A DNA stretch of 47,406 bases from Ectocarpus siliculosus (Eukaryota; Sar; Phaeophyceae; Ectocarpales; Ectocarpaceae), in contig FN648773.1 of NCBI GenBank assembly GCA_000310025.1, forward strand, positions 1-47,406, read 5' to 3'. A program made the position numbers and the translations under genes. Below the pieces are notes generated by a model that had not been told where the DNA came from, searched no databases, and worked only from the letters and a program-made list of their open reading frames with translations. This document shows positions 1-47,406 of the stretch, piece after piece. Position 1 is the stretch's first letter, and every line of letters begins with the position of its first letter.

Positions 1-2766
1 GTAGTGACGGAAAGGCGTGCGTTGAACGTGGTTAAAGAAAAACGCGCTAAGTGACTCTCCTTTCTCCGCCAGTTTAACTTTCAGCGCCCATCTCCAGAAG
101 TCTAGGTCTCCATGGAACTCCCAACCGAGACGTACCTGCCTCTTCTCTCTCGACCGTCTGTTAGCCTTGTCGTGTAGGCCAGTGAGGCGTAAGAGGTGCC
201 ACACGAAATATTTCCCCGCCCTCATGACATATGTCATGTTCCAGAGTTTTCCAGCCATACTCAGGACTTCTTGCACACTAGCGAATTCTCTGGTCTGTGG
301 CCAATCGTTCTCTAGCGCGGTCCTTATCGCATCGATCCTCTCATGTGTTGTTGCGATCGTCATTTTATGGGTGTCTATCGTGTGTCCAAGAAAGTCCACT
401 TTCGTGTTCCAGTCTGTGCTTTTCTTCGGGGCGAGAATGGGCGTTTGGCCCGCCTCTGCTGGCCCGAAGAGTCTCACACAGTCAGACGCTAATGACGCGG
501 AGGCTACCAGCGCTGAAGCGTCGTCCGGCGCATGTTGTACTTTCAGTAAAGCGAAATCGTCTACGTACACCCCGCACGAGAAATCGTCGTGGGGTCCGCC
601 TCCGTCATGCGGTTTCACATTGGCGTCTCGGGGCACTCGGGCGGGTGGTCCGTCTTCCCACGGCTCGACTATTTTTACATGTGACATCATTTCGATCCCT
701 TCGTCTACTAGTTGTACGTTGTGTACGTTGGTGTTGCGGTGTGAGTGTTCAGCAGCGGACGCCATGACTCCCCAAAAACCGGGCGAACCTGCCCATCCAA
801 ACGTCAGTCTAAAGTCGGCGACTAGTACGTCTCCTATCACATAGCAGAATTTTTGTGCATCGTCTGGCGCAACTCTCACGTTTCGGTAAGCGTTGTTCAC
901 GTCCGCTGTGGACACTAGTATCCTCTTGTCAGGCCATTTGACTCTCAATCGCGTTATTTCAGCAAGGAAAGCAGGTAGAGTCTCTCCGCACAAACAGTCG
1001 GGTACTTCTTCTGTTACCGTATCCACGTTGACTCCTCCCTTCTGTCCGCGCATTAGTTTGGGGTCAAAAGAAAAATCGTTGATGATTCTGATTTTTTTTC
1101 CTACCACGGCTCCTAGCGGCGATACGCGAACGCCCTTCATGCGAGCCGCGTCCGCTACGTCGAATACGAGGCATCTGTTCTGTTCGACGTCGTCTATCAG
1201 CTTCTTCCACACCAGTTCCGTGTGGGCGTCTATCGTACTGTGATTTCCGTATCGAAGAGCGCTCTCGAGGTTAGGCGGGCTGTCGTGCGTTTTTGCTGGC
1301 ACACCGTTGTCTACGATGTCTATGAGATTCGCTAAGTCTGGGAAGTGTTTTTTGGTTCCGAAGTGTTGTTCGAGGTCGCTCAGGTTTAGCGGCGGTGACA
1401 CCAAGGTGCCGCCGATTTCCCTCGCGACGTCTCCCAACTTTCCGTCGTTCGTTTTTAGAAGCATGCTACCAGTCTTAGCAAGTTCGTGAATGATTTCCTG
1501 TTTTTCGTCAAGTCGTGTACCACGTGCTAGGCATTCCTTTTGTTCTCTCCACATTTCAGCCAGTAGCTTCCCATAAGGAGGTGGCAAGGCTGCCGACCCG
1601 TCACTAGCCGAGTCCCTCTTGCCGTAGGGGTCTTTGTCTCCAATACACGTATTGGGTCTAGCACTCTTGCGATCTTCTCCCTGGTGCGAGGGGTCTTTTT
1701 CTCCCCGGTAAGAGGGGTCTTCTCTAGTGTTTCCACTAGGTCTTTCTCTGTCTTTGTCTCCAATACACGTATTGGGTCTAGCACTCTTGTGATCTTCTCC
1801 CTGGTGCGAGCGGTCTTTTTCTCCCCGGTAACGGGGGTCTTCTCTAGTGTTACCACTAGGTCTTTCTCTGTCTTTGTCTCCAATACACGTATTGGGTCTA
1901 GCACTCTTGTGGTCTTCTCCCTGGTGCGAGGGGTCTTTTTCTCCCCGGTAACGGGGGTCTTCTCTAGTGTTTCCACTAGGTCTTTCTCTGTCTTTGTCTC
2001 CAATACACGTATTGGGTCTAGCACTCTTGCGATCTTCTCCCTGGTGCGAGGGGTCTTTTTCTCCCCGGTAACGGGGGTCTTCTCTAGTGTTCCCACTAGG
2101 TCTTTCTCTGTCTTTGTCTCCAATACACGTATTGGGTCTAGCACTCTTGCGATCTTCTCCCTGGTGCGAGGGGTCTTTTTCTCCCCGGTAACGGGGGTCT
2201 TCTCTAGTGTTTCCACTAGGTCTTTCTCTGTCTTTGTCTCCAATACACGTATTGGGTCTAGCACTCTTGCGATCTTCTCCCTGGTGCGAGGGGTCTTTTT
2301 CTCCCCGGTAACGGGGGTCTTTTCCAGCGTTCACGCCGGGTCTATTGTTTTCTCCCGTGTTACGGGGATCTTTTTCTCTCACTTGTTCAAGTCTAGCGCA
2401 CGGTTGTTCTACTCCTTGGTTAGAGGGGTCCATTAGCGCTGGTTCTGCAGTAATTTCATGTTCATCACTATTGGTGCGTGGTCTACTTTGGCTGGTACTT
2501 CTACGAGTACACGGTTGTTCTACTCCTTCGTTAGAGGGGTCCAATAGCTCTGGGTCTGCAGTAATTTCATGTTCCTCACTACTCGTACTTGATTTACTCG
2601 GGCGGGTACTTCTTCTCTCACCGTAGAACACGTTCGGTGCCACCAACCCGGGAAGAGGCGCTTCAGTTAGCGCCACGGTCCTGCTCCTGTCTACAAAAGC
2701 TGCTACCGTGGGGTCATCCGCCCTCCTCGCCCGCGTTGGCCCCACCTCTGGATGGGGCCCGTATTG
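1..2766 (-). CDS. Pol-like polyprotein with reverse transcriptase, partial (runs off window start)
   Basis: Reading the minus strand, one frame stays open from just after a TGA at 2769-2767 down to base 1, about 922 codons, with no stop. The N-terminal 340 or so residues are a hydrophilic linker, largely a 40-residue repeat encoded by the 120-bp minisatellite. The reverse transcriptase follows: an RIINDFS segment, the motif-A aspartate in STADVNNAYRNV, motif B as FGWAGSPGFW, and the catalytic YVDD at 567-556. About 80 residues separate motifs B and C, longer than usual. LGHTID and a DIRS-like connection region come next. It overlaps the end of gag (2714-2766) in the +1 frame, so it may be made by +1 frameshifting. 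RNase H and any recombinase or integrase would lie beyond the window. RT identity is firm; family placement is not. Confidence 0.8.
1628..2335. repeat. 120-bp minisatellite inside the pol linker (about 6 units)
   Basis: A 120-bp unit repeats in exact register about six times, with few substitutions. Because 120 is divisible by three and the units lack stops, the array is open in the true Pol frame, in a second minus-strand frame (2264-1527) and in a plus-strand frame (1684-2436). In the Pol frame each unit gives 40 charged residues containing the segments GDKDRERPSGNTRED and YRGEKDPSHQGEDRKS. Confidence 0.95.
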
Positions 2767-4538
2767 TCAGGAGTTGGCACCTGCTGCTCCTTGTGGCCTG
2801 TAGTTGTTGCTGTAACGGGCGACTACGGGGCGTGGTGCAGCGGGGGCAGGGGCGGGTGCGGGGGCAGGGGCAAGGGCGGTCGCGGGTGCGGGGGCCCGGA
2901 CTGGCGCTATGGGCGGCGGACCGGGGGGGGGCGACGCTGGGGTGAACCTGTACGTGGTTGAGGGCGCAATGCGGGCGGGTGCACTTTTGTCCTTTCCAGT
3001 GGGAGTGACACGCGCGGTGGGGGGTTCCCCACGTGAGGAGGTCCTGCTGGAACGGGGACAGCGTCGCCACCGCGTGTTGGTTGGCGACGGGTGCTGCGGT
3101 TATCCGCGGGCGGGATGCTGTATGACCGCTCGTGGCGCTGCTCGCTGACGCTTTCCTCTTCTGTGGCTGCGGGAGCCCGGCCAGGCCGTTGTTCAGCTTT
3201 CCGACGATGGCGTTGGCGTTGCCTTCCGCGGTGAGGCCGCGCAGCCGCGAAAACGCAGGGGGGGGGACGGGTTGCACGTCGTCAGCCGCCGGCGGGGATA
3301 TGTCGTGGTCGGCGCGGATCGCGGCGCCAAGGTCTGAGATGTTCCCGAGATACTCGTTGATGTCGGTGTTGGTGTCGGTGATCAGGCGCGTCTTCACCGC
3401 TGCTTCTTGACCCATGATTTCCGCCGAATGAAGGCTGAGGTAGTCCCGGGCGTTGGACACAATGCGGCTGATCTCGGCTTTCAACTGTTGCCTGCGGCCG
3501 GTCGATGGTTCGCCTGCGGCGTGTGTACCATGGTCCAGCACGGCGAAGAACGCTTTCGCGAACGTCTCGAGGTGAACGATGAAGTCGCGTGGCTGCGGGG
3601 TCCACCCGGTAGGGAGGGGTGGGGAGAACTTGGCGATATCGACGTTGGCGATGGTCATCAACGAATCGATCATTTCGGCGTCGGGATAGGCCACTTTGCG
3701 GAGCAGCTGGGCAATTGCGTTCTTTGACAGCGTGGTGCCAACGAACCACCCACCGCGCAGCAGAAACAGCGTCGCCGCGGGCTCGTCTCCCCATGCCTTC
3801 GTGTCGCGGCGAAACCTCTCCTTTTGTACCTGGGTGTTAAGGCCCTGGTTTAACACGTTAATATTTGGGCCCAGAGCCTGTGCTTGCTGGGGCTGTAGCA
3901 CGAGCTGGCCGCCTAGCGGGAGATTAATAGGCTGGGGCTGGCCTTGCTGCTGGAGGCCGGCAGGGGGGAGGTGGCCAGGCTGCTGCGGCTGCTGCTGATG
4001 CTGCTGTTGCTGGTGGAGCTGCTGCTGCTGCTGGTACTGCTGCTGCTGCTGTTGCTGCCTGTTGCTGCTGCTGCTGCTGTTGGTACTGCGGGTGCTGCTG
4101 CTGCTGTTGCTGCATCCTGAGCTCCAGGTTGCCGAGTCGATCGCTTTGCTCTTTTAGGAGTACAGACATCTGCAGCAGTAGCTGGACTGGGTTGATGGGG
4201 GGAGGTGGGCCTCCCAGCCCGGCTGGCGCGGCTCCGCCCGCATTCTGGTCTCCTCCTGCTGCGGGGGGCGCGTTGTTGTTTCCCGCCGCCTGTTGGTTTC
4301 CCACCGCCCCTGCTGGCTGGTTTCCTGCTGCTACTGCCTGTCCGCCACCGTGGGGAGCTGCCGCTGCTGCTCCTCCTCCGCCGCCGCTGCTCTGTTGTTG
4401 GTTAGCTGCGGGCGGTGGTCCGTTGGGAGGCGGCGGTGGTGGCGGTGGAGGTGGCGCTGGCTGCGCTGGCTGCGCTGGCTGCAGCTGCTGGGGGGGACCC
4501 TGACCCTGCTGCTGCAGGTTGTTGCCGTTGTTCATCAC
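2714..4538 (-). CDS. Gag-like protein, CCCH zinc finger, broken by a 1-nt shift in a CAG tract
   Basis: The start at 4538 (MMNNGNN) opens a low-complexity N-terminus rich in P, Q, G and A, then a short amphipathic segment (VQLLLQMSVLLKEQSDRLG) and a polyglutamine tract. That frame turns into alanine repeats and ends at 3924. The glutamine-rich frame resumes one base over and continues to the TGA at 2714, giving about 607 residues in total if the shift is discounted. The break maps to an extra C on the plus strand at 4058/4059, where a CAACAG-CAG run reads CAACAGG-CAG. The C-terminal part has a compact central region and a C-x8-C-x4-C-x3-H finger (CHSHWKGQKCTRPHCALNH). A structural role in particle assembly and RNA binding is inferred from position ahead of RT. 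A sequencing error in the repeat is a plausible alternative to true decay. Confidence 0.65.
3975..4130. repeat. CAG/CTG trinucleotide-rich tract in gag
   Basis: Dense CTG (plus strand) or CAG (minus strand) triplets with CAA interruptions encode the polyglutamine stretch of the Gag-like protein. The tract contains the 1-nt insertion at 4058/4059 that splits gag into two frames. Confidence 0.9.
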
Positions 4539-4820
4539 TCTGGCGTGTCTAGGACCAAAATTCGATCAAGTCCCAAACGAAAACTCTTTTCTCTCGCTGC
4601 TGCTTTGCTGCACTGCCTTTGCGGGCGATGCAACGTTTTTCCCTTCGAGGTCCTCGGCTTCCCAAGGATCCCAAAAGCTTCTGCCAACCTCTCTCTCTTC
4701 TCTGTACCCTGTACATAGCTATACCCCCGTATACCCTTTTTTGTCTCTCGCCGCTCTTTCACGAAATTTCCGGTACGCTTCCACAAACCACGGATTCACG
4801 GTTATACCGAATCCTTCGTA

Positions 4821-4860
4821 CTACAGCTCGGCCAATCACAGGCCGCGGGACTGTCCGCAC
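4821..4860 (-). promoter_or_regulatory. Orphan FCP promoter (inverted CCAAT block) without its gene
   Basis: The block from the ACAGCTCGG segment through the CCAAT at 4832-4836 to GGGACTGT matches the block upstream of FCP1, FCP2 and FCP3, and homology continues rightward into the distal spacer. In the intact promoters TGACATCA lies about 12 bases to the left of the CCAAT. Here retroelement sequence begins at 4820, so that motif is separated from the CCAAT. The FCP gene this promoter served is not in the window: it is either displaced to the left of the element or lost. Confidence 0.7.
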
Positions 4861-5639
4861 TTACAGTAGTTCCGCCGCATTCATAGAAAACTTGCGCGAC
4901 GGGGGACGGGGGATGTACTTCGCCGTTGTTGACATCCTGTCGGCTTGTGTTTCTTGCGAAGCCAGGGTGGCAGTACAGTAGTGTTTTTGCGCCAAGCGCT
5001 CTGAGATTCGAATCAGTTGGGTCTCTCTCTTTTTTCCTTCACCAGCGTCCAAGTCGCAAGTCCCTGTGTGTCCACGTCATGACATGTCACACGGATTTAT
5101 TTGCGTGTCAGTTGTTTCGTCATTCATCTTTTGGGGGACGATTTTCGACCAACACCGATCCGCGAGCTCTCCCTTTGCGTCGCCTCTTCTCCCTCTCCCG
5201 CTATCTCTCGGCCTGATTTCCGAGATAGGATCATGCGCGTGACCTCTGACGCACAGAATTCCTTTGGCTCTAAGCAGTGTGCCCGCGGTTTGCAGCACAG
5301 TCAGTCTACATGTGAGCGCAGTACACACAGCAGTGCAGCAACACCAGCAGTTATTTTAGTTCTCTGGCTAGCACGCTCGCACCACCCGTCGGTTATACCT
5401 TTTTACTCCTTGTACACGACAGCACGCAGTCAGCTTGGACGATGCCGTTGTATTCACACATTATCGGTACGGAGAGCAAAATATTGTTGTCGTTTCGCGC
5501 CACTGCCCAATAAATTGAGCAATTCCATCAAGCCAGCGGCCACTCTACATCAAACAACAACACAACACATACATACATACATGCGCCGCATAATTAACCA
5601 GAAACGAGAGCTCGGTGTGGCGAAAAAAAAACCAAAAAC
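4861..5639. other. Distal FCP spacer, unit A
   Basis: No gene seen. The sequence aligns with the region right of the FCP1 promoter (about 10102-10860), including shared segments such as GTTGTTGACATCCTGTCGG, CCAAGCGCTCTGA and CCAGCGTCC. It is therefore an ancient part of the tandem unit. A run of TACA repeats at about 5570-5584 lies close to the following inserted repeat. Confidence 0.7.
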
Positions 5640-5940
5640 CACTCTCCCCGAGTCTCCCCCCTACCAAAAACAATGTTCTTCAGCAAGGTAGGGGGGTGGG
5701 AGAACGGATGGAGGAGGAGCAGCAGTGGGACGTTTCTTACTGGATACATACGCTCCTCCTCCAGCTACACCGTTTGTTTCGTATGTCTTGGGCGTCATGT
5801 TTCTGATTTGGACGTTTTCTTATGTTGTGGCCGAGACTGAGCCTTGTTTCTAAGCCCTTTTTCCTTAATTTTCGCAAAAATTTGAACCTATTATTCTTAG
5901 CAGAAGTTTCTTAACTGCTGGCCCGCTCTATGTATGTATG
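5640..5940 (+). mobile_element. Truncated relative of the intron-1 Tc1/mariner-like MITE
   Basis: About 290 bp resembles 9288-9560 in intron 1 of FCP1: CTCTCCCCCCTAC-type start, GGGGTGGGAG, GACGTTTCTTA, GTGGCCGAGA-TGAGCC, then a TTTCTTAA-TG-GGCCCG right end. Units B and C lack this segment at the equivalent point, between the GGCCAC-type sequence and GAGGCTGCTG, so it is an insertion. No matching left terminal repeat was found, so the left end is missing or too diverged to see. Confidence 0.6.
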
Positions 5941-7147
5941 TGTGAGAGGCTGCTGAGAACAAGAGCTCACCACCGACATCCTCCGCTCCAACTTTCATTG
6001 TGTGGCTCGTGAGCACACGTTAGGGAGGGAGCCTGCAAAATTGTCCTCGAGTGAAGACTGAAAACAATCACCTCATCACGGGAGTTCACCACCCAGTATC
6101 AAGACACTCGATTAGCGATAGCAAGTAGTCTATGCGACTCTGCCGGTGCACGATGCGCCTCGACACGTAACGTACCCGGTGCATGTGTCCACAACGTCAA
6201 CGGCACGTACACGTTGTCGCCTTACGCTTCGGACCGAGGTCGCCAATACGAAGCATCTAATCGTTGTTGGGCGCCACAACATGTCGTGTGTGATAAGTAT
6301 GGCAGAAGGTTAACCAGCTCCATCTTTGTGTTCGCCCTCCAAGATAGTAAAGGAGGGGAGATGCGGCATCCCTTCGTGATACGAGTAAGCTGTTTCAAAA
6401 AAGGCCATTTCATGAATGGCGGGGCACAGCCCATGGACCAAATACCCAAGACAATCTGTTGTCTGTCAAATCCTCCTCACGTGCTAGTATATCTGCAGGA
6501 GGTGTGCTAAACTTCAAGCACCATCATCGCCAGGTTACACCAAACGAACACACAAGGAGGACAGCGTTCGCAAGCACATCAGTGCAAGCTTGTGTGGGTA
6601 TTGGAATCAAATTATTGTTTTCATCGACATACCCCGTTCAGAGAACAACTACGATCGATGCAGCACGTCTCTCGAGTGTACGCATCATGGTCAAGCCTGA
6701 CACGACGACTCGACGAAACCAACATGGCAAACGGGCAACAGCAACAACCGGCACCACCCACCAGGCCAAAGCGTCGTAACACCAGGCGCAGCCAACACAA
6801 ACACCAACAAAAAGGGCCCCCAATCTCCTAGCCCCCTCCCCTCCGAACAGTAACCGCACGCCTCACGCACGAGGGTGTGCGATACGAACCATCTACGGAG
6901 TACACGGTCGGTATGTTCTACATCAGTCGACATGACACCGTTTCTACGAGCCCAAATGACCATTGAACGCGGCCGCCATCATAGCATCATTCGGCTACCA
7001 TCTAGGGAGGGAGAGGCGTCCCTGCCCCCCATCGCAGCATCTAACAAAACCACAAAAATAATGTTACAACACAACACCGCTATTCACAGAGCGCCCCCCA
7101 GCAACATACCCGGTGCAAAAGGTCGGAAGAACGCACGGTCTAGAAAT
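5941..7147. other. 3' flanking spacer of FCP1
   Basis: No gene seen. This 1.2-kb stretch recurs left of each FCP gene (about 10860-12144, 17600-18804 and 46091-47074). Shared segments include CGCCTCGACACGTA, CTTCGGACCGAGGTCGCC and CGCTATTCACAGAGCGCCCC. Short plus-strand frames that run through it are not conserved in length between copies, which argues against coding. It probably holds the 3' UTR and polyadenylation region of FCP1. Confidence 0.65.
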
Positions 7148-9915
7148 CTAGTTGAAGGTGTACCCCGCGCCGAGGAGGTCGTTGATCACGTACGGCTTGT
7201 TGTTCAGCTCCTCGTGCACCATCAGAGCCAGGATGCCCATCTGTGCCGCGCGCCCGTTGTTCAGCTCGATCGCGCGCTTCGACGCCTGGGTCTCCTCCGA
7301 CATCGCGTCCCACGAGGACCCGAACGGGTTGCCGCCCAGGGTGAAGTCTCCGGGGAACGAGCCCTCCACGTTCTTCATCACAGCCAGCTCAAGGAAGCCG
7401 ATGAACGCGAAGATCTGGGCGAGGCCCGCCGGGGGGATCTTCGACAGAGCGGCCACGCCGTTCGGCATGTCCGCGAACGACAGGTTCGCCGAGTTCGAGA
7501 GCATACCGGGGAGGCGGGTGTTCTGCTGGGTCAGGTGACCGGCGATGGCGAGCATAGCAATGCGCCCGTGCTTCACCTCCACGTACCGGAGGCGCTCGAA
7601 CCGCTCCTGGTCCGCGTCCTCGAGGAGGCCGAGCGGGTCCCAGAATCCGAGGGGGGGCTGCGCGCCGATCTCCGACTCGAACGACATCTTCATGGCCGAG
7701 GACGACTTCGCCGGGGTGGCGACGGCGGCGCCGTTGAACGCGCTGTGGTAAATTAGTGGGGGTGGGTGGCAGCAGGGAAAGGGAAGGAGGGAAAAGAGGC
7801 AAAACAGAGACAAGGATTGACGTACTGAAACTGTTTTCAAGGCGGGTGACAAACTGAGAGGAGGCGGTGACAGATCATTCCAACGGTTCACGACTCTGTT
7901 CACATGACAAGCTCAAACTAAATTCCAATGACCTGACGTCCTGATGTCCAGTGTGAACGGGATTATGTTCAGAGCGGAGAGCAGGATGCGTGATGTGATC
8001 CAGCAATCGGGAGGTGCATACGGGTTGTGTCTTGACAAAGGATTGGGGTTGCTGCTGGTTTCCCATGCGCTGTTTGGGGGAAAGACAAGCCTCGTCAATT
8101 GATAGATAGGTGTGCCAGTCGTTTTGCCCCTGAATGAACTGAGGGACGCCATGAAAGCAGCTCTTCCGCAGAGGTCGCGACTGTTAAAATACGATTCACT
8201 ATTTGGCTTAGTTCATGAACCTTGGTAACGATTCCATCCGTCTCGACAACACCGTCAAGCAAATCAGAGGGCGTTGCCAAACTGCAGTTGTATGAGACGA
8301 GTGATTCAGTTGATGATATCGTGTAACCTTCGAATCTTCTGGTAGTGCATTGCGTGGGATGTGCGGTGTACTGCGCAGCTACGCAAAGGGATGCGATCTC
8401 TCCAGAGTGATGGCAAGGGCCGCCGGAGGAAACAAAAGCATTCCTCCTGTGCGAACCTGGTGGGTGTATCAATCACACATGCAGTTACCGAAACGCAGAG
8501 GCGTCGAAGGGCGTCAGCATACATGAAAAAAGAAGAGAAAAAAGCGGTGGTGCAGCAGGCGAAATCCACGCGAAACCAAGGGTCCAACGACAGCTGACGC
8601 GCATAATATGTCGGGGAAAGGAACACTAACACTGATGTTGGGAATACAATCTGGTGCGTGGAATCGGCAGCGCGTCGTTTCTTCTCAGACCGGGCGTGGC
8701 GTAGCGGCATGTAGTCTTGCTTCCTGAGTTCCTGAGCACTGATTGCAACCGTTTATCAGGTGGCTACGGCGTGTTTGGGTGAGATCAAGCGAGGTATGTA
8801 CATGCGAGTGAGCAGTTACGCACAGGCAGATGGACGCTCTTCCGTGTTTCAGTTGATAACTCGCTGTGCTAATACCCCACGCACCGAGACGCTGCTGTCA
8901 AGCTGCTACTACATACTGGTAGTGCATATGAGCACGTGGGGAGACTATTATAGTACATACTTCTAGTAGTTTCCTTGCAATTGGGATGGCATGGAGTAGT
9001 CTACAGTACCGGCCCGGAGATAAGAAACATCAAAATCGTGTCGAGGCCCAATCCCACATTTTGCGTCGAAAGATCAGCCGAAGGCGTCCATTCTCTTAAG
9101 AGGCATTTCTTATTCCTTTGGACTGTCGCATCCTCCTGATTATGTTATTTCTCGTTTTCTTTAATTTCTGGCTAAGAATATGCATACAACGACACCAAAC
9201 ATTCATGCGTGGGTAAAGCAGCCCGCGGAGGCGCCGGCCGAGTAGCTTAATAGCGCGGAGGCGGGGGGGGCAGCGCCAACAATCACTCTCCCCCCCTACG
9301 AAAAAAAACGTTGTCCCGCTCGGCACCGGGGGGGTGGGAGCACCGAAAGAGCAGCAGTGGAACGTTTCTTATTGGAAACGCTCCCCCAGCAACCCTTGTT
9401 TCTTATGTATTGGGAGTATCACACGGTCATGTTCTTCTTGGGACGTTTCTTATGCTGTGGCCGAGATTGAGCCGTGTTTCTTAGTCCATTTTCCTTATTT
9501 TTCGAATAAAGTTGAGCCTTTTTTTCTAGGGAGTTTTTTCTTAATGACGGGCCCGTACTGTATGTATGTACATACTTCTACATTCTACGTAGTACATAGT
9601 TTCTTTCCATTCCAGACAACTAATCGACACACAGACGCTGTGGAGGTTTCGGACTTCTCTGCGCATGAAACTTGTTGTGCAAACTGCAGCGGGCTCCCCA
9701 ATACAACAGGAGAGGGGCTTGGGCGATGCGACAGACGAGGAACACATGCGACAGAACCACAACACCACGACGACCTAGACACTAAATAGCTACAGACTGA
9801 CAAGAGCAACCCAAGGTTCACGAATCAAGCACCCCTCCAACAGCTGCTCTCACCTGGGTGCCACGAAGGCTTGGGCTCCGGCCACGCAGGCAGCGGCTAC
9901 AACGCAGGACTTCAT
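7148..9915 (-). CDS. LHCF: FCP1: fucoxanthin chlorophyll a/c-binding light-harvesting protein (2 exons)
   Basis: Exon 1 is 9915-9854 (ATG to CCC AG) and exon 2 is 7742-7148, joined by a GT-AG intron in phase 2 (GTGAGAGC at 9853, TTACCACAG ending at 7743). The join gives 218 residues and a TAG stop. Residues 1-20 are a signal peptide with cleavage site AQA|FVAP, the heterokont plastid-targeting type. Residues 21-37 are a Ser/Ala-rich transit-like segment. The mature protein has the LHC fold: helix 1 with YVEVKHGRIAML (E76, H79, R81 as pigment and salt-bridge residues), helix 2 around PPAGLAQIFAFIGFLELAV, and helix 3 with ELNNGRAAQMGI (E180, N183, R185). As a family member it would bind chlorophyll a, chlorophyll c and fucoxanthin in the thylakoid antenna. 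Exon 2 appears identical to that of FCP2 by eye. Confidence 0.93.
9002..9562. mobile_element. Tc1/mariner-like MITE in FCP1 intron
   Basis: The ends form inverted repeats: TACAGTACCGGCCCGGAGAT on the left, and on the reverse complement of the right end TACAGTACGGGCCCGTCAT, both followed by AAGAAA. Taking the element as CAGTAC...GTACTG leaves TA on both sides, the classic Tc1/mariner target duplication. It is about 560 bp with no transposase frame, so non-autonomous. A relative lies at 5640-5940. Confidence 0.65.
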
Positions 9916-10057
9916 CTTGATGTGAGGTGGTGGTGTGGGAAGAGAAGGGTGGGTGTGGGAGAGATGTGGTGGGCAGCAAACGGAGTGAACGTAGGGAGCG
10001 GGGGCGTGGGCTGTCAAATCTGCGAGAGGAAGTGTCGAAGAGTAGCCGCCAGCGAAA

Positions 10058-10100
10058 TGACATCAACCACAGCTCGGCCAATCACAGGCCGCGGGACTGT
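10058..10100 (-). promoter_or_regulatory. FCP1 promoter module (CCAAT plus TGATGTCA)
   Basis: The CCAAT at 10078-10082 (ATTGG on the gene strand) lies about 163 bases upstream of the FCP1 ATG. TGACATCA at 10058-10065 is about 12 bases closer to the gene. Both motifs and the GC-rich CAGGCCGCGGGACTGT extension recur upstream of FCP2 and FCP3. No TATA box is visible between the module and the ATG. The CRE-like octamer could bind a bZIP factor; that is inference. Confidence 0.65.
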
Positions 10101-12144
10101 CCGCACTTACCGTAGTTCCGCCGCATTCCTAGAAACGTGCGCGACGCGGGATCTACTGATCTACTTCGCGGTTGTTGACATGTTGACATCCTGTCGGCTT
10201 GTGCTTCTTGCGGAGCCAGGGTGGCAGCAGTGCTGTTGCGCCAAGCGCTCTGAAAGTCGAAGCAGTTTGGTCTATATATTTTTTCCTTCACCAGCGTCCG
10301 AGCGAGCGCGAGTCACTGATGTGTCCACGTCCTGAAAATGTCACACGATCCGAATTTTTTGGAGGACGATTTTTGACAAAAACACCGACCCGGGAGCGCT
10401 CTCCCTTTTTAGAAAGTACGCATAATCTCACAGAAAGACCACCCGTTCGAGACTTTGCATATGGCCTCCTCTCCCCCTCCCTATATCTCTCGGCCTGATT
10501 TCCGACATAGAATCATGTATGTATGCCTGTGACCTCTGCGTAACAGCATTCCTTTGGCTCTCGGCAATGTGCCCGCGGTTCACAGCATGTAGACAGTCCA
10601 CAGAGTATACAAGAGATAGCAGTAGTAGTAGCATCAGCAACTTGCCGTGTTGCCGTTGTTACATAAAGCAGCAGTAGTTCTGGCTACCACGCTGGCACCA
10701 CCTGTCGGTTTAACTTCACTCCTTTTATACGACAGCACGCGGTCAGGTCGGACAACGCCGTCGTATGCTCACATTATCGCTACGCAGCACAAGAATAGTG
10801 GCGTTTCGCGCCACTGCCCGAATTGAGCGATTCCAAGCCAAAGGGGACTTTGTAATGTGTGAGAGGCTGCTGCAAACTAGAGCTCTCCAACTGCATCCTT
10901 AACAAAGAAAATAGCTTTCGTTGTGTGGTTCGTGAGGACACGTTAGGGAGGACACCTGCGAAATTGTCCTCGAGTGAAGACTGAAAAACATTACCTCATC
11001 ACGGGAGTTCACCGCCCAGTATCAAGACACTCGGATCAGCGATGGCAAGTAGTCTGTGTGACTGTGCCGGTGTACGATACGCCTCGACACGTAACGTACC
11101 CGGTGCATGTGTCCACAACGTCAACGGCACGTACGTGTTGTCTCACGCTTCGGACCGAGGTCGCCAATACGAAGCATCTAATCCTTGTTGGGCGCAACAA
11201 CATGTCATGTGCGAAATATGGCACAAGGTTAACAAGCTCCATCTTTCGATGTTGGGCGCAACAGCATGCCGCGTGCGAAATGTGGCACAAGATTAACCAG
11301 CTCCATCTTTGTGTTCGCCCTCCAAGATAGCAAGGGAGGGGTAAGGCGGCAATCCGTTCGTGATACGAGTAAGCTGTTTCATAAACATCAATTTCATGAA
11401 TGCCAGGGCACAGCCCATGCACAAAACATCCAAGACACTCTGTTCTCAGTCAAACCCTCCGCACGTGCTGGCGCATCTGCAGGAGATGTGCTAAACGTGA
11501 AGCACCACCATCGCCAGGTTACACCAATCAAAAACACAAGGGAGGACAGAGTTTGCAAGCACAGCAGTGCAAGCTTCTTTGGGTGTTCGGTTCAAAGCTT
11601 TGTTTTATTCGACCCCCATTCAGTTCCAAAGACATGCAAAGCGAGAACAACTACGATCGACGCAGCACGCCTCTCGGGTGTACGCATCATGGTCAAGCAC
11701 TCGACAAAAACAACAGAGCAAAACGGGCAACAGCAACAACCGGCGCCATCCACAAGACCAAACCGTCGTAACACCAGGTGCAGCCGACACAAACACCAAC
11801 AAAAAGGGCCCCAATCTCCTAGCTCCCACCCCTCCGAACAGTAACCGCACGCCTCACGCACGAGGGTGTACCGTTCGAGCCACCCACGGAATACACGGTC
11901 GGTATGTTCTACATCAGTCGACATGACACCGTTTCTACGAGCCCAAATGACCATTGAACGCCGCGGAACCAGAGCATCATCCGGTTCTCGGTCTAGGAAA
12001 GAAGAGGCTCCCCCTCCCCCCGTCGCAGCTTCTAAACAAAACCCCCATCAAAAGCCAAAATCACAACACAACACCGCTATTCACAGAGCGCCCCCCAGCA
12101 ACATACCCGGTGCAAAAGGTCGGAAGGACGCACGGTCTAGTAAT
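10101..12144. other. Spacer between FCP1 promoter and FCP2 3' end (unit B)
   Basis: No gene seen. It aligns in blocks with 4861-7147 and 16747-18804, without the inserted repeat at 5640-5940. A local duplication of a CGCAACA-CATG-GTGCGAAAT-TGGCACAAG segment occurs at about 11190-11300. Plus-strand frames here differ in length from unit to unit and look non-coding. Confidence 0.65.
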
Positions 12145-15100
12145 CTAGTTGAAGGTGTACCCCGCGCCGAGGAGGTCGTTGATCACGTACGGCTTGTTGT
12201 TCAGCTCCTCGTGCACCATCAGAGCCAGGATGCCCATCTGTGCCGCGCGCCCGTTGTTCAGCTCGATCGCGCGCTTCGACGCCTGGGTCTCCTCCGACAT
12301 CGCGTCCCACGAGGACCCGAACGGGTTGCCGCCCAGGGTGAAGTCTCCGGGGAACGAGCCCTCCACGTTCTTCATCACAGCCAGCTCAAGGAAGCCGATG
12401 AACGCGAAGATCTGGGCGAGGCCCGCCGGGGGGATCTTCGACAGAGCGGCCACGCCGTTCGGCATGTCCGCGAACGACAGGTTCGCCGAGTTCGAGAGCA
12501 TACCGGGGAGGCGGGTGTTCTGCTGGGTCAGGTGACCGGCGATGGCGAGCATAGCAATGCGCCCGTGCTTCACCTCCACGTACCGGAGGCGCTCGAACCG
12601 CTCCTGGTCCGCGTCCTCGAGGAGGCCGAGCGGGTCCCAGAATCCGAGGGGGGGCTGCGCGCCGATCTCCGACTCGAACGACATCTTCATGGCCGAGGAC
12701 GACTTCGCCGGGGTGGCGACGGCGGCGCCGTTGAACGCGCTGTGGTAAATTAGTGGTGGTGGGCGAAAGTGGGGGTCAACAGTGAAACCGGAAGGAGAGG
12801 AAAGGAGGGGAAAGACGGACAGGGATTAGATTCTGGAAACCATTTCCCAGCGGTTCGAAAAACTGAGAGCAGGCACGGGCGGATCATTACAACGGTTCAC
12901 GATTCCCTCTCAACAAGTTCAGGAACATTTCCAAAGGACCTAACGTCCAGTATGAAAGGGGCAAGCAATCATGACGGGAATACGTTATGCAAGTACAACA
13001 GAGGCATTCGGTCATGACACGGCCCTGCGTCGCGACTAATTCACGTTTTCCGTTGTGGGGAACGAAAAGCTTCGTCATGGGACAGGTGTAACCATCCATT
13101 TGTTTCTTGTTCTCAGTATCACACAACGAATTCACAGAGCAGAAACTACCTACTTCTACGAATCAACGAGCAGCATACAGCGATATCTCCGCTGTGGGTA
13201 ACAGCCTCAGCGAGACAGTTTCGTAGCCGTCGTGTATCTCTCTTTTATCTGTATGCAATGCTGGGAAGGTGAAGAAGGAACGTGTTGGGGTTATTGTGAT
13301 TTTTCGGGTATGCTATTTGTATAACCCTTGTGGAATCGTGGACCCTTGACCGGACTGGATGAAAAATAGCTCGTCTGTGCCCCCGTGAATCCTTGAATCA
13401 TTCTGCTTTCATGTGTGGCGCGCAGGAACTACTGTATGCCCCTACGCAGCTAGGCGTGGGTTCGAATGTTCGTCGAGTGAAGGTACGCACCGCAAGAGGA
13501 ATGGTCGAAAATACTGATTGGTGGATCCCCCATAGAGGCCCTTTATAGTGGCAACCTGAATAGTGAAATGCCCGATAAAGTGGCATAAAAACCTCCCGGT
13601 AAAATCTCAACCCGATTATAGTGGCACTTTCCCACTATTGAGGACGGGGCCCTCAATAGTGGCATGTTGCCCATCTCACACACCCAATAGTGGCAATTCC
13701 AAACAGCGGGCCCCCAGTACTGCTGGACCACACCTGCCCACACCACCCTCAGCAGTGGGCGCCACACGTATCATGCCAGCCTGCGCGGACCTAGAACTGT
13801 GTAAACTCCCACACCGACCACTGGGAGAGAAAGACGGGCACACATGTCGCCTCGGCTGCGGCGGCCGGCAGAGAAATACACCGCGTCTGCAACCCGTGCA
13901 TCGCCGAGAAGCACAAGACACCCCGACTCCTCGAATCAGCCTAAGCGTGCCTCCCCCAACTCGGGACTTGTCGGAGATGGCGCCGCCGCGAAAAAGAAGA
14001 AGTTCTCCCATAGGTAGTTGCAGAGCATCGTGGCGGTTGGGTTGATGCGCCGGGGTGGAGAACGTTTGGCTCTACAAGCTTTGTTGATTCAGTTGTAATT
14101 TCTTGTAAGTGTGTTGAACCCCATGTTACATAGCCCGCCGGACAAAACATGTATGATGTGCCTCCTACAGTAGTACGTTTGGGCGTGGTTTCGGTGGTCT
14201 GCCACTGAAAAATGAAAAAAAGGTTTTGACTGCACTGAAAAATGAAAAAAAGGTTTTGACCGCAGAACGTTCGGCGACCCTTGGATAACCAAGTGTCATT
14301 TCATGTGTTTCATGCTGATACTGCAGCACACAAGTGCTCAACCACCAGGAGTGCAGCAACACGACTTTATCCGCATGTAACAGCGCATGTGAGGGGAGAT
14401 ACAATGAACCGCTGTCGATGTCGTGAACTTCGCAGCTTCTCATTCGATATAGTGGCAATAATGCCACTATTGACATTGCAATAGTGGCAATAGTGCCACT
14501 ATATCGAATAGTGGCATTGCCCCGAATAGTGGCATCATTTGGTCTTGCCCCTATATCCCACAATAGGGTGTTTGCGAAATGGTCTCCCATTTCAGTCTTG
14601 GAAGTTTGAAGGAATTCCGGCCCAAGATTGAATTTTGGTTTCAAAAATAGCTTGCGAAGACCGGAGCGCAATATTTCAGTCTTGAACATGCGGAAATTTC
14701 CTAGAACGTTGCATTCAATACGACGGAGCCCCTTTACCGGCGGCGGCAGACAGATGGTTGAGCCGACTCGGAACACCAAACATATTTCCGAGCTTCCGCT
14801 TTCACCCCAACAAGGCTACTACTACTCCACTATCACTGCACCCTCACCCACCCCCAGTCATGGAGAATACTGATGGAGCAACGTACTAATTCATGAACAG
14901 GCGGTTGGCCCAGTTCAGTTACCGGGAGTACATAGGAAGCGTAGCGCCGCAAAAAGCGGAGGCATGCATGTAATACTATGTGTGTACGTACCCCTTCAGC
15001 ACGCGAACAAGTTGTGATACATATCGCAGTCAGTCGTCGACGGAGTCGATAGTTTCCTGTCAAACAAATCACCACAGCACGGTCCACAGGACGCACGCGC

Positions 15101-16568
15101 TGCAGCTCCTCACGCCCCCACGCCGCTTGAAGCATCCCCATCTCCATCACCTCCGCCTCCACCACCTGTGCCGCACTCCTGAGATCTATGCCGCCCGCCT
15201 CACCGCCTCACCCTCCTCACGCCGCGGTTTGATGTGTCACTTATTATGAGCATGCATGTAGAGCGGCATGCTTCTGTCTGTCCACGCATAAACATTTAAG
15301 ATGAAGCAAAAGTTGCACCATGTCGGCAGCATGCAATGCGCACCGGGTGTGCGGTGCAGCGACGTTTGTCTGACCGTCTGTGGTCTGGCGGCACTGCTGC
15401 TGTTTGTAGTTGGTTCGCCATGCATGGTGTCGTCTACGGCGGCCAAGGTGAGTGTGTTTGGGCAGCTCCACGGGATGGTGCGGCGGTGTCGGGAGGAGGT
15501 CGGGAGTATCTCGGGGTGCGTAGGCCAATCAAAAATTGTTCCTTCAAAGACCAAAATGAGCAAGACTGAATTCAAGCTTTCCTGCTGGTAGGCCAATCAA
15601 AAATTGTTCCTTCAAAGACCAAAATGAGCAAGACTGAATTCAAGCTTTCCTGCGGTCTTTGGGGGCAATTCCATAAAGCAAAAGATTGAATTCCTAAAGA
15701 TCCATTGGTCTTCGGCGCTCGGGGGGATAAAAAAGACCAAGATGAAACTGAAATTTCAACTTCGCAAACACCGTAATATCGGGCCACCTACTGTATTGTA
15801 GTGAAATGTGGCGTCAACGAATACATGGACGAAGGAAAAGAACAAAAGCGAGGTGCTCCCGTTCGCGAAATCCGCGCGAAACCAGAGGTTCAACAACAGC
15901 TGACGCGTGAGATAAGTTGGGGAACTTGAGGCTGTTGAGTGGCATCGACCGAGCCTAGTGAAATGTCAAAGCGTAGTGTGTACACAGCTTCCCCACCTCA
16001 ACGCAACGACAATCGAATCTCGGGTCGTTGTGTCGAGACAGCGTCGTGTTGCAAGGAGCGAGTTATCTAACGAGTGAGCACGTACGCACATGCAGATGGG
16101 GTTCTCTGCCAACGTATTCTAGTTGATACAACTCGCTGTCCTCATACCCTACGCACCGAGCCACTGCTACCGAGCCGCTCCTAGAAAAGCGCGTGGGAGA
16201 GCAGGAAGGGTACTACTGACGGTAGGCAGTAGTTAGTTGGACCCGAAGACAAAGACAGGACCGCACAAAGAACGTGGAGGTTATCTATGAACTTCTCCGA
16301 ACACGGAACTCTGAAACCTGGAGCGGGGTCTCCAGAACAGCAGGAGAGCGGCTTAGAGTATGGGACAGACGAGGAGCTCAAGCGATAGAATCATGGCATC
16401 GCTGCGACCTACAAACGGGCGCATGATCACGTTGTTGCGTCCCATAACAAGAATCACAGCGACCCAGCGCATGCGATCGAACAAGTCTCCAAACAGCTGC
16501 TCTCACCTGGGTGCCACGAAGGCTTGGGCTCCGGCCACGCAGGCAGCGGCTACAACGCAGGACTTCAT
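12145..16568 (-). CDS. LHCF: FCP2: fucoxanthin chlorophyll a/c-binding protein (2 exons, large intron)
   Basis: Exon 1 is 16568-16507 and exon 2 is 12739-12145, with the same phase-2 GT-AG junctions as FCP1 and the same predicted 218-residue protein. Exon 1 encodes the signal peptide ending AQAFVAP. Exon 2 encodes the transit-like segment and the three-helix antenna protein with EVKHGR and ELNNGR. The 3.77-kb intron is the largest of the array because it carries a TIR element (14567-15772) and a cluster of ATAGTGGCA repeats (13540-14540). The flanking intron parts next to both exons still align with FCP1. Splicing of such a loaded intron is plausible but not shown by sequence. The stop is TAG. 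Confidence 0.92.
14206..14263. repeat. Short direct repeat, about 31 bp x2
   Basis: Two adjacent copies of a segment beginning CACTGAAAAATGAAAAAAAGG and ending TTTTGAC lie between the two ATAGTGGCA clusters. Confidence 0.8.
14447..14505. repeat. Compound palindrome built from ATAGTGGCA
   Basis: The outer arms GATATAGTGGCA and TGCCACTATATC are perfect inverted repeats. Inside them ATGCCACTATTG and CAATAGTGGCAA form a second near-perfect pair, so the whole 59 bases can fold into a long hairpin. Confidence 0.85.
14567..15772. mobile_element. Non-autonomous TIR DNA element (GGTGTTTGCGAA ends) in FCP2 intron
   Basis: The left end GGTGTTTGCGAA (14567-14578) is matched by TTCGCAAACACC (15761-15772). 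Matching continues inward as ATTTCAGT followed by CTTGG on both sides. The 1.2-kb interior has no convincing transposase and contains a 68-bp tandem repeat. No clear target duplication was found, so the superfamily is unassigned. Confidence 0.65.
15521..15654. repeat. 68-bp tandem duplication
   Basis: Two head-to-tail copies begin TAGGCCAATCAAAAATTG at 15521 and again at 15589, essentially identical, which indicates a recent duplication within the TIR element. Confidence 0.9.
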
Positions 16569-16703
16569 CTTGATGTAAGGTGGTAGTGTGGGAAGAGAAA
16601 GGTCCAGGATGTGGTGGGCAGAAAACGGAGTAAACAAAGGCGGCGCGGGAGCGTGGGCTGTCAATTCGGAGAGAAGAAGGAAGAAGAGTAGCCCCCACCC
16701 AGA

Positions 16704-16746
16704 TGACATCAACTACAGCTCGGCCAATCACAGGCCGCGGGACTGT
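16704..16746 (-). promoter_or_regulatory. FCP2 promoter module (CCAAT plus TGATGTCA)
   Basis: TGACATCA is at 16704-16711 and CCAAT at 16724-16728, about 156 bases upstream of the FCP2 ATG, with the same spacing and the same CAGGCCGCGGGACTGT extension as in FCP1. Confidence 0.65.
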
Positions 16747-18804
16747 TGTTCACGAACTAAGGCTTAGTTTCGCCGCATTTTTTCGTGCGCGAGATTGCCG
16801 GCTTGCTTTCTTGCGGAAACAGGGTGTTGCTTCTCCCCCAAGCGCTCTGACGTTCGAAGCAGTTGGATCTGCAATCTCTCGTTATCCTTACGAGATTGCG
16901 AGCTGCGTGTCCACGTCATCCCGCGTCACGCGATCCGGTCTTTCGTTGTTTTTGGGGTGATTTTTGAAGAACTTGCGCGACGCTGTAGCGCTACTGCTGT
17001 ACTGCTGTAGATACTTCGCCGTTGTTGACATGCTGTTGGCTTGTGTTTCTTGCGGAGCCAGGGTGGCAGTGGTGCTTTCGCGCCAAGCGCTCTGAAATTC
17101 GAATCAGTTGGGTCTATCTCTTTTTTCCTTCACCAGCGTCCGAGCGAGCGCGAGTCCCTGCTGTGTCCACGTCATGACTTGTCACCCGATCCTTGAGAGT
17201 CAGATTTTCGTAATGATTGTTGCGAACGATTTGACCAACACCGATCCAGGAGCTATCCCTTGGCATCGCGGCTTCTCCCCCTCCCTCTATCTGTCGACCT
17301 GATTTCCATACACAGAGGTAGGTTATTGTATGTGTATGTGACCTCTGCCGCACAGCATTCCTTTGGCTCTCAGAGAAGAAAGTGTGCCCGCGGTTTGCAG
17401 CAGCAGCAGTCTACTACATAAATACATGAGAGCGCAGTACAGCAGCAGTTTTTGCTCTGGCTGTAGCACGCTGGCACCACTCGTCGGATTTATCGGTACA
17501 TATGCAGCACAAGAATATTGGAGTTACGCGCCAATGCCCGAATTGAGCGATTCCAAGCCAACGGCCACCTATGTGTTGGAGGCTGCTGCGAACTAGAGCT
17601 CTGCAACGAGAACAGCTTTCGTTGTGTGGTTCGTGAGTGGTACACGTTGTAGGGAGGGCGCCTGCAAAATTGTCCTCGAGTGAAAACTGAAAAATATGAC
17701 CTGATCACGGGAGTTCACCCCCCTGCATCAAGACACTCGAGTAGCGATGGCAGCAGTCTGTGCGACTCTGCCGGTGTACGATGCGCCTCGACACGTAGCG
17801 TACCGGGTGCATGTGTCCAGAGCGTCAAAAGGCGCGTACGTGTTGTCCTCTTAGGCTTCCGACCGAGGTCGCCAATACGAAGCATAAATCGTTGTTGGGC
17901 GCAACAACATGTCATGTGCGAAATATGGAAAAACTTTAACCCGCTCCATCTTTGTGTTCGCCCTCCCGACATAGCAAGGGAGGGGAGAGGAGGAAATCCC
18001 TTCGTGATACGAGTAAGCTGTTTCATAAACGGCCATTTCATGAATGCCAGGGCACAACCCATGCACAAAACATCTTAGACACTCTGTTCTCAGTCAAATC
18101 CTCCTCACGTGCTGGTGCATCTGCAGCACGGGTGCTAAACGTCAAGGACCATCATCGCCAGGTTACACCAATCAAAAACACAAGGGAGGAGAGCGTTTGC
18201 AAGCACAGCAGTGCAAGCTTCTTTCGGTGTTGGGTTCTAAACTTTGTGTCCATTCACAGACCCCCGTTCAGTCCCAAAGAGATGCAAAGCGAGAACAACT
18301 ACGATCGACGCAGCACGCCTCCCGGGTGTACGCATCATGGTCAAGCCTGACACGACGACTCGACAAAAAACAGGGCAAAACGGGCAACAGCAACAACCGG
18401 CGCCATCCACAAGGCCAAAGCGTCGCAACACCAGGCACAACCGACACGCCAACGACATGGGCCCCAATCTCCTATTTAGATCCATCACCTGCGGACAGTA
18501 ACCGCACGCCTCACGCACGAGGGTGTAACATACGAACCACCCACGGGTTGGTTACACGGTCGGAATTTTGTACAAGGTGACATGACACCGTTTCTACGAG
18601 CCCAAATGAAAATGAAACGCCCCGGAACCAGAGCATCATCCGGTTCCTAAGACTCCAAAGAAAGAAGGGGTTCCCCCTCCCCCCATCGCAGCTTCTAAAC
18701 AAAAACCATTAAAAGCCAAAATCACAACACAACACCGCTATTCACAGAGCGCCCCCAGCAACAAAACCGGTGCAAAATGGCTGAAGGACGCACGAACGAG
18801 AAAT
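16747..18804. other. Spacer between FCP2 promoter and FCP3 3' end (unit C)
   Basis: No gene seen. It aligns with units A and B. The first 230 bases contain two diverged copies of the distal-promoter segment: CGCCGCATTTTTTCGTGCGC and then AACTTGCGCGACGCTG, each followed by a CTTGCGGA-type and an AAGCGCTCTGA segment. This points to an internal duplication. Confidence 0.6.
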
Positions 18805-20746
18805 TTAGTTGAAGGTGTATCCCGCGCCGAGGAGGTCGTTGATCACGTACGGCTTGTTGTTCAGCTCCTCGTGCACCATCAGAGCCAGGATGCCCATCTG
18901 TGCCGCGCGCCCGTTGTTCAGCTCGATCGCGCGCTTCGACGCCTGGGTCTCCTCCGACATCGCGTCCCACGAGGACCCGAACGGGTTGCCGCCCAGGGTG
19001 AAGTCTCCGGGGAACGAGCCCTCCACGTTCTTCATCACAGCCAGCTCAAGGAAGCCGATGAACGCGAAGATCTGGGCGAGGCCCGCCGGGGGGATCTTCG
19101 ACAAAGCGGCCACGCCGTTCGGCATGTCCGCGAACGACAGGTTCGCCGAGTTCGAGAGCATGCCGGGGAGCCGAGTGTTCTGCTGGGTCAGGTGACCGGC
19201 GATGGCGAGCATAGCAATGCGCCCGTGCTTCACCTCCACGTACCGGAGGCGCTCGAACCGCTCCTGGTCCGCGTCCTCGAGGAGGCCGAGCGGGTCCCAG
19301 AATCCGAGGGGGGGCTGCGCGCCGATCTCCGACTCGAACGACATCTTCATGGCCGAGGACGACTTCGCCGGGGTGGCGACGGCGGCGCCGTTGAACGCGC
19401 TGCGGTGTTTGGTAGGGGTGGGTGGTAACAGGAAAAAGGGAAGGGAAGTGGAGAAGGGATAACAGCGAGAGGAATGAGGTAATGAAAATATTCAATTCCG
19501 TCGAAAATCTGAGAGGAGGTACTTGCGGATGATTTCAACCGGTCGCGATTCCCTTTTGCAGACAACGTGCAATATGTTCGGAAGGACCTGACGTCCAGTA
19601 TAGTGGAGACGAGAAAGCACGTTCAGGGATTTGATCAAGCAGACATGGGCCGGAATTCGAAACAGAAGTACGATGAACAGGCGCTGAGGTCGTGACAGGC
19701 TATTCTTTGCCGCGAATGGTTTGTGATGACTTAGTGTTTAGTGAAAGAAACGTATCATCACCGGACAGCAGTAGTCATTGGACAGGAGCAATCCTTTTAC
19801 GCTTGAAAGGACTGCTGCACGCCATGAAAGAAGGTCGTCTACACAAGTCGGGACTAAATTTGTTCCGAGGACGACACGGTCTAATCTTCGCTTGGGTTGG
19901 TTCATCAACCTCATGTTGTATGATTTAGAGGGCGTCATCTACATGTATGTATTGCATGAAAATAACAAAGGTGCTCCTGGAGGCGAAATCCAAACGAAAC
20001 CACAGGTTCAACAATAGCTGACTACAACAGTAGTGAGATGCGTTAGGGAAAGGAACACCAATTATATTGGGACTACAGTCTTTTGAGTGGCATCTATGAG
20101 GCCTGAGGGCTCGTGTCTTCAAACCCGGTGTGGTGTAGTGTTCGTGCATGTATATGACATGAAATATCCTTTTGGTGAGCACTGATTGCAACCGTTTCTC
20201 GGGCGGTTGTGGAGAGTCAGCGTGTTTGTGTGGGATGAGCGAGGTAGTAAACGAAACAACACATGGCAGATTGGATGCCCTATCAGTTGTTTTATTAGTT
20301 GTTATAACTCCCTGTCTCCAGGACCTATGTACCGAGATGTTGCTGTTAGGCTGTCAGGCCGCTACTACATTTTAGGTGCGCGTGATGGTCGTTTCTTTTC
20401 GAATCGAGAGAAGCACATGATCGACAAGAAAAAGCATGTACGGAGGCTCCTACAATGTCTTTTCTGTGCATCTCTGGAGCTTACTGCTGTTCATACTGCA
20501 GCGGACTCACCACAACAAGAGAGGGGTTTGGTGACGGGACAGACAAGGAGCGCATGGGATAGAACCACGGTACCACCGACCTACACACGAGCACATGACT
20601 CCGTGGGCATTTCCCAGACAAAGGAGCAAACAAACGAACGCGATCAAGCACGCCTCCAATATTTAGCTGCTCCGCTGCTCTCACCTGGGTGCCACGAAGG
20701 CTTGGGCTCCGGCCACGCAGGCAGCGGCTACACCGCAGGACTTCAT
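18805..20746 (-). CDS. LHCF: FCP3: fucoxanthin chlorophyll a/c-binding protein (2 exons)
   Basis: Exon 1 is 20746-20685 and exon 2 is 19399-18805, with the same phase-2 junction and a 1.29-kb intron, the smallest here and free of recognisable elements. The predicted 218-residue protein differs from FCP1/FCP2 at residue 5 of the signal peptide (MKSCG instead of MKSCV). The mature protein appears identical, including EVKHGR and ELNNGR; only a few synonymous differences are seen in exon 2. The stop is TAA rather than TAG. The acceptor reads ACACCGCAG. As a family member it is a thylakoid antenna protein. Confidence 0.93.
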
Positions 20747-20874
20747 CTTGATGTGAGGTGGTGGTGTGGGAAGGGAAGGATGGGTGTAGGATGTTGTAGG
20801 CAGAAAACGGAGTGAACGAAGGAGGCGAGGGTGGGCGGTCCAGTCCGTGATGAGAAGGGCAGCCACCAGCCAGA

Positions 20875-20917
20875 TGACATCAACTACAGCTCGACCAATC
20901 ACAGGCCACGGGACTGT
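20875..20917 (-). promoter_or_regulatory. FCP3 promoter module
   Basis: TGACATCA is at 20875-20882 and CCAAT at 20895-20899, about 149 bases upstream of the FCP3 ATG. Homology to the other FCP upstream regions stops shortly after 20917, where the 25-kb block of inserted DNA begins. Confidence 0.65.
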
Positions 20918-20976
20918 TGGCATGTCGCCGCGCTTGCTTTTAGAAGAAAATAGACGGTTTCGGAAGTATTCTTGGC

Positions 20977-21833
20977 AAAAGTTCACCTTCACTTTTAACA
21001 GCACCGTTCCTGGGACCAGTCCCGTTTTTCCCGAAGGTTTTACTTTTAACGATGTGATGTCACGATGTCACCAAGAGGGAATCTCATCAGCACGGCCCGC
21101 GACCAAGTCACCATATTTCCCTAACAGATGCTTGCATCCGGGTGAAACCTTCGACGCTGTGTGCTCCACAGCTCTGAGGTACCTTGCCACCAACCGAGAT
21201 GGGTCTGAGTGGAGCGTTGTGAGCGTCTTGAGAGCGAGGACGCGACGTTTTTGAGCTGGAATGCAAATGCACGCACCCAGACAGGGTGTGTGTGCACGCA
21301 GCAACAAACGCACGCAGCACGCCCAAACGCTCGTCGCTCTCTCGCAACGCATCCGGCCAATCTTCAAGCCAGAGCCAACAACACACAAGGCAGCAAGATG
21401 CCCTAGGATTTGTTGTGGATCATGCTGCACTACATCGTGTTGGGCGATCGATGCGAGTGTAGTAGGTGTCCGGCTGCTGCTGCTGTGGGCGGGTGTGCGT
21501 GAGTTCGAAAAAAATATGAGCGAGCTGTGGCCCGACATCAATTTGACAAGTCTAAACCTTCGTTAGCGCCGAAGCAGGAGTCCTCCCACTGCTGGCAGTA
21601 AGCTCTACGACCGATCACGGGCATGCGTTGGTGGGGTAGGTGTGAAACAGCACCCATCCTGGCGTGGTGTTGACCAAAGCAGCTAAAAGCCAAAAGATGT
21701 AAAAACTTGAAAAAGTTCAGCTTTAACAGACGCCAGTTGCCCTTCGTGCTAAAAAATCTTCCTAGGGTCGAAAGTTCATTTTTATGGCGGCCATAAACTG
21801 GCTCTTTTCCCTAAAAAGTGAAAGTGAACTTTT
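20977..21833. mobile_element. Non-autonomous TIR element, AAAAGTTCAC ends
   Basis: The left end AAAAGTTCACCTTCACTTTT (20977-20996) is matched, with one mismatch, by the reverse complement of 21814-21833. Further AAAAAGTTCAGCTTTAACAG and GAAAGTTCATTTTTA copies occur just inside the right end, as in elements with subterminal repeats. No transposase frame was seen in the 857 bp. Confidence 0.55.
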
Positions 21834-22602
21834 CAAAACGTACATACATCAGAAACTCGCCAATGTCCTACTTCTGTTCTAAAAAAAATTAGAAAACATA
21901 CCAGTAGGTCGAATCGGTAACTTTCTCGGCCCGCACACATTTTCATTTCCGCACCACCACCCGTCAAGAGGATCGAAACACCGGGACAGCGCGCATGGTG
22001 GCACACTTCTTCTGTCGCAACATGCAGCTTGTTTGCTCGCCGACTCAACCGTATGCGCTTTCGTTGTATCATGGCTTATTGGCACTGTGTCGGGTTGGAA
22101 ACTCACTCGGCTCACACACACTTAATTTCATTTTCTAAGCCACCATATTATTCAATGAACATTTTACCGTTGGTTGCTCACAAGCGGACGCTGAGATTCG
22201 ACTTTTTTTATAATATTGCATTTTTGCGGACATTGTGAAAATGTGTAGGGCAACTTGACGAGTATCGTCGCATTGCCTGTCTGAAGCATGCGATTTTTCA
22301 GCGGGTAACAATCAAGAAGGTACATATATATATAGGAAGCGACGCGCTGCAAAGAAAGCTCGTTGTTCGTAAACTTGATCGACTTCATAAGTCGCGAGGG
22401 AAGGGATTGCTGCACCCTTCTCGCGATAAAAACATCTCATGCAGGAACCGCAGGAGGGGGTCCAACCCCCCCCTCCTATGTGACCCCGGTTGGGTCGTCT
22501 AGCTAGTAGAAGTGAAGGATGGGCGCCAGAGGGGCAGACGACAGAGTCCAATAATGGGAGAGAAAAAAAAAAGAAGAAAAAAATTAGACACCAGCAAGAC
22601 TC
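21834..22602. other. Non-coding stretch between TIR element and chromovirus
   Basis: No gene or RNA recognised. It contains a TA-dinucleotide run (about 22325), a C/G-rich hairpin-like segment (GGAGGGGGTCCAACCCCCCCCTCC at 22453-22476) and an A-rich run just before the LTR at 22603. Confidence 0.5.
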
Positions 22603-22630
22603 TGTTAATGGTATTTGGAGGTAGACATGT
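22603..22630 (+). repeat. Chromovirus 5' LTR, first fragment
   Basis: These 28 bases match the start of the 3' LTR at 42593 apart from one A indel. The last five (CATGT, 22626-22630) are the target site duplicated by the copia insertion. Confidence 0.85.
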
Positions 22631-22884
22631 TGTTCGTGGGTCTACGGACATGGTTTGGATATGTTAGCCGTACCTACAAGTGTGACGCAGATGGTGTAGA
22701 ACCTTTTAGGTAGGGGTACGGTGATGATGCACCGGGGCCCCCTTTTGTTGTGTGCAGCAGCCCTGCTGCCACTCCTCCTCTCTGAGCACGACAGCGCCCT
22801 GGGTACGGGCGTTGCCTCACCGTCTGAAGTTAATACACTACACAAACAATACCCGATAAGTACGCGGAGTACGGCCGACAAACA
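22631..22884 (+). repeat. Copia 5' LTR
   Basis: Begins TGTTCGTGGG and ends CCGACAAACA. No standard TGG primer-binding site is obvious right after it (CTCTAGAGTTTAG). Confidence 0.93.
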
Positions 22885-22932
22885 CTCTAGAGTTTAGATT
22901 GATTGTCCCTCGAGGGATAGCCGCATCGGGTC

Positions 22933-24618
22933 ATGTCTGCGTCGGACAGCGGTTCCGTCGCAGGGCTGGGGGAAGAGACCTCAGCCACGCAACAGCAACA
23001 CGCCGAGGATCCGGCGATTGCGAGGCTGGAGGGCCAGTTATCGCAGCTGATGAGCGTAGTGATGGAGTTGAAGAGGAAGGAGCCTGGTGACGCCGTGGCG
23101 GGCGATGCCAGTAGGGGCGGCGGTGCTGCCGTCCCAAGCCAGAGAGAGGCTCTGCCGCCTGGGGGCGGCGGGGCGTTTTCCCGGGAAACGGCCCGTGATG
23201 GGCGAAATCACCCGCGGGAAAGCAGCTGGGACAACATACCGGGAGCGAGTCCTGGGGTTCCAGCGAGAGTGACGACTGGCTGGGCAGGTAGATCGGGAGC
23301 GAATCCTGTGGGGCCAGCCGGAATGAGCCCGGGCGTAGGACCGGACCGCGGGGAAGCGAGGGGGTTAAACCCCCAAGGTGAGCAAACCGCAATTCGAGGG
23401 GCCGGAGCATTTTTTGATGGGTACAGCAGTAGTAGCCAAAAACGTGTTACGGTCAATGCACCGCGTCTCGAAGGGGAGAGTCGCGGCCACGGGTACGACT
23501 CGTGGAGGAAGGCCCTTATTCAAGCCGCAAAAACCGTAGGCTTGGACGGGCAGCTTATCGGCAACGCCGAGAAGCACGCACCCGTCGGTGACCCAAACAG
23601 GCCTAGCTCGGAGCTGTATAGCTTGGGCTACACAAGTGATGAGGTTCAGAGGGGCCTCCAGGCGTTCCACTTTGTGACTACAGCCATCGTCCGAGAAGCC
23701 GACAAGGCAATCGTGAATGAATGCGAGACCGCAAAGGAGATCCTTGCGGAGCTCGACAAAGTACACAACCCGGAGTCGCAGGGCTCGAAACAAGCCCTCA
23801 TGAAGAAGATGTTTCGATTCACGATCCCCGCACACAGCAACAGCAACCCTGTCGAGCATCCATACACGCTCGAGCTGCTGTACTCACGACTGCGGGAAAA
23901 AGGGCTCAACGCTGAGACACCCTTTGTTCTCGCACACTTTGTCGATGCCCTTCCACCCGAGTACCAACAAGCCAAATTCTTGTTGGAGACGGCTACAAAC
24001 CTGGACCGGGGCGAGATAATCAGGGTAGTCAGTACCGTGCACGCGAGCCTCCCGGAGGGGAGGAGGGCCACGAAGGGCCAGCGGAAGGCGGAGCATGCTT
24101 TCCTCGCGAGCGACGGTGGCAACAGGGGCGGAGCGCCCGGCCGCAACAGCGGCGGCCACAGCAAGGGCGGCGGCGGCGGTGGCAGCCAGAAGGGGAAAGG
24201 GGGTGGTCGCAAGGGCGGTGGTGGTGGCAACAGCGGCGGAGGCGGCGGCGGTGCAGGTAGCATGCACGGCCGCTGCTTCCGGTGCGGAGAGAAGGGTCAC
24301 CAGGCGGCCGCCTGTACCAAGCCGGAGCCCCTGCGATGCGAGAAATGCCTGGGCTACGGACACGACAAGAGCAAGTGCTCGTCCGAGCAGGCGGTGCTCG
24401 CGGTGGAGCTGCCGGTCTTGGACGCCACCGCACTGGACGTGGCAGAGGAGGCGCTAGTGGTCCGTGACTTCACAGGCGAGTGGAACAGAGTCGTTGATCG
24501 AGGGGGTGTAGAGCAGGCCAGGCAGGAAAGGTTTGTGGCCGATACCGGCGCAACCAACCACATGTTCCCGAGCGCTAACGCGTTCGAAAAAACTACCATG
24601 AGTGCGATCGACGTTTGA
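22933..24618 (+). CDS. Copia Gag and start of protease
   Basis: 561 residues starting MSASDSGSV, 48 bases after the 5' LTR. The central region resembles a copia-type capsid (DSWRKALIQAAK to about residue 380). A Gly/Lys-rich basic segment leads to two perfect CX2CX4HX4C zinc knuckles (CFRCGEKGHQAAAC and CEKCLGYGHDKSKC, about residues 448-482). The aspartic protease active site DTGATNH is at residue 537. The frame stops at TGA just after SAIDV, and the protease continues in the -1 frame from 24615. The function is particle assembly and polyprotein cleavage. Confidence 0.88.
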   Translation: MSASDSGSVAGLGEETSATQQQHAEDPAIARLEGQLSQLMSVVMELKRKEPGDAVAGDASRGGGAAVPSQREALPPGGGGAFSRETARDGRNHPRESSWDNIPGASPGVPARVTTGWAGRSGANPVGPAGMSPGVGPDRGEARGLNPQGEQTAIRGAGAFFDGYSSSSQKRVTVNAPRLEGESRGHGYDSWRKALIQAAKTVGLDGQLIGNAEKHAPVGDPNRPSSELYSLGYTSDEVQRGLQAFHFVTTAIVREADKAIVNECETAKEILAELDKVHNPESQGSKQALMKKMFRFTIPAHSNSNPVEHPYTLELLYSRLREKGLNAETPFVLAHFVDALPPEYQQAKFLLETATNLDRGEIIRVVSTVHASLPEGRRATKGQRKAEHAFLASDGGNRGGAPGRNSGGHSKGGGGGGSQKGKGGGRKGGGGGNSGGGGGGAGSMHGRCFRCGEKGHQAAACTKPEPLRCEKCLGYGHDKSKCSSEQAVLAVELPVLDATALDVAEEALVVRDFTGEWNRVVDRGGVEQARQERFVADTGATNHMFPSANAFEKTTMSAIDV

Positions 24619-25472
24619 GTGTCGCCGCAGGGAAGCAAGCCTTCGCCATAGTAGGCTACGGCGACGTGAGGGTGTCCATCGGTTCTCGCGTTGGGACCAC
24701 AGACCTGCTGTTGAAACGGGTCGCTCATGTGCCGGAGCTGAATTACAACCTCGTGTCCCTCACAGCCCTTTTGAAGCAAACCAAGGGCCGCTTAGCCGCA
24801 GACGAGCGTGAGTTGGAGGTGTTCGTTGGTGGGGGGGAGTCGGTGTACTTCCCTCTATGGGGGGACCTGTTCGTTCAGACTGGTCACCGCATAGAGTCGG
24901 GTAGGGAACTAGCCTGTGCCATAATTGCTCCTGGTAACGCGAAAGCGAACCGCACCCCCGTTGACATCAACGACTTCCACTGCGCGCACGGCCACTCCCA
25001 CGAGGTGCTGCTGAAGAACACGGCGAAGCAGCAAGGGGTGACTCTGGTGGGCCAGCTCCGGGAGTGCATGGGGTGCTCGACGGCAAAGGGGCTATCCAAG
25101 CCCATCCCCAACAGGACGTCAACCCGAGCAGTTAAGAAACTGCAGAGAGTGTTCGTGGATTTGAGTGGGAAGGCAAGGGTGCAGAGCTTGGGGGGGAAGT
25201 GGTACACTCTCATTGTAAGGGATGACTGCACGAGGTGGAACCGCGTCTACTTCTTGAAAAACAAGTCAGACGCTGCAGAGGCATTCGAGAGATACCTAGC
25301 GGAAAACAGGGCAGACGGAGCCCCATCCGAGGTCATGGTCGTGCGGTCTGACAACGGAGGAGAGTTTTTCGAGGGAGAGTTCGGAAAGCTGTGCCGCAAG
25401 TATTGCATCAAGCAGGAGTTCACCCCCGCATACAGCCCAGAATACAACGGTGTAGCTGAGAGAGCACTCGGG
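24615..25472 (+). CDS. Copia protease remainder and integrase core
   Basis: The frame reads SVAAGKQAFAIVGYGDV, the second half of the copia protease, then a GAG-pre-integrase HHCC finger (HCAHGHSH...CMGC) and the integrase core. Catalytic residues are D182 (VFVDLSG), D246 (RSDNGGEF) and E282 (GVAERAL), with exact DD35E spacing. An extra G in a GGG run at 25470-25472 shifts the frame right after the catalytic glutamate. Out-of-frame coding continues to 25778 but is not homologous. The product would insert cDNA into the host genome. Confidence 0.85.
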
Positions 25473-25850
25473 ACTGATAAAGGATGCAGCACTAGCCGCC
25501 CGCATACAAGCGACGATTCTTTACCCCGAAGCACCAAGCTACCCCTCCCTTTGGGCCGAAGCCACAGCTTGGGCATGCAACGCCCTGAACTGCACCTCCA
25601 CCACATCCAACCCGGACAAGAAATCGCCGTACGAAATGTGGCACGGGCACCCACCTCCCCCAGAGGCGACGTACCCGTTCCTCAAACCCGCCGTATACAA
25701 GGTCAAGCGCACGCACAAGTCAGAGCCGAAAGCAAAAAAGTGTTTTTACCTCGGCCCTGGAATCAACACAAACCGTGATTGCGTACGCATCCTGAACGAA
25801 AAACGCCAAGCGATCACCACTCGCAACTTCATCCTGGCAATCTGTGCCCG
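25473..25850 (+). pseudogene. Copia integrase C-terminal part (shifted frame)
   Basis: After the +1 shift the frame reads GLIKDAALAARIQATILYP and continues through SPYEMWHGHPP, the conserved copia integrase C-terminal segment, to KKCFYLGPG. It loses frame again near 25850, where the next frame (25844 onward) takes over. It makes sense only as a continuation of the upstream integrase. Confidence 0.75.
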
Positions 25851-27184
25851 CCGCCCCGACCGCGCACCCCCAGCCGCTGCCTCCCATTGCAGAGGAGGAC
25901 GAGGAGCTCACGACTGGGGAGCACGAGGGCGGAGGGGGTGCGTCATGCCACGGTGGAGGGAGGGCGGAGGGAGAACCTGAGGATGGAGGTTTCCACCTTG
26001 ACACGACGGCAAACCCGGGGCCCGCGGAGCCGCCCGCGCGCGATGCGCCGGCGGCGCCGCCGGCCGCGCCCCAGGAGTCGGGCGCGGGCGACGCTGGCGA
26101 TGGCGCCCCCTCGAGCAGGGAGGGCGCGAGCGTCGCCCCATCTACCACGTCGACCGGGAGGGCCGATGTGGGCGGCGGCGAGGACGACCGCCGCAGCAGC
26201 AGCAGCAGCAGCAGCAGCAGCCGCGGTGGCGGCGGCAGCAGCAGCAGCAGCGGTGGCGGCAGCGACAGCGGCAGCGACACGGATATTCCGGCGCTCCGCG
26301 GGCCCGAGGAACGGAGGCTCGCCCGCTTTGGCGAGCCGGCCGAACTCACCAGCCGCCGACTCAGGGAGAACCCTCGCCGGAACACGAGGTACGAGTCGTC
26401 AACGAGTGCCGAAGGTCTGCTCGCCCGCCATGCATCGGCGGCCGGGCTGCCCACCCTGCCCATCACCAGCACGGAGGAGTACACCCACTGGATGCTCGCG
26501 TGTGTGGTCGACGTGGTGGAAGGGCTAGAGGCGAGGGCGGTGCAAGCGCTGCTGTGCGAGCGCGCGGAGGAGGCCAACATCGCGCGCCAAGAGGCAGAGG
26601 ACTTCCTGCTGGGAGCGGAGGACCTCGTGCTCAACTCTCCAGACGCCTTCGTGAGGGCCCTGGCGTCGACCGAGCTGAGTACAGAATCCCCCATAGGCAA
26701 GCGTCCGAGTGACGTTGAATCCCCCCCCATGACCGTAGCCGGCGTTGCCAAGTCTGTGTACAGAGAGGGGTGGGAACAGGCCATGAGGGAAGAGTTCGAT
26801 GGACACTTGGACACGGGAACGTTTTCATTCGTAGACGGTACGCCAGAGGGGCGTAGACCTGTGAGTTCTAAGTGGCGTTTTACTTGGAAGACGAACAAGG
26901 AGGGGAAAATCGAGAAGTTCAAAGCGCGTCTGGTCGCTAGGGGTTTTTCGCAAATTCCGAATGTGGACTACTTCTACTCATCCTCCCCTTGCCCATCATC
27001 CGCATCCATTAAACTGATGCTTGCGGTAGCCAATGAGAAATCATTGAAACTCAACCACTGGGATGTCAAGCAGGCGTTTACACACGCTAAGTTAGACGAG
27101 GATGTGTTCTTGAGGCTCCCCGCGGGGTGCGGGGAAAAATCCCACAAAGTTGTGAAGGCTGAGCGTGCTATTTACGGCTTGAAG
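25844..27184 (+). CDS. Copia linker and reverse transcriptase N-terminal half
   Basis: A long low-complexity linker (Ala/Pro/Gly-rich with poly-Ser runs encoded by AGC repeats at 26193-26275) precedes the copia RT: AMREEFDGHLDTGTFSFV, SSKWRFTWK, KARLVARGFSQ and the motif-A aspartate in HWDVKQAFTHAKLDEDVFL. At IYGLK an extra G at 27184/27185 breaks the frame. The original frame runs on to 27325 with unrelated residues. Confidence 0.85.
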
Positions 27185-28265
27185 GCAGAGCGGCAGGCAG
27201 TGGGGGTACCACGCTGCCGACACGCTTGTAGAAAACGGGTTCGAGCAGTGCAAGGCGGACCCGTGCGTCTTCCGCAAGATGAAAGACGGTGTCGTGGTGA
27301 TGATTATCGTGATTTATGTGGATGACATTCTGGTGGCTGGGTCTGATGATGATTGCAAGGAGTTGCTCGCTTCCCTCAACAAGGCATTCCCCACTAAAGA
27401 CCTTGGAGAGTGTGTGTGGTTCGACGGGTGTGCCGTTGAGAGAGACCTAGAGGCTGGGACCCTTAGAATCTCCCAAACCGCGTACATTGACAGCATCGTG
27501 AATCGCTTTGATGTGCAATCGACCTCCCCCATCCCTGCTTCCCCTGGTGCTGACCTAGGACCGAAGCGAGATGACGAAAGTGGAGGGGAGTGGCCGGTGA
27601 GGGAGGCCATCGGCAGCATGATGTGGGTGTCGACGTTCTCGCGCCCGGACATCTCGTTCGCTGTGCGTGCGGTAGCGCGCCACGCCCACGCCCCTGCCGA
27701 GAGGCACTGGAAGGCGATACGGAAGATCCTCGCCTACCTCAAAGAGACGAAGGACCTCGGGATCACCTACAAACGGGGATCGGGGCTGGGGCTGGCGGTG
27801 TACGTGGACGCTAGCTACGCCGACGCTGAGGATAGACGTTCGGTGTCAGGGCTGGCAACAACGGTTGGAGGAACCGTCATCAGCCACGGTAGCAAGACGC
27901 AAGCTATCGTATCTTTGTCGTCTACGGAGGCAGAGTACATTGCTGCCGGAGAGGGTGTGAAAGAAGCTTTGTTTGTGCGTGCAGTGCTTTCGTTTATTGC
28001 CCCAGAGACCAGCGGCGGTAGCATTCAGGTCCTTGAGGACAATCAGGGGGCCATGGCTTTGGTGCAGAACCCCCTTAGCTCAGCGCGTAGCAAGCACATC
28101 GACGTGCGGTACCACTTCATTCGTGGATTGTTTAGGTCGGGTGACATCTCGATCAAGTTTGTGTCGACGTCGGAGCAACATGCAGACATGCTCACCAAGG
28201 CTCTTAGCAAGAGCAACCTGCAGTACCACCGGAAAAAGCTGATGAATTTGCCGGAGCTTCTGTAG
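27185..28265 (+). CDS. Copia reverse transcriptase C-terminal half and RNase H
   Basis: The frame continues from the shift and contains the catalytic YVDD (VIYVDDILVAG), copia RT conserved segments (SMMWVSTFSRPDISFAV) and RNase H: the VYVDASYAD aspartates, SLSSTEAEYIA and EDNQGAMAL. It ends with the typical SKHIDVRYHFIR and HADMLTKAL, at a TAG 310 bases before the 3' LTR. The product synthesises cDNA and degrades the RNA template. Confidence 0.87.
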
Positions 28266-28575
28266 GATTTTCTAGCGCTTGGGGAAGGTCATGTATACCA
28301 TGCGGGGAAAGATGCATTACTGTCGCGGGCTGTGTCCCAATGGCAGGAGTAGGAGGCTTGCCTCGCATTCTTGTCTTCGCCTTGGCCTTCCTGATAAGTG
28401 CGGCCGTTGTGATCCGCCGTGATAGCAATGGTTTGTGTTGGATGGGATTTATTTTCGAGGGGTTTTGCCCGGGCGCCGGGTTTCCCCTCGACCACCGTAT
28501 TGGCATTTTATTGATGTATCCGGGGTGTTTTTGCCCCACTGATGGTTAGTCACTTGCGTGAAGAACCAGGGAGGG
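28266..28575 (+). other. Copia 3' untranslated region
   Basis: No conserved gene. A 69-codon frame (28340-28549) encodes one hydrophobic segment (ILVFALAFLISAAVVI). There is no sign that it is used. Confidence 0.6.
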
Positions 28576-28829
28576 TGTTCGTGGGTCTACGGACATGGTT
28601 TGGATATGTTAGCCGTACGTACAAGTGTGACGCAGATGGTGTAGAACCTTTTAGGTAGGGGTACGGTGATGATGCACCGGGGCCCCCTTTTGTTGTGTGC
28701 AGCAGCCCTGCTGCCACTCCTCCTCTCTGAGCACGACAGCGCCCTGGGTACGGGCGTTGCCTCACCGTCTGAAGTTAATACACTACACAAACAATACCCG
28801 ATAAGTACGCGGAGTACGGCCGACAAACA
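28576..28829 (+). repeat. Copia 3' LTR
   Basis: 254 bp, identical by eye to the 5' LTR apart from one base, flanked by CATGT. Confidence 0.93.
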
Positions 28830-28834
28830 CATGT

Positions 28835-29111
28835 GATCGTGGTTGATCATGGTTATTTGGCGCCGTCGGATGCTATGACGTGACGTCATGCTAGATCAGG
28901 GCTTTATGCCGAGACATGTGCCTTCTGATCAGTGTGTGCGTACAGGCGATCTATGGTCGTGTGTGCGTGGGATATTGTGAGTTTAAGCGTTAATCAAGAG
29001 AAAGAGAACAACGGAAAGCAACAACAACAACCTGCTGCTGTGGTCGGACAAGAGAGTTCCACACAGCTCAAAGGTGATTGATTCTGAAGGAAGGGGTCAA
29101 ATACCATTACA
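28835..29111 (+). repeat. Chromovirus 5' LTR, second fragment
   Basis: Resumes the chromovirus LTR after the copia element, from GATCGTGGTTGATCATGG to ATTACA. It contains TGACGTGACGTCA at 28876-28888, also present in the 3' LTR. Compared with the 3' LTR there are a few substitutions, a CAA indel and a longer indel near GTGAGTT. Confidence 0.9.
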
Positions 29112-29232
29112 CTGGCGTTGTTGGTTTTGGTCGTGTTGCTTGATTCTTGCGTTCAGTTGATTTTGATTTTTCGCTTTTTTGCAGTCTGCTGAATAGCGGC
29201 AAGCAAGGCAACAGCCTTGGCCCTGCTTCGGC

Positions 29233-29670
29233 ATGTCGGCTCCTGATGAGCCGCGAGGTAGCAGCGACTCTGCTGCTTCGACCCCGGTCCCGTTGTCGCC
29301 GCACAACACTCCTGATGATGATGATTCGCATGCTTCGCGTAGCTCGCTCCGTGTTGATGAGGACCCGCCGACTGCCTCTTTGCATGTTCGCGGTCAGACT
29401 TTTCAGCAGCAGCAGCAGCAGCAGCAGCAGCCACGATCGCGATCGCAATTCGAAAGCACGTTAGCAGACGTAGACTCTCAGGAAGATGATGTTGCACGAT
29501 CGCACACTGAAGGCCTTGGTCGCGCGCCGCGCTCCAGGTCTGTGCCCTCTCGTGACTCAGCTCGCCGCTGGTCATCAGATGTGGTACACCACCCTGAGAC
29601 ACCTGCAGAAATGTGCTTCTTATCGACCAATATAAAACACGAAAAAAAAAACGAAACCGTATTTTCTTGA
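29233..29670 (+). CDS. Possible chromovirus Gag N-terminal segment
   Basis: 145 codons starting MSAPDEPRG, 122 bases after the LTR. The sequence is acidic, Ser-rich and disordered with a nine-residue glutamine tract. The last 20 or so residues (NIKHEKKNETVFS) look unrelated. Its position suggests the start of Gag, but it is separated by about 1 kb without a consistent frame from the next Gag-like segment, so assignment is tentative. Confidence 0.4.
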   Translation: MSAPDEPRGSSDSAASTPVPLSPHNTPDDDDSHASRSSLRVDEDPPTASLHVRGQTFQQQQQQQQQPRSRSQFESTLADVDSQEDDVARSHTEGLGRAPRSRSVPSRDSARRWSSDVVHHPETPAEMCFLSTNIKHEKKNETVFS

Positions 29671-30701
29671 ACATATATGGAGGCGTTTTTCCCCGAAAGC
29701 GTGAAAGGAAGGAGCCGTCTTTTTTTGGGGCTTGCTACTTTCACGAATCCGTGTTTTTGACAGAAGCATCGGACAAGCGCACCGCGGGCGCTGTAACATC
29801 ACTGAGAACGCTAGAAAGACCTGCCAGACTCACGTCCAGGTCTGTTGTGGAGATGGACAAGCGGCAGCAGCGGCGTTCAGTCCGTTCTTGGCCCAAAACT
29901 AGGCATTGCGTGGTGCTCTCGTCTTCAACTGCTGCTGTTGGTGCTTGGGGATTTTTTTCAATCACACATAGCAAACACGGAAACAGTAGAACGAGTACAG
30001 CAGCAGCAGCAAGACCTCCAACGCGCTGATTCCTTCGGTTCGGCTGTCCATATGATACCATCTCCTGGCGCCGTGCTGCTTCGTGGGTATTGGGTGCTTG
30101 GGTGCTACTCAATAAAGTGTGTTCGAGACGTGTGCTACCTCACCAAAATGCCGTTGGAAAAAATGCGGCGAGATGATGCGTTTTTGGTCGGACGCATCAA
30201 CATCAATCCACGGCACCACGCAGCAGTAGAGCAACAGGACCTCCGACACGCTAATTCTTTCGGATTGGCCATCTATATGATGCTGGCCGTCAGCGCGACT
30301 GCCGCCCTATGATTGTTGAGCTCGTCTACCTTTGGGTAGGTGGTGGTCAAAGATGGGAGTCGCAACCGTGAAAAATGAGCTGGCAAACTGAAGATATCGC
30401 AAGCAACACCCAGGTGGCGACACTCTGCCCTGAACCTGTTGTTGCTGAAAACTGAAAATAGCAGGCCAGGTGGACGGGATCTTTCTAAGTGTGTTGTCCT
30501 CTGTGTCGGGTGCTGCTCATTGCGCTTTCACCGCTTCTCTATGGTGAGCAAAACCATGTCAACCTGTTGTGTGTCGAGCAAAACGTGTATAATTCAGGGA
30601 AGGAAACGTGCCTTTCGCGATGACATCACGATTTTCCAAGCGTCCTTGCCTGGTCATGAAATTACCGAAAAACGACTACACCCAGTTGTACCCCATCGTA
30701 A
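29671..30701 (+). other. Gag-splitting stretch without clear coding
   Basis: No recognisable protein. It contains a duplicated segment about 225 bases apart (CCTCCAACGCGCTGATTCCTT at about 30015 and CCTCCGACACGCTAATTCTTT at about 30239). It may be an insertion, a leader or decayed gag sequence; no terminal repeats were found. Confidence 0.4.
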
Positions 30702-31778
30702 CGCAATCTCGTCTGTTGGCCCTCCACCCAGCTCACCGGCTCTAATGAGCATGGTTTACAGCAGGCTCGCACTTACCCTTCGGGGTATGGTTCGCAGAGC
30801 CCCTCGCTCACCGATCCTACGGGATTTGGTTCGACGCGAAACCTTCCCACCGACCCACAGGGGTTCGGTGCGGAGCACACGCTCACCGGTCCTTCGGGAA
30901 TTGGTTCGACGCGAAACTCTCCCACCGACTCACAGGGGTTCGGTGCGGAGCCCTCGCTCACCGATCCTACGGGATTTGGTTCGACGCGAAACTCTCCCAC
31001 CGACCCACAGGGGTTCGGTGCGGAGCACACGCTCACCGGTCCTTCGGGACTTGGTTCGCAGCACATGGCGCTCACCGGCTCGAATGAGCTTGGTTCCGAG
31101 CCCCAGCACGCCGGCCCTGCGGGGTACGGTCTGCCATACCAGCAGCAAGGGCTGTTGCTGAAACCACCACTGTCCATCGCTCGAGGTGGTTATGTGGTAC
31201 CGCCCCCGGCCCAGCCGTCATACAGCCAAATGGCGCAAGGACCGCCGTACCTCAGCCTCCGAACGGGGGATGAATTGTTCCTTGACATTCCGGTGTCTAA
31301 CATCGCGCACGTGCACCAGCAGGCCTTCGCAGAAGCATGCAGGATACCAGTCACCAAGGCGGCTACAGTGCTGACGACGATGTCAGAAAGCTCGGAGAGA
31401 CCTACGGTCACTCTCCGTGAATTCATGCATCACGTCGCTCATGCCCCCACGGCAGACGCCCCGTTAGTCGAATCGGTAACGCGTCTTCTGCACGGGCTTC
31501 GCGGAGGTTACGCTAACCTTACAGGTGGCTACCGACCGGCGGAGGTCAACTGGTACCTTCCCCCTTCGATTCTGCCAACGACGTTTGGTGCTTCTGCAGC
31601 ATTCGCCAAGCAGACGGGCGATTTCCGTGTCGTCACTCACCGCAAGGTGAAGAAGGAGCGAGCTACCGACAGCAGCAGCTCCCACAGCCGTGGCAGACGT
31701 GGTCGTGGTAGTGGTCGAGGTTCTTCCAGCAACCGTGGACGTGGCAACAATAACGGTCACCGTCAACGTGGTTCGTAA
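30702..31778 (+). CDS. Chromovirus Gag-like segment 1: 25-residue repeats and RG-rich tail
   Basis: The frame opens after a TAA at 30699 and has no ATG until 31065, so the true start is unknown. Four units of about 75 bp (30800-31060) encode alternating LTDPTGFGSTRNSPTDPQGF- and LTGPSGIGSTRNSPT-type repeats. A compact domain follows (SLRTGDELFLDIPVSNIAHV, TREFMHHVAHAP-like region), then a basic RG-rich tail (RGRRGRGSGRGSSSNRGRG) typical of RNA binding. It stops at 31778, and an RS-rich frame follows one shift later. Confidence 0.5.
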   Translation, partial: RNLVCWPSTQLTGSNEHGLQQARTYPSGYGSQSPSLTDPTGFGSTRNLPTDPQGFGAEHTLTGPSGIGSTRNSPTDSQGFGAEPSLTDPTGFGSTRNSPTDPQGFGAEHTLTGPSGLGSQHMALTGSNELGSEPQHAGPAGYGLPYQQQGLLLKPPLSIARGGYVVPPPAQPSYSQMAQGPPYLSLRTGDELFLDIPVSNIAHVHQQAFAEACRIPVTKAATVLTTMSESSERPTVTLREFMHHVAHAPTADAPLVESVTRLLHGLRGGYANLTGGYRPAEVNWYLPPSILPTTFGASAAFAKQTGDFRVVTHRKVKKERATDSSSSHSRGRRGRGSGRGSSSNRGRGNNNGHRQRGS

Positions 31779-31810
31779 GGGTCGCGCTCTTCCGCAGCTA
31801 GCGAAAGTGA

Positions 31811-32191
31811 CGCGTCGGCTTCCGTGGCCGCTATAGCAGCTCCAAGAGATCGAATCGAGGCAAACGTGGCAAGAAGCACTCTGGGTCCAACGGCCGCCAA
31901 GCTGAGGTCGCTGTGGAACGCAAGCCTTCGGCGACTAAAAGCGTCAGCAAGGAGGACACGAGTCGTGGCCGCCGTCGTAGCCGGAGTCATAGCAGGAGCT
32001 GTAGCCCACGACACCGCCGCGGGCACCGAAGCAGCGACGGCTCGGAGGCACCAGCCTATGAGGATCACTCCCCTGTGGAGATCTTTGACGCAAACCAACA
32101 GCACCTGGCCACCGATCTCCCACTGGAGGAGCGTCTGGACCAACCCCTGACAGCCCCGCGTGATGACAGGCAAGTACCGTTGTTGGGGTGA
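31811..32191 (+). pseudogene. Chromovirus Gag-like segment 2: RS-rich
   Basis: This frame is open from a TGA at 31808 to a TGA at 32189 and encodes GFRGRYSSSKRSNRGKRGKK followed by an Arg/Ser-rich stretch (RGRRRSRSHSRSCSPRHRRG) and an acidic end. It continues the basic tail of segment 1 after a frame shift, so it is probably the same ancestral protein. Confidence 0.45.
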
Positions 32192-32393
32192 TGTTGCAGC
32201 CAGCGACCACTCATTGATATCACGCAACAGTGCATTCGTAGGCCATAACGCCCAACCGTTGTCGTCAACGACTGCTCGTGCTCGCCAAGTAGAGATAGAA
32301 AAGGCTGAAGCGCTTGCAGAAGCTGCACGAATCAGAGAGATCAGTGCGAAGTACATCAAGACGAAGTTTAGGGATATTCGTATACAACCATCG

Positions 32394-33408
32394 ATCCCTT
32401 GGCCGGCAAACCTGAAACAGGCAGTGCCAACAGTTGTTAGATTCTATCAAGGCCGCAGCCTTAGATGTCTTGCAGCAGGCTGACCCTTTCATCGATTTTG
32501 ACAAATCCGATACGTGGGTTCGCGGGTGGGAAAACCCGCTGAAGAAAGCCATCATTAACGCCGTATCCCCAAACAAGCAAACCACTGGTGACCTTATCAG
32601 CTCCATCAATGGTATGTTTGTGCAGGTGAAGCAGCGTATGGACGACGGTATAAACGGAGGAGAAGCTTTCAAGCACCTTCTTCGTCTGATCGCGTCCCAC
32701 TTCAAGCATGAAGACCGTGGAGACGCCTTGACAACGCTGAATGCGTTCGGTGTTCCCAACGGAACTACGTTTGGAGAATTTTTGCGACAGTATCGTACTG
32801 CCGTGAACAACATCACGCACTATTCCATTCTTTTTAGCAACGAGACTTGGATTATCGGGATCACAAGGAATAAGATCAACGACCAGTTTTCTGTGATGAT
32901 GTCTGACTGTTTTCCGGGTGCAAAGCGTACCGCTGCAGAACCCTACAGTAGTCTGGATGAGATGTGGCGAGTGCTGAATGAGTTCACGACCTCTAAGGTT
33001 AAGGCTGAGAATGGCGAGCAATATGCTACGCTCTCGCTTAGTGGATTATCGTTGCATTCGCAAGGCGGTAGTCGTTCTCAAGGACGTTCGACGACGCAAT
33101 CGCAGCAGCCTTGGAGCTCTCAGGGAGCACGTAGCAAATCGGTCATGCGTGTTAAGGCAGAGCCAATTCATGATGTGTTTTGTGTTAGCAACGATGCTTG
33201 GCCGCTGGCCACCGATGATCATTGGGAGACAGTGCATGCCGTTGTTTCCAATGGTTTCAAACGTCAACTGCCCCCCCTTTGGACACCACTCCTTAGGACT
33301 AGAGCCGACCGAGCACAAGCGTTCAGCGCGAATGCTGGCCGTTGTTTAAACTACCACGGGTCTGGTCACTCTATCAAACACTGTGAACAACGCTTTCACC
33401 AATGCTAG
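32394..33408 (+). CDS. Chromovirus Gag capsid and degenerate zinc knuckle
   Basis: The frame includes a helical capsid-like region (MLDSIKAAALDVLQQADPF through EFLRQYRTAVNNITHYSILF and SSLDEMWRVLNEFTTSKVKA), as in Ty3/gypsy Gag. At residues 304-317 counted from 32434 it has CLNYHGSGHSIKHC, which fits CX2CX4HX4C except that the second cysteine is tyrosine. An extra C near 33392 shifts the frame; the matching continuation is at 33393-33835. The preceding sequence (32160-32400) carries another shift. Confidence 0.65.
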
Positions 33409-33835
33409 TGGTGTACTGAACCCAGATTTAGGTGCACTGACTGATGGTGATGACACGTTTCGCCTGTGGCAAGAGCGCTTGCGGTCCTGGAGGACTAAGC
33501 CTGCGACGGCCACAACACACGACTCACGCAACTCGAATGGCCAACAAAACCGGCGCCGTTCCCACAGACCAGCTCATAGAGTTCAATACGCTGGTAACGC
33601 TCCACACCCGCAACAATACACTCAGACGTGGCATCAACCGCCACCACAGGGCCTGCTGCAATCTAGTGCACCAGCCCAACAGCACACATTGGTAGCATAC
33701 CAGCCTAATGCAGGTACAGGTACTGCTCCAGCGTCTGCCACACACGCGCAGCCGGCGTTGCGAATCAACAGCCGACTCCCAGTAGACTCCAACCCAAATG
33801 CCCGCACTCCTGGAACGTATAGTGCTGGTAACTGA
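33393..33835 (+). CDS. Chromovirus Gag C-terminal linker
   Basis: Continues from the zinc-knuckle segment in the +1 frame as AFTNASGVLNPDLGALTDGD and is then Gln/Asn/Pro-rich without known motifs. It ends with an in-frame TGA at 33833, after which the same frame is open again from 33836 to 35668, so Gag and the NADAR protein may once have been one reading frame. Confidence 0.5.
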
Positions 33836-33850
33836 CAGCCCAACGGCGGC

Positions 33851-35668
33851 TTGTCGTTACTCCCCGACCCGCCGATGGCAAAACAGGGAGCAGCTAGATA
33901 TGTGTCGCAGGATGCTCGTATAGTAGGTACGGTCGAGTGTACCACTCCTGTTCCTACAACCGACACTTCCGCTACAAGCGGTAGTGCTTCGGCCTCATCG
34001 GGTGAAGATGGTGTAGCCCACACTCCCGATCACGGCAGCTTCAGCGCTGTCGTCAATGCATATACCCCAAGGTTAGGAACTCAAGAAGTGACCTGTCTTG
34101 AAGGCAGCTCCCCGAGTTTTATCACAGCTCGAGCAGCTTGCACACACGGCAGCTTCAGCGCTGCCGTCAGTACATATACCCCAAGGTTAGGAGCTCAAGG
34201 AGCGACCTGTCTTGAAGGCGGCTCCCCGAGCTTAAACAAAGCTCGAGCAGCTTGCACAACGCACGATTACACCACGTTGCCGCCCGCAAACCAGCCTGAA
34301 CCATTACGTGTTGGCTACACGAATGCACGGGTCGGTTTGAGGTGCGGGTACGGAAGGTCGGGATTGTCGAGCATGCCCAAGGGGTCCGCTCAGACGTCCT
34401 CGTGGAAGACCGTTAGGACACCTACGTTGTCGACAATACATGGAGTATCGCCGGGTTTAGCCACCTCGAGCGATGCTTTGGACATGTCCACGGCGTACGG
34501 GTCATCGACAGCCTGCGGCGATACAGCCGATGGAACTCGAGACGGTAATAAAAGTCACTCGCCGCACGGTGAAGCGAGTATGACCGATTGCGTTGAAAGA
34601 AATACGCGTCGATTTCCCGTGGTTTGCGATTCGCGGAGTACCAAAACTGAGCTGTCCCCAACCGCGACCACGGAGGTGCTGACAATACCGTATTCGGAGG
34701 ACGCTCCGATTGCGCCCCTCGCTGAACAAACAGCGAAAAATTCGCGACCCTCGTCAAGGGAGGTCCGTCATGTCTCCAACGTGATGGATTCCAGCGAAAG
34801 CACTACAGACTATACACCCCCACCGGGTTGCGCTGTTGGTAGAGGAGAGGACTTGGGGAAACAGACATCCCCCTCCTCCGCTATAGCTGGTATTCGTATC
34901 TACCCTCCTCCTCCGACCGACGCCAGGGGTTCACCACCAGCGTTTGATCCGAGCAAGGAGTACTGCACACCTGACATGGTGTTGTTCTGGCAAGCCCCGT
35001 CGGTTTTCTCGCAATGCACGCCCTCCATCTTTACTGTAGATGGTGTGGAATACTCTTGTGGAGAACAATTCTTCGCGGCTGCCAAGGCTCGTCTCTTTGG
35101 CGACCAAGATACGTTGCGGCGGATTATGCGTGTTTCTGACCCGATTAAACATAAGCGTTACGGACGCCAAGTTAAAGGGTTTGACGAAGCTGTTTGGGAG
35201 CGCGAGCGTGAAAACGTGGTGCGTGTCGCCTCCTACTACAAATTTTCGCAAAATCCCGCTATGCGACAACATCTTTTGGGCACCGGCCACAAAATGCTCG
35301 TCGAAGCTAGCCCATTCGATGCCATATGGGGCATTGGACATCGCGCGGATGATCCTGCTGCAATCCAACCCTCTTTATGGCGGGGCTCCAATCTGCTTGG
35401 CAAAAGCCTGCAGGTTGTTCGAGACCTACTCCGAGAGGACGCGCCGACGCCGACACTTCCACCACAAGTTTTGTCCGACGCTCAGCTCCGGGATACAATA
35501 CATGAGGTTAACCCTGCAACGCAAGAGCGTACTTCGACGGCTGCCGCCGAGGAGGCCGCCCCGTCGTCAGGTTACCGCATAAAATCAGCGCATGTTCCAA
35601 GGGATCACAGCGCTGAAGTTCTCGCGGTTACGTCCGCTGAGTATCATGAGGAAGATCGTGTACCGTAG
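33851..35668 (+). CDS. Retroelement-borne NADAR (YbiA/RibX, DUF1768) domain protein
   Basis: About 605 residues in the same frame as the Gag linker upstream. Residues 1-370 are disordered, with two copies of a 38-residue repeat (HGSFSA...TPRLG...CLEG). Residues about 377-527 (34979-35431) match the NADAR fold in order: FWQAPSVFSQ, TVDGVEYSCGEQFFAAAKA with the conserved Glu, SDPIKHKRYGR, KFSQNPAMRQHLLGTG, EASPFDAIWGIGH and GSNLLGKSLQVVRDLL. Known NADAR proteins cleave N-glycosidic or ADP-ribosyl bonds, for example on riboflavin intermediates or ADP-ribosylated guanine. Here it lies between Gag and protease, so it would be part of the polyprotein. Substrate and role in the element are unknown. 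It ends with TAG, and the protease follows in the -1 frame. Confidence 0.85.
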   Translation: MSLLPDPPMAKQGAARYVSQDARIVGTVECTTPVPTTDTSATSGSASASSGEDGVAHTPDHGSFSAVVNAYTPRLGTQEVTCLEGSSPSFITARAACTHGSFSAAVSTYTPRLGAQGATCLEGGSPSLNKARAACTTHDYTTLPPANQPEPLRVGYTNARVGLRCGYGRSGLSSMPKGSAQTSSWKTVRTPTLSTIHGVSPGLATSSDALDMSTAYGSSTACGDTADGTRDGNKSHSPHGEASMTDCVERNTRRFPVVCDSRSTKTELSPTATTEVLTIPYSEDAPIAPLAEQTAKNSRPSSREVRHVSNVMDSSESTTDYTPPPGCAVGRGEDLGKQTSPSSAIAGIRIYPPPPTDARGSPPAFDPSKEYCTPDMVLFWQAPSVFSQCTPSIFTVDGVEYSCGEQFFAAAKARLFGDQDTLRRIMRVSDPIKHKRYGRQVKGFDEAVWERERENVVRVASYYKFSQNPAMRQHLLGTGHKMLVEASPFDAIWGIGHRADDPAAIQPSLWRGSNLLGKSLQVVRDLLREDAPTPTLPPQVLSDAQLRDTIHEVNPATQERTSTAAAEEAAPSSGYRIKSAHVPRDHSAEVLAVTSAEYHEEDRVP

Positions 35669-35671
35669 GTG

Positions 35672-36285
35672 GTGTTGTTACAGTTGATGACGCTTCATTT
35701 ACGACTCGAGTCAAAATCCACGCTGGGCCAGCCAAATCACAATATGGTTGCGCCGCTCTGCTCGATTCAGGATCACCGGCCACATTCATCAACAGCAACG
35801 CTGTCGTTACCCTCAAAGCCATGGGAGCCATCTCAGAGGCTTGCATCTCGCACGGTAACTCACGTTCTTGGGGAGGTTTTGGTAAATCCGAGTCTCTTCA
35901 GACGTCTGATACAGTCCGTCTGAGTGTGCAATTTTTCCACGGTGATGCGCCTTCGGCTTCTCTTGCCGTTTGGGCGCACATCGTCCCTGCAAACACCATG
36001 CAGTTTCCCATCCTATTGGGACGCGATAGTTTCATGCGATTTAACACTCGCACATACCGTATGTTGCCTCCGAGGCCACCGGACAATCGCGTTTTTGGTG
36101 AATATACGCTTGCCCGTCAGCATGATTCTGGTGCGGTCGCGTATGTGCCCGATTTCACAGCCCCGGCGGACCAATTCCAGCTCCGTTATGCAGGGCCAAC
36201 GGGTACTTCATTGTCAGACGACCACCAAATGATTGAAGTCAATTTGGTGCGTTCCAACGGTACACCGGCTCTGACCGGTCAATAA
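35672..36285 (+). CDS. Chromovirus aspartic protease
   Basis: The frame is open from just after the NADAR stop. It reads GGVVTVDDASFTTRVKIHAG and then the active-site motif LLDSGSPATFI (Asp codon at 35764), followed by FPILLGRDSFMRFNTRTY, the conserved second half of retroviral-type proteases (ILLGRDFL-like). It ends with an in-frame TAA at 36283 right before the RT frame. It would cleave the Gag-Pol polyprotein. Confidence 0.78.
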
Positions 36286-36294
36286 CTTGTCGAC

Positions 36295-37690
36295 ATGTTG
36301 CCTGATTTTTGGTCGAACGAAGAAATCTTTGTCTCCGACGGACGTCAGTTTGTGCCGCTCGCGGGTGCTGCAGAACTTGAGCCAGGAGACTTGCTCGGTA
36401 CTGCTGCCGCCCCGCTGATGCGCGTCCCGGTAGAGCATTTAGAACAACAGTTTAGTGACGAAGCTGATACTTCATGTTCGGTGCCTGGACCTTTTTTGGG
36501 TTCTACCGAGGATAACGCGGACAGGACCGTCGATCCGCAGGTGCGTTGCCACGATCCCTTCGTGCACAACCTACGATCCACCGATCCTCCTGTGCCGGAC
36601 CCAGGGAAATCACCCCCTGCGGCCCCTGCCCCCGTTCACACTTCGCCCTCGCCGCCACCACAGCATGTGATGGAGCGGTTGAGCGCTGATCAGAGAGTTA
36701 GCTTTGAGTCATTGTGGAATCGCTTGCCGCCTCACCTGAAGTTGGTTAAGTTTGATTTACACGGTCCTGGTTGGTCAGCAGAGGTCATCACAGAACTTGG
36801 TGATCTTTTGCATGATTTCCAAGACGTGTTTTCCACATCCTCGACGGATTTAGGGTCCTGTTCCCTGATGCCGTTTGAGATCAAAGTACCTCCGGATTGT
36901 CCCCCTGTGACGTCCAAACCGTACCGTATGAATCCTTTGGTTGCAAAGCAAGTCGATGCCATTCTGGACCAGTATCTAGCTGCTGGCCTAATTCAGCACT
37001 CGACCTCTCCTTATGCCAGCCCCATCGTGGTTATACCAAAGAAGTCTGGTGGAATACGCATCACGGTTAACTACAGAAAGTTGAACCATATCAGCAGCTT
37101 TGGTCAACTTCCCATCCCCCGAGTCGACGAGATTCTAACGAAACTCAACAGAGGTTCGATTTTCTCGCTATTCGATTTCACGGGTTCCTTCCACCAGACC
37201 ACTGTCCACAAGGACACTATCCCCCTTACGGCCTTTGCGACCCCCACTCGTTTGTTCGAATGGCTCCGCATGCCGATGGGTGCTAGCCAATCCGCAGGCC
37301 ACTTTGTAAAAGTGATTAACGAAGTAATCAAAGGACTCGATGGAGTCGAGGCATACCTCGATGACGTCGTTGTTTTTGACGAAGGCCCGCTGCAGCATGT
37401 CCGTAATATGCGCACGCTCTTCGAACGGTTGAGAAAGTACAACCTCAAACTTTCTCCCTCGAAAGCCACCATCGGTACCACCAAGGCTGACTTCTTGGGG
37501 CACGCCATATCTTCGAAAGGTGTCCTCCCCAACGCCCGTAAAGTAGCCGCCCTGGCAGGTATGCCCATGCCTACGACCGTCAAGCAACTCAGGTCACTCA
37601 TGGGTGGTCTGAGCTACTACCGACGTTCCCTCAGAGACATGGCCAAGCGTGTGAAGTCCATTACGCACTTGCTCAAAAAGGTATTCCCTT
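36295..37690 (+). CDS. Chromovirus reverse transcriptase
   Basis: In frame with the protease, separated only by the TAA at 36283. After a Pro-rich linker come SKPYRMNPL, GLIQHSTSPYASPIVVIPKK and VNYRKLNHIS (motifs 1-3), FSLFDFTGSFHQ (motif A; FDFTGSFHQ replaces the more usual LDL-x-GYHQ), LRMPMGASQSAGHF (motif B) and YLDDVVVF at residues 354-357 (motif C). FLGHAISSKGVLPN and the connection SLMGGLSYYRR follow. Frame is lost at about 37690 (AAAAAGGT), and RNase H continues in the -1 frame. Confidence 0.9.
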
Positions 37691-38246
37691 CGCTTTCACG
37701 AGCGACATGGAAACAACTGTTCGCAGCCTACTGGCTGAGCTCGCGAAACCGCCCATTTTAGTGTTTCCTGATTGGGACGCTATCGCGGACGGTACACGCC
37801 CTTTACGTCTTTGCTGTGACGCCAGCTCCGACGGTCTCGGCGCCGCGCTGGAGCAAGAGCAGAAAGACGGCTCGGTACGGCCGATCGTTTTCATCAGCAG
37901 AGCCACGCTCGACGCTGAACGCAACTGGACCGCTCTCGATCTCGAAGCAGGAGCCGTTGTATGGGCGATCAAGCGTCTCCGCGAATACCTTCGTGGCACA
38001 CACTTCCGCATCTATTCCGACAATAAGGCGCTGGATAGTTTGTCAAAAATCAGCGGGCACAACCCACGCGTCCAACGCTGGATTGAGTTCCTTGAAGCAT
38101 ACAGCTACACGTTGGAGTACCGACGAGGTGCCTCCAACGGAAACGCTGACATACTGCCTCGTCTGCCGATTGAGCCTACTACCGCCGACATCAACGGTAA
38201 CAGTAGTTTGAAGTCCCCAGAAGACGTTGGTGTGTATCTGATCTGA
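37691..38246 (+). CDS. Chromovirus RNase H
   Basis: Reads GIPFAFTSDMETTV, then LRLCCDASSDGLGAALEQ with the first catalytic aspartate, PIVFISRATLDAERNW (Glu in NWTALDLEAGAVVWAIKRL) and HFRIYSDNKALDSL with a further aspartate: the RT-linked RNase H of Ty3/gypsy elements. An in-frame TGA at 38244 ends it, and the integrase frame follows in the same frame. Confidence 0.88.
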
Positions 38247-38291
38247 GCGACAGGTCACGCATCACCCGGACAAACCACGCCTAGCGTTGGT

Positions 38292-40331
38292 TTGGGTGGG
38301 CTGGCGCCCCCGAGCGAGAACGCCGCTTTGGGTGGGCTACCCCTCACGTCCGATGATTTTGCGGATTTTCGCAAACACGGGCCTCGAATGAGGATTGACG
38401 ACCTTGATGCTCCTGCAGGAGAATCTTTCGCTCGTGTTTTTCCGTACGTCAATGCGCGAGGACCTTTGCGACACCTTGCGGACGATCGTGCATTGTCTTG
38501 CACCGACCACTCCGTATTTGCTGTGCCTGAGGTTATTTCCGCTGCAACCCAGAAAAAACAGGGCGCTGTGCCGGCACTCCGGTCTTCAGCTTCTCCTGTT
38601 GTGTCTCCGATGAGACCATTGTATTGGGACACCGCCACGGTTTACGGACCGTCTGCGAGACCCCACACGGATACAGCTGCATTTGCGCTCCCTGTCCACG
38701 ACACACAGACCGCCGACGATAACTCTCGGTTGTCCCCTGTCGTGTCTCTTGCGACCGCAACTGTCGACGCCGGCTCCCACTCTGATCGTTTGGATGCCGC
38801 CGACTCATTGCCGCCGCCTTCGACCTCTCGGTTGCAACCGCATCGTATTGATCCGTCGGAACTGATCTCTACTCGTACGCGTCGCAGAACCGCGGCTGCT
38901 GCGGGTCAGCCTCAACCCGATGTAAACTACGGTTTCGGTCCTGATTTGTCGATCCCCCCACACGCTCCGCGTGCTTCTCGTCGTCAAACACGAGTGGCGC
39001 CAGCTGACACCACGACTGAGCCTGCTGTCGAACCTGTCCCAACGGTGCCCATAGCGCCGCCGGAGACGGTTATCGACGCCCCTACGGGTCCTCTGTTGGG
39101 TTTGTCACAACCGGCTGCTGCAGCTGGTAAGGCAACGCCCGCAGTGGATTCCATGGTCCTCAATCCTGCAGAGTTAGAATTCCGTGAGTCCGTCGAACGC
39201 TACACGCGTGCTGATTGGGCGCGGGAACAGCAGAAAGAGCCGGTGTGTGAAGCCACCATCCGCTACATTCTCCTCAAACGCCCTCAGAGTCTACCTGTCG
39301 ATTTCTTTGCCAGAGTGTCATATCACTCCAGGCATAGACCATCGTTGGAGGATATTCGAGAGCTTGCAGATAAAGGACGCCTCGTCACTGACGATCGCCT
39401 TTGCCTCTTGGTACGAAAGAATACCAAGCCCCCGGTCTCTTCTGACCGTCCCGGAGGACGAGCTGCACGTCTGTTGAATGACGAACCCACTCGTATTTAC
39501 GTGCCCATGTTAGTGCGACCTTGGGTCATGCAAGCTTGTCATGCCAACGCCCTCTGCCACCTTGGTACCGCTCGCACGCTCAGCTTGCTTGAGAGGTTTT
39601 ACTGGTGGATTGGGATGGGTATCAGTACTCGTTGGTGGATTCGGCGATGTTTGAAATGTCAGGCCCGCAAAACTGCGCGCCAGACTATTCGCTGGCCGAT
39701 TCTCACGATCCCTCTGCCTTCGGCACCAGGGGTCGCGATTAGCGTCGACTACTTTGGTCCGCTTCCCACAACTCCGCGAGGTTTCTCGTATATTTTGCTA
39801 TTCACTCACCGTTTCAGTCGGAGAGCCGATATGTACGCAGTGACTGACGCCGAGTTCACAGCTGAAGGTACAGCTGACGTCCTTGTCAATAAATACATGC
39901 CTGTTTGGGGATGCCCCCTCAGCATTCTTTCTGACAACGGATTGCAGTTTTGCTCCAAACTTTCGGTTGCCGTCCTAAAATTGCTACGCGTCCGAAAAAT
40001 TACGACGAGCGCGTACCACCCTAGCGGCAACGGAGGAGTTGAGCGCGTGAACCACACCATGGCCCAGATGCTGGCTATGGTTGTGAACGAACGACAAGAT
40101 GATTGGGACATTCATCTCCCTCATGTTGAATTCGCGTACAACAACTCCGTTAGCGCTGCAACAGGATTGGCGCCCAATGAGGTGCATATGGCGCGCCTTC
40201 CCAGGTTTCCACTGACCGTTTTTGACAACATTTACGCTCGAGGTCACCAGTCGCTTGCCCGCGATCAGCTCGAGTATTGCAACCTTGCCGCCGATCGGCA
40301 ACGGCGCTCCTACGAGCTAGTGCGTGAATAA
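38292..40331 (+). CDS. Chromovirus integrase
   Basis: 679 residues in the RNase H frame. A 270-residue Pro/Thr-rich linker precedes the HHCC zinc finger (HANALCH...CLKC) and the catalytic core. The catalytic triad is D486 (SVDYFG), D548 (LSDNGLQF) and E584 (GVERVNHT), with exact DD35E spacing. EFAYNNSVSAATGLAPNEV is the conserved end of the core. An in-frame TAA at 40329 interrupts the C-terminal part, which resumes immediately in the same frame. It would integrate the cDNA. Confidence 0.9.
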   Translation: MGGLAPPSENAALGGLPLTSDDFADFRKHGPRMRIDDLDAPAGESFARVFPYVNARGPLRHLADDRALSCTDHSVFAVPEVISAATQKKQGAVPALRSSASPVVSPMRPLYWDTATVYGPSARPHTDTAAFALPVHDTQTADDNSRLSPVVSLATATVDAGSHSDRLDAADSLPPPSTSRLQPHRIDPSELISTRTRRRTAAAAGQPQPDVNYGFGPDLSIPPHAPRASRRQTRVAPADTTTEPAVEPVPTVPIAPPETVIDAPTGPLLGLSQPAAAAGKATPAVDSMVLNPAELEFRESVERYTRADWAREQQKEPVCEATIRYILLKRPQSLPVDFFARVSYHSRHRPSLEDIRELADKGRLVTDDRLCLLVRKNTKPPVSSDRPGGRAARLLNDEPTRIYVPMLVRPWVMQACHANALCHLGTARTLSLLERFYWWIGMGISTRWWIRRCLKCQARKTARQTIRWPILTIPLPSAPGVAISVDYFGPLPTTPRGFSYILLFTHRFSRRADMYAVTDAEFTAEGTADVLVNKYMPVWGCPLSILSDNGLQFCSKLSVAVLKLLRVRKITTSAYHPSGNGGVERVNHTMAQMLAMVVNERQDDWDIHLPHVEFAYNNSVSAATGLAPNEVHMARLPRFPLTVFDNIYARGHQSLARDQLEYCNLAADRQRRSYELVRE

Positions 40332-40850
40332 CACGCACTCACAGTTTCCCGTATGGAAAGACGGAACTGGAAACTGTCTGATGCCTTACACAAACTACCT
40401 GTTTACGCTACCGGTGGTTGGGTGTGGGTCTACAGCCATTTGGCTACCATCCGCCAAGGTGCCAAACTCACTTTCAAGGCCCGCGCAGACGCTGACTCCC
40501 AGGTACTCAAGAAGAAGCTGTCCTTGAATTGGACAGGTCCTTTTAAAATCCTCGTAGTCGGTCCTTGCAACAAGGCTCCCGATGGCAGTCCGGTGGCTGA
40601 CAAGCTCCTGTATCTGGATCTTCCCTCCGATATGCCCGGAGTGGATGCCAAGCACCGAGTTTCTGTCGCTCGTTGCAAACCGTGTGCGAACCCACACGAC
40701 AGTGACGACATGCCTCGGTTTTTGCTTGCAGGCCTCACGCAGTATGTTCTCAACAACTACACGACGAAGTCTCCGCCGTACCATGTTACCGCGGACGATG
40801 TTTCGGCGCCTGTCCGCAGGCTCGAGGTTGAGAAAATCACGGGACACTAG
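40332..40850 (+). CDS. Chromovirus integrase C-terminal domain
   Basis: Same frame as the integrase after the TAA. WVWVYSHLATIRQGAKLTFK and KLSLNWTGPFKILVVGP resemble the GPY/F module of Ty3/gypsy integrases, followed by LLYLDLPSDMPGVDAKHRVS and the start of the chromodomain (RRLEVEKITGH) up to a TAG at 40848. Confidence 0.8.
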   Translation, partial: HALTVSRMERRNWKLSDALHKLPVYATGGWVWVYSHLATIRQGAKLTFKARADADSQVLKKKLSLNWTGPFKILVVGPCNKAPDGSPVADKLLYLDLPSDMPGVDAKHRVSVARCKPCANPHDSDDMPRFLLAGLTQYVLNNYTTKSPPYHVTADDVSAPVRRLEVEKITGH

Positions 40851-41555
40851 TCGGTTCGAGGACGTGGCGGCGTTATCGCAGTCATGTAAGAGACCCACTG
40901 GAAAGGTCTTCTGCGGCCCTCGTGGGAACGAGAAATGGACCTCCAACACTCCCGAAAACAGATTCTTCTGTATTGGGCTGGTACACCCGACCAACACCGG
41001 CAGACTAACCGTTTGTATCGTCGCATGCGCATTGGCGCAGCGGAACGTGAACTGTCTCGCATCAAAGGCGAGCGGTCCTCGTCGCCTGGGTACGAATATG
41101 TTCCCCGCGATGTTTGGGCCCGCTGTTTTCGCAACACCGTGCTGCCTGTTGGCGCACACTTCTGGTACAAGGCTCAAGACGCTCTATGGTGGCTAGGGAA
41201 AATCTCCGGACATACTCCAACTACAAACGTCTTCTTCGTTCGCTTCCTGGATGACCCTGGACCTGTCAAGATCACCCTCTCCCCTTCGCGCTACACGACA
41301 GCTTTGGGAGCTGTTTGTGGTTCTTGGTGCCTTCAGCTGCACCGAAGTAGTCCCTTCATGCGAGGTATCTTGCGCAATGTAGACGAGTCGCGTGGTACGG
41401 CTATAGATGCTGTTGCCCTTGTTTTATGTGTATGTATATGTATGTGTATATGTTTGTGTGTTACATGTTTGTGTTTATGTATGTTTGTCTATATGTTTCT
41501 AGCTCGCCCTCTCGATCTGTTTTCGAGACTGGCTATTGCTTCTGTATGTTTCTAG
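40851..41555 (+). CDS. Chromodomain and C-terminal tail of chromovirus integrase
   Basis: Still in the same frame, interrupted by TAG (40848) and TAA (40887). Across these stops VEKITGH, RGRGGVIAVM, THWKGLLRPSWE and a final ILLYWAG helix follow the chromodomain pattern, with the aromatic TxW and the KGxxxxxWE signature. Such domains guide integration to marked chromatin. A further region of about 130 residues (VPRDVWARCFRNTVLPVGAH, FFVRFLDDPGPVKITLSPSRY) has a Tudor-like SH3 feel but is unassigned. The last residues run into a repeat and are probably not meaningful. Confidence 0.65.
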
Positions 41556-41700
41556 CTCGCCCTCTCGATCGATTTTTGAGACTGGCTATTGCTTCTGCAT
41601 GTTTCTAGCTCGCCCTCTCGAATATTTCGAGACTGGCTATTGCTCCTTTATGCTTTCCGCCCGCCCTCTCAATCTCTTTGAGACTGGCTCTTGCTTTTGT
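41493..41700 (+). repeat. Tandem repeat, about 54 bp x4, in chromovirus 3' region
   Basis: Units contain TTTCTAGCTCGCCCTCTCGA followed by GAGACTGGCTATTGCTTCTG, diverging towards the right end. The integrase frame passes through two or three of them, encoding LARPLDLFSRLAIASVCF-like residues. Confidence 0.85.
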
Positions 41701-42592
41701 GTTGCGTACTTTCTCGCCCCGTTTGTCACTGCTCGGTCGGTTGTCGAAAATGTTCGCTCCCCTTTACCTTTTTTTCAATGCGACCTAGGTTCGTCATTAG
41801 TTGCGGTTACACCCCAATTTGGTGCATCGTTTAACTCCCCCCCCTATGGTTTGCTTCGCATATATTTTTGGTCCAACGTTCCGCCAGTGCTTCTATTGCA
41901 TGCCACGGCCAATGTGCTCCATCTTGGTACTTTCTTAAGCATTTTTCTTCATGCAATTGGTCTTGACGTACAAGTAGGATTGTTTTCCTCGCCCCACCCC
42001 GATCGCAAGCACGTTGTATCGTGACATACATGCGAACGTTGTTTTTGGCTTTGGTTCCTGTCCTGTTCTTTGGCCGTTGTTTACGTTCCCGGAAACCCCC
42101 TCTTTCCCTGCTTTTCTCGATTTTGGTCGACCCCTACGTAACGGTTTTCCATGTCGTTTGATCCTTTGCAGGCTCGGTTTTCGTTTCTTATTCTTTATGT
42201 TTACATTTCAGCACTCGATCGCATCGTAGCCCCCCTTCCCGTAAGGTTCTGGCTTACTTGATTGCGTATTCGATCGGTTCATTCGTACGAGATCGTTTGT
42301 GATTTTCTCTTCACGATTTCGTTACTTCGTGTTATGGTCTTTTCGGTTCGGATGTATTGGTTATTTTTCGCACACATGTGCCTTTTCCCGATTTTATCCA
42401 CCGACTTTGCCGCCCCGGCTTCTGTGTTTTCTTCTTTCTTGGTTCCGCTTCTTTGGTTTGGTTAACGGAGAGGTGCGGGTGAGGGTTTTGAGTTGTCGTA
42501 TCTTCGATCCATCCCGCAATCCTCTTGATTGACTAGAGTCCCTCCGAGGTTTGCTTCTGTATCTGCATCTACGTCCACTCAGGGTGGGCTAT
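41701..42592 (+). other. Chromovirus 3' untranslated region
   Basis: No gene seen. It is pyrimidine-rich, especially T-rich, with no conserved motif. The last bases before the LTR (CTCAGGGTGGGCTAT) contain the likely polypurine tract. Confidence 0.55.
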
Positions 42593-42901
42593 TGTTATGG
42601 TATTTGGAGGTAGACATGTGATCGTGGTTGATCATGGTTATTTGGCGCCGTCGGATGCTATGACGTGACGTCATGCTAGATCAGGGCTTTATGCCGAGAC
42701 ATGTGCCCTTCTGTTCAGTGTGTGCGTACAGGCGATCTATGATCGTGTGTGCGTGGGATATTGTGAGTTGGTTTGGAAAGCGTTAATCAAGAGAAAGAGA
42801 ACAACGGAAAGCAACAACAACCTGCTACTGTGGTCGGACAAGAGAGTTCCACACAGCTCAAAGGTGATTGATTCTGAAGGAAGGGGTCAAATACCATTAC
42901 A
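42593..42901 (+). repeat. Chromovirus 3' LTR
   Basis: 309 bp, TGTTATGG to ATTACA, uninterrupted, containing CATGTGATCG (the copia target in the other LTR) and TGACGTGACGTCA at 42661-42673. Confidence 0.9.
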
Positions 42902-42914
42902 ACTCCCGATGAGC

Positions 42915-44212
42915 GCATAGGAACCGGGGGACCCTGAAAAACAAACATGAAAAATAAAAAAAGAAAGACGCGAGAACAAAACAAGAGCCAGACGCGACAG
43001 ACTTCAGGGAGGAGGCAAAAGAGAGCATGGAAAAACCACCACCGTCGTCGCCGCTCGCTCTGGACCGGTGGAAGCTCTCACTCACGTAGAACTGCATATA
43101 TATGCAGCAAACAATAGGTATAGGGCCCCAGTCCATTGCTTGACAGAAAGAGGCAGCACCCATCGCTTCACATGCAGCAGCCGGATACACGGGTAGTCTC
43201 TTACTCAGCAAGAAGCAACGACTGCGGTTGGCGTCCGATCTTGTTGGGACGATGGGACCCCATCGGCGACAGGCGAGAGATAGAGAGAGGTAGATTAAAA
43301 GAAGAGGGCGGAGAGAAGACAAGACGTTCGTTAACTATCTACATATGGAGAAGACACTCACTCTCGTCCCTCTGGCCCACCGCAGGCTGTCAGACATGAT
43401 GTTTGTGTATCGAACGGCGATATCCGATGTGGGCTCAGCAACAACAAACAACACAACAAACAAATACATGCATAGTCGATATTGTATATACGGGTTGGAG
43501 TAAACGTGTTCTGTGAGCGCTGATTTGAAGTGAAGACAAAAAAAAAACAAAACATACTGTAGTCTAGTCGCCGTTTGCGAACGGTGGACTTTCTATCTTT
43601 TGCGGAAGGAAGTGAGAACTAAAACATGACTATGTAGTCTATTACCTCAACACGCTTGCTTGCCGTCCGCGATAGACGCGCACCGCTGCACGAACGAGCA
43701 GACAAACTACTGTTGGTTATTGTGCTGCCATCTACAGTAGTACTTTCTCGCTCAAATTACGACTGACGGTGCAGAAGACTCAAGGTAAGGAAGCAACACG
43801 CTTACCGATGCATACCACCCATGCATGCAGCAAAAAACAAACAAACTAAGGCAGACCGTTTGTTGTTGTTTGGCTCTTCAACTGTGCTGCCGTTGCTCTT
43901 CACGGATAACAACACTGGGAAAAAAGTGAGAGACGCGCATCGCTTACGAGAGCAACGCGTGCAGCCCAAAACGACAGAAGAGACGACAACCTTACGACCT
44001 TTACCTTTCTTTGCAGCACGTTCCGATCATATTCTGCAGCAACGCAACCGCACGTGCACAGCAGCATCATGATGTATGTATGTGTAACAGTCACTCAGGA
44101 AGAAAATCACAAACAAACGAAGGCAAAAAAAATAAAGGTTGTGTGTGGGCCGCAGCACGCAGCTCTTTCGCTGTTCAACCGCGGCCGTTTCCATGGCGAA
44201 ACAGACAAGGTA
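42915..44212. repeat. Segmental duplication, copy A
   Basis: Aligns along its length with 44412-45556: shared segments include GCCAGACGCGACAG, CTCTTACTCAGCAAGAAG, GGCCCACCGCAGGCTGTCA, AGTCTAGTCGCCGTTT and the common end ATGGCGAAACAGACAAG. Copy A carries a SINE fragment that copy B lacks. Frames in it are not conserved between the copies, so no gene is called. Confidence 0.75.
43491..43553 (+). mobile_element. 5'-truncated SINE copy
   Basis: CGGGTTGGAGTAAACG, then GCTGATTTGAAGTGAAGAC and an A-rich tail match the 3' end of the full SINE at 45553-45846 in the opposite orientation. It is absent at the equivalent site of duplication copy B, so it inserted into copy A. Confidence 0.7.
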
Positions 44213-44411
44213 CTACAGTGAAGGCCGACTCTTGCCGGGAAAAAGAAGGCGGAAGCTGCTCAAACTCGGGGATGGGTCAATGATTTGCGATTCCCCACCC
44301 AACGGATATCGATCTTCAGATTTGCGAAACTTGCGGGGCCCAGTCATAGACGTGGATGGCAAGAAAACACCCCCTCCCAACAAAAAATTAAACTGAAATG
44401 ATGGGTGGGTG

Positions 44412-45556
44412 GGTGACCGGCGGACCCCAAAAAGCAAAGCATGAAAAATAAAAATAGAACGAAGGGAGAACAAAGACAAGTGAGCCAGACGCGACAGGCT
44501 TCAGGGAGGTGGCAAAATAGAGCATAGAAAAACCACCGTTGCCGCTCTGAACCGCTGTGGAAGCTGTCACATAGCACTGCATGCAGCAAACAATATAGGG
44601 GCCATGCCCATTGCTTCACGTAAAGAGGCAGCGCCCATCGCCTCACATGCAGCAGCAGCCGGGTACGTACACGGGTAGCCTCTTACTCAGCAAGAAGCGA
44701 AACGATTGCGATTGACGTTCGATGTTGTTGGGACCCCAACGGTGAAAGGCGAGAGAGAGACAGGTACATACTGTAGACCAAAAGAAGAGAGCGTCGAGAA
44801 GGCACTAACTCTCGAGATTAACCCTCGTCCCTGTGGCCCACCGCAGGCTGTCAAACATATGTTGTAACGAACGGCGACATCCGATGTGCGCTCAGCAACA
44901 ACAAACACAACAAACAAAATAATATAGTCTAGTCGCCGTTTCCGAACTGTGGAGACTTGAGACTTTCTTTCATTTTTTGGTATTATGCATATGAAGAACA
45001 TGATGATAACTAGAAGCACCACGGACGAACTATTATCTCAATACGTTTGCCATCGCGATTGATGCGCACCGCTACACGAACGACTACTACTGTAGTTGTT
45101 GTCAACCCTCACTACGCAAATAAGATTGTGCTGCCATCTATGATACCTTTTCATCGCTCAAGGTAAGGCAGCAACACGCTTGCGATGCTTTACCACCCAT
45201 GCATGCATATGCAGCAGAAACAAAAATACAAAAACAAAGGCGGACCGTCTGTTGTCCGTATCTTCAACCGTGCTGCCGTTGCTTTTCTTCGTGGATATCG
45301 ACACAGAGAAAAAAATAAAGGGATGCGCATCTCCTACGCGAGCACATTGTGCAGACCAAGCGACAGAGACGACAACCATACGACCTTTGCAGCATATTCC
45401 GAGCATAACAGCAGCAACCGCATGCGTACAACGAACGATCGCTCAGGAAGTAAATCACGAACAAACGAAAAAAAAGGGGTTGTGGCGCACAGCATGCAGG
45501 ACCCTCTTTTGCTGTTCAATCGGCCGTTCCAATGAATGGCGAAACAGACAAGTTTT
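44412..45556. repeat. Segmental duplication, copy B
   Basis: Second copy of the unit at 42915-44212. The piece between the copies (44213-44411) resembles the sequence after copy B (about 45889-45960: AAGCTGCTCAAACTCGGGGA, then GTGATTCCC), so the duplicated unit is about 1.5 kb including this flank. Confidence 0.75.
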
Positions 45557-45846
45557 TTTTTTTTTTGTCTTCACTTCAAATCAGCACTAGTGCCGTTTAC
45601 TCCAACCCGTGGTCACACAGAAGAGCCCCTCTCTATCTCCCCTCATGCGGTACTTTGTCTTCGATTTTTAATGCGAGAAGAGTTCAGCACTCTCTTCCCT
45701 CTGTGTACACGCTATCCACTAGGCCAGGAGCGGAAGCGAGAGAAAAACTCACTTTGCAAGAAAAGCTCGCTTACGCCGGGATTCGAACCCCTGACCTGAC
45801 CTCTAGAAGGTTTCGAGGCTACCAACTAGACCACCGGGGCGACCGG
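45553..45846 (-). mobile_element. tRNA-derived SINE with A box, B box and poly(A) tail
   Basis: On the minus strand the element begins GGTCGCCCCGGTGG, with an A box TGGTCTAGTTGG (45833-45822) and a perfect B box GGTTCGAATCC (45789-45779), the internal promoter of RNA polymerase III. A tail of about 200 bases ends in GAAGTGAAGAC and 14 A residues (45566-45553). The anticodon arm does not fold into a normal tRNA, and there is a long non-tRNA body, so it is a SINE rather than a tRNA gene. It interrupts the flank of duplication copy B. No clear target duplication was found. Confidence 0.75.
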
Positions 45847-47074
45847 CTGGAATAGTCAAGGCCCAGTCGTGTCGGCCACAGGAGATAAAAGCTGCTCAAA
45901 CTCGGGGAGGAATCATGGTTTGTGATTCCCTACCGAACCATACTTGAAGCGCCACGAGATTTGCACTGTAGCCCGAGGACAGCATTTGAGACCGGGTGGG
46001 GCCAGGGGTGGGGGATGCGATTGAAAGTTCCACCCACGGATATCGAACGATGAGACTGAAGCTAAGGCTTCAGACTTGTTCAAGAAGACAAACATATCAG
46101 CGATGGCAAGTAGGTCCTGTGCGACTCTGACGGTGTGCGACGCGCCTCGACATGTAACGTACCCGGTGCATTCATGTCTACATCGCCAACTGCACGTGCT
46201 GTCGTCTTACGCTTCGGACCAAGGTCGCCCACACGACGCTTCTGCAAGTAGTCGGGGTGCAACACCACGAGCGGAATATGCCATCTTTGCGTTATCTCCG
46301 TAAGTTCAAGGAGGGATGAGGCGGCAAACTATTCGCGATGAGCCGAAAGCATCATTCGTGACGCGTTTGGTGGTGCAGGCCTACGCGTTCATCATTTCAT
46401 GAACGGCAGGGCACAGCCAATGGACCACAATGTCTAATATAGATTGCAGTCAAATCCTCCAAATAAATGTGGTGGCGCACCTGCAGCAGGTGTGTGTCGA
46501 AACGAAAGCACCGTCACGCCAGGATACACCAAACTCACAAGGAGGACAGTCTTCGCAACCACAGCAGTGCAAGTTTGTTCGGGCGTTGGGTTCAAAGCCT
46601 TGTTTTTCATTCACAGACCCCATTCAGTTCAAAGAGGCGCGAAGCGATCGACGCAGCACGCCTCTCGAGTGTACGCATCATGGGAAAACCTGATCATACG
46701 ACTCGACAAAAACAACAGGAGGGCAAGACGGGCAACAGCAACAACCGGCCAAGACCAGGTGCAGCCGACACGGAACGCCAACAAAGGAATCCCCTTCCTC
46801 AAACCCCCTCCCCTGAGAACAGTAACCGCATGCCTCACGAGGGTGTGTGACAAGAACCACCTTCCGACACACTGTTTCTATTGAGCCCAAAGAAAACAGA
46901 GCGCGGCCGGCATCATAGCATCATTCGGCTACCAGCTAAGGAGGAAGAGGCGGTCCCCTCCTCCCATCCCAGCTCACGATTAAAACGTAAATCACAACAC
47001 GACACCGCTATTCACAGAGCGTCCCCAGCAACAAAACCGGTGCAAAATGGCTGAAGAACGCACGGACTAGAAGC
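45847..47074. other. Duplication flank, then 3' spacer of FCP4
   Basis: No gene seen. Up to about 46090 it resembles the flank of the segmental duplication. From about 46091 (TCAGCGATGGCAAGTAG) it matches the 3' spacers left of FCP1-3, more diverged, up to the FCP4 stop. Confidence 0.65.
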
Positions 47075-47406
47075 CTAGTTGAAGGTGTATCCCGCGCCGA
47101 GGAGGTCGTTGATCACGTACGGCTTGTTGTTCAGCTCCTCGTGCACCATCAGAGCCAGGATGCCCATCTGTGCCGCGCGCCCGTTGTTCAGCTCGATCGC
47201 GCGCTTCGACGCCTGGGTCTCCTCCGACATCGCGTCCCACGAGGACCCGAACGGGTTGCCGCCCAGGGTGAAGTCTCCGGGGAACGAGCCCTCCACGTTC
47301 TTCATCACAGCCAGCTCAAGGAATCCGATGAACGCGAAGATCTGGGCGAGGCCCGCCGGGGGGATCTTCGACAGGGCGGCCACGCCGTTCGGCATGTCCG
47401 CGAACG
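47075..47406 (-). CDS. LHCF: FCP4: fucoxanthin chlorophyll a/c-binding protein, 3' part of exon 2
   Basis: The last 332 bases of exon 2, from FADMPNG to the TAG stop at 47075, are present; the rest lies beyond the window. The encoded residues are identical to FCP1-3, including helix 2 (PPAGLAQIFAFIGFLELAV) and helix 3 (ELNNGRAAQMGI). Only scattered synonymous differences are seen (for example AATCCGATG against AAGCCGATG on the plus strand). It is oriented like the other copies, which shows the tandem array continues to the right of the retroelement block. Confidence 0.92.
   Translation of the reverse strand, partial: FADMPNGVAALSKIPPAGLAQIFAFIGFLELAVMKNVEGSFPGDFTLGGNPFGSSWDAMSEETQASKRAIELNNGRAAQMGILALMVHEELNNKPYVINDLLGAGYTFN

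What the first reader, a model, noticed from the sequence alone, without database searches (positions are those of the whole stretch)
34979..35431. NADAR (YbiA/RibX) enzyme domain carried inside a Ty3/gypsy chromovirus
Between Gag and protease the element encodes a domain that follows the NADAR fold motif by motif (GEQFF with the conserved Glu, SDPIKHKRYGR, SPFDAIWGIGH, GSNLLGKSLQVVRDLL). NADAR proteins act on N-glycosidic or ADP-ribosyl bonds, and some reverse ADP-ribosylation of nucleic acids. Capture by a retrotransposon could mean protection of its RNA or cDNA against a host ADP-ribosylation or NAD-based defence, or a role in particle chemistry. I do not know of a described chromovirus with this domain, but could not search.
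Basis: partly seen in the sequence, partly recalled or inferred. Interest (0 to 1): 0.92.

Follow-up and report, generated by a model that had tools for sequence, protein, structure and literature searches.

The report
Retrotransposon carrying an ADP-ribose-removing enzyme domain
A jumping gene (LTR retrotransposon) in what is likely a brown-alga genome carries, in many copies, a NADAR enzyme domain with a preserved active site that would likely strip ADP-ribose tags from the element's own RNA or DNA; such elements were reported from the brown alga Ectocarpus in 2025, but what the domain does there is untested.

Summary
Confirmed. Window 34979-35431 encodes a NADAR domain (PF08719, E 5.6e-45; predicted fold matches Phytophthora NADAR 8BAU, TM 0.86). 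It lies after Gag and before protease, in N-terminal Pol of a degraded ~14 kb Ty3/gypsy element (LTRs 1.4% diverged). At least 150 NADAR places exist in this 189 Mb genome (capped list); 147 of 150 lie beside protease, RT or integrase pieces of the same lineage. Fifty full-length domains fall into five families. Nine of eleven ADP-ribose-site residues are kept in 48-50 of 50. Between families synonymous sites are saturated while pN is 0.23-0.35; NADAR and RT distances correlate (Mantel p 2e-4). New here: an in-frame UGA-C between Gag and Pol in all five families, so NADAR is predicted to be made by stop-codon readthrough as part of Gag-Pol. A divergent chromodomain follows the integrase. NADAR-bearing Gypsy elements were already described in Ectocarpus (PMC12477816), so this is a new member of a known kind. 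Best mechanism, untested: a packaged guanine-ADP-ribosyl hydrolase protecting element RNA or cDNA. The donor is unresolved.

The parts
28829..29111 (+). 5' LTR (about 283 bp)
   Evidence: direct repeat with 42614-42901; 276 of 291 alignment columns identical, 11 gap columns, 4 mismatches; no convincing target-site duplication seen
30985..33835 (+). ORF1/Gag region (left limit approximate), broken in this copy; ends at the UGA 33833-33835. Gag homology shared with the other families: 32434-33405
   Evidence: 18 of 20 fetched 10-kb relatives have the Gag homology upstream of NADAR; relatives L014 and L018 are open over the corresponding stretch
33833..33835 (+). UGA followed by C at the Gag-Pol junction, predicted readthrough stop
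   Evidence: found at the corresponding place in 20 of 23 loci examined, all UGA-C, 5 of 5 families
33836..34978 (+). N-terminal part of Pol between the UGA and NADAR, with a tandem pair of 114-bp repeats at 34031-34258
34979..35431 (+). NADAR (YbiA-type) domain
   Evidence: PF08719 E 5.6e-45; model against 8BAU TM 0.86
35821..36282 (+). protease-region homology; no Pfam hit, named by position, conservation and an LLDSGSPATF motif read by eye just upstream of it in relative L021
   Evidence: matched in 20 of 20 fetched 10-kb relatives
36895..37680 (+). reverse transcriptase core
   Evidence: PF00078 E 5.1e-23 in ORF 36295-37761; genome search
37707..38243 (+). RNase H
   Evidence: PF17917 E 1.5e-31
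38292..40331 (+). integrase ORF (H2C2 zinc binding and rve core)
   Evidence: PF17921 E 7.6e-13, PF00665 E 9.8e-9
40536..40544 (+). GPF of a GPY/F-type motif after the integrase core (motif name recalled, read by eye)
   Evidence: translation
40818..40994 (+). divergent chromodomain, two stops in this copy
41070..41372 (+). conserved C-terminal domain, weak Tudor-like resemblance
   Evidence: PDB profile hits Pcl and PHF19 (recalled as Tudor domains) at E 0.23-0.53, not significant; AlphaFold model unusable, pLDDT 48
42614..42901 (+). 3' LTR

Best explanation
A Ty3/gypsy LTR retrotransposon lineage in what is likely a brown-alga genome carries, in the N-terminal part of Pol between Gag and protease, a NADAR domain with a conserved active site that likely acts inside the element's particles as a guanine-ADP-ribosyl hydrolase, removing ADP-ribose from the element's RNA or cDNA. 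Shown: domain identity and a confident predicted fold; the same architecture in many copies; preserved ADP-ribose-site residues; purifying selection; shared history with RT; a UGA-C between Gag and Pol in all five families. Inferred: NADAR is made only when ribosomes read through the UGA, as Gag-NADAR-protease-RT-integrase, and is therefore packaged at Pol stoichiometry. Inferred: its substrate is ADP-ribosylated guanine in element nucleic acid, put there by a host or competitor ADP-ribosyltransferase. Untested: enzyme activity and benefit to transposition.
For: Fold and family. Breadth: 118 of 150 NADAR places have same-lineage RT within 6 kb downstream (median 1489 nt), 131 of 150 have RT or integrase, and 16 of the remaining 19 have protease, RT, integrase or C-terminal pieces (one of the 16, L060, on two short integrase pieces only). 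Order NADAR-PR-RT-RH-IN in 20 of 20 10-kb loci, Gag upstream in 18 of 20. Site residues mapped on 8BAU: in 50 full-length copies E43 is kept in 50, K50 48, K75 48, R79 50, W89 48, R93 49, E125 49, D130 49, W133 50; 10 of 11 site columns are in the at-least-96% class against 65 of 150 columns overall, hypergeometric P 0.001. Selection: between families pS 0.73-0.88, pN 0.23-0.35, 48 of the 50 rows used. Descent with RT: Spearman 0.77, Mantel p 2e-4 over 14 rows, three of them near-copies of family A. UGA-C junction: 20 of 23 loci, 5 of 5 families, in frame with Pol in the one copy per family checked; first Met of Pol at codon 14, 47, 37, 221 and 381 in A to E, so a shared internal start is unlikely. 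NADAR biochemistry from papers: Phytophthora NADAR hydrolyses guanine-ADPr DNA (PMC11543638); the NADARs tested reverse guanosine-ADPr RNA (PMC11833690). Host ADP-ribosyltransferases exist: four exon-sized PARP hits over the cut-off. Parallel: positive-strand RNA viruses carry NADAR in polyproteins (PMC9503650; structure hits to nidovirus polyproteins).
Against: No activity, expression or transposition data. Y84 is F in 50 of 50 copies and D86 is variable. In E. [quoted passage not shown] The 50 copies are biased to high Pfam scores. No DarT-like guanine transferase was found in this genome (PF14487, 0 matches). dN/dS between families is only bounded, because synonymous sites are saturated; within families the ratio is 0.14-0.56. 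Readthrough is inferred from sequence; the 90 nt after the UGA do not fold clearly better than shuffles (z -0.36 to -1.49). Family D's junction rests on one copy.
Confidence: 0.5

Rival explanations
1. The NADAR domain acts on small molecules (riboflavin-pathway intermediates as proposed for bacterial and plant NADARs, or free and cyclic ADP-ribose signals), and the element uses it to alter host metabolism or signalling rather than to clean its own nucleic acid.
For: [quoted passage not shown] The conserved residues concern the ADP-ribose part and would fit either kind of substrate.
Against: Embedding in Pol beside RT, with a UGA-C before Pol in all five families, predicts low, particle-bound amounts, a poor design for a metabolic enzyme. 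RNA viruses with polyprotein-embedded NADAR are argued to target macromolecular ADP-ribosylation.
Confidence: 0.2
2. The domain has an RNA-processing or RNA-repair role in handling the genomic RNA, as Dinatale et al. suggest, not tied to ADP-ribosylation defence.
For: Suggested in PMC12477816 for Ectocarpus and oyster elements; NADAR is linked to RNA repair in PMC9503650.
Against: The chemistry described in the passages read is removal of ADP-ribose from guanine and N-glycosidic cleavage; those passages report no direct RNA-processing assay.
Confidence: 0.17
3. Structural use only: the NADAR fold serves as a linker or nucleic-acid binder in Gag-Pol, and catalysis is irrelevant.
For: Y84 replaced by F in all 50 copies and D86 variable.
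Against: E43, K50 and E125 are kept in 50, 48 and 49 of 50 copies, and site residues are enriched among near-invariant columns.
Confidence: 0.08
4. The domain is a passive passenger, a host or bacterial gene fragment caught once and decaying.
For: The window copy is itself broken; 4 of 50 full-length NADAR copies have a stop.
Against: At least 150 places, five diverged families and purifying selection.
Confidence: 0.02

Closest known systems
NADAR-bearing Gypsy lineage of Ectocarpus sp. 7 (e.g. Gypsy-12_Ec32; Dinatale et al. 2025, PMC12477816)
   Same: [quoted passage not shown] all families of that lineage carry NADAR (section 5 part 1 and passages seen). Named proteins of Ectocarpus sp. CCAP 1310/34 group with families B, D and E here, 95% in NADAR for D
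   Different: Its main text does not contain 'readthrough', 'stop codon' or 'frameshift', and the parts I read do not test active-site residues or selection; its consensus sequences and supplements were not seen, so I cannot say whether family A is one of its named families
Tx1 LINE ORF1 with NADAR-like domain in Crassostrea gigas (reported in PMC12477816)
   Same: retrotransposon with a YbiA-family NADAR domain
   Different: non-LTR element, domain in ORF1, called divergent there; not examined here
Positive-strand RNA viruses with NADAR in polyproteins (nidoviruses and others; PMC9503650)
   Same: NADAR embedded in the replication polyprotein of an RNA-stage replicator (passages); predicted-structure matches include Yellow head, Gill-associated and Ingleside virus proteins
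   Different: RNA viruses without RT or integrase; identities of those named hits 20-28%
Orchid Ty3/gypsy elements with an AlkB m6A demethylase (PMC9289625)
   Same: a nucleic-acid 'eraser' domain captured by a Ty3/gypsy lineage; catalysis shown in vitro there (passages)
   Different: m6A demethylase on a separate ORF, plants
Fission-yeast Ty3/gypsy elements Tj1, Tcry1, Tosmo1-3 (PMC10085805)
   Same: in-frame UGA-C between Gag and Pol (passages)
   Different: fungi; NADAR is not mentioned in those passages

Membership tests
NADAR superfamily, YbiA type | significant match to PF08719 over the whole profile | tested here: met
   E 5.6e-45, profile positions 2-163 of 163
NADAR superfamily, YbiA type | NADAR fold | tested here: met
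   predicted only: AlphaFold2 pLDDT 96.8; Foldseek 8BAU TM 0.86, YbiA TM 0.81
NADAR superfamily, YbiA type | Glu (E43), Lys (K50) and the YbiA-class Glu (E125) | tested here: met
   E, K and E in the window; 50, 48 and 49 of 50 copies
NADAR superfamily, YbiA type | hydrolysis of guanine-ADP-ribose | not testable with these tools
   needs purified protein
Ty3/gypsy (Metaviridae) LTR retrotransposon | LTRs and the order PR-RT-RNase H-integrase | tested here: met
   the protease is by position, conservation and a motif read by eye (no Pfam hit)
NADAR-bearing Gypsy lineage (Dinatale et al. 2025) | Gypsy with NADAR in N-terminal Pol | tested here: met
   grouping with Ectocarpus sp. CCAP 1310/34 proteins
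Chromovirus | C-terminal chromodomain on the integrase | tested here: inconclusive
   divergent: PF00385 in 6 of 7 members, best E 5.7e-5; the one member shown in full scored 13.1 bits against a cut-off of 25.1; MPP8 E 0.082
Chromovirus | RT falls in the chromovirus clade | not tested
   no reference RT set was used; PMC12477816 states that the Ectocarpus chromodomain lineages are not phylogenetically chromoviruses
DarTG1-type toxin-antitoxin pair | NADAR next to a DarT gene | tested here: not met
   PF14487 gave 0 matches in the whole genome, six frames

The most novel reading that the evidence does not exclude
Brown algae mark retroelement RNA or cDNA with guanine ADP-ribose as a defence, and this Gypsy lineage is an endogenous counter-defence: it packages its own de-ADP-ribosylating enzyme in every particle, dosed by UGA readthrough. 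That would be an LTR retrotransposon that erases ADP-ribosylation and would expose an unknown eukaryotic nucleic-acid ADP-ribosylation immunity.
Probability: 0.2. Interest if true: 0.87.

Novelty: new member of a known kind. Interest (0 to 1): 0.5.

Why it matters
Among the hydrolase families tested, only NADARs reversed guanosine-base ADP-ribosylation of RNA (PMC11833690), and their role across eukaryotes is called unclear (PMC11125620). A retrotransposon lineage that has kept the active site through synonymous-site saturation implies a selected need for that chemistry in algal cells. It makes the question directly testable: look for guanine-ADP-ribose on retroelement nucleic acids. It also places retrotransposons beside positive-strand RNA viruses, large DNA viruses and phages as carriers of NADAR.

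Tried and rejected
Host-gene fragment in one copy: rejected. Donor: a tree of 72 NADARs puts all 22 Gypsy rows plus four unlabelled fragments on one side of a branch (87/81, not starred), beside standalone proteins of which the named ones are bacterial, but AU tests do not reject the host-like gene L066 joining them (p 0.59, log-likelihood 3.6 higher), nor oomycete 8BAU (p 0.264) or a EukProt protein (p 0.226); seven rows, L066 and 8BAU among them, are flagged as long branches. So the donor is unresolved. DarT in the genome: 0 matches. Structured readthrough stimulator: 5 of 5 sequences tested gave z above -1.5. Tudor identity of the C-terminal domain: AlphaFold pLDDT 48, discarded, PDB profile hits not significant. 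NADAR-less members of the lineage: 27 of 146 RT places had no NADAR hit within 6 kb upstream (against a capped NADAR list); three of them (C11:745099, C63:212238, C24:670637) do have a partial or stop-bearing NADAR match 1.56-1.70 kb upstream; the other 24 were not resolved. Target-site duplication: only a 4-bp chance-level match. Rfam and tRNA scans of the window: nothing. Viral contigs: one scan, close relatives only, three loci at 38-43% identity.

Full report
WHAT IS THERE. The window segment 34979-35431 translates to a 151-residue NADAR domain: Pfam PF08719, E 5.6e-45, 154 bits against a cut-off of 35.1, nearly the full profile. The best solved relatives by sequence are the Phytophthora nicotianae NADAR 8BAU (E 3.7e-17) and E. 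coli YbiA 2B3W (E 8.7e-10). An AlphaFold2 model from 45 sequences has mean pLDDT 96.8, and its only PDB matches at E 0.001 or better are 8BAU (TM 0.86) and YbiA (TM 0.81). Among predicted viral structures 52 match at E 0.001 or better; those listed include giant viruses, phages and nidovirus polyproteins.

THE ELEMENT. LTR-like direct repeats lie at 28829-29111 and 42614-42901, with four mismatches and 11 gap columns over 291 alignment columns. Between them are Gag homology, NADAR, protease-region homology, RT (PF00078), RNase H (PF17917) and integrase (PF17921, PF00665). After the integrase come a GPF motif (read by eye), a divergent chromodomain at 40818-40994 and a conserved domain at 41070-41372. 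PF00385 Chromo matches 6 of 7 members of an alignment of the chromodomain region, best E 5.7e-5; the best PDB profile hit is MPP8 at E 0.082. The last domain resembles Pcl and PHF19 (recalled as Tudor domains) only weakly (E 0.23-0.53), and its model is unusable (pLDDT 48). The window copy is degraded: its coding stretches change frame several times and the chromodomain has two stops.

NOT A ONE-OFF. The window's own genome (189 Mb, 492 contigs) gives 150 NADAR matches, a cap, since 150 of 230 candidates were scored. Of these 150, 118 have same-lineage RT within 6 kb downstream on the same strand (median 1489 nt) and 131 have RT or integrase. I fetched the other 19: 16 have protease, RT, integrase or C-terminal pieces nearby (L060 on two short integrase pieces only), and three do not (L058, L063, L066). 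L058 clusters with family C and L063 is 87-95% identical to the window domain in pieces; L066 looks like a host gene, with a GT splice donor after ...LLATGDK and its second half about 1 kb downstream. In 20 of 20 10-kb loci the order is NADAR-PR-RT-RH-IN, with Gag upstream in 18 of 20. From 59 places with letters (window included), nine domains under 435 nt were dropped; the 50 others cluster at 80% identity into five families: A (window, 13 copies), B (4), C (13), D (10), E (10), with B-E representatives at 53-67% identity to the window. The three RT places at only 44% identity, of 146, had no NADAR hit upstream.

ACTIVE SITE AND SELECTION. Residues at the ADP-ribose site of 8BAU named in section 12 of PMC11543638 are E43, K50, K75, R79, Y84, D86, W89, R93, E125, D130 and W133; the same section says in one place that K75 protects the pyrophosphate and in another that it does not touch the ligand directly. 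Mapped by the alignment, the window is identical at nine; Y84 is F and D86 is E. Over the 50 copies E43 is kept in 50, K50 in 48, K75 in 48, R79 in 50, W89 in 48, R93 in 49, E125 in 49, D130 in 49 and W133 in 50; position 84 is F in all 50 and position 86 varies. The sample is weighted to high Pfam scores. Ten of the 11 columns are in the at-least-96% class against 65 of 150 columns overall (P 0.001). With 48 of the 50 rows (two stop-bearing E rows left out), pS between families is 0.73-0.88 (saturated) and pN 0.23-0.35; within families the ratio of summed dN to dS is 0.14-0.56, which mixes decay after insertion with selection. NADAR and RT distances over 14 rows correlate at 0.77 (Mantel p 2e-4); three of the rows are near-copies of family A. 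Together this says that the domain descended with Pol and was kept as an enzyme-like fold.

EXPRESSION. At the Gag-Pol junction a UGA followed by C stands in 20 of 23 loci examined: 18 of 21 (window plus 20 10-kb loci) and both family E stretches (L071, L072). By family: A 12, B 2, C 3, D 1, E 2. The three misses (L016, L023, L028) were sought only by ungapped comparison with the family A junction. Pol follows in the same frame in the one copy per family checked (L021, L020, L027, L022, L071); in two damaged copies (L009, L010) it does not. The first Met of Pol is at codon 14 (A), 47 (B), 37 (C), 221 (D) or 381 (E), so a shared internal start is unlikely. UGA-C junctions with programmed readthrough are discussed for fission-yeast Ty3/gypsy elements (passages of PMC10085805). 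The following 90 nt fold only slightly better than shuffles (z -0.36 to -1.49, 5 sequences). I infer, not show, that NADAR is produced as part of Gag-Pol and packaged.

ORIGIN. In a tree of 72 NADARs the 22 Gypsy rows and four unlabelled fragments sit on one side of a branch (87/81, not starred) beside standalone proteins of which the named ones are bacterial, but grouping them with the host-like gene L066 is not rejected (p 0.59) and is even slightly better; 8BAU and a EukProt protein are not rejected either. A single capture is the simplest reading; the donor is open. Related NADAR-RT proteins occur in Ectocarpus sp. CCAP 1310/34 (five named: P0124-P0126, P0136, P0137), in several unnamed assemblies and in one EukProt species (P0141). 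The host is therefore likely Ectocarpus or a close brown alga; I did not identify it directly.

WHAT IS KNOWN. Dinatale et al. 2025 (PMC12477816; section 5 part 1 and passages seen, supplements not) report that all families of one of four Ectocarpus Gypsy lineages carry a YbiA-family NADAR domain in N-terminal Pol, suggest horizontal transfer, and note NADAR in oyster Tx1 LINEs. Searches of this library for NADAR with retrotransposon (7 papers), YbiA with retrotransposon (1), NADAR domain with transposable element (1), a six-term search (20 of 1,015 listed) and NADAR with brown alga (20 of 80 listed) showed, by title and abstract start, no other paper on NADAR in retrotransposons. The main text of PMC12477816 does not contain 'readthrough', 'stop codon' or 'frameshift'. 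NADAR biochemistry: PMC11543638 (section 12 and passages), PMC11833690 (passages), PMC11125620 (part 1 of 6 and passages). NADAR in RNA-virus polyproteins: PMC9503650 (passages). Orchid AlkB-Gypsy as a parallel: PMC9289625 (passages).

VERDICT. A real, conserved, active-looking NADAR domain in a likely brown-algal Gypsy lineage; a member of a kind already in print. New details are the active-site and selection evidence, co-inheritance with RT and the UGA-C junction. The most likely role is a packaged guanine-ADP-ribosyl hydrolase (confidence 0.5). Against it stand the lack of any activity data and the absence of a DarT-like writer in the genome; PARP-type transferases are present (four exon-sized hits over the cut-off), but whether they modify nucleic acid here is unknown.

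Noticed in passing
window 22933-28265: A Ty1/copia-type element directly upstream: weak copia-type gag (PF14223, under its cut-off) with zinc knuckle, Pol_BBD, integrase core and split RVT_2.
   Followed up: no
L066 1-2600 (G000:C24:330834-333433): Probable host NADAR gene with an intron inside the domain; its two pieces are 42% and 53% identical to the Gypsy domain and keep the E, K and E residues.
   Followed up: partly
G000:C3:3913787-3914242 (L051) and G000:C489:435177-435536: NADAR places lying in extremely long open frames (10,887 and 6,365 codons); possibly the element next to a repeat array.
   Followed up: no
window 30726-31100: 75-bp (25-codon) tandem repeat in the region upstream of the Gag homology.
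   Followed up: no
window 34031-34258: Tandem pair of 114-bp repeats (38 codons, 90% identical) in the N-terminal Pol linker before NADAR.
   Followed up: no
window 42921-44656: Two diverged direct repeats (75% and 86%) just downstream of the 3' LTR, spacing about 1.48 kb, perhaps the LTRs of another element.
   Followed up: no
proteins P0130, P0142, P0143: Large multidomain proteins with NADAR together with ADP-ribosylglycohydrolase, PfkB and HTH (P0130), a DprA-like domain (P0142), or FHA and a sub-threshold AN1 zinc finger (P0143).
   Followed up: no
protein P0144: 1301-residue protein with NADAR (38% to family D) and a sub-threshold RT_RNaseH hit (E 0.046): possibly a further, distant NADAR-bearing retroelement.
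   Followed up: no
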